In this document: one piece after another, positions 1 through 64,000 of the stretch
How the letters are laid out: each line of letters opens with the position of its first letter
Numbering within the stretch: position 1 is the first letter of the stretch
The notes under the pieces: generated by a model
What the model was told of the DNA's origin: nothing
The model's input: only the letters and a program-made list of their open reading frames with translations
Databases searched by the model: none
Made by a program: the position numbers and the translations under genes
NCBI GenBank assembly: GCA_039707465.1
Contig: CM077648.1
Location: 76,322,119 to 76,386,118 of the forward strand
Reading direction: 5' to 3'
Length of the DNA: 64,000 nt
From: Rhabdophis nuchalis
Lineage: Eukaryota; Chordata; Lepidosauria; Squamata; Natricidae

Positions 1-835
1 TATTATTATTATTATCTTCTTGTTCTCCTCTCTGACCCCCAGTGGGCGGGGCCGTGGCCCCCTCCGCTCCTCCAGTTTCGTCCCCCAGGATAGAGGAATG
101 TTTTTTAAGAAAGGCTTCCGCCTCAGCAACTGTTTTAATCTTTACTCTTCCTCCATCCCAGAACACCAACATCCCTTCAGGCATCGCCCACTTAAACCAG
201 ACCCCCTGTTTGAATAATTTTTTGGATAAGAAGGAATACTTCCTTCTTACCTCTCTAATCTTTTTCGGGATCTGCTTCAAGATAGCGACTTCTTTTTGTT
301 GGTAAAGCAAAGGACCCTCTCTCTGCGCCCTCAAAATTCCCTCCCTAGTAGACCTTCTAACAAATTTAATATGTATCTCTCTGGGTATTTCATTTATCCT
401 GGCATATGTTGAATTTATTCTATAAACCAGGTCAATGTCCCCCCTGATCTCATCCTTGGGTTTATGTAAGTAATCTGCTAAAATTGTGCTAATAAGATCA
501 GGGAGGCATTCACCAGATTCTTCAGGAATGTTCTGAAATCTTAAAAAATATGACATCCTTTCAAAATCCATCCTAGACATATGACCAGTTAAATCTCCAA
601 TTTCAGTATTAACATTTTTAAGTTCTCCCTTTGCCCCAGCCAGCCCCACTTCCAACTCTTCAGTCTTCTGTGTGTTCTGCATCAATTTCTTCTGTGTCTC
701 CAAAAGTTCTAGTTTGGAACTGCAGTGGTCCTTTCTTAATTCTTTAATTTCCAGTACCAAAGAGTGTAACACTGCTTCCATAGCTGTCATTCTTTCTTCT
801 AAGCCTGGATTTTCTGGTTGTTTTTTAGAAGCCAT
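1..835 (-). CDS. L1-type ORF1 protein (RNA-binding), partial, no stop in window
   Basis: Open for about 278 codons from ATG at 835 to the window edge. The protein is about 80% identical by eye to the ORF1 of copy B. Order of parts: acidic/basic heptad-rich N-terminus (about residues 10-90, predicted coiled coil for trimerisation), an RRM-like domain starting near the motif SYFLRFQNIPEE and including PREIHIKFVRRSTREGIL, then a C-terminal domain with WFKWAMPEGMLVFWDGGRVKIK. In the L1 family this protein binds element RNA as a trimer and acts as a chaperone in the RNP. The start was chosen because it aligns with copy B and sits just after the 5'UTR. The frame ends in a run of Asn codons from the AAT repeat where copy B has Lys/Arg-rich codons and a stop, so the true end lies outside or has been altered. 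Confidence 0.7.
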   Translation of the reverse strand, partial: MASKKQPENPGLEERMTAMEAVLHSLVLEIKELRKDHCSSKLELLETQKKLMQNTQKTEELEVGLAGAKGELKNVNTEIGDLTGHMSRMDFERMSYFLRFQNIPEESGECLPDLISTILADYLHKPKDEIRGDIDLVYRINSTYARINEIPREIHIKFVRRSTREGILRAQREGPLLYQQKEVAILKQIPKKIREVRRKYSFLSKKLFKQGVWFKWAMPEGMLVFWDGGRVKIKTVAEAEAFLKKHSSILGDETGGAEGATAPPTGGQRGEQEDNNNN

Positions 836-861
836 GGTGAGCTGTTTAAGTCAGTGCCACT

Positions 862-870
862 AAGATGGCG
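862..870 (+). promoter_or_regulatory. YY1-like AAGATGGCG motif upstream of ORF1
   Basis: AAGATGGCG, antisense to the element, 27-35 bp upstream of the ORF1 ATG. The same motif sits at the same distance in copy B (29108-29116), and a weaker AAAATGGCG occurs in copy C (36817-36825). YY1 sites are known to position transcription starts in human L1. A function here is inference. Confidence 0.4.
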
Positions 871-1643
871 ATTTTTGGGTGCGGCCGCTGGAGCAAGTCC
901 AGAGAAAAAAGTTCAAATCAAAGTTAAAAAGTTGTAAGATCCAGAGAAGAGAGCAATTTTCACAATCAATTTTAAAGACAAAGAAGGCACTCCAGGGAAG
1001 GAATCAATTAATCACAAATATCCTCCATTAGTAGAGAGAGACAGTCCGGATCACAAAGGGATGCTGGAAATTTTCCATAAAGAATAGTCATTTAGGAACA
1101 AAGGGAAGCCATCTTCCCCCACCCAGTCTGGAAGCCAGCAGGAGAAAGCAACAGAAAAAATTGTTCCAATAAAGCCGGGCTTAGATACATTGTAGCTAGA
1201 AACAAACCGCAAAGGACTTTCACTACTTCAGCAAAGTCCGGATGAGAAATATCCGCTTCCTCTCACTCGAGGAGCCATTTCCACCCGCCGCTGCTGTAAA
1301 TCCGAGGGGGGTTTAACAAACACCCCCCTCAATCGTTTCTTTCAATCAAAGCTGCCAGCAAAAGAGTCAAAGTCACTCACTCTCCGCCTCACCGCCAAAG
1401 CCCCGGCAAAGCCATCCGGCTCGAACGCTCCCGCTCTCTCCAAATTCGCTATTTGTTACCGTCCTCCGTTGGCGAAGGGAACCAAGCCCCCCGCAGCATG
1501 TCTTCTTCCACCTAGACTAAAGACAAGGACCCTTCCCCGGCCGCCGCCAGGCTGAACAGGTCCAGGCAAGCCGGTCCTATGGAGGGTCCCCCCAAAAAAG
1601 GGGCACCCCGCCCCGTTTGGGGCAGAAAAAAGAACAAAACGGC

Positions 1644-1665
1644 GGATGAGTCCCAGGACTCATCC
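1644..1665 (-). other. 5'UTR hairpin, covarying with copy B
   Basis: A 10-bp perfect inverted repeat (plus-strand arms GGATGAGTCC and GGACTCATCC, 2-nt loop) lies about 30-50 nt from the element's 5' end. The equivalent site in copy B (29895-29916) has different bases but keeps pairing, so an RNA stem may be under selection. Confidence 0.6.
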
Positions 1666-1694
1666 GTCGCCGCCAGAAGCCGGAACAGGAAGAT

Positions 1695-2633
1695 CCATAA
1701 CAGATTCTTGAAAGTGTGTATGTTTTCATGTTGCTCTCATGGAATTTCCCAGTTCCAGTGTCCAGTTCCATTTAGGCTGGAATGAGAATTTCTCTTCTTT
1801 CATTTTATATTCTTTCAGGTACACAAAGAGTTGTCTTAGTGAAACAGTCCTATTTTGTTGCTTCTGTGACATCGTGCTCCTTATTTAATTTTGCTATTGT
1901 TGTTCTGGGAAAGGCTGCATATACACTGATGTTGTGTAATGAAACGTAATGCAAGCCAATATCAAGCTTAGACTCCAAAGATTATAGAGGTAGGAGGCCC
2001 ATGGTAGCTAAGAATTGCATGCCCAATTTATATTATTCCTATTAATTGGATTTCAGGGTCACACAGCTAGCCAGCTGCAACCATGCAAAGAATATCAAGA
2101 ATTCTGAAATTGCACCAGGTTTCATCTTAGCTAGTTCTGCAGGGGTGCATAAAAACATTCCTTTTCAACAGTGTTTATGCCCATATGGAGATGGCTCTGT
2201 GGAACCCCTATGCCAGATGCCCCTTTGTTACTTTCTCTATAGGAAATCTCAGAAGGTATATATTTATCCTATTTTAGAGACTTACCCTTATAGAAAGCAA
2301 AATGTCTATGGTCACTGCTTCTCCATGATCATCAACCCAACATACCTTTCTGTTCTGACCGCCCCCCCCCTTTCTCCAACTAACACAAGACTGGCTGTCT
2401 GCCAATAACTCTCTTGGCTGCTTGCCTGAATGACTCTGAACAGATACGAAGCTTCCTAACTCGACTAAACACGAACCCGAAAATCAACACGAATAAACAC
2501 GAACCTAGAAATCCAACGTTGTTCTCTGCAAGGACTTTCTTAGCAAAGACTTCCTTTTAAACCCTCTTGGGAGGGGCCAGTCATTAGGCAGCTGGGACTA
2601 ATTCAACTCCTTCGAGTTCACTTCTGATGCAAT
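1695..2633. other. Unrecognised sequence, with an LTR-like promoter-like stretch at 2446-2640
   Basis: No convincing gene. At 2446-2640 the minus strand reads like a promoter-bearing repeat: a TTTAAAAGG box at about 2555, then several repeats of CGTGTT(T/G) downstream. I cannot classify it. Confidence 0.3.
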
Positions 2634-2678
2634 TGAAGAGGAGGAGGAGGAGAACGAGGAGGAGGAGGAGAAGGAATA
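2634..2678 (+). repeat. (GAG)n purine-rich microsatellite
   Basis: Imperfect run of GAG/GGA triplets. Confidence 0.9.
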
Positions 2679-2966
2679 ATTACAATCTTAAAGCAAATCT
2701 GATTTTGGCATTGACACTTCAAATAAAACGATTCACCATATGATTTATTTTAAATACATGTTATAATCTGACTTCTCAAAATTACATATTCCAACCAAAT
2801 GGGGAGGGAGGGAGGGATGTTTATAACAATAGAAATGATAGCTCAAGATGTCCCATTCACTATAGTGAGCAACCAATCGATCTAGCATGTAAGAGACAAT
2901 AATGTTGGCAATGAGACTAAAGGTTTTTGATGCTCACAATTCCTTTTTGGGATGAATAATGTAGGA

Positions 2967-3219
2967 CAGGGGTGTCAAACTCAAGGCCTGTGGCCCAGAT
3001 CTGGGGCCGCCCTGAAAACAGCAAAGGACCGGCCCAAGGTACCTCTGCCAGTGAAAATGGAGCTCAGGAGGGCCACGCACTGCCCACCTGAGCTCTGTTT
3101 TTTCTGGCAGAGTCCTTGGGCCACCACAGCCTGGTCACCCTGGCCACACACACCCAGACCCCCCGAGGTCAATTACAACCCTGATGCAGCCCTCAATGAA
3201 ATCGAGTTTAACACCTCTG
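2967..3219. mobile_element. hAT-type MITE with 8-bp target duplication
   Basis: A 253-bp element with terminal inverted repeats: left CAGGGGTGTCAAACTC, right GAGTTTAACACCTCTG (two mismatches). It is flanked by perfect 8-bp duplications ATGTAGGA at 2959-2966 and 3220-3227. The 8-bp duplication and CAG start fit the hAT superfamily (Charlie-like). It has no transposase and is non-autonomous. Confidence 0.88.
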
Positions 3220-3498
3220 ATGTAGGATGTAGGAATGGGAAATGGCTGGTGTTACTTTTACATATCAGCCTCAGTTAAATTGCCTCCTTTAAAATAGTAT
3301 CCTTGCCTATTTTGAGAAAAATGTATGGATACAATAGGACAGACTTCATTATAAGCAAGTTCTGTGAAGCTAAAATACAACTGTGAAATAAAAATGGAAA
3401 ATAAATTATTATGCTATAGTACAAATAAATGCTTTTATCTTTTTTCTTTCTTTTCTTCCTATATTTAAGGAGTTCCTGCTCACATTTGTTTTCTAGAG

Positions 3499-3595
3499 CA
3501 GGGGTCTCCAACCTTTGCAACCAATCTTTGCTGGCTGGAGAATTCTGGGAGCTGAAGTCCTTCAGACTTAAAGTTGCAAAGGTTGGAGACCCCTG
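3499..3595. mobile_element. Very short hAT-like MITE (97 bp)
   Basis: Terminal inverted repeats of about 23 bp: the left end begins CAGGGGTCTCCAACCTTTGC and the right end is its near-perfect reverse complement. Flanking 8-mers TTCTAGAG (3491-3498) and GTCTAGAG (3596-3603) match 7/8. A related internal segment without clear ends lies near 12470-12530. Confidence 0.82.
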
Positions 3596-3603
3596 GTCTA
3601 GAG

Positions 3604-4268
3604 GATTTTTGTTCCTAGGAGATGCTTGAGAACCCAGTTCAAACGCTACAGCTTCATTCCTGAAATTGTACAATGAAGCTGATAGACAGTCAACTCACTG
3701 TATTAAATTAAGAATAAAGACCATGACATGTAGAATAATTTCCTCAGGAAGGTGGAAAGAGAAAATATGTAAGTGGAAACAGAGAACAAGTGACTCAATA
3801 GCTGGAAGCCACTCAAGTGCCTGATGCAAGACATGGAGATGGAAAAACATTACATATTTATTGTAATATCACAACATTGCACTGATATTAATGTAACATA
3901 TCAAAATATGGTATAACATATTAAACGATGGTATTTTACTACACCTATTTTTAGAACACCCAAGGTCCATGTTAGTAATTTTGATACCATGATCACTTTC
4001 ACCAGTATTTAGAAATCTAATCCCTACATTCTTTTATATTTAAACAGGGCCATCTGGGGTTGTCAAAAAAAGTCAATATGCCAATTGCAATCATACAACT
4101 TGGACCCTGCCCATTTATATATGTTATACATGCAGATTAGAAGGGGGAAAGTTGGATTATGCCTTTAATTTTTTTAAATCCCTGTCCCCCTGCAGAAGTT
4201 CCTGTGTTTAATGTAACTTGGATAGTACTTTAAACAAAATAGTAGTTCATCTTTTAAGGTATAAATTG
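3604..4268. other. AT-rich sequence, nothing recognised
   Basis: Open frames here are short and show no codon structure or known domain. Confidence 0.6.
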
Positions 4269-4385
<117 letters not shown>

Positions 4386-5142
4386 AGATGCTAAATTGTT
4401 TAATAATCTTTTCATTAAAAAAAAAGATTGTTGCATCCTTGATGGTATGAACAGTGCTAGTATATATATGGCCTTAGGTAAAGATTTTCTTTTAATCTGA
4501 TTTAAGTAATCACAATGTGTCAGGAAATAAGGATCTGATCAACTTCCAGTAACTAAACCTAAAACCTGACATTAATGATTACAGTTAGTTATGTGGCTTT
4601 ACTTGCTGGCAGAAATGTCCCAAGTTTTGAAATATTACATGCAATATTATTAAGACAGTAGAGGAATATATGCTGGGCTGGTCGCTCAGAGAGAAACTGT
4701 TAAGTTCATAGCACACTTTTGCTGTTGCAACCATTATCTCTTCTCAACTTGCCAATAAACCAGGGGGGAGGGAAGGGCAAGATGGAATGTAGACTCCAGA
4801 CATCAAGAAGACAAGGCACAAAAGCCAAGAATGCTTCAGCAGGTGTTTGCCAAAACCAAAGACTTTTTCTCATAACAATACAATGACATTCAATTGGACA
4901 ATGTAACCCACGCTAGTAGGGTGAGGGAGAATCCTATACTTTCATTATGTGGGTTTCTGTGGAAATTAGCTAGATCTGGTTTTGCCCTCATCAGTGCTGA
5001 AATCATGTACTCAATAAAGTTTTACATTCAGAAATTGGATCATCTTGATCATGCCTGCTTTGGTTGGGTTTGTCAGTCAGAACATTGACAGAAACTCAGC
5101 ATATTCAGTTTTTATTTCTAGTTTATTTTCCCCCACATTCAT
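4386..5142. other. AT-rich sequence, nothing recognised
   Basis: No repeat or gene that I can name. Confidence 0.6.
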
Positions 5143-8118
5143 TTATTTATTTCATTTCATTTCATTTAATACTTATAAACCGCTCCCTCTCCCCATGGGG
5201 ACTCGGGGCGGTGCACAGGTAGAATAAAAACAGTAAAAAACATACAAACAACAATAAAATATACAAACAATTTTAAAAGCCAAATTAAACTCAACCTGTG
5301 CTAAAATTCCCATTAAACTAACTGAACTAAAATCTACCCAGTAAAACCCCAAGACAGGGGGACTATCCCAAGCCGGCCAGACGGAAAAAGTAAGTTTTTA
5401 ATTTAAGACGGAAGGAGCGGAGGTCCGTGGTCGTCCGAATATCGGGGGGAAGGTCGTTCCAGAGGGCCGGGCCCGCCACAGAGAGAGCCCTTCCCCTGGG
5501 TGTCGCCCGCTGACACAGTCTAGTGGACGGCACCCGGAGAAGTCCCTCTCTGTGGGAGCGAATCGGCCGTGAGGATGTATGAGGCAGGATCCGATCCCGC
5601 AGATAGCTAGGTCCCGAGCCATGGAGCACTTTAAAGATGATAATTAGCACCTTGAAGCGCACCCGGAAGACGACAGGTAGCCAGTGCAGCTCGCGCAAGA
5701 GCGGTGTTACATGGGTGGACCTTGCGGTCCCCATAATTCCTCGCGCGGCTGCATTCTGGACTAGCTGAAGTCTCCGGGTGCACCTCAAGGGAAGCCCAAT
5801 GTAGAGAGAGTTGCAATAGTCCAGTCGGGATGTCACAAGCGCATGAGTGACTGTGCGAAGGGCGTCCCGATCCAATAGGGGGCGCAATTGGCGAACCAGG
5901 CGAACCTGGTAAAACGCCCTCCTGGCCACGGCTGTCACTTGATCTTCTATGGACAGCCGGGCATCCAGGAGGACACCCAAATTGCGCGCCCCATCCACAG
6001 GGGCAAGATGTTCGCCCCCTATGGCCAGCGATGGAGTGAGCTGGTTGAATCGGGCGGCCGGAAACCACAGCCACTCGGTCTTGGTCGGGTTGAGCCTGAG
6101 TCCGTTACTTCCCATCCAGATCCGTACGGCTTCCAGGCACTGGCACATCACTGCTACGGCATCGTTGGGGTGGTTTGGGGTAGATATATACAACTGAGTA
6201 TCATCAGCGTCTAGATGGTACTCTACCCCAAAACCACGGATGATCTCACCCAGCGGCTTCATGTATGTGTTGAACAGGAGGGGCGAGAGGACCGACCCCT
6301 GAGGCACCCCACATACGAGGGGTCTCGCGGTCGACCTCTGCCCCCCTGCCAACACAAATTGCGATCGGCCAGAGAGGTAGGAGGAGAACCACCATAAAAC
6401 GGTGCCTCCCACCCCCAACCCCCCCAGCCGATGCAATAGGATACCATGGTTGATGGTATCGAAAGCTGCCGAGAGGTCTAATAGGACCAGGATGGAGGAA
6501 CATCCCCCATCTCTGGCCCTCCAGAGATCATCAACCAATGCGACCAATGCCATCTCGGTGCTATGCCCGGGCCGAAAGCCGGACTGGCGTGGATCTAGAT
6601 AATCAACTTCCTCCAGGTGACGGGGAAACTGTTGTGCCACCACACTCTCAACAACCTTCGCCAAAAAGGGAAGGTTGGAGACTGGACGGTAGTTGTTCAA
6701 AAGAGCTGGATCCAAAGAGGGCTTCTTAAGGAGGGGCCCCACCATCGCTTCTTTTAGGGAAGCAGGCAAGGAACCCTCACTTAAGGATGCGTTGACAACC
6801 TCTTGGAGCCAGCCTCGTGTCACCTCCCAGGATGCCAGTACAAGCCAGGAGGGACACGGGTCCAATAAACATGTGGTGGCTCGCAGTCGCCCACGTAACC
6901 TGTCCATATCCTCGGAAGTAACGGAGTCAAACTCCTCCCAAACAAGATCTGTCTCGTGGCATCCCACTGGGCCATGAATGGGGGCTAGCTCGTTCTGTAT
7001 CTGAGCGATTTTCTCCTGCAGAAAAGTCACAAATTCCTCTGCTCTACCCTGTAACGGGGCTTCCCGCACCCTCTGTTGAAGGAGGGAGCGGGTCACCCTA
7101 AACAGGGCGGCAGGGCGGTTTTCTGCGGATGCTATGAGAGTAGCACAATGGTGACGTTTGGCTACTCTCAGCGCCACAATGTAAGTCCGTAAATGGGCTC
7201 TTACCTGTGTCCGGTCAGATTCAGAATGGGTAGACCTCCATCTTCTTTCTAGGCATCTCTTGCAGCGTTTCATCACTCCCAGCTCCTCGGTAAACCAAGG
7301 AGCCAGGGTGTTTCGCCGCTGCAAGAGAGGCCGCAAGGGCGCGACCCGATCCAAGGCTCCCGTGGTCGCAGTATTCCATGCGGCCACGAGGTCCTCCATC
7401 GGGGCACGGGTCAGGGGTACAGGAACTGGCCCAAGCGCCGTTTGGAACCCATCTGGGTCCATCAGGCGCCTGGGGCGGAACCAGATTGGTGACTCAGGTT
7501 CCGTCTCCCCGCGGAGGGGAGCAGCGGTCGGAAAGTCGAGGCGGAGAAGTGAGTGGTCTGTCCATGACAAGGGTGTGTTGACTATGTCCCCTATACCCAG
7601 ATCACTCTTCCATTGGCCTGAGACAAAGATGAGATCCGGTGTATGTCCACCCTCGTGAGTGGGGCCTTGAATTAGTTGGGTCAGGTCCATGGCCGTCATG
7701 GAAGCCATGAACTCCCGGGCCACCTCGGATGATTCGCCCACCGATGGCAGATTAAAGTCCCCCATGACTAAAAGTCTGGGGGTCTCAACTGCCACCGTAG
7801 CGATCACCCCGAGGAGCTCGGGCAGGGCTGCTGCTACATAGCGGGGAGCCAGGTATACAACCAGCAAGCCCAACTGCCTCCCTAGGCCCCACTTCACACA
7901 GAGGGACTCACAACCGGTGGTCTGTGGCACAATGGTCTCTCTCGGCTCAAGACCTTCCTTTACAATGACCGCTACCCCACCGGCCCTACCTAGGGCCCGG
8001 GGCTGATGAAACGTGCGGTAACCTGGTGGGCACATTTCAACGAGGGGGAGTCCACCCTCGTGGCCCAACCAAAGTCTCCGCAATTCCCACCAGGTCCGGC
8101 TCCCCCTCTGACACAAGG
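5143..8118 (-). mobile_element. 5'-truncated L2-type LINE, copy 1
   Basis: The 3' end lies at low coordinates: an AAATG/AAAT tail (about 5143-5170) preceded by the family's 3' terminal stem motif (CCGCTCC...GGGGCGG around 5181-5212), a UTR, then coding sequence up to about 8118, where similarity to the copy at 53838-58476 stops inside the endonuclease. The 5' truncation is typical of target-primed reverse transcription. The assignment to L2 rather than CR1 rests on the C-terminal signature (SVAGPALWNDLPPDIR...) and simple-repeat tail. Confidence 0.85.
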
Positions 8119-8122
8119 TCAT
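5363..8122 (-). CDS. L2 LINE ORF2 fragment (endonuclease + reverse transcriptase), 919 codons
   Basis: An uninterrupted frame encoding the C-terminal part of an APE-type endonuclease, then a non-LTR reverse transcriptase and a C-terminal domain. Visible motifs: GDFNLP at about residue 121, the TDH (usually SDH) endonuclease motif at 188-190, the RT block LDLSAAFDTINHG (motif A), GVPQGSVLSPLLF (motif B), and the catalytic box, which reads LDADD at about 637-641. Copies 2 and 3 read YADD at this position, so a single T-to-G change has replaced the conserved Tyr with Asp (codon at plus 6209-6211). The two metal-binding Asp residues remain. The start Met is not natural: the true N-terminus was lost with the 5' truncation, and the first residues are partly flank. 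The product would normally nick target DNA and copy its own mRNA in the nucleus. The long open frame suggests a young insertion, but truncation makes it incapable of autonomous movement. Confidence 0.82.
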   Translation of the reverse strand: MTLCQRGSRTWWELRRLWLGHEGGLPLVEMCPPGYRTFHQPRALGRAGGVAVIVKEGLEPRETIVPQTTGCESLCVKWGLGRQLGLLVVYLAPRYVAAALPELLGVIATVAVETPRLLVMGDFNLPSVGESSEVAREFMASMTAMDLTQLIQGPTHEGGHTPDLIFVSGQWKSDLGIGDIVNTPLSWTDHSLLRLDFPTAAPLRGETEPESPIWFRPRRLMDPDGFQTALGPVPVPLTRAPMEDLVAAWNTATTGALDRVAPLRPLLQRRNTLAPWFTEELGVMKRCKRCLERRWRSTHSESDRTQVRAHLRTYIVALRVAKRHHCATLIASAENRPAALFRVTRSLLQQRVREAPLQGRAEEFVTFLQEKIAQIQNELAPIHGPVGCHETDLVWEEFDSVTSEDMDRLRGRLRATTCLLDPCPSWLVLASWEVTRGWLQEVVNASLSEGSLPASLKEAMVGPLLKKPSLDPALLNNYRPVSNLPFLAKVVESVVAQQFPRHLEEVDYLDPRQSGFRPGHSTEMALVALVDDLWRARDGGCSSILVLLDLSAAFDTINHGILLHRLGGLGVGGTVLWWFSSYLSGRSQFVLAGGQRSTARPLVCGVPQGSVLSPLLFNTYMKPLGEIIRGFGVEYHLDADDTQLYISTPNHPNDAVAVMCQCLEAVRIWMGSNGLRLNPTKTEWLWFPAARFNQLTPSLAIGGEHLAPVDGARNLGVLLDARLSIEDQVTAVARRAFYQVRLVRQLRPLLDRDALRTVTHALVTSRLDYCNSLYIGLPLRCTRRLQLVQNAAARGIMGTARSTHVTPLLRELHWLPVVFRVRFKVLIIIFKVLHGSGPSYLRDRILPHTSSRPIRSHREGLLRVPSTRLCQRATPRGRALSVAGPALWNDLPPDIRTTTDLRSFRLKLKTYFFRLAGLG

Positions 8123-9484
8123 GAGGTTATGTCATATATTGTTTCCATCTGGATCCTATCAAGGACATTTTTACTTCAAACACTGGTAGCTTTCACTGAT
8201 TAATCATATGTAATTTAAAAGTTAGACAACAAACACGAATCATGAAGAAATGATTCAAGGTTTTTGAGAAAGTGAACTTACTAGAAATATTATAGTATAT
8301 CAAAAAAAATTTACCCTGATTTCACTCTTTTTCTCCTTTCTTCTTTTTATAGCCCCTATAGAAGTAGAATCAGCCCTAGCCTCTCCAGAGACTTGCCAGG
8401 ACCCTCTTTCCTTTCTCTTTCTCCAGTTCTTCTTTCCTTGCACTCTAAGGAGTAGAATGCTTCTTAGAGATATTACTGCAATGCATATGGAATTGAAGTT
8501 GCAATATCTGAGTTGCAAAAATCCAGATATCCATTAAACGGTAGGGAATAGTTTTTTCCTCTATCTACAGAGTCTGCTGCAATCTAGCAGTCATCTGGGA
8601 TTCTGAGTCCAGATATGCTGACATGTTTTGTCCTGAAGTGCTGTGGAAAATAAAGACGACATCACATATGAGATCAAGAAAGTCTAGAAACTCATACATA
8701 GGGAAGATTTTCATGAGTAATATTTTAAACTCCATTCAGAGATGAAGTTGTCCTTATACAATTGTGTTTCAATGCTGGCAGGGGAGATTGAGTGGACTAT
8801 AATTCTGGGGAAAGATTAAATAGGAGAAGCCATTAATGTTACATCTCTTGCTGTAATTAGGTCTACCAGATTTCAGTTAAAATAATTAAGATTAGTGTTA
8901 GGAGAGAAACAGAGAGTGAGTGATCACTTAATCAATCCTTTTTGCTGTCTTTCTAGTAATCAAACAGTTTTTGTAGCCCAGTTCTGATTACCCTAACTAT
9001 ATTATTATACTTAAAAATATAATACCAGAGATCTCTGGTTTGAAATCCAGTAAACTCATACAGAAAATATTTGTGTCCTGGACAGGAAATTCCAATAATA
9101 GCTTTGTAAAATCAAGAGGGGAGAATTTTCTTTTTCTTCTGGTCTATACAGCCTTGCATTTTTCTATTTCTGCATGTCAAGCTCATCTTTACCTGTTCCA
9201 CATTCCTGTTACCTACAGTAATATTTATCCTGAGACTCCAGGAATGACACTCTGATGTCCTCCATTCTCCTCTATCTTTCCATCCTTCCTGAAGACTTGT
9301 TTGTTCTGAGTTTTGCATCTCCTTGACTGCATTCCATTGTAATAAAATCAAGCCAGAAACTGACCAACAAATTATTTGGCCAAACATCACTACGACACAC
9401 AGCTTCATAAATAGGATGTCCCCTAAAAATGCATGCATCCAAAAAGAAATTTGAATATTAATTATTTTTTTAATCTGTAAGAAG
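8123..9484. other. AT-rich sequence, nothing recognised
   Basis: Scanned on both strands. Short frames only, with no identifiable domain. Confidence 0.55.
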
Positions 9485-9706
9485 AGTCATGGGATCACAT
9501 TTTGCAACCTTCTGATGAGCAAAGTCAATGAGGAAGCCAGATTCTCTTAATAACTGTGGTATTATTTAACAACAGCAGTGGTTCACTTAACAAGTATGGA
9601 AAGAAAACTCATAAAATGGGGCAAAACTCACTTAACAAATGCCTCCCTTAGCCACAGAAATTTTGGGTTCAATTGTGGTTGTAAGTCAAGGACTTACCTA
9701 TGTAGT
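9485..9706. mobile_element. Fragment of a squamate TIR-type interspersed repeat
   Basis: Contains TTCACTTAACAA, AAAATGGGGCAAAACTCACT and an end reading GTTGTAAGTCAAGGACTTACC. I recognise these as one half of an abundant snake repeat that begins and ends with 'AGTCCTCGACTTAC'-like inverted termini. Other pieces lie at 16405-16463 and 51975-52110. Superfamily not assigned. Confidence 0.6.
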
Positions 9707-12649
9707 AAAATGGAAGTAAGCTATTGCTCCTGATACAGGCAAGAATCACACTGTTGTTGAAAAGTCTGCTTTTATTTATTGGGAAATTGTATATGTGTAA
9801 AAGTTAAATTAAGACAAAATAATCACCACTGAGACCAAATTAGAGCAACATTTGAAATGATCTATCTTTGCTCGTGATGAAGAAAAAATATGCTACAAAA
9901 ACGGCACCCTTCCTCTGAAAGACTAATTGTATTGTTAATCAACTCTCTGCTGGCTGAGAATGAGGCTGTCATTCTTTTCAATAGTTAAAGCACATTTATC
10001 ACTGCAGATACCGAGCTTTTCTGGCATTCAATTAACAATTAGTTAACTTTATAATGCATTTTCTTAATAGCCATGGGGTGTTTTTTTTGCCATCTACATT
10101 TCAAAAAATGAGTTTGCAATACAATATGAAGTTGAAGATACTAAATTTAATTAAAAGTGGATGATAGATATGCTTGGGCTTTATTACTGTACTGATGTTG
10201 GGTAAATATCATAATGCACAATATGCTTTCTAGTGAATTTGAAATATACACATTTCAGTGGTTTATTTCACACTATTTCACCTACAAATGTACACCCATT
10301 GCTTACATAATTAAAAAGAGAGAAATCTGTCTTTATCTTAAATGCAATTCCTTTCAGTGTAAAAGCTGTTTCACTTCTGTGGTGATTGGTTCTCTTCCTG
10401 GCAGTCTGTAAGCATAAAATTGTGAAAGTTATGAATTTGAAATTATTCCTTCTCCCAGATAATGATTCAGCACCTTTTCATTAGAAACTCTCAATGCCCA
10501 ACAATATATTTTTCAGCTTTCAGCTTTAATTTATTTCTCAACAATATTTCATAGGGGATATTGAGCTGCATGCAAACAATCACTTGCAACCCCCATTTAC
10601 AGAGCAGAAACTGGGGGATAACCCATTATATCTGTGCAGCTTTCTGTAAAATGCTTTCTTTCGTTCTTTTTTTACATCAGGGGAAGTAGAATTGAGGAAA
10701 CTGAATGTCGTGATGCAACAATTTTTATTTTTAATCAAAGGATAGATACAGGCAGTCTGAATGCAGGCTAAACATATTTTATTCAAGTTTGACTCCCTGG
10801 TGTAATGCAGCAAAGTCAGCCATTAGCAATGTTTCAAGCCATATCCTCCCCACTGTCCCCACTGGAACATTTTTCTTTGTTTACTCAATCATTATCTCCT
10901 GGATTATTTTTCATTTATCCTTAAAGGCATAAGACATTTAAATTGTTTCATGCTGCCAAGTTTTAGATTAACCAGGGCAGAGCTTCATTCTGATCTTTTT
11001 TCTATACTATCCTGTCAGATTTAATCTCAGAATGTGGTGTTATTGCAGGCTCAGTGAGAACTTAAATCAACAAAACATCTTATCTCCATATTTATCTGTC
11101 TAGTTATCTGTCAGTCTGTCAGCATACCTGTTCCCTGTCTACCCACCTGTCTTTCACTTTAGGATTCTCATTTGTAAAACTGTGCTAGAAACGGTCATGA
11201 AATTTGACTAAATAGCCCAGGTTGGTTTATCAGATTCAACTGCCTCCATAGACTTTGGAAGATTATCAGTACTTGTTTACTTCAGTTAAATAAAAGATTG
11301 CCATCTTTCATAGCTTGGGAAAAAATACAGTCATGATTACTTTAAATACATTAATTCATTTATATATGAATTAATAAGGAGTCATAAAATAAAAGAAATT
11401 GAATGATCCTGTCATAGCAACTCTTTCACCTTTAAAAAAATATTTACACTAAATAAAAGGGAGTGATATCCTACTCAAAAACAACCCAACTAATAATTTG
11501 CTATCATTCCATTCATTCGTTGCTACCCATACTGGTAACAGAGTATGCCCAAGACTGGGTCATTTCCCAAACAGTATTATCGGCAGGCCCTGGTTGAATG
11601 AACTGGTGTAATAACTACAGACTCTGGATGCTGGGGGAGTGCAATGGCCATAATTCAAAAGTTGTGGCAGGTTTTCAGAAGGCTGTTATAATGACAGCAC
11701 TGCGTAGGGGAAGCACAATCTTGGGTGCATGTTTTATTTATTTATTTGGAATACTTTTCATTGAGCTACACTATTCCTCCTTTAAATATGATTGCTCATA
11801 TTGCTGTTACAATCCTCATTAAGTTATTATTACTAAATGTATATACAGCATAAATATTTTTGACTGTCAAAAACAAAATGCTTCAGAAATGAAATATATG
11901 ATTATTATTAATTTACTTAATTTACTTATCTTAATTTACTTAATTTACTTATCTACCAGACTTTTACATTTATTCTTGGCAGTGTGAAAATTCCAAACAC
12001 ATTAAAATACATTGAAGCTGTTATCCTATGCTCATTTAATTTGAGCTTCTACTAAATTGACTAAGGTTTAATTCTGGATTATTATATTTCTGTACTTTTG
12101 GAGTCTTATTCTGATTCTGCTGGTGGCGTGACTGCATGGGTAGGAAGGAACAGATACGATTAAAACAAAGAGAAATATAAAAAATGCAGTTTTGATAGGA
12201 ATAAAAAATAATGAAATATGTGGGATAAAACCAAATTGAGAATGCTGGTAATAATATTTTAATCATTTGCATGTAAATGAGAGCATAATTAAAAATAATG
12301 ATATAATGTCATTTTCAAGGAAAAAAAATACACAGGAAGTCCTAAATCTGAGTATATTTAAAATAATAAGGTAGAAAGTATAGTCATCTCTGTGGCTGTC
12401 TGACAACTGAAATGGGTGCAAAGACTGTACATAACCTAATGGTTGCAAGAATGTCAAAATTATTGCCAACCAGCTAGCTGTCATGGGGTTTTGGAGAGTT
12501 GAAGTCCATACAACTTAAAATTGCCCCAGTCTGAAAAATACTGTCTTCTGCAAAGGAAAAATAACAAGAATGCATATAAAAATTATAGAAGTATTTGTTT
12601 GTTAGGTGTGTCTAGGGAAATATTTGTCATAATTGTGATTGAAATGGTA
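9707..12649. other. AT-rich sequence, mostly unrecognised
   Basis: No gene seen. It holds a two-copy 23-bp tandem repeat at 11910-11954 and a degraded MITE-like piece (GAGTTGAAGTCC...) near 12470-12530. Confidence 0.5.
11910..11954. repeat. 23-bp tandem duplication (two copies)
   Basis: The unit begins AATTTACTTAATTTACTTA and is repeated immediately. Confidence 0.85.
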
Positions 12650-13390
12650 TGACAGATGGCAGTGATTAGAATTTGAGAAGTGCAGCGTGGCTTAAGAAAG
12701 TCTGCAGATCGGTTTATTGAAAAATGTAGGAATATGAGAAGGAAAGTTTATTTCACATCTGTTGGGTGACAGAATAGATAAAATAAATAGGCTTGATTAT
12801 GGAATGTTTGACAATAATATGAACTTGGAGATAAATGTGATAATAGTTTACAATGGAAGAAAAGCACAAGAATAAATATAACATTCTGAAAATGGTTCAA
12901 CATGGAGAAGGATTAAAACAAGGATGTCTGATTTCCCCTTGACTATTTAATATATTTATGGTTAAATATATAGGAGATTTTTGGAATGAATTTAGAGATT
13001 TGTTAGTTGGGAACTACTGTATGCATATTATATGCCATATTGTTGGCTGAAAATCTAAATGGTTTTGCAGCAAATGTTAGATAGACTATATGATGCAGTA
13101 GGGAGTAGGAATTTTAAAAAATAATATACAATAGCCAAGATAGTTGTGTTTGACAGGGGATCAGGGTGAACAATGCCACATTGTGCATAAAAGGTGAAAA
13201 AGTACATGAAGTAAATGAATTTATGTTCTTTGGTAGATTGTTTACTCAAGGCAGGGAAATGGCTGAGAAATTTTAAGATATATAATTCTGTTATAATAGC
13301 AGTAGAAAAGCATTCTGTTGTCATTTAATTATGTGGAAGTGAATATGTCAAGAGAAATATAAAAAGTAGATTAAAAAACAAAAGTAATAA
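12650..13390 (+). pseudogene. Decayed non-LTR reverse transcriptase fragment
   Basis: Conceptual translation with stops shows the RT motif-B signature GLKQGCLISP*LFNIFM at about 12910-12960 and, further on, VNEFMFFGRLFTQGREM at about 13205-13265. Both resemble LINE RTs of the type 'VKQGCVMSPWLFN ... YLGRLFSRDGKM' (R4/Dong-like families). Many stops and frameshifts make this an old copy. The clade is uncertain. Confidence 0.5.
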
Positions 13391-13705
13391 TTCTGACTGG
13401 ATGGAATTGATGAGGCGCTCAAAAAAGAGTTGCATTGATATTCATCCCAGACTTTGTTCTGGCCCTCCTGTATGAATGTGGAAAAGTTGCAGAACAATGG
13501 AATGTGGCTTTATGCTCATCCCATTTGCTCCTGACTTGCACTTCTCAGGACATCAAATAAATGGAGTTTATGACTTCCGTAATCATCACATTCATGAAAT
13601 AATTCTTGATTGTCTGAGATCAGGCCACAAACAAGACATAAACTTTTATCAGAAAGAAAGTGAATCAAACGTTTGCAAGAAATGAAAAACAAAGTAAGTG
13701 AACAC

Positions 13706-14213
13706 ACTTGGAATACTGCATACAGTTTTGGTCGCCACGATGTAGAAAAGACGTGGAGACTCTGGAAAGAGTGCAAAGAAGAGCAACCAAGATGATTAGA
13801 GGACTGGAGACTAAGACATATGAAGAACGGCTGCAGGAGCTGGGTATGACTAGTTTGATGAAGAGAAGGACCAGGGGAGACATGATAGCAGTGTTCCGAT
13901 ATCTCAGAGGGTGCCACAAAGAAGAGGGAGTCAAACTTTTCTCCAAGGCACCTGGGGGCAGGACAAGGAGCAATGGGTGGAAACTAACCAAGGAGAGAAG
14001 CAACTTAGAACTAAGGAGAAATTTCCTAACAGTAAGAACAATTAACCTCTGGAACAGCTTGCCTCCAGCAGTTGTGAATGCCCCAACCCTGGAAGTCTTT
14101 AAAAAGATGTTAGACAGCCATTTGTCTGAAATGGTATAAGGTTCCTGCCCATGCAGGGGGTTGGACTAGAAGACCTACAAGGTCCCTTCCAACTCTGCTA
14201 TTGTATTGTATTG
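13706..14213 (+). mobile_element. CR1 LINE, 3' fragment
   Basis: Encodes the CR1 ORF2 C-terminus ([35 protein letters not shown] ... NLWNSLPPAVVNAPTLEVFKK) in one frame at 13708-14139, followed by the diagnostic 3'UTR GGTTGGACTAGAAGACC...CCTTCCAACTCTG and an ATTGT-type tail. 5'-truncated. Confidence 0.9.
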
Positions 14214-14565
14214 AATATCACTGAGAAGTTTGCAAAAACGGTTAAAGACTTTTTTGAGGAAAAAATATTTTTGGCCTGCTGAAAGGTTTCCTTATGGCAT
14301 GAAAACCAAAACAGATTAACCATAGAATAGTCATTTCTACTTCTATTTTGACCTTTCAATCTCCATCACAGTAATCACTTTTTATTGATTTTGTGCCCAC
14401 CTGTAGTAAAGATTTTATTGTACAAAACTAATTTCTCTTTCTAAAAAACAAGAGAGGATCCAGTTTGATGTAATTGTTAAAAGCATGGACAAAAGGTATA
14501 AAAACATGAATATCTATGGAGATTCTCAGTCATCCAGGTCATGATTGTCCCAACAGTGCTTTTTC
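14214..14565. other. AT-rich sequence, nothing recognised
   Basis: Spacer between a CR1 and an L1 end. Confidence 0.55.
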
Positions 14566-15066
14566 TGTTGTAAAAAAAAACTTTTTATTTTTAACATAAA
14601 AACAAATAAAAAAACATTCATCTTGTGCTTTGTACAACATGTCGTTCAGGCAAGCATTTTGTGCATCAGTACTTAAGATTACAAATATAACTGTCAGTTA
14701 TCCTTTCGTTACTTATATATCACCTTATTTTCCATATAGTAGCATTATTATTTATCAAGTCAATCTTTTTCCATAGTTATTCAATATATAATCCTTAAGT
14801 TTTTCTTTTTTCCAACCATTGGTAAAACATATTCCATATTTCATAAAATTATTCATTCTCCTGCTCTCTAATTTCATATGTTAATCTACTCATTTCTGCA
14901 CATTCCATGATCTTACGAATAACTTCCTCTTGTAAAGGTAATTTTTCATTTCTCCACTTTTTTCCAAATACAATTCTAGCGGCTGTCAAAACATTCACAA
15001 CCAAATATTTCATGTTTTTATCAAGTACTTCTGATGTAATTCCAAGTAGAAAAAGTTCAGGTTTAA
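14566..15066 (-). pseudogene. L1 LINE 3' end: ORF2 C-terminus, 3'UTR and poly(A)
   Basis: The minus strand reads in one frame from about 15066 to a stop near 14850 as an L1 ORF2 C-terminus, including LFLLGITSE, VNVLTAARIVFGKKWR and MECAEMSRLTYEIRE. It then runs through an AT-rich 3'UTR to a poly(A) tract (plus-strand T/A-rich at about 14568-14590). This shows that an ORF2-bearing L1 lineage existed in this genome, a plausible donor of machinery for the ORF1-only elements. Truncated at 5'. Confidence 0.75.
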
Positions 15067-15095
15067 AGTCTATGTGCTTGTGTGTCTCAGGGTTG

Positions 15096-15265
15096 AAGGT
15101 GAACTCAGGGTTTTATACCCAAAGGTGCTTTTTCAAAGGGCAACTGGACTTCCTGTTTTTTTCTTTGAATTATGTTTTTGAAGGCAACATGTCTTCAAAG
15201 AAAAACCAGAATATCCAGTTGCCTCTTGAAAAGCACCTTTGGGTATAAAACCCTGAGTTCACCTT
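15096..15265. repeat. Inverted repeat made of two PLE-type termini
   Basis: Left arm 15096-15169 and right arm 15194-15265 are reverse complements over about 72 bp with few mismatches, separated by a 24-bp spacer. The arm (AAAGGTGCTTTTTCAA, then GGCAACTGG, TTTTTCTTTGAA) also occurs at 37684-37725, next to a PLE endonuclease fragment. This is therefore probably a head-to-head pair of PLE ends. Confidence 0.75.
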
Positions 15266-15324
15266 TGGGGCAAACATTTCCAAAGTGTCACAAAGAAAAA
15301 TGCATAGGTTTGTCCTTCAAGTTA

Positions 15325-15405
15325 GCCTAAGAGAGGACTAGAATTCACAGCATCCTGGTTTCCAGCCTGGTGCCTTAAACACTACACCAACCTGACTGTT
15401 TCATC
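15325..15405 (-). mobile_element. tRNA-derived squamate SINE head fragment
   Basis: The minus strand begins with an A-box-like TTGGTGTAGTGTTTAAGGCA, followed by CCAGGCTGGAAACCAGGA and a B-box-like GAATTCTAGTCC. This matches the head of a common squamate tRNA-related SINE from memory. Only about 80 bp remain. Confidence 0.6.
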
Positions 15406-16076
15406 CTTTAGTTTTTTAATTAATTAATTAATCTCCCCAATGTAGATTATAGAGTCCTTATGGTGGACTCTAACCTCCACAAATGTACAGTATCTCATAC
15501 AGACTGCAGTGATTTTTGTGTAGTAGGAGTCCTGATAATCCATTTTTCACCTCTGTCTAAACTCCTCTCTCTTCAGTAGCTGCTACAGGACATGTGGGTG
15601 TTATAATCATGTCGATTCAGACAATTTTAAGCCCAAAATCGTCACGGTGACAGTAAATCTTACCTGGCTGAGGATCAATATTCACAGGGCCATCCAAAGC
15701 ATGTTTAAATTAGTTGTGACAAACAGTATGAAAACTGCAAAGCAGAATTTTACAGGAAAATCCCAACAAGCAGTCTAAACTGGTATTAGGAATCAGAGGT
15801 CCATCTTCTTTGTTTAGCTAATAAGCAGCTTTCTGTTCAGGGAGAGCCCTATGGTATATGTCCTTATCTCTTGCTACATGGAAGGCAATGCAATTTTCTG
15901 TAAATCCACCACCATGAAATGGCAATTATCCACTGCAGACAGATCAAATATAAAGAAACCGCAACAATACAGACATTTCTTTGGGAAGGTACCTCGGATT
16001 ACAGAGGGCAATTGACTTAGTGAACACAGTTAGAAGCACAATTTCTCTTAACTGCTTATGCACTACTTTATATGAG
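15406..16076. other. Unrecognised AT-rich sequence
   Basis: No gene seen. A short (TTAA)n-like patch lies at 15414-15432. Confidence 0.5.
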
Positions 16077-16155
<79 letters not shown>

Positions 16156-16157
16156 TC
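16077..16157. repeat. (CTTT)n microsatellite, about 20 copies
   Basis: Near-perfect array. Confidence 0.97.
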
Positions 16158-16404
16158 CAGCATCTTCCTGAGAGAGTCTCCTGAATTTTGATTTTCAGGG
16201 TTTTCTGTCAACTAGACAAACTCTTTTTGTGAACTCTTTTGACTAAGATCCATATATTAGACCTTTTGATTCTTGATTGCCATCAGATTTCAGGAACTGG
16301 GGGCTGCAGTAGGCATGTCAAGAGGATGGAATAGATTTTTGACTCTTGATTCCGATGGCATTTGGAGATCATGTTTTCCCACCTTCTTTTTCTTTCCTCT
16401 TTGT

Positions 16405-16463
16405 AACTTTGTGCCACTGTAACTTTGAATGGCCACTAAATGAACTATTGTAAATTGAGGTCT
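16405..16463. mobile_element. End fragment of the same TIR-type repeat as 9485-9706
   Basis: Reads GTAACTTTGAATGGCCACTAAATGAAC...GTAAATTGAGG, corresponding to the opposite end of that repeat family. Confidence 0.5.
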
Positions 16464-16619
16464 CTATGTTATTGTTCCTAATCAAACAAGTCAGGTTAGC
16501 CATTTCTGCAAATTCAGCCATCTTAACCATCCATTCCTGCATCGTAAGTATTTGTATTATTCTTCCATTTTTGTCCATATAATAACCTAATTGCCATTAC
16601 CATATATAAGATCAATCAT

Positions 16620-17070
16620 CCATAATGTAATTGATTATCCCTAATAGAAAAAAAATAATCTGGTTTCATCCGGATGTTAATTTTTAATTTTTTTCTGCAT
16701 TATTACATGCATTTGTATCAAATGCTGGTACTTTTTCACAAATCTACCATGCATGGTAAGATGTCCCTTTGGGCCTTACATACTTTTAACAACGATTCAA
16801 AATATCCTTATATCTTAGACTTATGTATATCCCTGGTGGCATATACCAACAGTATATTATTTGATAAAAATTCTCTTTTAAATTGTAAGTCTTTGTAGAT
16901 CTCAGTCCTTTTAACAACATTAGATCTCATTGATACTGCTGTATGCTGCTCTAACCAACATTCTGAACCCGTTTGATCATATACTCCTTAACTTGTTAAT
17001 CTTCTCTTTTAGATCTCAACAAAATTTACAATGTTTCCAGTTATGTCACATGTTGCTTTATTCCTGGTTA
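16620..17070 (-). pseudogene. Degraded L1 ORF2 C-terminal fragment
   Basis: Conceptual minus-strand translation, broken by stops, contains PKGTSYHAW (the conserved 'YHMWW' region of L1 ORF2) followed by a segment ending MKPDYFLLGI, which overlaps the start of the L1 piece at 14566-15066. It is therefore a separate copy, not its continuation. Confidence 0.6.
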
Positions 17071-17079
17071 TTTCCTGAC

Positions 17080-17585
17080 TCCCGCCAGCGGAGCTGGTGG
17101 CAGACTCAGACAGTGAGGAGGATGGGGAGGAACATGTCCTGGAGTCTGGGGAAAGCTCTGATGTGTGCTCTGCGTTGGAGTCAGAAATGGGGCCAGGACT
17201 GTCTGACAGTTACCAGCTACCTTTGGAGTTGGAGATAAGTGGGGTTGAAGAACAGCTGAAACTTGTTCCCCGATGTACGCATGTGCAGAGCTGTCAAGAT
17301 AATGGAACAATCAAGGAACAGAGGTCAACTCAGGAGTAAAGGCACAACAGGACACTGAATGCCCCCTCCCTTAGGGAATAAATAGGAACAAAAGGGGAGC
17401 GGTGTTTGCAGGAGACAATTAGTGTGAAGATTTGCTTATCTGAGTTGGTGGCTCACGGAGACTCCTTGCCAAGTATCTCCTTGGTCATGTTGTGCCTGGA
17501 AGATATCGGCCTGGTAACTCTCCAAGGACTCATAAGGTCTGTGGTTGCAATTCACCCTTGAAAGACTGTATTAGTTTTAGTTTAG
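17080..17585 (+). mobile_element. Unclassified LTR-like or retroelement 3' segment
   Basis: Starts with an acidic coding-like stretch (SDSEEDGEE..., 17097-17339), then GGGAATAAATAGGAAC, a TATA-like box at about 17376, then a GT-rich region ending near CCTTGAAAGACTG. The layout resembles the end of a retroelement reading into an LTR, but no second LTR or recognised domain was found. Confidence 0.3.
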
Positions 17586-17604
17586 TTTAATACAATAATA
17601 CAAT

Positions 17605-17985
17605 ACAATAATACAATAATACAATAGCAGAGTTGGAAGGGACCTTGTAGGTCTTCTAGTCCAACCCCCTGCGTGGGCAGGAACCTTATACCATTTCAGA
17701 CAAATGGCTATCTAGCATCTTTTTAAAGACTTCCAGGGTTGGGGCATTCACAACTTCTGGAGGCAAGCTGTTCCAGAGGTTAATTGTTCTAACTGTCAGG
17801 AAATTTCTCCTTAGTTCCAAGTTGCTTCTCTCCTTGATTAGTTTCCACCCATTGCTTCTTGTCCTGCCCCCAGGTGCCTTGGAGAATAGTTTGGCTCCCT
17901 CTTCTCTGTGACACCCTCTGAGATATCGGAACACTGCTATCATGTCTCCCCTGGTCCTTCTCTTCATCAAACTAGACATACCCAG
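17605..17985 (-). mobile_element. CR1 LINE, 3' fragment
   Basis: The minus strand carries the CR1 C-terminal coding block ([25 protein letters not shown] ... NAPTLEVFKKMLDSHLSEMV) and 3'UTR, with an AATAC/ATTGT tail at 17588-17625. Its 5' side stops exactly where the L2 3' end begins (17986). Confidence 0.9.
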
Positions 17986-20900
17986 CTTATATACCGCCCT
18001 TTTCACCAGAAAGGGACTCAGGGCGGTGCACAGAAAAGTAAAACCCCACAATATACAAAATTTAAAAAACAATTAAACCAATATAACTGTGCTAAAATTG
18101 AATAAATAGTTAAAAACCCATAAATAACAAATTAAAATATTCCCTAGTCTATGTCAGGCCGGCTAGATGAAAGAAATGAGCTTTTACCATCCGACGGAAG
18201 AGTCATAGGTCCATGATGGTGCAGATATCGGGGGGAAGGTCGTTCCAGAGTGTCGGACCCGCCACAGAGAAGGCTCTTCCCCTGGGGGTCGCCAGTCGGC
18301 ATTGACTGGATGATGGCACCCTAAGAAGGCCAACTCTGTGAGAGCGGACAGGTCGAAGGGAGGAATGTGGTAGGAGGCGGTCTCTCAAGTAACCAGGACC
18401 CGAGCCATGGAGCACTTTGAAGATGGTAACTACGACCTTGAAGCGCACCCGGAAGACCACAGGCAGCCAGTGCAGCTCGCGCAGGAGAGGTGTTACGAGG
18501 GAGTAACGAGAGACTCCCAGAATCCCCTGCGTGGCTGCATTCTGCACTAGCTGGAGCCTCCGGGTGCACCTCAGGGGGAGCCCCATGTAGAGGGCGTTGC
18601 AGTAGTCTAGGTGGGAAATAACGAGGGCTTGAGTGACCGTGCGTAGGGCATCTCGATCTAGAAAGGGGCACAACTGGCGTATCAGGTAGACCTGATAGAA
18701 GGCCCCCCTGGCCATGGCCGTCACATGGTCGTCTAAGGACAGCCGTGAGTCCAGGAGGACACCTAAGTTGCGGACCCTTTCCGCGGGAGCCAATGACTCA
18801 TCCCCGATAGCCAACGATGGAGTTAGTTGACTATATCGAGATGCCGGAAACCACAGCCACTCGGTCTTGGACGGGTTGAGTCTGAGTTTGTTACTCCCCA
18901 TCCAGAGCCGCACGGCCTCCAGACACTGAGACAGCACTTCCACGGCATCGTTGGGGTGGCCAGGGGTAGAAATGTACAGCTGCGTGTCGTCAGCGTACTG
19001 ATGGTATTCTACCCCAAAGCCACAGATGATCTCACCCAACGGCTTCATGTAGATGTTAAACAGGAGGGGTGAGAGAACCGAGCCCTGAGGTACCCCACAT
19101 AAAAGGGGCCTCGAGGTCGATCTCTGCCCTCCTGTCAGTACATACTGCGACTGGCCAGAGAGGTAGGAGGAGAACCACTGCAATACAGTGCCTCTCAATC
19201 CCAGCCCCTCCAGCCGGTGCAGAAGGATACCATGGTCGATGGTATCAAAAGCCGCTGAGAGGTCTAATAGGGCCAGGACAGAGGAACAACCTCTGTCTTG
19301 GGCCCTCCAGAGATCATCAACCAACACGACCAATGCCATCTCCGTGCTGTGTCCGGGACGGAAGCCGGACTGGCGCGGGTCTAGATAGACGGTTTCCTCC
19401 AGGTGTCAGGAGAACTGTTGAGCTACCACACTTAGCCAGAAAGCTAAGGTTGGAGACTGGACGCTAGTTAGCCAATAATGCTGGGTCCAGGGAGGGCTTC
19501 TTGAGGAGAGGCCTCACCACCGCCTCTTTCAAGGTGGCCGGAAGAGACTCCCTCACTCAGAGATGTATTTACTATCTCCTGGAGCCAGCCTCGTATAACC
19601 TCCTGGGAGGCCAGTACTAGCCAGGAGGGACACGGGTCCAATAAACATGTGGTAGCATTCAGTCATCCCAACAACCTGTCCATGTCATCAGGAGTCACAA
19701 AGTCAAAGTCTTCCCATAAAACGGTCTCAAAACCTGCCCCCGATTGCCCGCCCGGATCTACCTCATTGGAGATCAGCTCGCTCCGGATCTGAGCGACTTT
19801 ATCCAGCAGATATTGACCGAACTCCTCTGCACGACCCTGTAAAGGAGCTTCCCGCGGCCCCTGTTGGAGAAGGGAGCGGGTTACTCTAAACAGGGTGGCA
19901 GGGCGGTTATCTGCGGATGCGATAAGGGCAGCGAGATAGTTACATTTCGCTGCCCTTATCGCCACGAGGTAGGTCCTTAAGTGGGACCAAGCACGTGTTC
20001 GAACAGATTCGGCGCAAGTGGATCTCCAAATACCCTCCAGGCATCTCTTGCATCGCTTCAATGCCCTCAACTCCTCGGAGAACCAAGGGGCCAGGGCAGA
20101 TCGGCGATGCGTGAGAGGTCGCAAGGACACGACCCGGTCCAGGGCCCCAGTGGCCGCGTTATTCCAGGCGACCACCAGGACCTCAGTCGAGTCGTGGGTC
20201 AGGGTTCCCGGTATTGGCCCAAGCTCCGTCTGGAATCTCTCTGGATCCATCAGGAGCCTGGGGCGGAACCATTGTGGAGTATCCGGTTCTGCCTCCCCGT
20301 GGTGGGGTGTAGCGGTTGGGAAGTCTAGTCGAAGGAGAGAGTGATCTGACCATGACAGGGGGGTGATCGTTAAGTCCCCTAATCCCAGATCACTCCTCCA
20401 CTGGCCGGAGATAAAGAAAAGATCCAGCGTGTGGCCTCCGGTGTGAGTGGGGCCCTGAATTACTTGGGCCAGGTTCATGGCCGTCATGGAGGCCATGAAC
20501 TCCCGAGGTAACTCAGAGGTTTCGCCTACCGATGGCAGATTAAAGTCCCCCATGACTAAAAGCCTGGGGGTCTCAACTGCCATCTCGGCTATCACCTCGA
20601 GGAGCTCGGGCAGGGCTGCTGAGACATAGCGGGGAGCCAGGTACACAATCAGCAAGCCCAACTGCCTCCCACGGCCCCACTTCATACCTAAGGCCTCACA
20701 GCCGGCGATCTGCGGCACAGCGGTCTCCCTCGGAGCTAGATCCTCCCTCATAATAACCGCCACCCCCCACCCCTGCCTAGGGCTCGTGGCTGATGGAAAG
20801 CCTGGTAGCCTGGCGGGCACATTTCCACGAGGGGCACCCCCCCCTCAGGACCCAGCCAGGTTTCCGTGACACCTACCAGGTCCGGCTCCCTCTCTAATAC

Positions 20901-21245
20901 CAAATCATGGATGAGGGGGGCCTTGTTGATAACGGACCTGGCGTTAAGCAGCATCAGCCTCGAGCCCCCGCCCTGGGAACTCTGACCCCCTGGGTTGAGA
21001 GAAGAGCCCTGGAGATCGGAGCGCGCAACCTCTTGTAAACAGCGAGTGCGCGCTCCCGACAACTGATTTGGTCTCCGGCTCCTGCCATACTTACCCCTCC
21101 CACACACTGTCCTGATAGAATGACACTCTGGTTGAATGACCTTCTTACCCCCCCTTGAAATGGACACCACGTCCTCCCCGTCGGGATTACAAGCCGGTCT
21201 GTACACAATACCCTGTGGGTTATACCCCCCACCCACCTCCCTAGT
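17986..21245 (-). mobile_element. L2 LINE, copy 2 (nearly complete coding region)
   Basis: The 3' terminal stem motif (ACCGCCC...GGGCGG) lies at 17993-18028, followed on the minus strand by UTR, RT and endonuclease, up to an N-terminal region at about 21236. Same family as 53838-58476. It lacks the simple-repeat tail and abuts a CR1 fragment, which suggests a deletion or insertion at the junction. Confidence 0.82.
18203..21236 (-). pseudogene. L2 ORF2 (endonuclease-RT), frameshifted
   Basis: Three open pieces: 21236-20748 (N-terminus and start of endonuclease, LLNARSVINKAPLI), 20820-19663 (endonuclease, GDFNLPS and SWSDHSLL, plus the linker), and 19339-18203 (RT with LDLSAAFDTIDHG, GVPQGSVLSPLLF, an intact YADD box and C-terminus). 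Frames change near 20750-20820 and between 19663 and 19339. Motif C is intact, unlike copy 1. The protein would be dead because of the frameshifts. The last codons also differ from copy 1. Confidence 0.8.
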
Positions 21246-21504
21246 CGGGACTTTGCTGGATGTGAATGCTAGAAATTCACATTAGGCAAATAAAAAGAGG
21301 ATTTGTTGAGACAAGGAGTCTGTTTCATGATTTTGTGAAGCTTTGGTCAGAACACTCCCAAAGCTAAGGCACATGTGCAAATAACATGTCCTTATCCACT
21401 GCCCTCCTACTTTCTTCTCAGACAAGGAAAACAGCTTGCATAGAACAAATACTAGACTTACTCTCTTTTCTAGAGAAGTATGGCATAGTATTCATGTTGC
21501 CACC

Positions 21505-21650
21505 AAAAGCTGTGGGTGCTCCAACATTGGCGGTTTTTAAGAAGAGTCTGGACAGCCATTTGTTTGAAATGGCAGGACTTCCTGCCTGAACATGAGATTG
21601 GACTAGAAGACCTCCAAGGTCCCTTTCAACTCTGTCATTCTGATATTCTG
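21505..21650 (+). mobile_element. CR1 LINE 3' end
   Basis: GTGCTCCAACATTGGCGG...TTTGAAATGG then GATTGGACTAGAAGACCTCC and CCCTTTCAACTCTG. A diverged CR1 subfamily. Confidence 0.75.
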
Positions 21651-23650
21651 TCCAATCACAAGCCTTCAGGGATTGTTCACTGCTACTACCTCAACACTGT
21701 GCGTGGTTTCAGATGCTCTTCCTCATTGAACACTAATATATCTTTACGGACAGCTATTTTTTCCTTCATTGCCTCTCCCCCTTGTCAAGTTTTTATTGAA
21801 CTATTTTATAACAAACTCCTGTTCTTTGAGAAAAGTGTGCACTCCATTTCTATGGTCCATTTTTACTCTGGAATGTGTAGTTTTTGATTCTTATTCATTA
21901 GAAGATTTCACCTACACCCCCAGTCGCTGGATAAGATTGCTACCTTTTTTTTCTAATGAGCCTAATATGTCACATTAATCAGCATAGTAAAATGTTCTCA
22001 ATAGATTCAATTCACTTGTCATAATTCTTTGCCTTGTCTCTATCTTTGATTCTTCCAAATGTTTTCAAAGTGCCTTTCAACTGAGAAATCTTGCCTGTTT
22101 AAAGCACATTAAATAGTTTAATCTATGCTCAAAGATAAGTCATTTGTATGATAAGCATCTTGTAACCCTGAATTCTTTAGGAGAAAAAGATGTGGAATGT
22201 TTCTTTCTTTCATAATATCTCTTTATTTTAATCAAAAAAGTAATAAAGAAAGAAAAGTATTTGCTTCAAAAGGTAAATGAAAACAAAAAAAGACTTAATT
22301 AATTTCTAAAAGTTATTGAAATCATTTACTGTTTCTTTAAACCTTTCTTGTTTCAACTTTCATGCTATAAAATTCAGGGTGAAATGTAATTTAAATAACA
22401 TTATATTAATACAATACAGTAAAGAAAATCAACTTCGATAGCAGAAAAATGTAATGAAAATTCCAATTACAGCTTTGATTACAAAGCATCACTGAAAAGT
22501 TATATAAATTTAAATGCCTGGATACAAAATAATATTTCTTAAACTGGTATCGAAATAATTATAAATGGAATACCAGGCATATCTTTTTCACATTTTAATA
22601 AGTTAAGTGGGATATTTGCAGGACATGGATGACTGTAATTAACATGTCTCTGTCCAGAAATGTTACTATAAATTATGTATTTTTGTTGGCGGTATAAAAT
22701 GTGTAGGTAAATGAATAACTTACAAAGCTGAATTTGGATTTTCTTAGTTTTTGATACAAATCATGCAAATTCCTGAAATATTTGCATGATGTAAACAAAA
22801 AAAAGAATTTTGGAAGCAACTATTTGGTATAGAATCAACTTAAAGCAAGCATAAATGAATAATAGGTTTTCAATCTATGCCAGCGTGGATATATTTAATC
22901 AAGTCTGTTTCAATATGTTCCATCTTTCCTTCGTAAAATTATGTTGCATTTAAACTCCCATGTTGGCTTGGAATTCCAGAGCCATGTGGCTGAATATTAT
23001 TGAATAATATCACATCTGAAAGGCATCATATGTTAGTGAAGACTGTAACGGTGAGAATGAAGCTCTTCCCGTTTTTATGTGTGACACAAAAACAGATGGA
23101 GCTTTGATCATATCACCATGGCCCCCATCTTCACTATCCTACCTTATTTGCAGACATGTGAAGACTGGTAAATCCCATCAACTGTTTGAAAAATGAACCA
23201 ATGAAAATGTATGTTTGATGTTGCATATAAATTGTAATCGTCTATTTTCCCCTAGAATTACTGAGACAAAAACTGCATAACTGAAGACATGAAAATTCTG
23301 AAATACAAGAATTCCATTATGCTTATTATTCTGGAAAGTACAAACTTACTTTATATGCAGTTGAAACAAGTTATTCTTCATCCACATTTCACACTCCTTA
23401 AAGGATACAAGCTTTTTGATTATTCTAGTTTATAGCAGAGCAGCCATGTCAAGTAATAGTTAGGATGTTACATAATTCAGGATGGACTGTCAGATGGAGA
23501 AAGCAGTTTACATTTGCTAAAATCTAGGATATACTACATAAGTCAAAATGCTTCTGCAAATTCTTATGTTCTTCCTGAATTTTCCTTAAATTTTGGTAAT
23601 CTATTTTGAGCAATGAATTATGACCCTGAAATTAAAAACTACCAAAACCA
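21651..23650. other. AT-rich sequence, nothing recognised
   Basis: About 2 kb of low-GC DNA without open frames or repeats I can name. Confidence 0.55.
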
Positions 23651-23651
23651 T

Positions 23652-23885
23652 ATTACAATACAATAGCAGAGTTGGAAGGGGCCTTGGAGGTCATCTAGTC
23701 CAACTCCCTGCCTAGGTAGGAAACCCTACACCATTTCAGACAAATAGCTATCCAACATCTTCTTGAAGACTTCCAGGGTTGGGACATTCACAACTTCTGG
23801 AGACAAGCTGTTCCACTGATTAATTGCCCTAACTGTCAGAAAATTTCTCCTCAGTTCTAAGTTGCTTTTATTGTTCTAAGTTCTA
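23652..23885 (-). mobile_element. CR1 LINE 3' fragment
   Basis: The plus strand starts ATTACAATACAATAGCAGAGTTGG and carries the CR1 3'UTR plus the last coding block in reverse complement. 5'-truncated at about 23885. Confidence 0.85.
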
Positions 23886-24580
23886 AGTTACTAATATTGT
23901 TTTTATCAGCTCCTAAAGGGCCAATATTCAAAGAACTAACTCAGCACTATTTATTGAGTCTATCTGAATTAACTGTATCACTCATATTATAATCAGACTA
24001 ATCAACTCTTCATGGAAAGGGCTTGTTTTGGATTTGAAAGGCCACACTTCACACAAGCTATACATCAGAGGGAAGTGGTTCATTCAGACTAAGAGTCAAT
24101 CCTGAAACATCTTACTACTCCAATTATGAAGAAACCCAGAGCCAATGGGGCTCAAGTACAGGATGATGATTGCCTCATTAAGTCTAATGGCTCCCTAAGG
24201 CACAAAAGGAATTGGATTAATAGACTTGGGTAGGCCAGGCAAATCTGAACAACATCAGGCTATTTCTGTGAGAAAGTATTAAAGCTGATAGTACCAGGGG
24301 ATGTGGGTTGGGAAATTAACTGTTGGAGAAAAATTATTTGAAATTGAAAAGTGACTCTCAGTTTCTATGTGTAGATGAGGTGTCAGCTGCCTGTGGAAGA
24401 AATTGAAAAGAATACTCCCTCTTATATGCACAACAATGAGATTTTTGTCATGGCTTTTTAAGGGGAAAATTGTTTTCTATTTTTTTTTATTAGAAATGGG
24501 AGCTCTCCTTACAAAAAAAAGACCCTATGGTCTTTTCTGCCCTTCTCGTTTTTACAGATAAGATTTTGATTAAGTAAAGT
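23886..24580. other. Unrecognised sequence
   Basis: No feature supported. Confidence 0.5.
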
Positions 24581-24581
24581 T

Positions 24582-24705
24582 TATTTATTTATTTATTTAT
24601 TTATTGGACTTCTAGACCACCCCCTCTCCCCAAAGGGACTCGGGGTGGTGTACAGGTACAAATTAAAACCATTACAATCAATAATACATATAACTAAAAT
24701 CGAAT
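24582..24705 (-). mobile_element. L2 LINE 3' end fragment with (TTTA)n tail
   Basis: A TTTATTTATTTATT run, then CCACCCCCTCTCC and GGGACTCGGGGTGGTG, the family's 3' terminal stem. Confidence 0.75.
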
Positions 24706-25948
24706 TAAATAAACCCCTGTACAAATTTATTTTTAAAAAAAGTGACAAAAATTCAGATATTTAAGAACAATTCAAATTTAAAATAGAAAGAAATGAAAAT
24801 TGTAGGGTTAGAATATTTAAAGTAGTCATTTTTTTTAATTAGGAAAAATATTAAGTACATTCTTTCTCAAGTAATGAGTTTATTTAAATCATTCTATTAT
24901 GACATCTTTGTATAGAAATCCTTTCTAGTCTGGTAGAACTGAACTGAAATCTGAGCTTTTCTGAAAACACATATTTTAAAAAGAGGCAAGCTGATTTTTA
25001 AGCTAATGGCAACAATCTAGAAAGATAACCATGGACATCTGTTCATAATAATGGGTCTAATTAACCAGAGCATATTGTGATTTAAAAAAAAAACCCAAAC
25101 CCATCCCAAAAGATATAAGAACTGAAATCAACAATCGAGAGATAAAATGCAAGAATCCGTGAAGCAATCAAGGGGACTTTCCTGTAAAGTCCATGAAAAC
25201 AAGGGAAGAAGTTATTCAAATTACAAATAAAGTCAACATGTTGTTCTTCACCTAAAATGGAAGACAGGCATTGTTCACTTACAGTTACCATTATTTGGAA
25301 GCTGCTTTCTCGTGATTGCAATATGTAAACATGTGGATATTGCAGACAGACTAATTATGTGCAGTAAGAAAGATACACTTCTTAAAATGATGAGAACCCT
25401 AGAAATAATCCGGGTGTTCCAACTTCAGAACTAATTAAATTTAGCAAGAATTCGAGGATCTATGCATGACTTTTATTAGTTCTGGCTCTGGAAATCTATA
25501 GAAGAGACATGAGCAATAGGTATAGAAAGCTAGATTTTGGTTAAAGACACTAATCATACCTTGACTTGATGTTGTTTTGCACAAGAGAGAAGGAGAAAGA
25601 ATCTGTGTCAGTCTATCAAGATTCTCTTGTTATACCCTTTAACAATTAAATAGAGTTTTAGTAATTCTAATGGCATCTGGTTTTTTTTACCTTTTTTTTT
25701 ACTTTGGTCTACCTCAAAGGTTTGACAATAGATTGAAGATACCAACATCTGTTTCATACCTGACTGCTGGAATAAATAAATAAAATAAAATCTTTTTCCA
25801 GCTATATTTTTAAACAAAGTCTATTTCCTTTTTATTAACACTGGGGTTTAAGCAAAAAATGTAACTACTATTAATTCTTATATGATTTTATATTGAATAT
25901 TTTTAATATCCATAACTTGATGATTTGTAACTATTGTAACTAGCTTGC
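24706..25948. other. AT-rich sequence, nothing recognised
   Basis: Short frames only. Confidence 0.55.
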
Positions 25949-25949
25949 A

Positions 25950-26014
<65 letters not shown>

Positions 26015-26020
26015 GAGACA
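25949..26020. repeat. Compound (GT)n(GA)n(GACA)n microsatellite
   Basis: Three consecutive simple arrays. Confidence 0.95.
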
Positions 26021-26049
26021 ATGATAGAAAAATGATTACCAGATTATAT

Positions 26050-26130
26050 AACAGATAACAGAGTTGGAAGGGACCTTGCAGGTCATCTAGTCCAACCCCC
26101 TGCCCAAGCAGGAGACCCTACATCTGCCTC
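26050..26130 (-). mobile_element. CR1 LINE 3' end fragment
   Basis: GCAGAGTTGGAAGGGACCTT...TCATCTAGTCCAACCCCCTGC is the reverse complement of the CR1 3'UTR. Confidence 0.8.
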
Positions 26131-26149
26131 CACCTAGGATTGAACTCAG

Positions 26150-26505
26150 TCGGCTGGCGACCCCCAGGGGGAGAGCCTTCTCTGTGGCAGCTCCTGCCCT
26201 CTGGAACGACCTACCCCCCGACCTACGTACGATCACTGACCTATGCCTCTTCCGCCGGGCCTTGAAAACGCATTTATTCCGTGCGGCCGGCCTGGTGTAG
26301 TTTTTAATCGATTTTAATTGACTTTATTTAGTAATTTTATTTGGTTTTAGAACAGGCCCCTAATTTAATTGACATTTTAATTGACATTTTAAAGTATTTT
26401 ATATATTCATGTCTTTATTGTTTTTATTATGCCTGTTCACCGCCCTGAGTCCCGCAAGGGAGAAGGGTGGTATACAAATTCAATAAACATAACATAACAT
26501 AACAC
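26150..26505 (+). mobile_element. L2 LINE 3' fragment with ATAAC tail
   Basis: Encodes the L2 C-terminal signature (GRAFSVAAPALWNDLPPD-like; CCAGGGGGAGAGCCTTCTCT), then the 3'UTR, the stem motif CACCGCCCTGAGTCCC and an (ACATA)n tail at about 26485-26505. Confidence 0.85.
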
Positions 26506-27459
26506 AACCTCCTGATGGGAGGCGAGAGCTCCACCTACCATATGTCCCCTATGTTTTAAAACATTAAACTGGTAAAAAAAAAAAAGTTATTATTTTTATC
26601 TTGCATGTGTTATACAGACATTTGATTAAAAAGTACAAGGAAATCAGTTTGTTGGTGTTCATATTTACAAAGTTTACAAAATTTAAATTATTAGACTTTA
26701 GCTAGTAGAATCATAAAAGCCAAGTGGATTAATAAAACTATTATATTTATGGATTTATGGTACTGGGTTTTTCTTAAACCAACACAGCTATTCTTTTTTC
26801 AAATTGTCATAGCACTGGTTATTTTTTTCCGGGAGAGTTTATAATGTGTGTGTTTTTGTTTGTGTGTAGCCAGCCAGCCAAACAAAGAGTTCTTGACCTG
26901 AGCACCTGTTTCATTGGGGTTGTGGGGGGGGAGGAGGTTAAGACTGCTAATTTGTTATGCATGGCATCACTTGAAACAAATGCAGTGAGGTGGAAGTTAA
27001 AACAGTCTGTTGCTCTGATTGTTGGCCAGAGGGGAAAGTAATACGACATAGGATGGCTGAGGGCAAGTCAACTGTTCCTCAGCAGCTTCTCCCAACAGAT
27101 CACCTTCTGGTAACAGGGGGAGGAAATGGAGAAAAAATCATTAGCACTTCAACAGTTTCCAAAACAGAGTCATATTTCCACAACATATTTTAAAGTAAAA
27201 ATTGGTAGGCAAATCCATAACTACTTAGATACCAAAAGTGAAAGAGATCAATGTTACACTTGCACTGTACGAATTTTGTTGTTGTTATGCTTACCCTGTT
27301 TCACACATTATTCTTGATAATACATGATGTTCACATGAGAAAATGGGCAACAGCCCTACATATTTCCCTCTAATCAACTTGTATCTAGCTGAGTGCAGTC
27401 CTATTGTTGTTCAGGAAACATACACATACACTTTGGTCTTTAAAACATACAAATACACG
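26506..27459. other. Unrecognised sequence
   Basis: No supported gene. The open frames overlap on both strands and look random. Confidence 0.5.
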
Positions 27460-27494
27460 AGAGGAGAGGAGAGGAGAGGAGAGGAGAGGAGAGG

Positions 27495-27587
<93 letters not shown>
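27460..27587. repeat. (GAGAG)n then (GA)n microsatellite
   Basis: About 45 bp of GGAGA pentamers followed by about 85 bp of GA. It produces spurious frames on both strands. Confidence 0.97.
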
Positions 27588-27590
<3 letters not shown>

Positions 27591-27954
27591 GTTAAGCTTC
27601 TTACCATGTGAAGTATTGTGGCTACAGATCTTCCCCATCAACCAGGGAGACTTGAGGCAATGATAGAAGTGCAAAACCATGAATCTTCATCTATCTTGTA
27701 CAAAATGTCTTCTCAATGCAGGTCAGGATGTTGAGTTGGAGTCATAATTTGAAGTATCATATGCCTGGACAATCTCTGTTATATATGTTGGAAAATCAGG
27801 ATACCTACTTTGAATTATTATACAGGATATTGAATTTGAAACTGGTACTAACAATTAATTGCAGTGATAAATTTGTATATCTATATTGATGTGAGTCACT
27901 TTGGGCGTTTTAGGAGAATTTCAAATAGATCCTAATCTAAGTATACCAACTTAA
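27588..27954. other. Unrecognised flank of copy B
   Basis: AT-rich, no feature. It ends with the 14-bp target duplication at 27955-27968. Confidence 0.5.
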
Positions 27955-28232
27955 ATAACATTTTTCTCTGTTTTGAAAAAGTTTTATTGGTTTTTACAAT
28001 TTTCGAAAAGGGTAGGGTAAGGGATACAGAAACATATTAAGAACTTTCACGTCGGGATCATTGGCCCTTCTAGGGCTTCATAATAAAACATTAAAAAAAA
28101 CATTTTTCCAAAAGTACTACAAGATGAAAATAAGTACAAAATTCCTAAATTCTCCATTCTATGCTAGCAGTCATGTACAAACATCCAGACATAAGGTTAA
28201 ACAATATTAATAATAATAAAAGAAAAGCAAAG

Positions 28233-29081
28233 TTATTTTTTCGATCTAAGTCTCTTGGCAATTGTATCTTCTTTTTCTCCTCCCTGGCCCCCAGCGGGCG
28301 GGGCCGTGGCCCCCTCCTTCCCCCCTGGATCTTCCCCCAGGATAGAGGAATGTTTTTTAAGAAAGGCTTCCGCCTCAGCAACTGTTTTAATCCTCACTCT
28401 TCCTTCATCCCAGAACACCAACATCCCTTCCGGCATCACCCACTTGAACCAGATCCCGTGGTCAAACAATTTTCTGGATAAGAAGGAATACCTCCTTCTC
28501 ACCTCCCTAATCTTTTTTGGGATCTGCTTCAAGATGGTGACTTCCTTTTGTTGGTAAAATAACGGGCCCCCTCTCTGCACCTTCAAAATTCCCTCTCTGG
28601 TTGACCTTCTAACAAATTTAATATGTATCTCTCTGGGTACTTCATTTATCCTGGCATATGCTGAATTTATTCTGTAGACTAGGTCAATATCCCCCCTGAT
28701 CTCATCTTTAGGTTTCTGTAAATATTCTGCTAAAATTGTGCTCATGAGATCAGGAAGGTATTCACCAGATTCTTCAGAAACATTCTGAAATCTTAAAAAA
28801 TATGACATCCTTTCAAAATCCATCCTAGACATATGACCAGACAAATCTGCAATTTCAATGTTGACATTTTTAAGTTCTCCCTTTGCCCCAGCCAGCCCCC
28901 CTTCCAGCTCCTCATTCTTCTGTGAATTCTCCAACACTTGCTTCCGTGTTTCCAGAAGGTCCTCCTTAAAACTTTTATTATCAGCTCTCAAAGCTTTAAT
29001 TTCCAGCACCAAAACTTGTAACACCGATTCCAAAGATGACATTCTTTGTTCCAATCCTGCCAATTCTGATTTTGATGCCAT
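28233..29081 (-). CDS. L1-type ORF1 protein, intact, 282 aa
   Basis: A complete frame from ATG at 29081 to a stop at 28233. N-terminal about 90 residues are heptad-rich (SLESVLQVLVLEIKALRADN..., predicted coiled coil and trimer). Residues about 105-195 form an L1 RRM-like fold, with YFLRFQNVSEE as the first strand and PREIHIKFVRRSTREGILK as the RNP1-like strand. Residues about 200-255 match the L1 C-terminal domain (IWFKWVMPEGMLVFWDEGRV). The tail is Gly-rich then basic (AKRLRSKK). In L1 biology the protein coats its RNA and aids reverse transcription, moving between cytoplasm and nucleus. It is shorter than human ORF1p (338 aa). The intact frame indicates recent activity or selection; it would need an ORF2 protein from elsewhere. 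Confidence 0.85.
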   Translation of the reverse strand: MASKSELAGLEQRMSSLESVLQVLVLEIKALRADNKSFKEDLLETRKQVLENSQKNEELEGGLAGAKGELKNVNIEIADLSGHMSRMDFERMSYFLRFQNVSEESGEYLPDLMSTILAEYLQKPKDEIRGDIDLVYRINSAYARINEVPREIHIKFVRRSTREGILKVQRGGPLFYQQKEVTILKQIPKKIREVRRRYSFLSRKLFDHGIWFKWVMPEGMLVFWDEGRVRIKTVAEAEAFLKKHSSILGEDPGGKEGATAPPAGGQGGEKEDTIAKRLRSKK

Positions 29082-29107
29082 GGTAAGCTGTTAAAGTCAG
29101 TGTCACT

Positions 29108-29116
29108 AAGATGGCG
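29108..29116 (+). promoter_or_regulatory. YY1-like AAGATGGCG motif, copy B
   Basis: Same position relative to ORF1 as in copy A (862-870). Antisense to the element. Confidence 0.4.
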
Positions 29117-29894
29117 TTTTTGGGGCGGGGCCGTTGAGGCAAATCAGGAGCAAAACAGTTCAGGTGAAAGTTGTAAAAGAATTCAAGACCCAGCAGAGAA
29201 ACACTTTTCACAATCAAAAACTTTAACAGAGAAGGCACTCAGGGAAGGAATCAATTAGTCCAGAAATTTCTTCATTAGTAGAGAGAGAGAGTCCATTTCA
29301 CGAAAAGATGTTGGTAATTTTCCAAAGGTAAAAATAGTCATTCAGGAACAAAGGGAACCTTCCTCCACCGCCCTGCCTGGGAGCCAGGAGGAGAAAATAA
29401 CCCAAGAAAAATTGTATCAAGCCAGCCAGACTTAGATACATTGTAAGAAAATAAGCCGCAGATCACTTTCGCTTATTTCAATGCAGTCCGGAAACAAAGT
29501 ATCCGCTTCCTTGCAACAAGGAGCCATTTCGGAACGCCGCTTTAAATCCGAGGGGGGATTTAACCAACAAACACCCCCCTCTACGTTCTTTCAATCCAGG
29601 CTGCCAGCATATATAATATTGTAAATCACTCACTCTTCACCTCGCTGCCAAAGCCCCAGGGAGCCTTCCGACCCGCATGCTCAGTTCTTTTTAAATTTTG
29701 CTGATCGTTACCGTCCTCCATTGGCGAAGGGAAACTCCCCCTGCAGCATGTCTTCCTTCGCCTAAACCGAAGACAAGGGCCGTTTCCCAGCCGCCGCCAG
29801 GATAAACCAGCCCAGGCAAGCCAGTTTTACGGAGGGACCCCCCAAAAAAGGGGGTGCCCCACCCCGTTAGGGGCAGAAAAAAGAACAAAACGGC

Positions 29895-29916
29895 GGACGA
29901 ACCCCAAGGTTCGTCC
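29895..29916 (-). other. 5'UTR hairpin of copy B
   Basis: Arms GGACGAACC and GGTTCGTCC (9 bp perfect, 4-nt loop), 33-55 nt from the mapped 5' end. Relative to copy A the pairs at stem positions 4, 7 and 8 have changed on both sides, preserving pairing. Confidence 0.65.
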
Positions 29917-29963
29917 GTCGCCGCCGGGAACAGGAACAGGAAGTCCAATATAACATTTTTCTC

Positions 29964-30948
29964 ATTTGTACATCACAAGGAACAGATTTAAGAAAATATA
30001 TTAAATATCCTGAAACTAGCTTCCAAAGAGAAGATGAAAGGTGAAAATTTAGGACAGAATGCATAAGTGTGTAGCTGCTAAGCTATGGCTTATTAGATAG
30101 AGATCATTACATGTGAACTGAAATCCATCAATGGGTTGTCAAATTGTTTTGATTGCTAAACAATAATACACTAATTAAATCATTAGAATGCCTTCAATGG
30201 TCTAAATGTATGAATGGAGTATACCTAAATTATATATCTAGATTCATGCAAGCACCATTAAAATTTCGGTAATCTTCTCTGCAATATTTGTGGAAATAGA
30301 TTCTTATTACTTTTTCATTCTTTAATTACTTCATTTTTAGGGGAGTAGAGCAAATATATATTTTGTTTTCTGAAAAATGACAAGCATTTTTTTCACTCTG
30401 ATGCCTTAGGAATATAATTTCTGTACCTACAAAGCAAAAATAATTATTATATTAAAATGAGGCAATTGCCCACCATATTCACATATGGTATATACACTTA
30501 AAATTTTTATAGTTATACAAGGTCTATTTGTTTGCGAACACATGTTTTAGGAAAATTCATATAAAATTTCAACTATCCATATCAGTTCAATATATTACCT
30601 CTAATATTAATAGCACTATTTACCAACATGGGCAATTCCTTGTGGCCATTGCAAAGTAATTTGTTTTATGTCCATCTACATTAGTCAATGGAAAATATTT
30701 TTTTTCTTCTAAACTAGATTGATTCAATTGCTTTAACAAAGATATGATGAATTTAGCTCAAAGTTCCTGATATAGTTTGCAATGTAATAAGTAATGGATC
30801 AAATCTTGTACCTGTGAGTTATTACAAATGCATAACAATGTGTAGTTGTTAATTCCTTATATATTCCATCCAAATAGGGTGTTGGCATCATTTCAAAATG
30901 AAATTCTTGTCTCAGGGAAATGAAATGTGAGAGACCATAAATAATATG
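29964..30948. other. AT-rich sequence, possibly a very old LINE fragment next to the Gypsy
   Basis: On the minus strand, 30480-30948 gives a stop-ridden translation with a Cys/His-containing stretch (LLCICNNSQVQDLIHYLLHC) reminiscent of LINE C-terminal domains. Similarity may resume after 35263. Weak evidence only. Confidence 0.25.
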
Positions 30949-31296
30949 TGTTAGATTCTCTGATGTTGTAGAGAATAGAGGGAGTCCAGCCAGGTTTGCT
31001 CAAACAATTGCTGTTTATTAGTTGCAGCAAGTAACAAAGTCAAATAGTTGAAATAACAGAAAAGCACGGTAGACAGGGGCTCCCGCGTTTGACAGCTGCT
31101 TATATATGGAGCTGTCAAACGGGGAGCCAATCAGGCCGCGGCAAGAGCCGGCTTCCCTCCAGGCGCGCCTTAGCCAATCAGGCGTCACTAGCGGTTAGCC
31201 GGCTTGCTACAGCCTGTCTCCATGGCTTCAAGTGGCAGCCTGGAAGACCTGCGGCCGGTCGTAAGTCGAGACCGGTCGCAGGTCGAGGACACAACA
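30949..31296 (-). repeat. Gypsy element 1, 3' LTR
   Basis: 348 bp, starting TGTTAGATTC and ending GACACAACA on the plus strand. By my count it differs from the other LTR at 11 sites (about 3%). On the minus strand it has a TATATAAG box (about 31091-31098) and an AATAAA signal (about 31016-31021). Confidence 0.95.
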
Positions 31297-31311
31297 CCCC
31301 TTTCCCCCCTC
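31297..31311 (-). other. Polypurine tract of Gypsy element 1
   Basis: The minus strand reads a G/A-only run (plus CCCCTTTCCCCCCTC) directly next to the 3' LTR, the expected position for plus-strand priming. Confidence 0.8.
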
Positions 31312-31612
31312 GGTCTGTGCATGCTTGAAGAACTGTCAGTCCAGGTGAGTGGAGCATGCGTAGTCCGCCAAGTAGGCGGGGCGGCGCCGGGACCACCCAG
31401 ACCACTTCAGTTGCTGCTGAGGATCCGACGAGGTAGGTCGCCCCTGTGGGAGCTCCTCCCTTCGGGGAGTGGAGCTCCAGGTGGTGACATCAGAGGGGCC
31501 TACTCGAAGAGGTGGAGCCGTTCGGACTGGTGAGTCGGGGCGAGGGGGCGCGGCGACCGGGGCATAGATGATTGGTGTTTGCCGGTTGGTTGCGGCGATG
31601 TAGGGCGGGCCC

Positions 31613-33366
31613 TTAGGCATTCCCAGCGGCTTGATCCAGGTGCTGCAGTGTTTGCCGGAAGGCGGCGTCCAAGTCAGGGGGGCCTGAATAAGCGAAGGCC
31701 CTGAGCGGAGGTGCGGAACAATTCCCGAATGGCCCAACCGGGGCAACTGGGCAAGGCGGATCCGGCACCGGGGTTGGTGGTGTTGGCAGGCGGCGCCTCA
31801 GCTGATCCAAGTGGCGCCGCCACTCGGATCCATCCGGGAGGCTGAGCCTAAAAGAGCAGGGACCCGTTAGCTCGGCGATTGTGGCCGGAACCCATTTAGG
31901 GTCTCCAGCGTAGTTGTGGGTGTACACAGGGTCCCCGGGCTGGAATAGGTGGGAAGGGGGGGCCCCCAGGTTGCAAGGCTGCACTTCGTTGTATGACGGG
32001 TGCAGCCTGTCCAGGTGGTCCGCAGGCGGCGACCCATCAAGAGCTCGGCGGGGCTTTTCCGGGTGGCCGGGCAAGGAGTGGAATGCTGACCTAACAGGTA
32101 AGCAGCCACCCTTGCAGGCCAGTCCCCCTTGGTCATCCTCCCCAAGGCCTCCTTGGCCGAGCGGACGGCCCTTTCCACCCGACCATTGGAGGCCGGATGA
32201 TAAGGGGCCACTGGCACGTGGCGGATCCCTTGCGAGGCCAGGAACTCCTGGAAGGTGGCGGATTGGAACTGGGGCCCGTTGTCGGACACCACGATGTCCG
32301 GCAACCCGTGCGTCGCGAAGAGGCGACGCAAGGCCCTGACCGTACTCTCAGCTGTTGTGGAAGACATCAAGATGACCTCCACCCAGCGGAAGTAGGCGTC
32401 CATGACCACCAGGAACGTCTGGCCTCGGAAGGGGCCAGCGAAGTCTATGTGGAGACTGGACCAAGGGCTCCGGGCATGTCCCACTCCCTGGGCGGCGCGA
32501 CCGGGGGGCGGGGCGGGTGGACTGGCAAGGGACACAGCCTCCGACCCAGGCAGCCACCTCCACATCCACGCCTGGCCACCACACATAGCTGCGGGCGAGC
32601 GCCTTCATCCAAGCTATGCCAGGGTGGTCAGCGTGGAGCGTCCGGAGCACCTGGTGATGGAGAGGGGGGGGTATGATGACCCGATCCCCCCAGCACAAGC
32701 AGCCGCTGTGGAGCGAGAGCTCCAGCTGGCGTGTCTTGTACGGCCGAAACCCTTCGGCCATGCTGCCCTGAGGCCACCCTCGCAGGACCCAGGTGGAGAC
32801 CTGGGACAGGACAGGGTCAGCCTTCGTCTGGGCAGCAACGTCCAAGGACGTCAATGGCAGGCCGGAGTCTGCCACGGACAAGACGGACAGTGCCGGCACC
32901 GGCTCCTCGTCCGCCTTGGGGAGGGGGCATCTGCTCAGGGCATCAGCGTGCCCGAGCTGCTTGCCAGGACGGTAGTACAGCGTATAATTATACGCTGCCA
33001 GGAACTCCATCCATCTGGTCATCCTGGGAGAGAGGATGGGGGGGTCGGACGGTCACTGGCCAAAAGCCCAAGGAGAGGCTTGTGGTCTGTGAAGACAGCA
33101 AAAGTCTGACCGTACAGGTACTGGTGGAATTTTTTGATTCCGGACACCATAGCCAGAGCCTCCTTGTCTATCTGGCTATAGTTTCTCTCAGTGGGAGACA
33201 TTGTCCGGGACCAAAAAGCAATGGGGGCTTCCGAGCCATCAGGGAAGGAATGGCTCAGGACAGCCCCCAGGCCGAAGGGGGAGGCATCGCACGCTAATGT
33301 CAGAGGCAGCCTGTCATCATATTGGACTAGGACAGCCTCTGACGTAAGCGTGGCTTTGACAGCCAC
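31613..33366 (-). pseudogene. Gypsy element 1 pol remainder: RNase H and integrase
   Basis: Pieces in order. 33366-33019: RNase H with LACDASPFGLGAVLSH and TDHKPLLGLL. 33022-32348: end of RNase H, linker and the HHCC zinc region (HxxxH...CxxC). 32586-31867: integrase core with the DDE residues visible in IDFAGP, SDNGPQF and NGRVERAV. 32074-31613: C-terminal GPY/F-like module (WVPATIAELTGPCSFRL). Breaks: a TGA in place of a Trp codon at 33397-33399, loss of one C from a poly-C run near 33034-33040 (seven against eight in element 2), and frameshifts near 32500 and 32020. Integrase would normally insert the cDNA; here it cannot be made. Confidence 0.88.
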
Positions 33367-33396
33367 GAACGCATGCGCTTCGCGGTCGCCCCAGCG

Positions 33397-33933
33397 TCAG
33401 GCCGCGGATCGATCGAGCAATCGATGTAGCGGCTCGGCTAGCGTTGCCTTATGGGGTAGAAAAGGCACGTAGAAGTTCAAGAGGCCGAGGAATGCCTGCA
33501 GCTCCGTCTTGGAGATGGGGGAGGTGGCAGGGACAGAATGGACCCCGTGCACTGACAGGCCCAGTGCGGGAAACCAATCCAGGCCGATGATGGCCGCTAG
33601 GGGGTCAGAGACCACTAAGATAGGCAACCGTCCCTTGAAAGCCCCATACTCCACCCCCAGGGATATCTGGCCCAAGGTGGGAATAGAAGTCCCTTGGTAG
33701 TCCCGCAGGACTGTCAGAGGAGGGGACAAAACATCCAGGGAGAGGCCGGGGCAGATCCTGGCCAACCGTGCCAGGGAGATGATGGACCTAGAGGAGCCTG
33801 AGTCCACCTCCATGCAGACCCCCACCCCCTCCAGTTTTACAGTCGTTTGAAGCCGCGTACGTTCGGGCAAGGCTTCCTGCAGGGCGGGTGCGTCCGTCAA
33901 GGCGAAGCAGCCAGACGGCTGCGGCTGTTGGCG
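33397..33933 (-). pseudogene. Gypsy element 1 protease joined to RT remnant by an internal deletion
   Basis: The frame covers the aspartic protease (active-site DSGSS near 33806-33820; second conserved stretch IIGLDWFPALGLSVHGVHS). It then passes directly, at about 33517, into the post-RT segment SKTELQAFLGLLNFY. In element 2 these two points are about 780 bp apart and hold the entire RT finger/palm region including YFDD. The deletion keeps the reading frame. Upstream, a TGA at 33934-33936 separates this frame from gag. Confidence 0.88.
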
Positions 33934-34800
33934 TCAGCCCTGGCGTCGCTGGCCGGGTTGTTGGGTCACCTGTCCCCTCCGGTCGTCTCCGGTGCGCCGT
34001 TGGGGCTCCGGGGTGGGCGGTGAGTCGGTAGGGGCTGCGGCATGGCAGACGGCAGCCAGGTGGCCTTTTTGGCCGCAACGGCGGCAGGTGGCGGCCCGGA
34101 ACGGGCAATCGGTTCGGGGGTGCTTTCCCCCGCAGCCCAAGCATTTGTTGGCGGACTGCTGAGGAAGAGGCCTGCGGCCGGCCGACCGCACGTAGGCGAC
34201 CTGGTCTTCCTCGTCCAGGTCGTCGGAGTCTTCCACCAGGCAGGTGCGAGCAGCCGGTTGGCGGTCCAGGTCCCGGTCAAAGACCGAGGACTCGGACATT
34301 TCAAACGCCCGAGCCTCGTCTACCGCCTGCTCCAACGTTAGCTCCGTGTGGGCCAGCAGGCGCCTTCTGAGGCGGATTTCCCTGAGGCCCCAGATAAACT
34401 GTTCGAGCAGCGATTCACCTAGGAAGGCGGAGGCAAAATCGCATGGGATGGCGGCCACACGGAGTGCCTGAAGGAAATCGGCCACCGACTGGTTTGGTTT
34501 CTGCAGGCACTTCCGAAAGGCGAAGCGATGGGTCATCCGCGACGGCACCGGGGCGTAGTGGGCCCGGAACCGCTCGATCAGGGTGTCCCACGGAACTTCG
34601 TACACCTCAGTCGGCGCGGCCACGGTGCGGGCAGTTGGGAAGAGCTCTGGGCCGCCGCAGCCCAAGAAATGCCCCAATTTCCTGGCTGGAGGCAGTGCCC
34701 CGTAATCATTGGCCAGGATAAAGCATTCGAAGCATGCCATAAACGAGACCCAGGTCTCCTTTGAAGAGTCAAAAGGAGCGAAGGGAGGGACTGATCCCAT
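33934..34800 (-). CDS. Gypsy element 1 Gag, 288 aa
   Basis: Open from ATG at 34800 to TGA at 33934-33936. A retrotransposon capsid-type region (residues about 1-190: PFAPFDSSKETWVSFMACFECF..., then the SVADFLQALRVAA and LTLEQAVDEARAFE helices) is followed by two zinc knuckles at about 220-255 (CLGCGGKHPRTDC, spacing CX2CX3HX4C, and CRRCGQKGHLAAVC, CX2CX4HX4C), then a basic tail. Gag forms the particle and packages RNA. The TGA is in the same frame as protease; element 2 has GGA at the matching codon, so this is probably a nonsense change rather than a natural terminator. Confidence 0.88.
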   Translation of the reverse strand: MGSVPPFAPFDSSKETWVSFMACFECFILANDYGALPPARKLGHFLGCGGPELFPTARTVAAPTEVYEVPWDTLIERFRAHYAPVPSRMTHRFAFRKCLQKPNQSVADFLQALRVAAIPCDFASAFLGESLLEQFIWGLREIRLRRRLLAHTELTLEQAVDEARAFEMSESSVFDRDLDRQPAARTCLVEDSDDLDEEDQVAYVRSAGRRPLPQQSANKCLGCGGKHPRTDCPFRAATCRRCGQKGHLAAVCHAAAPTDSPPTPEPQRRTGDDRRGQVTQQPGQRRQG

Positions 34801-34884
34801 GGTGGATCATACCGCTAACGAAAAAGGGGGAAAAAAGGGAAAAAACTTTTTTGTGAGGAAATAATTTTTTCCTCCGCAAGTAGA

Positions 34885-34914
34885 GCTCTGCCTGGCCCCA
34901 GCCCTCGTCGCCAG
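34885..34914 (-). other. Primer-binding region of Gypsy element 1
   Basis: On the minus strand the sequence directly inside the 5' LTR reads CTGGCGACGAGGGC. The same CTGGCGACGA follows the LTR of element 2 (61238). The tRNA is not identified. Confidence 0.6.
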
Positions 34915-35262
34915 TGTTAGATTCTCTGATGTTGTAGAGAATAGAGGGAGTCCAGCCAGGTTTGCTCAAACAATTGCTGTTTATTAGTTGCAGCAAGTAA
35001 CAAAGTCAAATAGTTGAAATAACAGAAAAGCGCGGTAGACAGGGGCTCCCGCGTTTGACAGCGGCTTATATATGGAGCTGTCAAACGGGGAGCCAATCAG
35101 GCTGCGGCAACAGCCGGTTTCCCGCCAGGCGCGCCTTAGCCAATCAGGCACGACTAGCGGTTAGGCGGCTTGCTACAGCCTGTCTCCATGGCTTCAAGTG
35201 GCAGCCTGGAAGACCTGCGGTCGGTCGTAAGTCGAGACCGGTCGCAGGTCGAGGACACAACA
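34915..35262 (-). repeat. Gypsy element 1, 5' LTR
   Basis: 348 bp, same ends as 30949-31296. The minus-strand TATATAAG box (about 35057-35064) would drive the element. Confidence 0.95.
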
Positions 35263-35601
35263 ATATGGCATTCCTTGTCCATCTTTAAAAAAATTGATAT
35301 CAGTTAAACAACATAAGTGTATATATCTGCTCTTGTCAAAAATATTTTTAAAATGTAGAATAATTTATATCATTCAGCAGTTTCTGATCAAGTGATCATT
35401 GTGAAAATAATTTCAGACACAAATTTACACATCTATAATGATCCAATCTGGGTTGATCACCAGTGATGGTTGGTTGTATCTGTCTTTTTTTAGTTGTAGA
35501 TTGGGGTATTGATGGCTAGTTATTAAGTCATTGGCTGTTGTTTCCTTGTGCTGCCTCAGCTCCTAAGTACTTGATAAACTGGTGTCCCAAAGGTGCTTTT
35601 T
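35263..35601. other. AT-rich flank; 35440-35586 may belong to the PLE interrupted by copy C
   Basis: No gene. The stretch ending ACTGGTGTCCC and its continuation after copy C (AAAGGTGCTTTTTC, PLE terminus) read as one older repeat split by the insertion. This is inference. Confidence 0.4.
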
Positions 35602-37681
35602 TTTTTTTGAATAAAAGTTTTTATTGATTTTACAATTTTATAATATTAGGGAAGGGTAATTAGGGTTTATATTATACATTTTAGAGCTTCCATACCAGAG
35701 ATGGTGACTGTAATCGGGTCCTCATACAATATCATGTTAAACAAGTAGTGTTCGGAGATATATACATTTGGCACATTTTTAAGATTCATACATTCCATCT
35801 TTAGTTTTACATTTTCATCCGTTTCAAGAATTACAATAGCTCAAAATTAATTATTTTTGAGATCTGAGCCTTTTTGCTATCGCACCTTCTTTCTCCCTCC
35901 CCTCAGAGGGCGGGACCATAGCTCCTCTTATTCCTTCTTCTTCATCTCCCAGGGTTGAGGAGTGTTTTTTAAGAAAGGCCTTGGTCTCTGCAATTGTTTT
36001 AATTCTAATTCTGCCTCCCTTCCAGAATACCAACATTCCTTCAGGCATTAACCATTTAAACCAGATCCCATTTTTATATATTTTTTTAGACAAGAAGCAA
36101 AATTTCCTTCTTGCTTCTCTAATCTTTTTTGGGATCTGCTTTAATATGGCAATATCTCTTTGTTCATATTTCAATGGACCCTCCCGTTGTGCCCTTAGTA
36201 TCTCCTCCTGTGTGTACCTTCTTAAAAATTTAATATGAATCTCTCTGGGAACTTCATTTATTCTAGCATATGCTGAATTAATTCTATAAATTAAATCTAT
36301 TTCCCCCCCCCAAAGATATTCTTTAGTTTTTTTGATATAATCTGCTAAAATTCCACTCATTAAATCTCTTAAATCTTCACCTTCATTTCAGGAACATTCT
36401 GAAACCTAAGGAAGAAAGACATTCTTTCAAATTCAAATTTAGACATGTGCCCAGAAAATTCTGACATTTCTTTCTGCAATTCTTTTAACTCGTCCCTCAT
36501 CTCGGCTGCCCCCTTCTTCAACTCTCCAATTTCCTGTTGGTTAATTGTTATAGTTTTTTGTGACTCCCGCAGTTCATCTCTTAAATCTGAAAAATCTTTC
36601 GTCAAGCCTATCCGCATTTCTTGTATTTCTCTCATTATGTCATCAAGCGTTAGTCCTTTCTCTTTGTCTCCTCCTGTTGCCCCTTTCTGTAACATGGTAG
36701 AAATTTTGGCTTGTTGTGAAGTTGGAATGGCTCTAGATGAAGTTTGAGCTGGAAAGGCTTTTTCCCATCGGAGATTTTTTTTTATGAGGCATTTGTGATT
36801 TTAAGTTCGTAGGATAAAAATGGCGTTGAGGAGTGGGCAGTCTATGAGGTTCAAGATATCAGGAACACATTAAGTCAGAGTCCAATTTTCAATTTTTTAA
36901 GTTTTATCAAGTCCAGAGGGATAATTTTTCTATAAATCCACAATAAGAAGGTCCACGTATTGGGAAATACACCAAGGACTTCTTGAGAATACCGAAGAAA
37001 TATATTTTCCTTTAAATTCCAAGTAACTGAAGGGATGTTACATAACTCAATAAAAGTTTATCATCCGGAACAAAGAAATCGCCATTTTGCCGCCTCTCCT
37101 CCAGGAGTGCGAAGAAAGTGAAAGCAAAGTAAAAGTTTCCGCTGTTTAAACAAGCCGCAGATACAGTGTTACCAATTGTAATTCCAGCATTGAAACAAAG
37201 TTTCTTTAGTTGGTATAAGAACAGATTATGTTAATCTTTCTCTCTCCTTAATTCGGAGAGCATTTTAAACAGCCGCTTTTATGAGAGGGGTTTTTTGTAA
37301 TTGAAACTCCCCCTCTGTTCTTCTTTTTTTACAACAATTTAATGGATCGTAAAGCAATAACTCACAGTCATTTTTCCTTTGAAAGAAGGTCCCGCTGCAG
37401 CACCAGGTCCGGCATTTCGGCCCGTCTTCTTTTTTCCGCTAATTCCAGTAAGCGTTGGCAAGGGGGTCGCACCCCCCCCCGCTTTCCGCTTCCTCAGCAC
37501 CTAGAGCAAAGCGGGAAAGGGCATCCCACTGACCACCGTCGGTACGGAAGCTCCCTGCAGCCGCTCGTCCGGCAGGGAGTTAACCCAAACTCCCTGGACC
37601 CCCCTGGGGGGCCAGCTAAAAAAGCAAGTGGCAGGAGCGCCCGAAAGCACTTCTGTTGCCGTCGAGAACCGGAAATGAAAT
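35602..37681 (-). mobile_element. ORF1-only L1-derived element, copy C (diverged subfamily)
   Basis: Bounded by a perfect 15-bp target duplication (CCAAAGGTGCTTTTT at 35587-35601 and 37682-37696). 2,080 bp on the minus strand: 5'UTR of about 985 bp, ORF1 (one frameshift), about 250 bp of 3'UTR, AATAAAAAC and a poly(A) run (plus-strand T-run at 35602-35608). The 3' terminus (AAAATTGTAAAATC(C)AATAAAA) matches copy B although the rest is strongly diverged, so the ORF1-only structure is a heritable family trait rather than an accident of one copy. Confidence 0.85.
35851..36695 (-). pseudogene. L1-type ORF1, one frameshift (copy C)
   Basis: 36695-36369 encodes the N-terminal coiled coil and the start of the RRM (SFFLRFQNVPE). 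36360-35851 continues in another frame with the rest of the RRM (PREIHIKFLRRYTQEEILRAQ), the C-terminal domain (IWFKWLMPEGMLVFWKGGRI) and the basic tail AKRLRSQK. A single-base loss near 36388-36395 accounts for the break. Sequence is well diverged from copies A and B, but domain order and length are the same. Confidence 0.82.
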
Positions 37682-37683
37682 CC

Positions 37684-38310
37684 AAAGGTGCTTTTTCAAG
37701 AGACAACCGGATTGTTTTTCTTTGAAGATATTTCACTTCTCATCCAAGAAGCTTCTTCAGTTCTGACTGGATAGTAGGAAATGGAAGGATTTATATACCT
37801 TCCAGACAGCTGGTCATTTGCATTCTTTTAGAGAGTCACTGAGGCCACTTGGAGATTTATCTGTGTCCTCAGGGTCACCTGAATAGTGCAAATGGGTGAT
37901 ATGCTGCTGATTAATCAGCACTCTTGTTGACTGACAAGGGAGCCGTTTCCCAAGCTACAATCATTTCCCTGGATATTTTTGTATGGGCTTGGCCAACAAT
38001 TTTTAGTTGCAAAATTGGATGTACATTATTGTCCATTGCAATGTGATGCTATCAATGAATTGACAAGGGGTTGGATTAGAAGACCTCCAAGGTTCCTTCC
38101 AACTCTGTTATTCTATTCTATTCTAATTTGGATCTCCTTGTCTGACCCCTCGCTTGTGTTCTTGCAGTCTGGTGGTTAGCTTCCTCCCTGTCTGTCCTAC
38201 ATAGTCACAGCAGCAATCAATGCAGGAGATGTGGTAGATTATATTAGAAGTATATCCCATTATTACTGTCAAGAAGGATTTTTTTGCCAAATAAATATTG
38301 CCCATGAGGA
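37684..38310 (-). pseudogene. Penelope-like element 3' fragment (GIY-YIG endonuclease and terminus)
   Basis: 38305-38123 on the minus strand encodes IIYHISCIDCCCDYVGQTGRKLTTRLQEHK: the Cys-rich GIY-YIG-type module typical of PLEs, with conserved Y-V-G-Q-T-G-R and E-H residues. Downstream the element runs to its terminus at about 37684 (AAAGGTGCTTTTTC). The conserved PLE motif (plus TTTCACTTCTCATCCAAGAA, 37731-37750) lies between. A short CR1 end interrupts it at 38071-38127. Confidence 0.7.
38071..38127 (+). mobile_element. CR1 3' terminal fragment inside the PLE
   Basis: GGGGTTGGATTAGAAGACC...CCTTCCAACTCTG and an ATTCT tail of about three units. Confidence 0.75.
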
Positions 38311-38567
38311 CTAATCTATTGATTTCTTTAACTTATATTAGTTAATAGAAGGCCCACTTCTAATCTCAACTAATGCTGGTACACATGACAGGAAAGCTAA
38401 GTTTGATCTCACAAATTTATTCTGGACCTACTTCTAATTTACTGAAATCCCAAATTGAGATTGTTTCCCTTGATTTCTACTTCCCCTACATTAACTATGC
38501 TCCTTTTGAGTCAAAAGAAGACCAAATGTCTCCTGGCCTCCTGGTGATTGTTTTTGTTTAGATTATA
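38311..38567. other. Unrecognised spacer
   Basis: AT-rich, no feature. Confidence 0.5.
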
Positions 38568-39118
38568 TGAAGTGTTAATACCACTTTATAAGGCCTTGGT
38601 AAGGCCACACTTGGAATACTGCATTCAGTTTTGGTCACCACAATGTAGAAAAGATGTGGAGACTCTAGAAAGAGTGCAGAGAAGAGCAACAAAGATGATT
38701 AGGGGCCTGGAGACTAAAACATATGAAGAACGGTTGCTGGAACAGGGTATGTCTAGTTTAATGAAAAGAAGGACTAGGAGAGACATGATAGCAGTGTTCC
38801 AATATCTCAGGGGTTGCCACAAAGAATAAGGAGTCAAACTATTCTCCAAAGCACCTGAGGGCAGGACTAAAAGCAATGGGTGGAAACTAATCAAGGAGAG
38901 AAGCAACTTAGAACTGAGAAGAAACTTCCTGACAGTTAGGACAATTAATCAGTGGAACAGAAGTTGCCTCCAGAAGTTGTGAATGCCCCAACAGTGCAAG
39001 TCTTCAAGAAGATGTTGGATAGCCATTTGTCTAAAATGGTATTGGGTTTCCTGCCTAGGCAGGGAGTTGGACTAGATGACCTCCAAGGTCCCTTCCAACT
39101 CTGCTATTGTATTGTATT
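38568..39118 (+). mobile_element. CR1 LINE 3' fragment
   Basis: Starts with [16 protein letters not shown] coding (frame 38548-38829), broken by a stop at 38827-38829 (Glu to stop) and a small insertion near 38960. It ends with the CR1 3'UTR and an ATTGT tail at about 39105-39118. Confidence 0.9.
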
Positions 39119-42100
39119 ATATGCATTTCTGTGTTTCAGTAAACTGGGTACACAAATCAACCTCACTTGTTCTATCTAGTTACCATTTAATTTCCATCTA
39201 TATCTCTTTGATCCTTTAGAAAATAATACCATCTTGGGTTTGGAATAACTTATCTGTAAGTATTCTTTCCTAGAGTAAATACCAATTTCTGTCAGAATTT
39301 TTCTCATTCCAATTGACATGAGTACCATGTTTTTCTGTACACAGTAATATAGGGGCTTTTCTTCTTCCAATTAATGTGGCATAGAAGAAAGGATTATTAA
39401 GCTCTTCTACAATGTGGTTTATATAAATATTAAAGTGGAAGGAAGCCAATATACATCACTGGGGGATGCATTTTTTTTTGTTTTAATCTGTTTTGTTATG
39501 GAACCGCTCTGGTTTACCTGTATGCATGTGTAAGTGTCTTGATATAATTTATGTATTATGTATTGTTCCATCTATATCAGTAGTGAAAAACCTCTCTCAT
39601 AATTTTCATTCATTTATTGTTATCAAAGGCAGATGATAAATCAATATATGCTGTATATAAGCATTTTGAGGGGGCATTCACTGACTGGGGAATCAGATGT
39701 TGAAAATGAAATACTTATCAACAGTGCCTTGCATAACCAATATACACCCAATGACAAGAAATATTAGCTGTTATGTTGGCTGTACAATATTTCCTTAGTT
39801 TATTCATGGAAAAATAGTGATGATAAAGACAGATTACAAATTTTAAGAAGCCATTGTTAAGAAAGCCAAGATCTACAGGGTTCAAAGGCTGTTGTTCACT
39901 TTGAAGATATACCAATTACATATTACTTATACACTGAGGAAGAAACTAGTAATAGCTGACATTTTGTCCAGGAAAAGATTTGATATAGGAAAAGCTAAAT
40001 TATCACTTTCTTTGAACATTTGCCTGATACTAAAATGAGAGACTTTAAGGAAGTTATACTGAAGTACTGTTAATTTACAGTTTTTGAAGGTTATTAGATG
40101 ATCTCAAGGAAAAAAAGACAATGTGTCCAAAGAAATGAGAATATATTAGAACTATAGAGAAGAGTTAAATGTTTATCATTTTTAAGAGTGATTGTATAGT
40201 TCGGCATAAATTAAGAAATGAAATCCTGGAAAAGATAGATCCAACATTTTAGGTAACCAATATCCTTTATTGCTAGATTACTGTTCAGTGTTTGCAATAT
40301 GTCAACTAGAAAAGCTTTCTAGTAATCTGTCAGAATTAGGTACAACTGTTTTACATGGTCGTCTATTTAGTTTATAGAAATATTCCAGTGTTGACAAAAC
40401 ACCAGTCCATCTTTTAAAGAACTGGTGACATATCATTAGATCTACTCTTAAGAAGCTGATGGTGAATCACTAACTCGACTTTTAACAAGTAGATATTTAG
40501 ACTACTCATGTCAAGAGTTTGATACATTCTCAGAATGATCACAGAAATACGTCAGAAAAAAATGGGCAAAAAAAAAGAACATTATGATAAATGAATCCTG
40601 TTTAGAAGAATTTTATGAAGTTAATTTTGAACAAAATAGTTTATAGAAATCTGAACGATGTTCATATTTCATATGAAAGTTCAGAACCTATTGTGCATCT
40701 CGGGATTTTAGAACTCCATTCTGGTATCATTATGAGCAGAACTAATCATAATATTTCTTTTCTCCCAAATCAGCTTCCCTTTTTTCTCTGATAATTATGA
40801 AAGAAAATTCTTTACAATGTGGCTATCTCATGCTCACATAAATATCAGTAGAAATACATGGTACAGTATTTACACTGCTCTGTGTGTAAATATGGACATT
40901 AGTATGTGGACATGGGTGTGGAAGAGGATGCATAGTAATCATAGAGAAAATATGAGTAAAGAATCTATCATGCTATCCTGATAATGAGTTCAAAAAATAA
41001 TATTGTAGTTCTAGTTGGTCACATTTCCATCTCACATATTTCTTCAATATTTTCTGACTGAATATTTTGTTCGTCAAAAATAAAATCCAATGCAGCAAAT
41101 GTAGCCAGAAGTGCCCTTGTAAAAACTTGTTAAGATATTCTGTTACAGACTAAATAGTTTTCTTAATAGGACTAAAATGAAGAGAACTTTTCCAGTTGCC
41201 AGTGGCACCACTATGGACCAGTCATGGAGACTGATACATTCTATTGATCAATAAAGTGAATTCAATTTATTATCCCTCATGAGGACCAATAGCTTGGAAA
41301 GCTAAGAGACATATCCAAAGGATGAGAAATACTTACAGTAATTATTTGTGACTGCCAAACATCCATGAACAGTGCCATCTGTGGAAATCCAGATGTTTAT
41401 AAGCTAGGGCTTTGTTTGCTGATTTGACCCTTCCTCTTCTTTTTAATGACTAAGAGTATATTTTATTTTTATTCTTTTACAACTATACTAAATCAGATTT
41501 GGGTCCTTATTTGCACAAGAGCTAAAAGAAAATATTTGCTCCAATGAACACACATAAGTAACTTAAGCATAATTGTGATTCAGAAAAATGCCAGAAATAT
41601 TGAAAAGCTGCCCAAGTGGCAAACAAATTGTGCCAGTAGCAATCATGTAAATCTAAATTAGTTGATGGCCAAAGTCCAGTTGGCAATATAGAGGATGGAG
41701 TGCAGTGAGAAGCTAAGTAGAACTGCTGGATAAAGTAATTCAAGGCGACAGAAGCATGAATTGACCTAAAACTACCTTGTTTTTGCCTGTTCATTCAGCC
41801 AAATGCTGTGATTTTCCTTTCTTCTGATTATCAATCTGTTTCTAATAGGTTAAAAAAAAAAAACTTGCTGTGACTGTTCTCAAGAGAATCTACTACTGGG
41901 AAAGTTGTCAAAATTATGTATTCATATTTAATGTATGCAAACCACTTGTATGCCACTTTTACTACTGCCCAGGTGATTTATTTAAAATCTTTGGAAAATG
42001 CAAGAATGAAAATACTTTCACAGTGTGGCACAGAGAAAGCTTGGTGGCAAGTTTTGTCCCAATAAGCCATTTAAAAAAAATAGTCATAGCATTCATCATG

Positions 42101-42544
42101 TCCTCAGTTCAGAATGTGATGGCTTCTAATTGGGAAAGACAAAATAATATGCCAGTGTTTTAAATACGTATATACAGTGGAAAGAATCCAACATAAATTG
42201 GGCTTCTATTCAATCAAATAAGAAGTTAGACCACTAACTTCCTATAGAATCACATACCTGATAAGAACATTTCAGACAGAATTACACATAATTTGGAAAA
42301 TTAGGAGGGCTAAGACTTGGAGCACGTTGTTTTGTTTTCAGTAATGTCTCCTTATATTATAGGAAAGCAGTTGAATTAGATCTGATGTTTTTATCCTTCT
42401 TTCATGGAAATTAAATTAAAATAGAGTTCTTCCAGCCTGGGTGTTTTTTAATTGAAAAAAAATGTAATAAGCCTGCTTATCTGGCCCCCAACTAACTCAT
42501 TATTCTTAATTTTTATATTATGTTATTTTTATCTACTATGGGTA
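39119..42544. other. About 3.4 kb AT-rich, nothing recognised
   Basis: Both strands scanned. Frames are short and uncharacteristic, and I recall no repeat family matching it. This is the longest apparently repeat-free stretch in the window. Confidence 0.55.
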
Positions 42545-44010
42545 TTGTATTGTGTTTTTAAATATTCCTGTACAATATTCCTGTACAGTTTCAAGAGCTG
42601 CAAAATGGTGGCGTGTATGTAGATTTTCACGGGTGTAGGTATGCTGGTATTGCTGTCTTCGGGTGTTTTCCCGTGTAAGCATGAAATTGTTATTGCAATG
42701 TTTCGACAAGATCTCACTTGCCATCCTCAGGCTTCGGTCTGCGGTTACGAAGGCATCGCCCTTCCTTAAATATTGGGGGGGGGGATGGAGTGCTGACTGT
42801 TGTTGTGAGTGGGTTGATTGGCTGTGCAGCAGTATCATGATTGGTAGATTGATGCTGATTGGTCTTATTTGTATGTTTCTCCTTATTTTGAATTTCAACG
42901 GCTTGGGTGGAGGGTGGGGCTCGTCTGTTGGTCAGTGCTGGTTTCCAGATGTCTGGTAGGCGGGAGGTGTCATCACGTTTGTTCATATTATTATGTTGCT
43001 TCTCTATTTCGATGGCTTCTCTGAGTATTCTCCTGTTCAGCTGTTCAGCCTTGGAGATCACTTTAGTTCCTTGAAAGTCAATATCATGTCCTGTAGTTTT
43101 GAAATATTGATAAAGAGATGAGGTATTAAGATGATTTTTAATGCATTTTTATGTTCTGTGATACGTGCACTTATTCTTCTGTTGGTTTGTCCTATGTAAG
43201 TGGCAGGGCAGATTTTACATGGAATTTTGTAGACTCCTTGGCTTTCTAGCTGGATCTTGTCTTTGGGGTTCCTTAGGATATTGGTTGTTTTTTGGTCGGT
43301 GTTGAAGGCTGTCTTGATGTTGTGCTTGTGGAGAATTTTGCTGATTTTGTCTGTGGTACCTTTGATGTATGGGAGGAGGGCAATGCCATTTTCCTGTTCT
43401 TTGTCTTGGCTCTTGGGCAGTGTCTCTTTTTGGATTAGTTTGGTGATTGTTTTTCTTCGGAATCCTTTGGATATTAATGCATTTGTGAGAAAGCGTAATT
43501 CAGTTTTCAGGTGGTCTTTGTCAGCTAGGCGTTTGGTTCTGTATATGAGGGTTTTGGCTACAGAGTTTATCTGTGCAGAGTGGTGATGGGATTGTGCATT
43601 TAGGTAGAAGTTGCTGTGTGTTTTTTTCTGGTAGATGGTGTGTCCCAGGGAGCCATTAGGTTTTTTGTAGATTAGGACGTCTAGAAAAGGAAGTTGGTTA
43701 TTAGCTTCTATTTCCATGGTGAATTGTATTTTGGGGTATATAGGGTGTTGAGGTGTGTAAGGAAGTTGTCCAGTTTTTCTTTCCCATGTGGCCAAATTAC
43801 GAAAGTGTCATCTACATATCTGAGCCAGAGTTTGTGTTTGTGTTCAGATTTGTCTAAGGCATTGGTTTCAAAATGTTCCATGTATAAGTTTGCGATGACA
43901 GGTGAGAGGGGTGATCCCATGGGTGCTCCTTCTATCTGTTTGTATCCTTGTCCATTATGAATGAAGTATGTGTTGGTTAGACAGTGGTCTAACCAGATTT
44001 TGCATGGTTT
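42545..44010 (-). pseudogene. Penelope-like element, 3' half (RT end plus GIY-YIG endonuclease)
   Basis: Minus strand: 43920-43708 holds the end of the RT (GSPLSPVIANLYMEHFE and the catalytic box YVDD in LRYVDDTFVIW). After a frameshift near 43740-43760, 43795-43058 continues with a long linker (LPFLDVLIYKKPNGS...) and the GIY-YIG endonuclease (YKIPCKICPATYIGQTNRRISARITEHK). A further frame (43061-42714) encodes a polar tail. PLEs use this RT and endonuclease for target-primed insertion. The 5' half is missing beyond a (TA)n run at 44011-44027. Confidence 0.85.
42700..42730 (-). ncRNA. Hammerhead-ribozyme-like core near the PLE 3' end
   Basis: The minus strand reads CTGAGGA, then a 6-bp stem (GGCAAG / CTTGTC) with a 6-nt loop, then GAAAC. 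This fits the hammerhead layout CUGAUGA-stem II-GAAAC with one U-to-G change in the core. PLEs are known to carry hammerhead motifs. Catalytic activity of this degraded copy is doubtful. Confidence 0.45.
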
Positions 44011-44027
44011 ATATATATATATATATA
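44011..44027. repeat. (TA)n microsatellite
   Basis: Marks the truncated 5' edge of the PLE. Confidence 0.85.
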
Positions 44028-44083
44028 AAAGTTGATGAACATCAAACTTTCTTATTCAGCCATATCTGGACTGGGAAAACAGA

Positions 44084-44146
44084 GAGGGTGGGGGGGAGAG
44101 AGAGAGAGAAAGAGAGGGAGGGAGGGAGGGAGGGAGGGAGGAAGAA
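44084..44146. repeat. (GA)n / (GGGA)n purine microsatellite
   Basis: GA repeats followed by GGGA repeats. Confidence 0.95.
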
Positions 44147-44499
44147 ATGGAATGCAACGATAAACTTGAAAAACATTCTGTTGAAAATATACCACAAAAT
44201 AGTTTGTCAAGACAGATATAGGAGGGAAAGCTAGAGTCTGTTCAGAATGCTAATCTAATACTAATCACTGGTTGCTTTACTGTTCAAATCTACATAACTA
44301 AATAAATGTTGTATGTTATTTCACAATGCCAGATTCTACAGTATTTGTCCAGTTATAATACCACTAATTTATTTGGCTGAAGGGTAATGTCAGCCTCATC
44401 AAAGTGACTCATGTCTTATTTGACGTTGAGTGAAGGTTGACGACTTAGAATTCAAGATGCGGCTTTGAGCTCCTGGTGTCACAGTAGAGTTAGGCAAAA

Positions 44500-45095
44500 A
44501 CTAGTCTATACCCGCAGGGAGTTACTAAGTTATTATTAAAGATTGGATCTTCTAGTCGATTCGATATTACCAGCGACTTCCAGCAGTCTCATAATATACC
44601 GAGTGACATACTAAGACTGCCAGGCTCTCCATGGATCGTTGTTTGGCCTAGGAGGCAGTGAAGAGAGCCGAAGCAGAAGCAGGGATGCAGAGCAGGTTTG
44701 CTAGTTCAATTACGGAAGCAGCCTCACAGACCAGCATTACCAAGCATTTCCTAACCAAGTCTAGATCCTTTGTCCACAAAACTGATGAACTAGAGCTATG
44801 GATGGCAGTGAATAAGCTCATTCGTGACTGCTGTGTGATGATCATCACAGAGACCTGGCTTCATCCACTTGTACCAGATGCGTCTGTGGAGCTAACTAAC
44901 CGCACCACACACCGCTTTGACAGAAACAACTCTGGTAAAAGCAAAGGTGGAGGACTGTGTATTTACACACATAATAACTGGTGTTCTAACAGTAGAGTTG
45001 CTTATACACACTGTTCTGCAGACGTGGAATTCTCAACTGTCATTTGTCGGCCATTTTATTTACCTAGAGAGATTTCTGTTATAGTTGTCACTGCT
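44500..45095 (+). pseudogene. Non-LTR retrotransposon 5' fragment: endonuclease domain
   Basis: The frame at 44658-45206 contains KTDELELW, MIITETWLH, KSKGGGLCIYTHNNWC and VICRPFYLPREI. This is the APE endonuclease N-terminal block of a LINE in the wider Jockey/CR1/Rex group (ET is the catalytic Glu region, and the GGG-LC/IY block is typical). Similarity ends near 45095 after VTAV, where the copy is cut. The clade is not certain, but it differs from the L2 and CR1 copies here. Confidence 0.7.
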
Positions 45096-45206
45096 GTCTC
45101 CTCCCTTTTCTTTCCCATAAAAGCAATTACAGTGAGAAATATTGGGCTAATTTGCAGACTGAGACTGGTCAAAAAAACATTGTGTAGCAGTGGTTTTTTG
45201 AAATGA

Positions 45207-47194
45207 TATGCTTCCCTTTCATCTTAGACAGGTGGCAAACACATGAAGAACAGTCTCCAGTCTCACAGTACTTGCTCCTTTAATTCACCTATCAATCCAT
45301 AAAACCTTTTCCTTTCTTCCCATCATTGTCTCAAACGTAAATTTTCAGCATTTTGCATAAGAATGAATATGCTGTTTCTTTGCCCTAAACACATGCCATC
45401 TCACAAGTAACTATGAACATTTTCCAATGCGGATCCCTCCAACCCAGCATCCTAAAGTTGCAGTTGAACATTACTGAGGAAACAAGATTAGTCTATTTAA
45501 TACTGAAGATTAGATATTGCTGGCTATGTATCAATCTTTTGCTATAAAGAAAACCGAAAAGCTTAAATGAAGGCAAATGAAATGAATTTTTGCTTCAAAG
45601 AAGGAATTAAATTGCTATTGAGTCTAAAAGTAATTGATTCTTGAAGCACTAAGAAGTACTAAGTCAGAGAGGTTTGTATGGAAAGAAAGAAAAAAAGACT
45701 GCAGGGAAATTAACCAAATTACTTGCTTTGTCTTTTCTGCAAAAAGAAGATGATCCAAAACAATTTACTCAGGAAATATATGAAACGTACAACTAATAAA
45801 AGACAGCAACCTGAAAAGTAGCAGTTCAGGAGATCCAGGGAGTTCTTAAAGGACTCGGTTGTGAAACTGCAAAAACAAGCAACAAATAAAAAGCTGAATA
45901 TATTATTATCATTAGTCTTTATACAAGATAACTGAAGAGTGAGTCGTGAAAAGCCAAAAGAACTATGGATCCCTGGGCATTTTATGTTATATTTTCAAAG
46001 AAAGCCACAATGACTTTTTAAGATGCCTTATATCAGGCTGTTGTAAATCAGGCTTAGGAAGCACCATTAAGCTGGCACAAAGTCAAGCAGCTACAAAGCC
46101 CCACTGCTTCATTTTCTTATTTTTCAAAAATCAAGCTCAACTGGGCATGAAATGTAGAAACATGTTTGTGCTAAGAAACATTTCTTTTATCATGAGATAC
46201 CTCTTCCAAGTCTAACTTATTAGAATCACATTCTCCTAGTCAATTTTGTTCACAGCAGGTGTCGCCACTCCAGCTAGAGTGCTATATTTCTCATCCTCTG
46301 TCAGCTTACATTCAGCTGCATTAAAATAACTAGAGGAGGCTAAAGGTTCGGTGACCCTATTCCAGTTATTCCTGCAGGTTGCTACAATGTCGTTGTATAA
46401 CTAGAAAACAGCATAGGGTTTACTGAATTTGACATGACATGATGCATTCTCTAACCCACCCACCCCCTCCTAAATAAAGAGTTAATAGTTGTGATAGTAC
46501 AATATGTGGCAAGGCCATTTAAAATTTATAACACATAAATTAAATCCAGATCTAATGCAACCATCTGTTGAAGATATCAGTAAGCTAAAAAAAAAATTTC
46601 CTTCAATATGGCCATAGTATAAACGGCATGTCTACCGTTAAATTTAGAGACGACTTTTCACTATGCTTAAATTCCAGAAAAGGAAAGAACTTATTGAAAT
46701 GATATTTGATTATTCGGTTGCACTGTTGACATGCCAGTAGAGAAAAATAAATGTTTCGAATTAGTGAGAGTTGCATATTGTTTACTTATGTTCCTATTCC
46801 ATCACCTCTGCAATAGTTAAAAATGGCATACCAGGTACATTTTCTTTTTTTACCCTTACAACAATGTGAGATAGGAAAGGAGGAGAGCCACTCAAGGAAA
46901 GTCATTCAAGGGAATTTTATGATTAAGTGAAAATCGAACTTAGAATTATTCAGCCAGCTGAATACAAGGCCAGCTGTAATTTCTGAGTAGTATTTTTCAA
47001 AGGAAGCTGCTTGAAGTGTGTTTTATAGTATTCCATATGAAAGGTGATCAAGGCATGAGAGACTATGGCAAGGATCTATTGGTTCAGAAAATGGTATAAT
47101 TGCCACCTGAGATGAACCTGTGCAAAAGATCTTTTGGCAAACACTGCTACCTTCATTTAGAACAAGTGATTGAATATGGAAAGACCCCAGAAGG
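45207..47194. other. Mostly unrecognised; a faint MIR-like SINE patch at 46850-46975
   Basis: No gene. The 46850-46975 patch (ACAACAATGTGAGATAGG...TTAAGTGAAAATCGAACTTAG) resembles a diverged MIR-type core, weakly. Confidence 0.35.
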
Positions 47195-47625
47195 ACCTAT
47201 GAGATCGCCTTCTGCCACCGAGAAACACCCACCGGCCAGTACGCTCCCATACAGAGGGTCTCCTCATGGTGTCGTCGGCTAAACAATGTTGATTGGTGAC
47301 ACCCAGGGGGAGAGCCTTCTCTGTGGGAGCACCTGTCCTCTGGAATGAATTGCCCCCGGAGTTATGAATTATCCCTGACCTACGCACCTTCTGCCATGCT
47401 CTTAAAACTTTTCTTTTTCAACAAGCCGGGCTGGTGTAAATACAAATTTTATTAATTTTAATTGGGTTTGTTTGGTTTTTAACTTAATATGGGCCAAATT
47501 ATTTAATGTGTTTTAAAATTGTTTTAACTTTTGTATATCTGTGTTTTGTTTTTGGCTATACACTGCCCTGAGTCCTTCGGGAGTAGGGCGGTATAAAAAT
47601 ATAAATAAAATAAAATAAAATAAAC
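47195..47625 (+). mobile_element. L2 LINE 3' fragment with (AAAAT)n tail
   Basis: Coding end (ACACCCAGGGGGAGAGCC..., CTCTGGAATGAATTGCC), 3'UTR, stem motif CACTGCCCTGAGTCCTTCGG and an ATAAA tail at about 47596-47625. Confidence 0.85.
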
Positions 47626-47703
47626 CTTTGGACTCTAAAAGCCTCTGGGCATTGGGACAGCACAATCATTTGGTCTGTCAGGAAGTAAGGCATATGTCTA
47701 GAT

Positions 47704-47913
47704 CAGTGGTTCCCAACCTTTTTTTGGCCATGCCCCGCCTACACAAAGCATCTCTAAAATCCTGATGCCATGACGTATAATTCTTACTTTACTCAAAATG
47801 TGAAGTCTACTCACACAGAGGAAGCCTAAAAGGCCATTAATTTGGTTTAAACAAGGTTCAAATTGCTCCCGTTAAAAATCAAATTGCCCCCCTGTGGGGC
47901 ATGGGAACCACTG
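47704..47913. mobile_element. hAT-type MITE (210 bp)
   Basis: Terminal inverted repeats CAGTGGTTCCCAACC at the left and a GGGAACCACTG end at the right. Flanking 8-mers GTCTAGAT (47696-47703) and ATCTAGAT (47914-47921) match 7/8. CAG termini and the 8-bp duplication fit hAT. Confidence 0.85.
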
Positions 47914-48330
47914 ATCTAGATATTACCAGATTGCTGAAAATACCTGCCTGCCATTGGGCAACCTTGGGTGAACCTGTTACAGGTGTGAATTAGGAAAGGA
48001 CAGGAGTTCCTCAAAATGTGGCAGAGAGCTCAGCCTCTTTCGATTGTCAATACAACTGGAATCAATCATGAATAAAAGAAAAGATCTATTTCAAAAAAAA
48101 ATATCCACTATCAAATCCCAAAGTTGTTCCTGTTTGAGAGATTAGAAAGATTAAGCGAATTGCCCCATCGTTCACAAAAAAGAATCATGCTGTCTCTTTA
48201 CTAAAATTCTGGTCTGAAACCCAAATGAAAATAGTCCAGGTAATCCATTTCCTCCATTTCTCTGGAATGGTAGCTCCAGCACCTTTTAAACAACCTTTCC
48301 TAACAGGGGAGGCTGGAAAATTGTTCAATA

Positions 48331-48522
48331 TTATTTGAGCCACATATGGTTTCTTGCAGAAGGAGTGCGATTTAAAGAAGAAGAAGAGGATTTCTTGGCC
48401 ACAGAAAGGAATTTTGTGGGGATTTTTTCCGCTTTTTCCATTAATATTTGTAAAACGGCATCTACATAAAGCCTCTGGGTGAGAACATCCCTCAGTTTGG
48501 GATGAGGTGCCATCACTGTCAC
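48331..48522 (-). other. Small open frame not explained by repeats, 63 codons
   Basis: Encodes LTQRLYVDAVLQILMEKAEK..., then a Lys/Ser-rich C-terminus ending near RNHMWLK. It looks less random than most frames here and overlaps no repeat I know. It could be a terminal exon, a processed pseudogene piece or chance. There is no strong splice acceptor immediately upstream. Not identified. Confidence 0.2.
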
Positions 48523-48654
48523 GATAACAATTGACTATCTATCAAACCTGGGCTGACTAGGAAATATAACTGGCTGGTGGCTTTGGAGGCCTGGATAGGA
48601 AGGAACAATATCAGGCAAGACAAGACTGACCAGCTGTGGGTGTTTATAGTAGAG

Positions 48655-48712
48655 CTGTGGGTCCATATGGAGAAGGGCGGGGTATAAATTTAATAAAATA
48701 AAAAAAATAAAA
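48655..48712 (+). mobile_element. L2 LINE 3' tail fragment
   Basis: GTGGGTCCATATGGAGAAGG, GCGGGGTATAAATTT and an AAAAT tail. Confidence 0.6.
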
Positions 48713-48927
48713 CATTTGAATCGGGAAATGTTTCCTAAATTACCACTTCCTCTTTGGGGACTGATATGCAACTTGGAGGGTTTCTTGGGGTCACAGACCC
48801 TGCTCAAGAAACAGATAATAATTGTGGCCAGGAAGGCTTTTGTATATATTCTTCTAGTCTAGTGTGTCAGTTGTGCCCATACCTGGACTGGAAGGCAGTG
48901 ACGTGCCTTGTGTTTGGACACATCATC

Positions 48928-48995
48928 TCTTCAAGGACCGCCCTGGGTCCTCTGTGGAGAAGGGCGGGATATAAATTTAAATAAATAAATAAATA
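48928..48995 (+). mobile_element. L2 LINE 3' tail fragment with (AAAT)n
   Basis: GACCGCCCTGGGTCCTC, AAGGGCGGGATATAAATTT, then (AAAT)n. Confidence 0.75.
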
Positions 48996-49009
48996 TTGTA
49001 ATGTGCTGT

Positions 49010-49590
49010 GTTTGGACAGCATTCTGAAGCTACAGGTGGTCCAGGAATGCAACAGCAACTGCAATTATGGCCCTGCCATGGTACGTCTATACTGCATCTC
49101 TGTTGCATGAGCTTGCACAGGTTACAGTAGGTATCCAGGTGCAATTCAAGACACTGGTTATCTTCTATAAAGCCTTCTATAGCATAGGGCCTGGTTATGT
49201 GAAGGATTACTTGTCTTCCATAGTTTCTTCCCATCCTATATAATGCAGTAGAATTGGAGTGATCCAAGTTCCATTGATTAACCAGTGTAATCTGATGAGA
49301 CCCAGGAGGTGGAGCCCATCTGCCATAGCACCTGTTCTAAAATGACAGGCCTCCAAGACATTCATATGCCTCCCCACCCCCACCCCCCAAAAAAACAGAT
49401 CTTATTTAATTAAATTCTTCCCCAGATCTTGGACTAATTTGGGTAGCAGAACCCTCATAACTTGTGAGATTTTGTTATTACTTTATTTTTTCCTGTACTG
49501 TTCGGATAGTATTAACTCTTTTATATTGCATAGTGTCCAGAGACACAATGGAGTGAGACAGCCTATAAATTTAATTAATAAATAAAATAG
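49010..49590 (+). pseudogene. Old L2 LINE 3' fragment (ORF2 C-terminus and UTR)
   Basis: Broken coding sequence corresponds to the L2 block RRLQLVQNAAARAI...HWLPVVFRVRFKVLVIIFKALHG...GPSYL (here CTACAGGTGGTCCAGGAATGC; ACTGGTTATCTTCTATAAAGC). It ends with a degraded 3' tail (GCCTATAAATTTAATTAATAAAT) near 49588. Older than copies 1-3. Confidence 0.65.
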
Positions 49591-51363
49591 AAATTATAAC
49601 CATTTTCCATAGTTTTATGTAGGGAATATGCCCTCTGTAATTAATAAAATTTAATTTATACCTACCATTTAGATGAGAGGCTGCATCTTAATAGTAACAA
49701 ATATGTTTTTCAAGCAAAAGTAGCCAAGTATAATCACTAATAATTCCAGCTATAATTAGAAAATACTATACTCTAAATGCCTGGGAAACTATGGCCTGGT
49801 TATTATACATTTGACAATTCACCAGTTGATATTATTCTGCTAGACAAATGCTAGATCAATATTTTACACGCTTATTTGTCTCACATAGCTGGAGGATTCT
49901 TGCGTGTTAGAGTGTATCGGATTGCATCCAAGCCTTTAGATATAATCTCACTAAGCTTAGTAGGGAATCTATCAAATATAAAAATGTTTCAGTAACAAAA
50001 TGTTTCTACTTCATTTGTTAGTCAGAGATTAATCCAAAATGAAAAGTACTTTGCAGCACAAATTAATGATGTAGTTTAATTTTTGTTTCATAATCTTTTT
50101 TTTTAATTATTCAGCCTAGATATCTTGCTAAGTATGCTATAAATGGACACCCAATGGGTAGCATTTATTTATTTTACAGCTTAATGCAGATAATGCTTAA
50201 ACCTTTAATAGTAAAGTCAGCACTCTGGTTTATAAAGGAAATAGCACTCATTACTATTGTTCAGGGCCAGAATAATATTAAAGCTAAATAGCGTCTAGAT
50301 GCCATTTGTAGCACCTAGGTTCTATCAAAATTAGTGGAACAGGAATGAATAATTTGCAATTATTTTGCCAATTTTGTAATTTTCTTTCTTTTTCTCTTTC
50401 TTTTCCTCTCCTCCAAGTAGAAATATAGATGGCTCAGCCAAAAGGAGATGTGTAGACTTTTCTACAAGAAGACTCATCATCTCTTCAGGGAAAATATTTA
50501 GTTTGTGTGTAACACACACAATTTCCTCTTTGGGGCTTTATTATTCCAAATTAATTATTTAATCAATATCCAGAAGCATCGTCCATTTTTTCAAAAGTAC
50601 TGCAAAGTGCAGCTTGGTTCCTTTTATGTTTACCAAGAATACATTCCCATTTATTTAATAGTGCTTCTTCCTAAAGGATCCAAAGGATTGCATCCATGCA
50701 ACCCAATCCTAAATTAACATCTGCCACAAGCATAAATGTTATTTAAACAAAACAAAAAAGGCAGCTGCTGCAATAGTGTCATTTAATATGCAGGGACTAC
50801 TAGCCACCAAGACTTCACTGACTGAAATTGGAGAAATACAGATCTTTTCTTTTGTAGATAGGGTTAGGTTTAGAGGTTAGAACCTTAGCCATATGGAATA
50901 GCAGAAAGTAGTTGTCAGCCTTCGCTTTGCTGGTTGCTTCGGCTGCCATATGAAACGGGGTGGGGCTTTGCTATTGGGGTTTGGGATTGTAACGGTGCAG
51001 GAGGTTGATTTGCAGAAAGGAGTAAATTCTCGCCATCTACTATGCATACCAGTGGCTGGGGCCGTGCGGTGGTCAAGGTCAGCAGTCTTGCATGCCATCC
51101 TGATGATGCTCCTGAAGATGCAACCCCTGAGGGGTTTGCGTATTGGACAATGGGGTGGGGGTTATTGGGAAAAGGGCGTTGGACATATATTGATATGTAT
51201 GCTTTTGCGCCTAAATGCTTCAGACCTTGCTTAGCATCTATGCTATTCATTTCATAACCAGTAAAAGTACTCTTAATTCCTTCCAAAATGGAGTTGAGTG
51301 GTTTCTTTGCTAAAATATTTTGTACGATATCTGTGGGTTTTTTTCCACAGACGGAAAGACACC

Positions 51364-51364
<1 letters not shown>
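49591..51364. other. AT-rich sequence with a local GC-rich patch at 50880-51260
   Basis: No identified gene. The patch stands out in base composition and may be an unclassified LTR or retroelement piece. Confidence 0.4.

Positions 51365-51395
<31 letters not shown>
51365..51395. repeat. (GT)n microsatellite
   Basis: About 15 dinucleotide units. Confidence 0.95.
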
Positions 51396-51396
<1 letters not shown>

Positions 51397-51974
51397 TTTT
51401 ATTTGTATAGACTAGACCGAAAAGGATCTATCTATTACATGTTTCTTTATCACTTTGTAGCTTTCCTTGTGGCCCACATTTTACTTCAATTTGCTTGCCT
51501 CCCACAATGGAAATATTATAGATGTATAATCAATATCTACATACAGTGAAACATGAGGTTAAGGTACGCTGGTTTAATGGACTTGGGACACAATTCTTTT
51601 TGTGCAAAGTGAAGGTCAGATTAAAATCTAAATCTAAGCGATACCATTTATAACAATCACATATGGATACATATAGTGAAAATCTACACAAATGGCGACA
51701 CATATTCCAATTTAACTGAACTTCGGATTCATCCGATATTACTCTCCTGACCGACCCATTAAAATAAAGCTGTTCTGCATATCTAAAATATATCATTAAA
51801 AGTTTTAAAGAGAACATAAAAGTTTAGTGAGAATATTTAAGATGTAACACAAACTTATACAGAAATGAACACAGAAAGAAAGAGAAGGGGAAAAAAAGTG
51901 CAGAAAGAAAAGATAAAAAGAAATAGAAAAAGCTTCCGGTTTCCTTTGTAACAAATAAAAGTATAGTATCATTT
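51396..51974. other. Unrecognised AT-rich sequence
   Basis: No feature supported. Confidence 0.5.
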
Positions 51975-52110
51975 GTTTAGTGACAGTTTGAAATTACAGC
52001 AGCCCTGAAAAATACTGACTAATGACCGGTCCTCACACTTATGACCATCGCAACATCACCATTATCACATGATCAAAATTTGAGCACTTCATTTATATTC
52101 CTCGTTAAGC
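51975..52110. mobile_element. Fragment of the TIR-type squamate repeat
   Basis: GTTTAGTGACAGTTTGAAATTAC...CTGACTAATGACCGGTCCTC...TTATGACCATCGCAACATCACC...CACATGATCAAAATTTG corresponds to the middle and end of the family seen at 9485-9706. Confidence 0.55.
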
Positions 52111-52760
52111 ATTTGTACTGCATAATAAAGTCAAATATTTAGTGCAGAATTTGTAACCATCCTTTTCAGATTCCTGTTGGGTCTGTTGTTATTTTTAATG
52201 TCATCTCTTCTATCATCTCCATTTAAATATCCTCCAACTCTTTTAAATTTTTTTATAGAAACTCTTGTCTTTTCAATAGAATTCAAATGAAATACTGTTA
52301 TTTAATGGAAAAATCTCCCTTCAAAATGGGATATTTTTCTGCCGCAATCTTTTAGTCATGAAAAAATATTCTTACATAGGTCTAATAGAATAATTATATT
52401 TTTGTTATCAATTTTAGTCTAGTATTAAAATGGTATTGCAAAACTTGATCTCTTGTCTTCTTCCTCACAAAGTGCACTAAAACATCTCTTGGAACATTTC
52501 TTGTTCTTGAAAATCTTGAATTCATTCCATAAACTTTACTTATTTATGTCTTTGCATTCAACTGTTCAAAATCCACCCAAATTGCCAAAGCTTTTATAAT
52601 ATTGTATTGAATATTTTTATCAAAAACCTCTGGAATAGCTGTAAAGCCTGGAGAAGACTTCTACATCACGGTATGTCAGGGAACGTATGCATCTGTCATT
52701 CAGAGTTGGTTACATAATGGTTACATGTCTCTGAAATTAACATTCTGGCTCAAACAACAA
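52111..52760. other. Unrecognised AT-rich sequence
   Basis: No feature supported. Confidence 0.5.
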
Positions 52761-52830
52761 AGAATAGAATAGAATAGAATAGAATAGAATAGAATAGAAT
52801 AGAATAGAATAGAATAGAATAGAATAGAAT
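52761..52830. repeat. (AGAAT)n microsatellite at a CR1/L3 3' end
   Basis: About 14 perfect pentamers directly joined to the LINE 3' terminus (TCTTTATTGGCCAAGTGTG). This microsatellite type, seeded by a LINE 3' end, is characteristic of advanced snakes. Confidence 0.92.
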
Positions 52831-53012
52831 TCTTTATTGGCCAAGTGTGATTGGACACACATGGAATTTGTCTTTGGTGCATATGTGTTCAGTGTACATA
52901 AAGAAAAATAAAATACATTCATCAAGAATCATAAGATACAACACTTAGTGATAGTCATAGGGTATTAATAAGAAATCAAATCATACTAGGAAACAAATAA
53001 AACAATCTAAAT
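52831..53012 (-). mobile_element. Snake CR1/L3-type LINE 3' end, part 1
   Basis: TCTTTATTGGCCAAGTGTGA...GGACACACATGGAATTTGTC...GTGTACATAAAG matches from memory a very common snake LINE end. It continues at 58477 after the nested insertions. Confidence 0.8.
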
Positions 53013-53835
53013 TGTAAAGATCAGAAGGATCTTGACAAACTTGAACATTGGGCACTATCTAATAAAATGAAATTCAATGGCGAAAAAAGTAAGGTTCTAC
53101 ATTTAGGCAAGAAAAATGAAATGCACAGGTACAGTATAGGTGATACCTTGCTCAATAGCAGTAACTGTGAGAGGGATCTTGAAGTTCTAGTGGACAACCA
53201 TTTAAATATGAGCCAGCCGTGTGCAGCAGCTGCCAAAAAAGCCAACATAGTTCTAGGCTACATAAACAGAGGGATAGAATCAAGATCACGTGAAGTGTTA
53301 ATACCACTTTATAAGGCCTTGGTAAGGCCACACTTGGAATACGGCATCCAGTTTTGGTCACCATGATGTAGAAAAGATGTGGAGACTCTGGAAAGAGTGC
53401 AGAGAAGAGCAACCAAGATGATTAGGGGACTGGAGACTAAAACATATGAGGAACAGTTGCAGGAAATGGGTATGTCTAGTTTAATAAAAAGGACTAGGAC
53501 ATGATAGCAGTTTTCCAATATCTTGGCGGCTGCCACAAGGAAGAGGGAGTCAAACTATTCTCCAGGGCACCTGAGGGCAGAACAAGAAGCAATGGGTGGA
53601 AACTAATCAAGGAGAGAAGCAACTTAGAACTGAGGAGAAATTTCCTGACAGTTAGAACAATTAATCAGTGGAACAGCTTGCTACCAGAAGTTGTGAATGC
53701 CCCAACACTGCAAGTCTTTAAGAAGATGTTGGATAGCCATTTGTCTGAAATGGTATAGGGCTTCCTGCCTAGGCAGGGAGTTGGACTAGATGACCTTCAA
53801 GGTCCCTTCCAACTCTGCTATTGTATTGTATTGTA
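53013..53835 (+). mobile_element. CR1 LINE 3' fragment (about 820 bp)
   Basis: ORF2 C-terminal half: LSNKMKFNGEKSKVLHLG and DLEVLVDNHLNMSQPCAAAAKKANIVLGYINRGI, then the block shared with the other CR1 copies, broken by a TGA near 53366 and a small deletion near 53490. 3'UTR and ATTGT tail end at about 53835. Inserted in the snake CR1/L3 end. Confidence 0.92.
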
Positions 53836-53861
53836 AGATTTGAGAGGTCTGCGCTTGCGCG

Positions 53862-53872
53862 AAGATGGCGGG
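53862..53872 (+). promoter_or_regulatory. YY1-like AAGATGGCGGG at the L2 5' end
   Basis: Lies about 20 bp from the 5' boundary in sense orientation, in a GC-rich leader. In human L1 a YY1 site near the 5' end sets the start of transcription. A similar role here is inference. Confidence 0.45.
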
Positions 53873-55000
53873 CTAGCTCTGGAGCTCCGTGTGAGCTGTG
53901 GAGGCCGTTGGCCTTTTACGTGCTCCCAGCCCTCTTTTTATGGTTCGGAGGGCATGGGATCGATGAGGAGCCCACCCTGGCATTTCAGGGTGAGGTTCGC
54001 GATGTTGATGGGTGCAGCGGAAGCGAATACAGCGCCGGCGCCGGGGGACGCTGAGACAATGAGAGCGTCGGAGTGGAGGCCGGAGCGGAGGCCGGCGTCC
54101 CTGGCGTTCTAGTAAGGGCGGGGATGCCGGCTGCGCCTAGGAGTTCCCGACGACGGCTGCAGCTCGCCATGGGGATGAGACGGCAGTGAGAGTGCCGGTG
54201 AGGCCAGCGGCGACGGCGGCATGCTGACCAAGGAAGACCCTAAGAAGGCTCGGGTTCTGGCGGCAGTGAGAGCGCAGCAGTTGCAGCTGAAGCCGGCCTT
54301 GCAAACGACGGCGGTGGAGATGGGGGTGAGAGCCCCGGACGGAAGGCCGGCGCCCCCGAAATTATTTTAGTGGCGGGGATGCTGACCAGGCTGTCGGCTG
54401 CTGGGCTGACTGGTGGGAGCCAGGAGAAGCTGATTAACCTCCGGGCTGGGAGAGGAAAGTGATGCCCCCGACCCTGGTGATCGGCTGAGGGGAGAGGCCC
54501 TTACAACAGGCCCCAGGCCGGAGAACTGGATGTTGGTTTCTCTGGCCTGTTAGGCCGGGCTGGGCCAGGAGGTGGATGGCTGGCCTGGGCCTAATTAATC
54601 TCCCCAGCCGTGAGTAATTTTCCATCAGGGAGAACAGACTCCTTTCCAGCGGAACTGGCACCAAACTTACATTCTTCAGCGATAAGAAGAACTTTGAAAT
54701 CCTTCTCCCTATGGCTTCTTAAGATCGATAGAACTGAGCCATGTTAAGATCTCTAAAGTCCTTGAAATGTCCTTAAAGACCTTATGGACGGGAACAACCT
54801 AATCGATATTGCGAACTAGTCCTTATAGATGCACTTTATTTCATTATTTTTAATATCTATTGATGAAATCTACTTTTAAATCATGGCTAACGATGTTTTT
54901 TAAAATCTAATGTATTTTAACCCATGACCCACCGATGAATTCCACCCTTACATTGTTTATTTATTGATAATTAGTTTTTTAATTATTTATTCATAGTACA

Positions 55001-58000
55001 ATGTACTCTAGAGCGAATCTTTTGTCACTACGAGAGTCCCCGCTCTCGCAGGTTTGGCCCTCTGCTCTATCGAGGGCCCGTCTTGATGAGGGATTTATTA
55101 ATCCGGAGAGATGGGCGAAGCGCGGCCTTAGGGGTTTTTTAGTGCATAAATTATTGTCTTATTTAGGGGGTACCAGGGAGGGAGGTGGGCATAGACAGAT
55201 AGAGACGGAGGAACAAAAGGAAAGAAAGGGCCGGACCAGCAGCCGACGGAGGGAAGCGGAAGGATCTGGTAGGAGGGGGGAAACACGAGTCGTTCCGATG
55301 GAGGGCATACCCATCCAGAGGGTCGTGGGGAGGGGCAGGTCCGAGGGGAGACAAGTTCCAGCCTCCCGGTTGGGGGCACATAGCCATTGGTTACAAACGG
55401 TCAGGTGCCACAACCCCCGCAGGCTAGGTGGTCAGGGAGTACAGAGCCAGGGCCTGCGGCTGATGTTTTGCAATGCCAGGTCCATTGTCAACAAAGCCCC
55501 CCTCATCAGTGACCTGGTGTCAGAGGGGGAGCCGGACCTGGTTGGAATGGCGGAGACCTGGTTGGGCCACGAGGGAGGACTCCCCCTCGTTGAAATGTGC
55601 CCACCAGGCTACCGCGCTTTTCATCAGCCCCGGGCCCTAGGTAGGGGTGGTGGGGTAGCGGTCATTGTTAAGGAAGGTCTTGAGCCGAGAGAGACCACTG
55701 TGCCACAGACCACCGGTTGTGAGTCCCTCTGCGTGAAGTGGGGCCTAGGGAGGCAGTTGGGCTTGCTGGTTGTATACCTGGCTCCCCGCTATGTAGCAGC
55801 AGCCCTGCCCGAGCTCCTGGAGGTGATCGCTACGGTGGCAGTTGAGACCCCCAGACTTTTAGTCATGGGGGACTTTAACCTGCCATCGTTGGGCGAATCA
55901 TCCGAGGTAGCTCGGGAGTTCATGGCTTCCATGACGGCCATGGACCTGACCAAATTAATTCAAGGTCCCACCCACGAGGGTGGACATACACCGGACCTCA
56001 TCTTTGTCTCAGGCCAATGGAAGAGTGATCTGGGTATAGGGGATATAGTCATCACGCCCTTGTCATGGTCAGACCACTCACTTCTCCGGCTCGACTTTCC
56101 GACCGCTACTCCCCTCCGCGGGGAGGCGAAACCTGAGTCACCAATGTGGTTCCGCCCCAGGCGCCTGATGGACCCTGATGGGTTCCAGACAGCGCTTGGG
56201 CCACTTCCTGTACCCCTGACCCGCGCCCCGACGGAGGACCTCGTGGCCGCATGGAATACTGCGACCACGGGAGCCTTGGATCGGGTCGCGCCCTTGCGGC
56301 CTCTCTTGCGGCGGTGAGCCACCCTGGCTCCTTGGTTTACCGAGGAGCTGAGGGTGATGAAACGCCACAAGAGATGCCTAGAGAGAAGATGGAGGTCTAC
56401 CCGATCTGAATCTGACCGGACACAGGTAAGAGCCCATTTACGGACTTACATTGTGGCGCTGAGAGTGGCCAAACGTCATCATTGTGCCACTCTCATAGCA
56501 TCCGCAGACAACCGCCCTGCCGCCCTGTTTAGGGTGACTCGCTCCCTCCTTCAACAAAGGGTGCGGGAAGCCCCGCTACAGGGTAGAGCAGAGGAATTTG
56601 TGATTTTTCTGCAGGAGAAAATCGCTCAGATACAGAAGGAGTTAGCCCCCATTGATGGCCCAGTGGGATGCCATGAGACAGATCTTGTTTGGGAGGACTT
56701 TGACTCCGTTACTTCCGAGGATATGGACAGGTTACGTGGGCGACTGCGAGCCACCACATGTTTATTGGACCCGTGCCCCTCCTGGCTTGTACTGGCATCC
56801 TAGGAGGTGACACGAGGCTGGCTCCAAGAGGTTGTCAACGCATCCTTAAGTGAGGGTTCCTTGCCTGCTTCCCTAAAAGAGGCTATGGTGAGGCCCCTCC
56901 TTAAGAAGCCCTCTTTGGATCCAGCTTTATTAACCAACTATCGTCCAGTCTCCAACCTTCCCTTTTTGGTGAAGGTTGTTGAGAGTGTGGTGGCACAACA
57001 GTTTCCCCGTCACCTGGAGGAAGTTGATTATCTAGACCCGCGCCAGTCCGGCTTTCGGCCCGGACACAGCACCGAGACGGCATTGGTCGCGTTGGTCGAT
57101 GATCTCTGGAGGGCCAGAGATGGGGGTTGTTCCTCCATCCTGGTCCTATTAGACCTCTCGGCGGCTTTCGATACCATCGACCATGGTATCCTATTGCATC
57201 AGCTGGGGGGGTTGGGGGTGGGAGGCACCGTTTTACGGTGGTTCTCCTCCTACCTCTCTGGCCGATCGCAATTTGTGTTGGCAGGAGAGCAGAGGTCGAC
57301 CTCGAGACCCCTCACATGTGGGGTGCCTCAGGGGTCGGTCCTCTCGCCTCTCCTGTTCAACACATATATGAAGCCACTGGGTGAGATCATCCGTGGTTTT
57401 GGGTAGAGTACCATCTCTACGCTGATGATACTCAGCTGTATATATCTACCCCAAACCACCCCAACGATGCCGTAGCAGTGATGTGCCAGTGCCTGGAAGC
57501 CGTACGGATCTGGATGGGAAGTAACGGACTCAGAATCAACCCGACCATGACCGAGTGGCTGTGGTTTCCGGCTGCCCGATTTAACCAGCTGATTCCATCG
57601 CTGGCCATAGGGGACGAACATCTTGCCCCTGTGGATGGGGCGCGCAACTTGGGTGTCCTCCTGGATGCCCGGCTGTCCATGGAAAATCAAGTGACAGCCA
57701 TGGCCAGGAGGGCGTTTTACCAGGTTCGCCTGGTTCGCCAGTTGCGCCCCCTATTGGATCGGGATGCCCTTCGCACAGTCACTCATGCTCTCGTGACATC
57801 CCGACTATTGTAACTCTCTCTACATGGGGCTCCCCTTGAGGTGCACCCGGAGACTTCAGCTGGTCCAGAATGCAGCCGCGCGAGCAATTATGGGAACCTC
57901 AAGGTTTACCCACATAACACCGCTCTTGCGCGAGCTGCACTGGCTGCCTGTCGTCTTCCGGGTGCGCTTCAAGGTGTTAGTTATCATCTTTAAAGCGCTC

Positions 58001-58261
58001 CATGGCTCGGGACCTAGCTATCTGTGGGATCGGATCCTGCCTCATACATCCTCACGGCCGATTCGCTCCCACAGAGAGGGACTTCTCCGGGTGCCGACCA
58101 CTAGACTTTGTCAGCGGGCGACGCCCAGGGAAAGGGCTCTCTCTGTAGTGGGCCCAGCCCTCTGGAACGACCTTCCCCCCGACATTAGAATGACCACGGA
58201 CCTCCGCTCCTTCCGTCTAAAATTAAAAACGCATCTTTTCTGCTTGGCCGGCCTAGGGTAG
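55001..58261 (+). pseudogene. L2 ORF2 (endonuclease-reverse transcriptase), broken
   Basis: 55001-56317: about 150 Arg/Gly-rich residues, then the endonuclease (FCNARSIVNKAP, MAETWLGHEGG, GDFNLPS, SWSDHSLL). A TGA at 56315-56317 stops the frame. 56354-56803 continues in the same frame (linker) to a TAG at 56801-56803, where copy 1 has Trp. 56807-57406 holds RT motifs A and B (LDLSAAFDTIDHG, GVPQGSVLSPLLF). One G is missing near 57400, shifting the frame just before motif C (YADD, about 57412-57429). 57478-57813 and 57824-58261 hold the rest, separated by another frameshift near 57806. No start is certain; 55001 is only the first Met of the open stretch. Confidence 0.85.
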
Positions 58262-58476
58262 TCTCTCTTTCTATGGGTTTTTTTGTTAGTAAACTTAAGT
58301 TAATTGGGAATCTTAGTATTTTAATGGGGAATTTTTAGCACAGGAACAACGTTTAATCTGTTTTTAAATATATTTGTATATTTATTGTTTTTTATCCTCC
58401 CTGTGCACCGCTCCGAGTCCCTATGGGGAGAGGGAGCGGTCTATAAATTAAATTTTATTATTTATTATTATTATTA

Positions 58477-58556
58477 AGTAAATGGTTATAGCCATAAGTG
58501 GGAAGAGATAGGTACTAGGAAGGATGAGAAGAATAATAGTAATACAGTCTTAGTAA
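58477..58556 (-). mobile_element. Snake CR1/L3-type LINE, part 2
   Basis: ATAGCCATAAGTGGGAAGAG...AGGATGAGAAGAATAATAG continues the family of 52831-53012. Confidence 0.65.
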
Positions 58557-58609
58557 ACTAAGGCCCCGCCTCGAGTCCCCTCGGGGAGAGAGAGCGGGAT
58601 ATAAATAAA

Positions 58610-58665
<56 letters not shown>
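58557..58665 (+). mobile_element. L2 3' tail fragment with (TTA)n
   Basis: CCCCGCCTCGAGTCCCC, GAGAGCGGGATATAAATAAA and about 18 ATT triplets. Confidence 0.8.
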
Positions 58666-58668
<3 letters not shown>

Positions 58669-58910
58669 ATAATTTGACAGTATTGTGGGAATTAGTTGTT
58701 TAGCAGCGTGATGGCATAAGGGGAAAAACTGTCCTTGTCTCTAGTTGTTCTGGTGTGTAGTGCCGTATAGTGTTGTTTTGAGGGCAGAAGTTGAAACAAT
58801 ATATGCCCAGGATGTGAGAGGGTCTGTAGATATTTTCATAGCCCTCTTTTTGACTTGTGCAGTATACAGGTCCTCAATGGAAGGCAGGTTGGTAGCTAGA
58901 AAACATAGTC
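58666..58910 (-). mobile_element. Snake CR1/L3-type LINE, part 3
   Basis: AATAATTTGACAGTATTG...GGGGAAAAACTGTCCTTGTC...GTATACAGGTCCTCAATGG...GGCAGGTTGGTAGC is the expected continuation of part 2 in this family. Confidence 0.75.
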
Positions 58911-60949
58911 AGATTGACCAATCAGCATGCAGGACAGGACACGCATTTCCACACATGTAGTTGATATTTGGGAAGTGTGCACATTGGCCTTTCTACAACT
59001 TTCTGCAACCTAAACTTACCCATCAACCCCTTCACAGTGTAAATATGCATCAATGTCTACAAACAGTTGCAGACAAGTCTAAATGAAGCCTTAATTTCAA
59101 ACAGAATTATTTCTATCTCAACTCCCATAGAGCCTGATTATCTAATTCTCTTTCCAATTGTCTATCTATAATTTTTCTCTTATGTTCCAAAATGTCCAGT
59201 TTTACACAGACTCATCTATTTTTACCATTCTTTCATCTCAACTTTCATATTTACAAGTCTTTTTTTTTTTTCAAAAGCTGAAAATTTTAGTTTCACGTTA
59301 CTCAGTTTACTGCCAAGATGGTCAAACATTTTCTGAAGTAAATCAGATGTAATTATTCTCTCTGTAGGCTGTTCTAATGATTCCCTTCTCCCATCCACTC
59401 ATGAGATGTTCTGAGTTGTGGCTATTATAGTGTGATTCAAAAGTCTTTTAAAAATAACTATTCACTTTGTCCATTTTCAAACTTTCTTAAATCATCTCCA
59501 TGTTAAGCTTTTTACAAAAAAAATACATTAGTATTTTTTCTAAGTCCTTAAAACTTTCTTTAGTTTCCAATCAAGAAACACTTCATTTAGATGGCCCAAC
59601 CAGCAAAGTAACATGCAGAATCAAGAGTTTGTGACTATTATTTTATTTTATTAAATTTTATTTTATTTTATTTTTATTTTATCTATATCCTCAGAGGAGT
59701 GAATGACAGAGTCAGCTCAATTAAACAACTATCCTAGTGGCTTAGAAATGGGAATGGGATGCTTCCAAAGATTTAAAGAAAATGTAATGTGCTGGAAAAC
59801 ACATAAGGACATATTTTCAACACTAGTCCATATATAAGTCTTTTCATGCATTTATCTTCCAAATAAAGCATTGGTGGGGAAATCTATATTACAGTAATAT
59901 CCTGACCCCTCCAGCATTATGTATTATGACTTGTCTTCAATATTCATTTTCATAATATTGAAATGAAGATGTTCTGTAAGAACAGCAACAAAACAAATCT
60001 CTTGAGCTCTAAATAGGATCCTGAAATCTTTTGAAGTCTTGATGATGAAAAATGCTTTGTTGCTTATGAATGCCTATGAGCTTTCATTTGTTCAACAGTC
60101 CTATAAGAGAATCTCATCCTATTGTTGAATGTTGGAGCACTTAAAAACTTTTCGGTAAATTAGCTTAGTCAAAAATAAACCCCCTCTCTCTCTTTTAGTT
60201 TTGCTTATATCTCTAGCTCCTTACATTTATTTCTTCTTGTGCATTATATCTGACACATACTTTTGCTAACAATGAAAAGGAAAATTTGTTCTTTCATTTG
60301 ATTTGAGATGGTAAGCTGCCATGTTTTCACACTCAGTTTTCCAGGAAGCTGAAAAGTTTTGCTTGTACACCAACAGCAAATGCAGATATTGGAGAAATAA
60401 TCAGTCATTATGGATTATGTTCACAGATCAGGACCCTAAAGTAATATGCTTGCTGATTTGTGTTCTCCTGAGAAGAGAAACAAACACAGCATTTCATACT
60501 GGGTGACAGAGATCTAGCTGCAGGAGAAATGATCTATTTATATGACAAAGTAAAGAACTAAACTATACATTTGCAAAGTCAAACAACAACCTTGAAGAGA
60601 ACTACTATAAACAACTATACTAATAATACTAAATCGGTCATTTTAATATGAACAGGTTATAGTCTTTTGCAGCAATATATTAACCAAAAGGCTGCCACTG
60701 AGTAATTTAGATATTAAAAAATTAATAGTGCTTTAAATATAAGATTTTTTCAAGAGACCCTCACTGATTCTGTCAACTCTTTAATACATAGTCTACCATC
60801 AACATCTCCCAAGTTTGTAAAATGCCGTTGAGCACAGGGAGCACTCTTGAAATAATTATTTCTCAAGGAGAGTTGAGAATACACCATAATTACTCAATAG
60901 AATTTGGGAGTAACCCTGTAAATCTTCCTGTAAGCTAAAATGAACGATG
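58911..60949. other. AT-rich sequence, nothing recognised
   Basis: No gene. A (TTTTA)n patch lies at 59636-59681. It ends at the Gypsy 5' LTR. Confidence 0.55.
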
Positions 60950-61237
60950 TGTTGAGTCCTCAGCCCAGACAGCAAGTCTGGTAACCTTTGAGTCACCACA
61001 TTCCGGAACAGATCAGGCAGCTGTGTTAATTGACTGAGACGAGCTGTCTGGAATCTGTCTGGAAAGGAGTTACATGTTGCAATTGCTTGCTAGGAGTTTC
61101 CTGCCTGGTAACTCTATATAAGAGGTTGCCAGAGAAGAAACCTTGTCAGTTGAATTCTTGTGCTGTTGTAAGAGTGTGAATAAACGTTCCTGTTGTTTTG
61201 ACCATGCCTGAGTCGGAATCCTTTGTCTGATCTAACA
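60950..61237 (+). repeat. Gypsy element 2, 5' LTR (288 bp)
   Basis: Begins TGTTGAGTCC and ends GATCTAACA. Contains a TATATAAG box (about 61114-61121) and an AATAAA signal (about 61180-61185), giving a short R region. LTR limits were set by the TG...CA ends and the following CTGGCGACGA, shared with element 1. Confidence 0.85.
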
Positions 61238-61258
61238 CTGGCGACGAAGGTGGGATTC
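61238..61258 (+). other. Primer-binding region of Gypsy element 2
   Basis: CTGGCGACGAAGGTGGGATT directly after the LTR. The first ten bases are identical to the matching site of element 1. tRNA partner not identified. Confidence 0.6.
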
Positions 61259-61331
61259 AGGCCGTGGCCTTAGAACGCAACGGGTAACGAATACTTCAAC
61301 AACAGAGCGCAGCGCAACGCACAGCCTCACC

Positions 61332-64000
61332 ATGGCTACGGCGACAATGCCTCCGTTTGCACCGTTCGACCCGATGAAGGAACAATGGGCTTCCTTCTTA
61401 GCCCGGTTCGAGTGCTTCTTGATAGCCAGCGACTACGGCGAACTCGCGCCTGCCAGGAAGCTGAGCCTATTCCTCCAGTGCGGCGGCCCTGAATTGTTCG
61501 CTACCGCCCGAACCATAGCAGCACCCGCAGCGGTGCATGAAGTGCCGTGGGACGATCTCCTGGGCCGCCTGAGAGCACACTACGCACCGGCACCTTCCCG
61601 CATAGCGCATCGCTATGCATTCAGGCAATGTGTGCAACAGCCGCAACAGTCGGTAGCCGAGTTCCTGCAGAAATTGAGAGCGACCGCAATTCCCTGCGAG
61701 TTCCCTGCTGGCTTCCTGGAGGAATCCCTACTGGAGCAGTTTGTATGCGGCGTAAGAGACATCCGCCTAAAGCGCCGCTTGCTTTCAAAAACTGTCCTGA
61801 CTCTCGAGCAAGCGGTGGAAGAAGCACGCGCGACAGAATTGTCGGAGATCTCCACATCCGACATGGGCCGCGCGCGCCCTCCTCTTTTCCCCACTCCGCG
61901 AGCGTGTCTGGTAGACGAAATAGCGCCGCTGGATGAGCTGGAGGAGGAAGACCGTGGGGACTGCATGAGGGTGACCGGGCGCGTGCCGAATCGTGCATTC
62001 ACACCGCAGCAGAAGTCCGGGAACTGCCTAGGCTGCGGAGGGGCCCACCAGAGACCAGAGTGCCCATTCAAGGCATCGGTGTGCCGCAGATGTGGCAGGA
62101 AAGGACACCTAGCAGCTGTGTGCCGTGCTGCCGCTCCAGCGACAACGCCAGCTGCCGCCTCCAGAACCGTTCCACCAGGACAACGAGGGTCGCAGAAGCG
62201 TTCAGGACGCTACCAGCCACAGCCGACCGACTGCTTCGCGCTGGCGGAGATGCCCCCAGCTCTAAGCTACGACCAGGCAGAGAGTAGGAGACTGTCAACA
62301 GTGGTTTGCTTAGAGGGGGTGGGGGTAAAAATGGAAATAGATTCAGGGTCCTCTAGATCACTCATGTCCTGGGCGCATTTAGTTAAGCTTTGCCCCAAGC
62401 TCAGGAAGCGGGATCTCGGCCCCACGGCGACGATCCTGAAAGATTACCAGGGCTCACAAATTCCCATTCTAGGTCTGCACAGAGTGAGAGTAGACTACGG
62501 CCCCTTCCACGGATCCCTTCCCATCCTGGTAGTGGCCAAACCCCTAGCTGCCTTGATCGGATTGGACTGGTTTCCAGCCTTGGGACTGTCAGTCCAAGGA
62601 GTACACAGCGTGCCAGCCAGTTCTCCGGTAGACGAAGTAATCAGAGAGTTCAACGACGTCTTTGATGGCAGCTTAGGAACGTACAAAGGCACTCCAGTTT
62701 CCCTAAATTTGGACCCCCAGGTTGCTCCAGTCCGCTTGAAGGCCCGCAGGCTGCCGTTCGCGCTGAAGCCCAAGGTTGAAGCGGAATTGGATCGATTGGT
62801 GGCGCAGGGCGTGCTCGAACCCGTCGATCAGGCGAAATGGGAGACCCCCATTGTGGTCCCCATTAAGCCCGACGGGTCCGTGAGGATCTGCGCCGACTAT
62901 AAGTCGACGATCAACCTCGGGCTTCAGGCGAACCCATACCCGGTTCCGGTGGTGCAAGACCTACTCCACTCATTGGGACGAGGTCGAGTGTTCGCGAAAC
63001 TGGATATGGCGCAGGCCTACCAACAGCTCCCGGTGGATGACGAGGCTGCGGAAGCGCAGACCATCGTGACCCACCGTGGGGCTTTCCGCTGTCGCCGTCT
63101 CCAATTCGGCGTGTCCGTAGCCCCGGGGATCTTCCAGAGCCTCATGGAGCGACTGCTCCATGGGCTCCCTGGCGTTGTACCGTATTTTGATGACGTCCTG
63201 ATTGCTGCTTCCAGCATATCAGAACTCGCCAAAACGTTACGGAAGGTCCTCAGAGTTTTCAGGGGCGCGGGTTTAAAGTTGAAACGCAGCAAATGTACGT
63301 TTGCTGCGCCTAGGGTGGAATTCCTGGGTTTCATGATTGACGCCCAAGGAATTCACCCAACCCCCTCCAAGGTCGAGGCCATCCAAAAGGCCCCCACTCC
63401 TGCCTCCAAAACGGAGCTGCAGGCATTCCTCGGCCTTTTGAATTTCTACGCGCCGTTTATTCCCCATAAGGCATCGCTAGCCGAGCCGCTGCATCGGTTG
63501 CTCGACCGATCCACGGCCTGGCACTGGGGCAGCCGCGAAGCACACGCGTTCGCGGCTGTCAAAGCCATGCTCACGTCAGATGCGGTACTAGTCCAGTACC
63601 ATGACAGGCTTCCTCTGACGCTTGCATGCGATGCCTCCCCTTTTGGCCTGGGGGCTGTCCTTAGCCACGTCTTTCCAGACGGCTCGGAAGCCCCCATTGC
63701 TTTTTACTCCCGGACAATGTCTCAAACGGAGAGAAACTACAGCCAAATCGACAAGGAGGCTTTGGCTGTAGTGTCCGGGATTAAGAAGTTCCACAACTAT
63801 GGGCGGACCTTTTCTGTTGTCACGGACCATAAGCCGCTCCTTGGGCTATTGGCCGGTGACCGTCCGGCCCCCCCCATCCTGTCGCCCAGGATGACCCGCT
63901 GGACGGAATTCCTGGCAGCGTATGACTATACGCTGCTATACCGTCCTGGCAAGCAGATAGGGCATGCTGATGCCCTAAGCCGCTGCCCTCTCCCGGGGCC
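61332..64000 (+). CDS. Gypsy element 2 Gag-Pol, single uninterrupted frame, partial 3'
   Basis: From ATG at 61332 no stop occurs through the window end (889 complete codons). Order: capsid-type Gag (residues about 1-200, PFAPFDPMKEQWASF...); two zinc knuckles at about 232-264 (CLGCGGAHQRPEC, CX2CX3HX4C, and CRRCGRKGHLAAVC); aspartic protease with DSGSS at 337; reverse transcriptase with YFDD at about 618; RNase H with CDASPFGLGAV at about 767 and TDHKPLLGLL. The frame is still open in the tether region before integrase. Gag and Pol share one frame, with neither a stop nor a frameshift signal between them. Compared with element 1, two residues are missing just after KKFH in RNase H. The intact frame suggests recent insertion. 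Normally the products form particles and copy the RNA in the cytoplasm. Confidence 0.9.
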   Translation, partial: MATATMPPFAPFDPMKEQWASFLARFECFLIASDYGELAPARKLSLFLQCGGPELFATARTIAAPAAVHEVPWDDLLGRLRAHYAPAPSRIAHRYAFRQCVQQPQQSVAEFLQKLRATAIPCEFPAGFLEESLLEQFVCGVRDIRLKRRLLSKTVLTLEQAVEEARATELSEISTSDMGRARPPLFPTPRACLVDEIAPLDELEEEDRGDCMRVTGRVPNRAFTPQQKSGNCLGCGGAHQRPECPFKASVCRRCGRKGHLAAVCRAAAPATTPAAASRTVPPGQRGSQKRSGRYQPQPTDCFALAEMPPALSYDQAESRRLSTVVCLEGVGVKMEIDSGSSRSLMSWAHLVKLCPKLRKRDLGPTATILKDYQGSQIPILGLHRVRVDYGPFHGSLPILVVAKPLAALIGLDWFPALGLSVQGVHSVPASSPVDEVIREFNDVFDGSLGTYKGTPVSLNLDPQVAPVRLKARRLPFALKPKVEAELDRLVAQGVLEPVDQAKWETPIVVPIKPDGSVRICADYKSTINLGLQANPYPVPVVQDLLHSLGRGRVFAKLDMAQAYQQLPVDDEAAEAQTIVTHRGAFRCRRLQFGVSVAPGIFQSLMERLLHGLPGVVPYFDDVLIAASSISELAKTLRKVLRVFRGAGLKLKRSKCTFAAPRVEFLGFMIDAQGIHPTPSKVEAIQKAPTPASKTELQAFLGLLNFYAPFIPHKASLAEPLHRLLDRSTAWHWGSREAHAFAAVKAMLTSDAVLVQYHDRLPLTLACDASPFGLGAVLSHVFPDGSEAPIAFYSRTMSQTERNYSQIDKEALAVVSGIKKFHNYGRTFSVVTDHKPLLGLLAGDRPAPPILSPRMTRWTEFLAAYDYTLLYRPGKQIGHADALSRCPLPG

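What the first reader, a model, noticed from the sequence alone, without database searches (positions are those of the whole stretch)
27969..29949. A squamate family of ORF1-only L1-derived elements (HAL1-like)
Copy B is delimited by a perfect 14-bp duplication and copy C (35602-37681) by a perfect 15-bp duplication. Both contain only 5'UTR, L1-type ORF1 and a short 3'UTR with AATAAA. The two copies are strongly diverged in sequence yet identical in layout, so ORF1-only structure is an inherited trait. In copy B and in the visible part of copy A the ORF1 is intact, which for a non-autonomous element implies recent spread or selection for a working ORF1 protein. HAL1 is known to me only from mammals.
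Basis: partly seen in the sequence, partly recalled or inferred. Interest (0 to 1): 0.87.

Follow-up and report, generated by a model that had tools for sequence, protein, structure and literature searches.

The report
Reptilian half-LINE-1 retrotransposons without ORF2
Two complete insertions in this stretch of likely reptile DNA carry only the first of the two LINE-1 'jumping gene' proteins, which evolved under selection, and they were likely copied with the enzyme of complete LINE-1 elements; the passages we read describe this lifestyle only in mammals.

Summary
B (27969-29949, minus strand) and C (35602-37681, minus) lie between perfect 14- and 15-bp duplications. Each is a 5'UTR (868/986 bp), one ORF and a 3'UTR (264/249 bp) with AATAAA, with no room for ORF2. 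The ORF is a LINE-1 ORF1p: a 14-row profile finds human LINE-1 ORF1p first in the PDB (E 7e-8), and the predicted fold matches the human ORF1p trimer (Foldseek E 3e-9). ORF1 evolved under purifying selection (omega 0.22). New here: a hairpin about 30 nt from the 5' end varies by compensatory changes (5 of 12 pairs changed on both sides among three copies).

Most likely these are HAL1-like, ORF1-only parasites of L1, outside mammals. Long-kept ORF1 in a mammalian HAL1 is already on record (guinea pig), so the mechanism is not new. Not established: inheritance of the ORF1-only layout from one ancestor. The first ~130 nt after the stop show no clear homology, copy A runs off the window, and no host genome could be searched, so separate origins from two ORF2-bearing L1 families remain nearly as likely. 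The squamate host is inferred: all 12 named protein relatives are snake proteins.

The parts
27969..29949 (-). copy B, complete ORF1-only element (5' end at 29949)
   Evidence: 14-bp duplications at both ends; 5' end coincides with A and, within six bases, C
27955..27968 (.). B target-site duplication, 3' side of element
29950..29963 (.). B target-site duplication, 5' side of element
29082..29949 (-). B 5'UTR, 868 bp, CpG o/e 0.70 (window 0.50)
29894..29917 (-). B 5' hairpin 1 (10-bp stem, 4-nt loop), covarying with A and C
29834..29874 (-). B hairpins 2 and 3 (centroid fold only; no covariation evidence)
   Evidence: hairpin 2 invariant
28233..29081 (-). B ORF1, 282 aa, L1 ORF1p (coiled coil 3-92, RRM about 95-185, CTD about 189-243 in the model)
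27969..28232 (-). B 3'UTR, 264 bp, AATAAA at 27983-27988 (complement)
35602..37681 (-). copy C, complete ORF1-only element
   Evidence: 15-bp duplications
35587..35601 (.). C target-site duplication, 3' side of element
37682..37696 (.). C target-site duplication, 5' side of element
36696..37681 (-). C 5'UTR, 986 bp
37632..37655 (-). C hairpin 1 (9 of 10 stem pairs standard, two of them G-U)
36372..36695 (-). C ORF1, N-terminal piece (runs a few codons past the frameshift)
35851..36387 (-). C ORF1, C-terminal piece, to the stop
35602..35850 (-). C 3'UTR, 249 bp, AATAAA at 35620-35625 (complement), short poly(A)
1..1697 (-). copy A, cut by the window edge; 5'UTR 836-1697, ORF1 2-835, 3' part unseen
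1643..1666 (-). A hairpin 1

Best explanation
Copies B and C are complete retrotransposon insertions that carry an L1-type ORF1 but no ORF2, and they were likely copied in trans by the ORF2 protein (endonuclease and reverse transcriptase) of autonomous L1 elements, as mammalian HAL1s are thought to be. Shown: both ends, the target-site duplications, the layout, the L1 ORF1p identity, purifying selection on ORF1, and covariation of a hairpin near the 5' end. Inferred: an internal promoter in the CpG-richer first 450 bp of the 5'UTR makes a poly(A) RNA; ORF1p translated from it coats the same RNA; ORF2p from a resident L1 is captured at the poly(A) tail, nicks a T-rich site (C: TTTTT/CA; B: TTCTC/AT) and primes the copy. 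The selection on ORF1 would mean, as argued for guinea-pig HAL1, that the element's own ORF1p is needed together with ORF2p from elsewhere. The 5' hairpin is then predicted to act on the full-length RNA, for example in translation or in nucleating ORF1p. Whether B and C descend from one ORF1-only ancestor is left open (about even odds).
Against: No ORF2-bearing partner was seen, and no host genome could be searched, so dependence in trans is inferred from anatomy. Selection on ORF1 could have acted while ORF1 sat in ORF2-bearing parents. A-B dN/dS is 0.40 by YN00, weaker than by NG86. The 6-row profile put coiled-coil proteins first and LINE-1 ORF1p only at E 0.063. B ends in CAAAACA, not a clean poly(A). 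C's hairpin piece alone folds no better than shuffles (65 of 200), three of helix 1's 12 pairs fail in C, and 'further pair types' is reached by 33 of 500 shuffles. B's nick site is only T-rich.
Confidence: 0.72

Rival explanations
1. B and C are half-L1s of separate origin: two old ORF2-bearing L1 families each gave ORF1-only copies by deletion, splicing or premature polyadenylation, so the shared layout is convergent. ORF1 was selected in the full-length parents.
For: Mammalian HAL1s originated independently several times (PMC5753468, passage). 3'-truncated L1 RNAs with ORF1 are thought able to retrotranspose (PMC4859970, passage). Anole has 20 highly divergent L1 families of 5.2-6.8 kb, some with 800-1,500 bp 5'UTRs like these (PMC5389967, passages). 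The first 130 nt after the stop in B and C are not more alike than shuffles (89 of 500 global, 189 of 500 local), while B-C synonymous divergence is saturated.
Against: The stretches from stop to 3' end are 264 and 249 nt, and by eye on the printed alignment the clearly alike 3' part starts within about 25 nt of the same place; the ORF1 C-terminus and stop are kept in both. The missing homology may only be decay: two of twelve B-C 5'UTR pieces also fall to z 1.4-1.7, and the first 100 nt of the 3'UTR reach z 2.6 when cut from the full alignment.
Confidence: 0.4
2. The copies are processed pseudogenes of a host gene derived from L1 ORF1 (like mammalian L1TD1), copied by L1.
For: Poly(A), duplications and an ORF under selection would look alike; the snake relatives carry gene-like names such as 'nucleoporin GLE1-like' or 'tropomyosin-like'.
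Against: Three copies with coinciding 5' ends, 862-986 bp 5'UTRs and deep divergence among them point to several source lineages, not one gene.
Confidence: 0.05
3. B and C are chance internal deletions of ordinary L1 copies after insertion, and no ORF1-only family exists.
For: Only two complete copies are seen.
Against: Two of two complete copies have the same layout with both UTRs and the ORF1 stop; perfect duplications limit decay after insertion (29 of 29 positions identical has probability 0.051 at 5% divergence per copy).
Confidence: 0.06

Closest known systems
HAL1 (half-L1) of mammals
   Same: L1-derived, encodes only ORF1p, poly(A) tail, target-site duplications, presumed dependence on ORF2p of full L1 (PMC5753468, PMC5322556, passages); internal promoter kept (rat, PMC8535693, passage); ORF1 coding capacity kept about 29-44 Myr in guinea pig (PMC3627910, passage)
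   Different: Nearest named relatives are snakes, not mammals; ORF1p is 14-20% identical to human ORF1p in structure alignments; B and C are saturated at synonymous sites; covarying 5' hairpin, not looked for in HAL1
Full-length squamate L1 (anole L1AC1-15)
   Same: long 5'UTR (800-1,500 bp in L1AC1-15, PMC5389967, passage); L1 clade
   Different: anole L1 consensus is 5.2-6.8 kb (same passages); B and C are 1,981 and 2,080 bp without ORF2; no anole L1 sequence was compared
HeT-A of Drosophila (recalled, not looked up)
   Same: non-LTR element with ORF1 (Gag) and no reverse transcriptase
   Different: telomere-specific, other clade, other ORF1 type
SpIREs, spliced human L1 copies (PMC5860796, passages)
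   Same: shortened L1 RNAs copied by L1
   Different: the splicing described there is within the 5'UTR or from 5'UTR to ORF1, not removal of ORF2

Membership tests
L1 clade | ORF1p with coiled coil, RRM and CTD | tested here: met
   P0003 passes PF02994. B itself gives no PF02994 match (E up to 1, up to 10, HMMER filters on)
L1 clade | ORF2 with endonuclease and reverse transcriptase | tested here: not met
   B and C leave 264 and 249 nt after ORF1; no other ORF of 150 aa or more in them
HAL1-type element | L1-derived and ORF1 only | tested here: met
   B and C, 2 of 2 complete copies; A unseen at its 3' end
HAL1-type element | poly(A) tail and target-site duplications | tested here: met
   duplications in 2 of 2; short poly(A) in C, impure A-rich end in B
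HAL1-type element | a family of copies with shared ends | tested here: met
   5' ends of A, B, C coincide within six bases, 3' ends of B and C homologous; copy number in the genome unknown
HAL1-type element | mobilised by L1 ORF2p in trans | not testable with these tools
   needs the partner L1 and an assay
Mammalian HAL1 by descent | shares ancestry with a mammalian HAL1 family | tested here: inconclusive
   12 of 15 protein relatives are named and all 12 are snake proteins (lineages); no HAL1 sequence was compared

The most novel reading that the evidence does not exclude
Squamates harbour an ancient, long-lived clade of ORF1-only L1 parasites: B and C lost ORF2 once, before their synonymous sites saturated, and have since lived off other L1s' ORF2p while selection kept their own ORF1p and a 5' RNA hairpin that this ORF1p recognises to package its own RNA.
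Probability: 0.3. Interest if true: 0.8.

Novelty: new variant of a known kind. Interest (0 to 1): 0.55.

Why it matters
If ORF1-only elements persist in reptiles under selection for ORF1p, the guinea-pig HAL1 case is not a mammalian oddity: ORF1p must help the RNA that encodes it even when ORF2p comes from elsewhere. That makes the role of ORF1p in trans mobilisation testable outside mammals, and the covarying 5' hairpin gives a concrete candidate for a signal on the RNA. It would also show that half-L1s arise, and perhaps last, in genomes with many competing L1 families.

Tried and rejected
Window-only BLAST for more copies or 5'-truncated pieces: none beyond A, B, C at E 1e-3. Relatives in viral contigs: none for B's ORF1; in bacterial and archaeal genome contigs none for P0001; both are poor places to look. 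Pfam on B: no L1 model; PDB by single sequence: no L1 hit up to E 10; the 6-row profile gave LINE-1 ORF1p only at E 0.063 behind coiled-coil proteins. A first structure model from 6 sequences was poor (pLDDT 52.4) and was replaced by one from 14. The RhxxhE trimer motif lies near the N-terminus of B, A and P0002, but 85 of 1,000 shuffles of B's first 90 residues also show one and C's pieces lack it, so it is not used. Rfam on 27900-30000: six matches up to E 5, none near its gathering score. Piecewise UTR z-scores are inflated by cutting from a free alignment: the reversed-C control reaches z 3.2; 7 of 12 5'UTR pieces and 3 of 5 3'UTR pieces exceed that. Remnant ORF2 in the 3'UTRs: translations read by eye for C and the two sequences, nothing recognisable; not a formal test. 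P0011-P0015 were left out of the alignments (query coverage 7-42%). The MG model with omega 1 gave no result; several YN00 estimates failed.

Full report
Observation. Both insertions are as described. B occupies 27969-29949 on the minus strand between perfect copies of ATAACATTTTTCTC, and C occupies 35602-37681, also minus, between perfect copies of CCAAAGGTGCTTTTT. Read 5' to 3', B is 868 bp of 5'UTR, an ORF of 282 aa and 264 bp of 3'UTR; C is 986 bp, an ORF1 in two pieces parted by one frameshift, and 249 bp. Both have AATAAA shortly before an A-rich end, clean poly(A) in C only. The three copies are the only matches to each other in the window at E 1e-3, and their 5' ends coincide within about six bases. 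Copy A is cut by the window edge at (AAT)n where B and C have the conserved tail of ORF1, so its layout is unknown.

Selection. NG86 over 266 codons shared by all three (columns at A's (AAT)n end dropped): A-B dN 0.110, dS 0.379, ratio 0.29 (bootstrap 0.18-0.43); A-C 0.312, 1.516, 0.21; B-C 0.322, 1.693, 0.19; 2 of 200 A-C and 7 of 200 B-C bootstraps gave no value. YN00 gives 0.40 for A-B and 0.09-0.22 for the C-terminal piece of C; it failed for the N-terminal pieces. A one-ratio codon model gives omega 0.220, lnL -2182.74 (GY) or 0.243 (MG), against -2231.88 for the best of five GY fits with omega 1. B and C are therefore separated by saturated synonymous change but keep ORF1 whole (B) or but for one frameshift (C). 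The perfect duplications bound the time since insertion: at 5% divergence per copy all 29 positions would match with probability 0.051, and an ORF of this size would stay free of stops with probability 0.13, 0.004 if assumed indel rates are added. Most divergence thus likely predates these insertions and lies in the source lineages. This says nothing yet about whether those sources had ORF2.

One origin or two. The 3'UTRs are homologous as a whole (global z 5.9, 0 of 500 shuffles), driven by the 3' part. The first 130 nt after the stop are not (z 0.9, 89 of 500; local z 0.3, 189 of 500), and the stretch without the last 60 nt is weak (z 2.2, 9 of 500; local z 1.8, 24 of 500). The 5'UTRs are homologous (z 10.5, 0 of 200); pieces starting in the first 520 nt give z 3.1-6.3, the last three 1.4-2.7, against up to 3.2 for a reversed control. 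A shared junction is thus neither shown nor excluded. The near-equal lengths favour one origin. The repeated origin of mammalian HAL1s (PMC5753468, passage) and the 20 divergent L1 families of anole, some with 800-1,500 bp 5'UTRs (PMC5389967, passages), favour two. I put them near even.

A 5' RNA structure. About 30 nt from the 5' end lies a 10-bp stem with a 4-nt loop. A and B differ at six stem positions that make three compensated pairs; random placement of six changes gave this in 26 of 200,000 trials under a simple model. On the three-way alignment, 5 of 12 pairs of this helix have changes on both sides and 91.7% of its cells pair; 0 of 500 shuffles of the whole 16-pair structure reach five doubly changed pairs, slid partners give none in five of six versions and one at -3; the count of further pair types is less striking (33 of 500). 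Two outer pairs and one stem pair fail in C. The structure was taken from these same sequences. The 5' 117-122 nt fold better than shuffles in A (z -4.3, 0 of 200), B (z -3.3, 0 of 200) and C (z -2.5, 4 of 200); the 53-nt piece alone does so in A (z -3.5, 0 of 200) and B (z -2.1, 10 of 200) but not in C (z -0.4, 65 of 200). Two further hairpins appear downstream in all three centroid folds (in B the second is absent from the minimum-energy fold); the second never varies and the third differs in sequence in C, so neither has covariation support. With three sequences this is narrow but clear evidence that the 5' end is selected as a paired structure. No Rfam family comes near in B.

Mechanism. 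Anatomy and duplications fit target-primed reverse transcription by L1 machinery; C's inferred nick TTTTT/CA is L1-like, B's TTCTC/AT only roughly (read; the L1 consensus is recalled). ORF2p must come in trans (inferred). Because ORF1 is conserved, the element's own ORF1p is likely needed, as argued for guinea-pig HAL1, whose ORF1 stayed coding for about 29-44 Myr (PMC3627910, passage). The 5' hairpin is a candidate element for translation or packaging (untested).

Known or new. HAL1 is an L1 derivative that encodes only ORF1p (PMC5753468), with poly(A) and duplications and dependent on full L1 (PMC5322556). Paper searches: HAL1 with half-L1 and LINE-1 (9 papers), HAL1 with Anolis (2), HAL1 with retrotransposon and reptile (2), nonautonomous/ORF1/lizard/snake terms (6; 21 with 20 listed), squamate terms (2), half-L1 names alone (18). 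No title reports HAL1 in a reptile. Of the papers naming HAL1 I read passages in seven and no whole text. In two papers on squamate repeats the words ORF1, half-L1, non-autonomous and nonautonomous do not occur. Repbase, Dfam and Bao and Jurka 2010 were not available, so 'uncatalogued' is not shown. B and C work like HAL1; descent from mammalian HAL1 is not claimed.

Host. No call names the host. Of 15 protein relatives 12 carry names, and all 12 are from four species that the taxonomy places in Serpentes. The window also holds reverse transcriptase/endonuclease frames that look CR1-like by eye, Gypsy-type integrase, and a Penelope-like frame, which suits a squamate but does not prove one.

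Noticed in passing
window 29834-29917, 1643-1666, 37573-37655: Three successive predicted hairpins at the 5' end of the elements; the first covaries among A, B and C, the third keeps its fold with a quite different sequence in C.
   Followed up: partly
window 1-20: Copy A's ORF1 runs into (AAT)n at the window edge where B, C and P0001 share a conserved basic C-terminal tail: microsatellite growth or a 3' truncation.
   Followed up: no
window 5363-8122 (-): A 919-aa open frame with a reverse transcriptase match and a sub-threshold endonuclease match, CR1-like by eye; so long an open frame may be young. Related-looking pieces at 18203-21236 and 55001-57406.
   Followed up: partly
window 31613-34800 (-): Gypsy-type element with integrase matches and sub-threshold gag, zinc-knuckle and protease matches in separate frames, between copies B and C.
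   Followed up: partly
window 43058-43795 (-): 245-aa frame that looks Penelope-like, with a sub-threshold GIY-YIG match (E 0.049); PMC5753468 states that Penelope had not been reported in amniotes.
   Followed up: partly
window 1-37681: Three family copies in 38 kb, all in the same orientation and all reaching the 5' end; no 5'-truncated copy found at E 1e-3.
   Followed up: no
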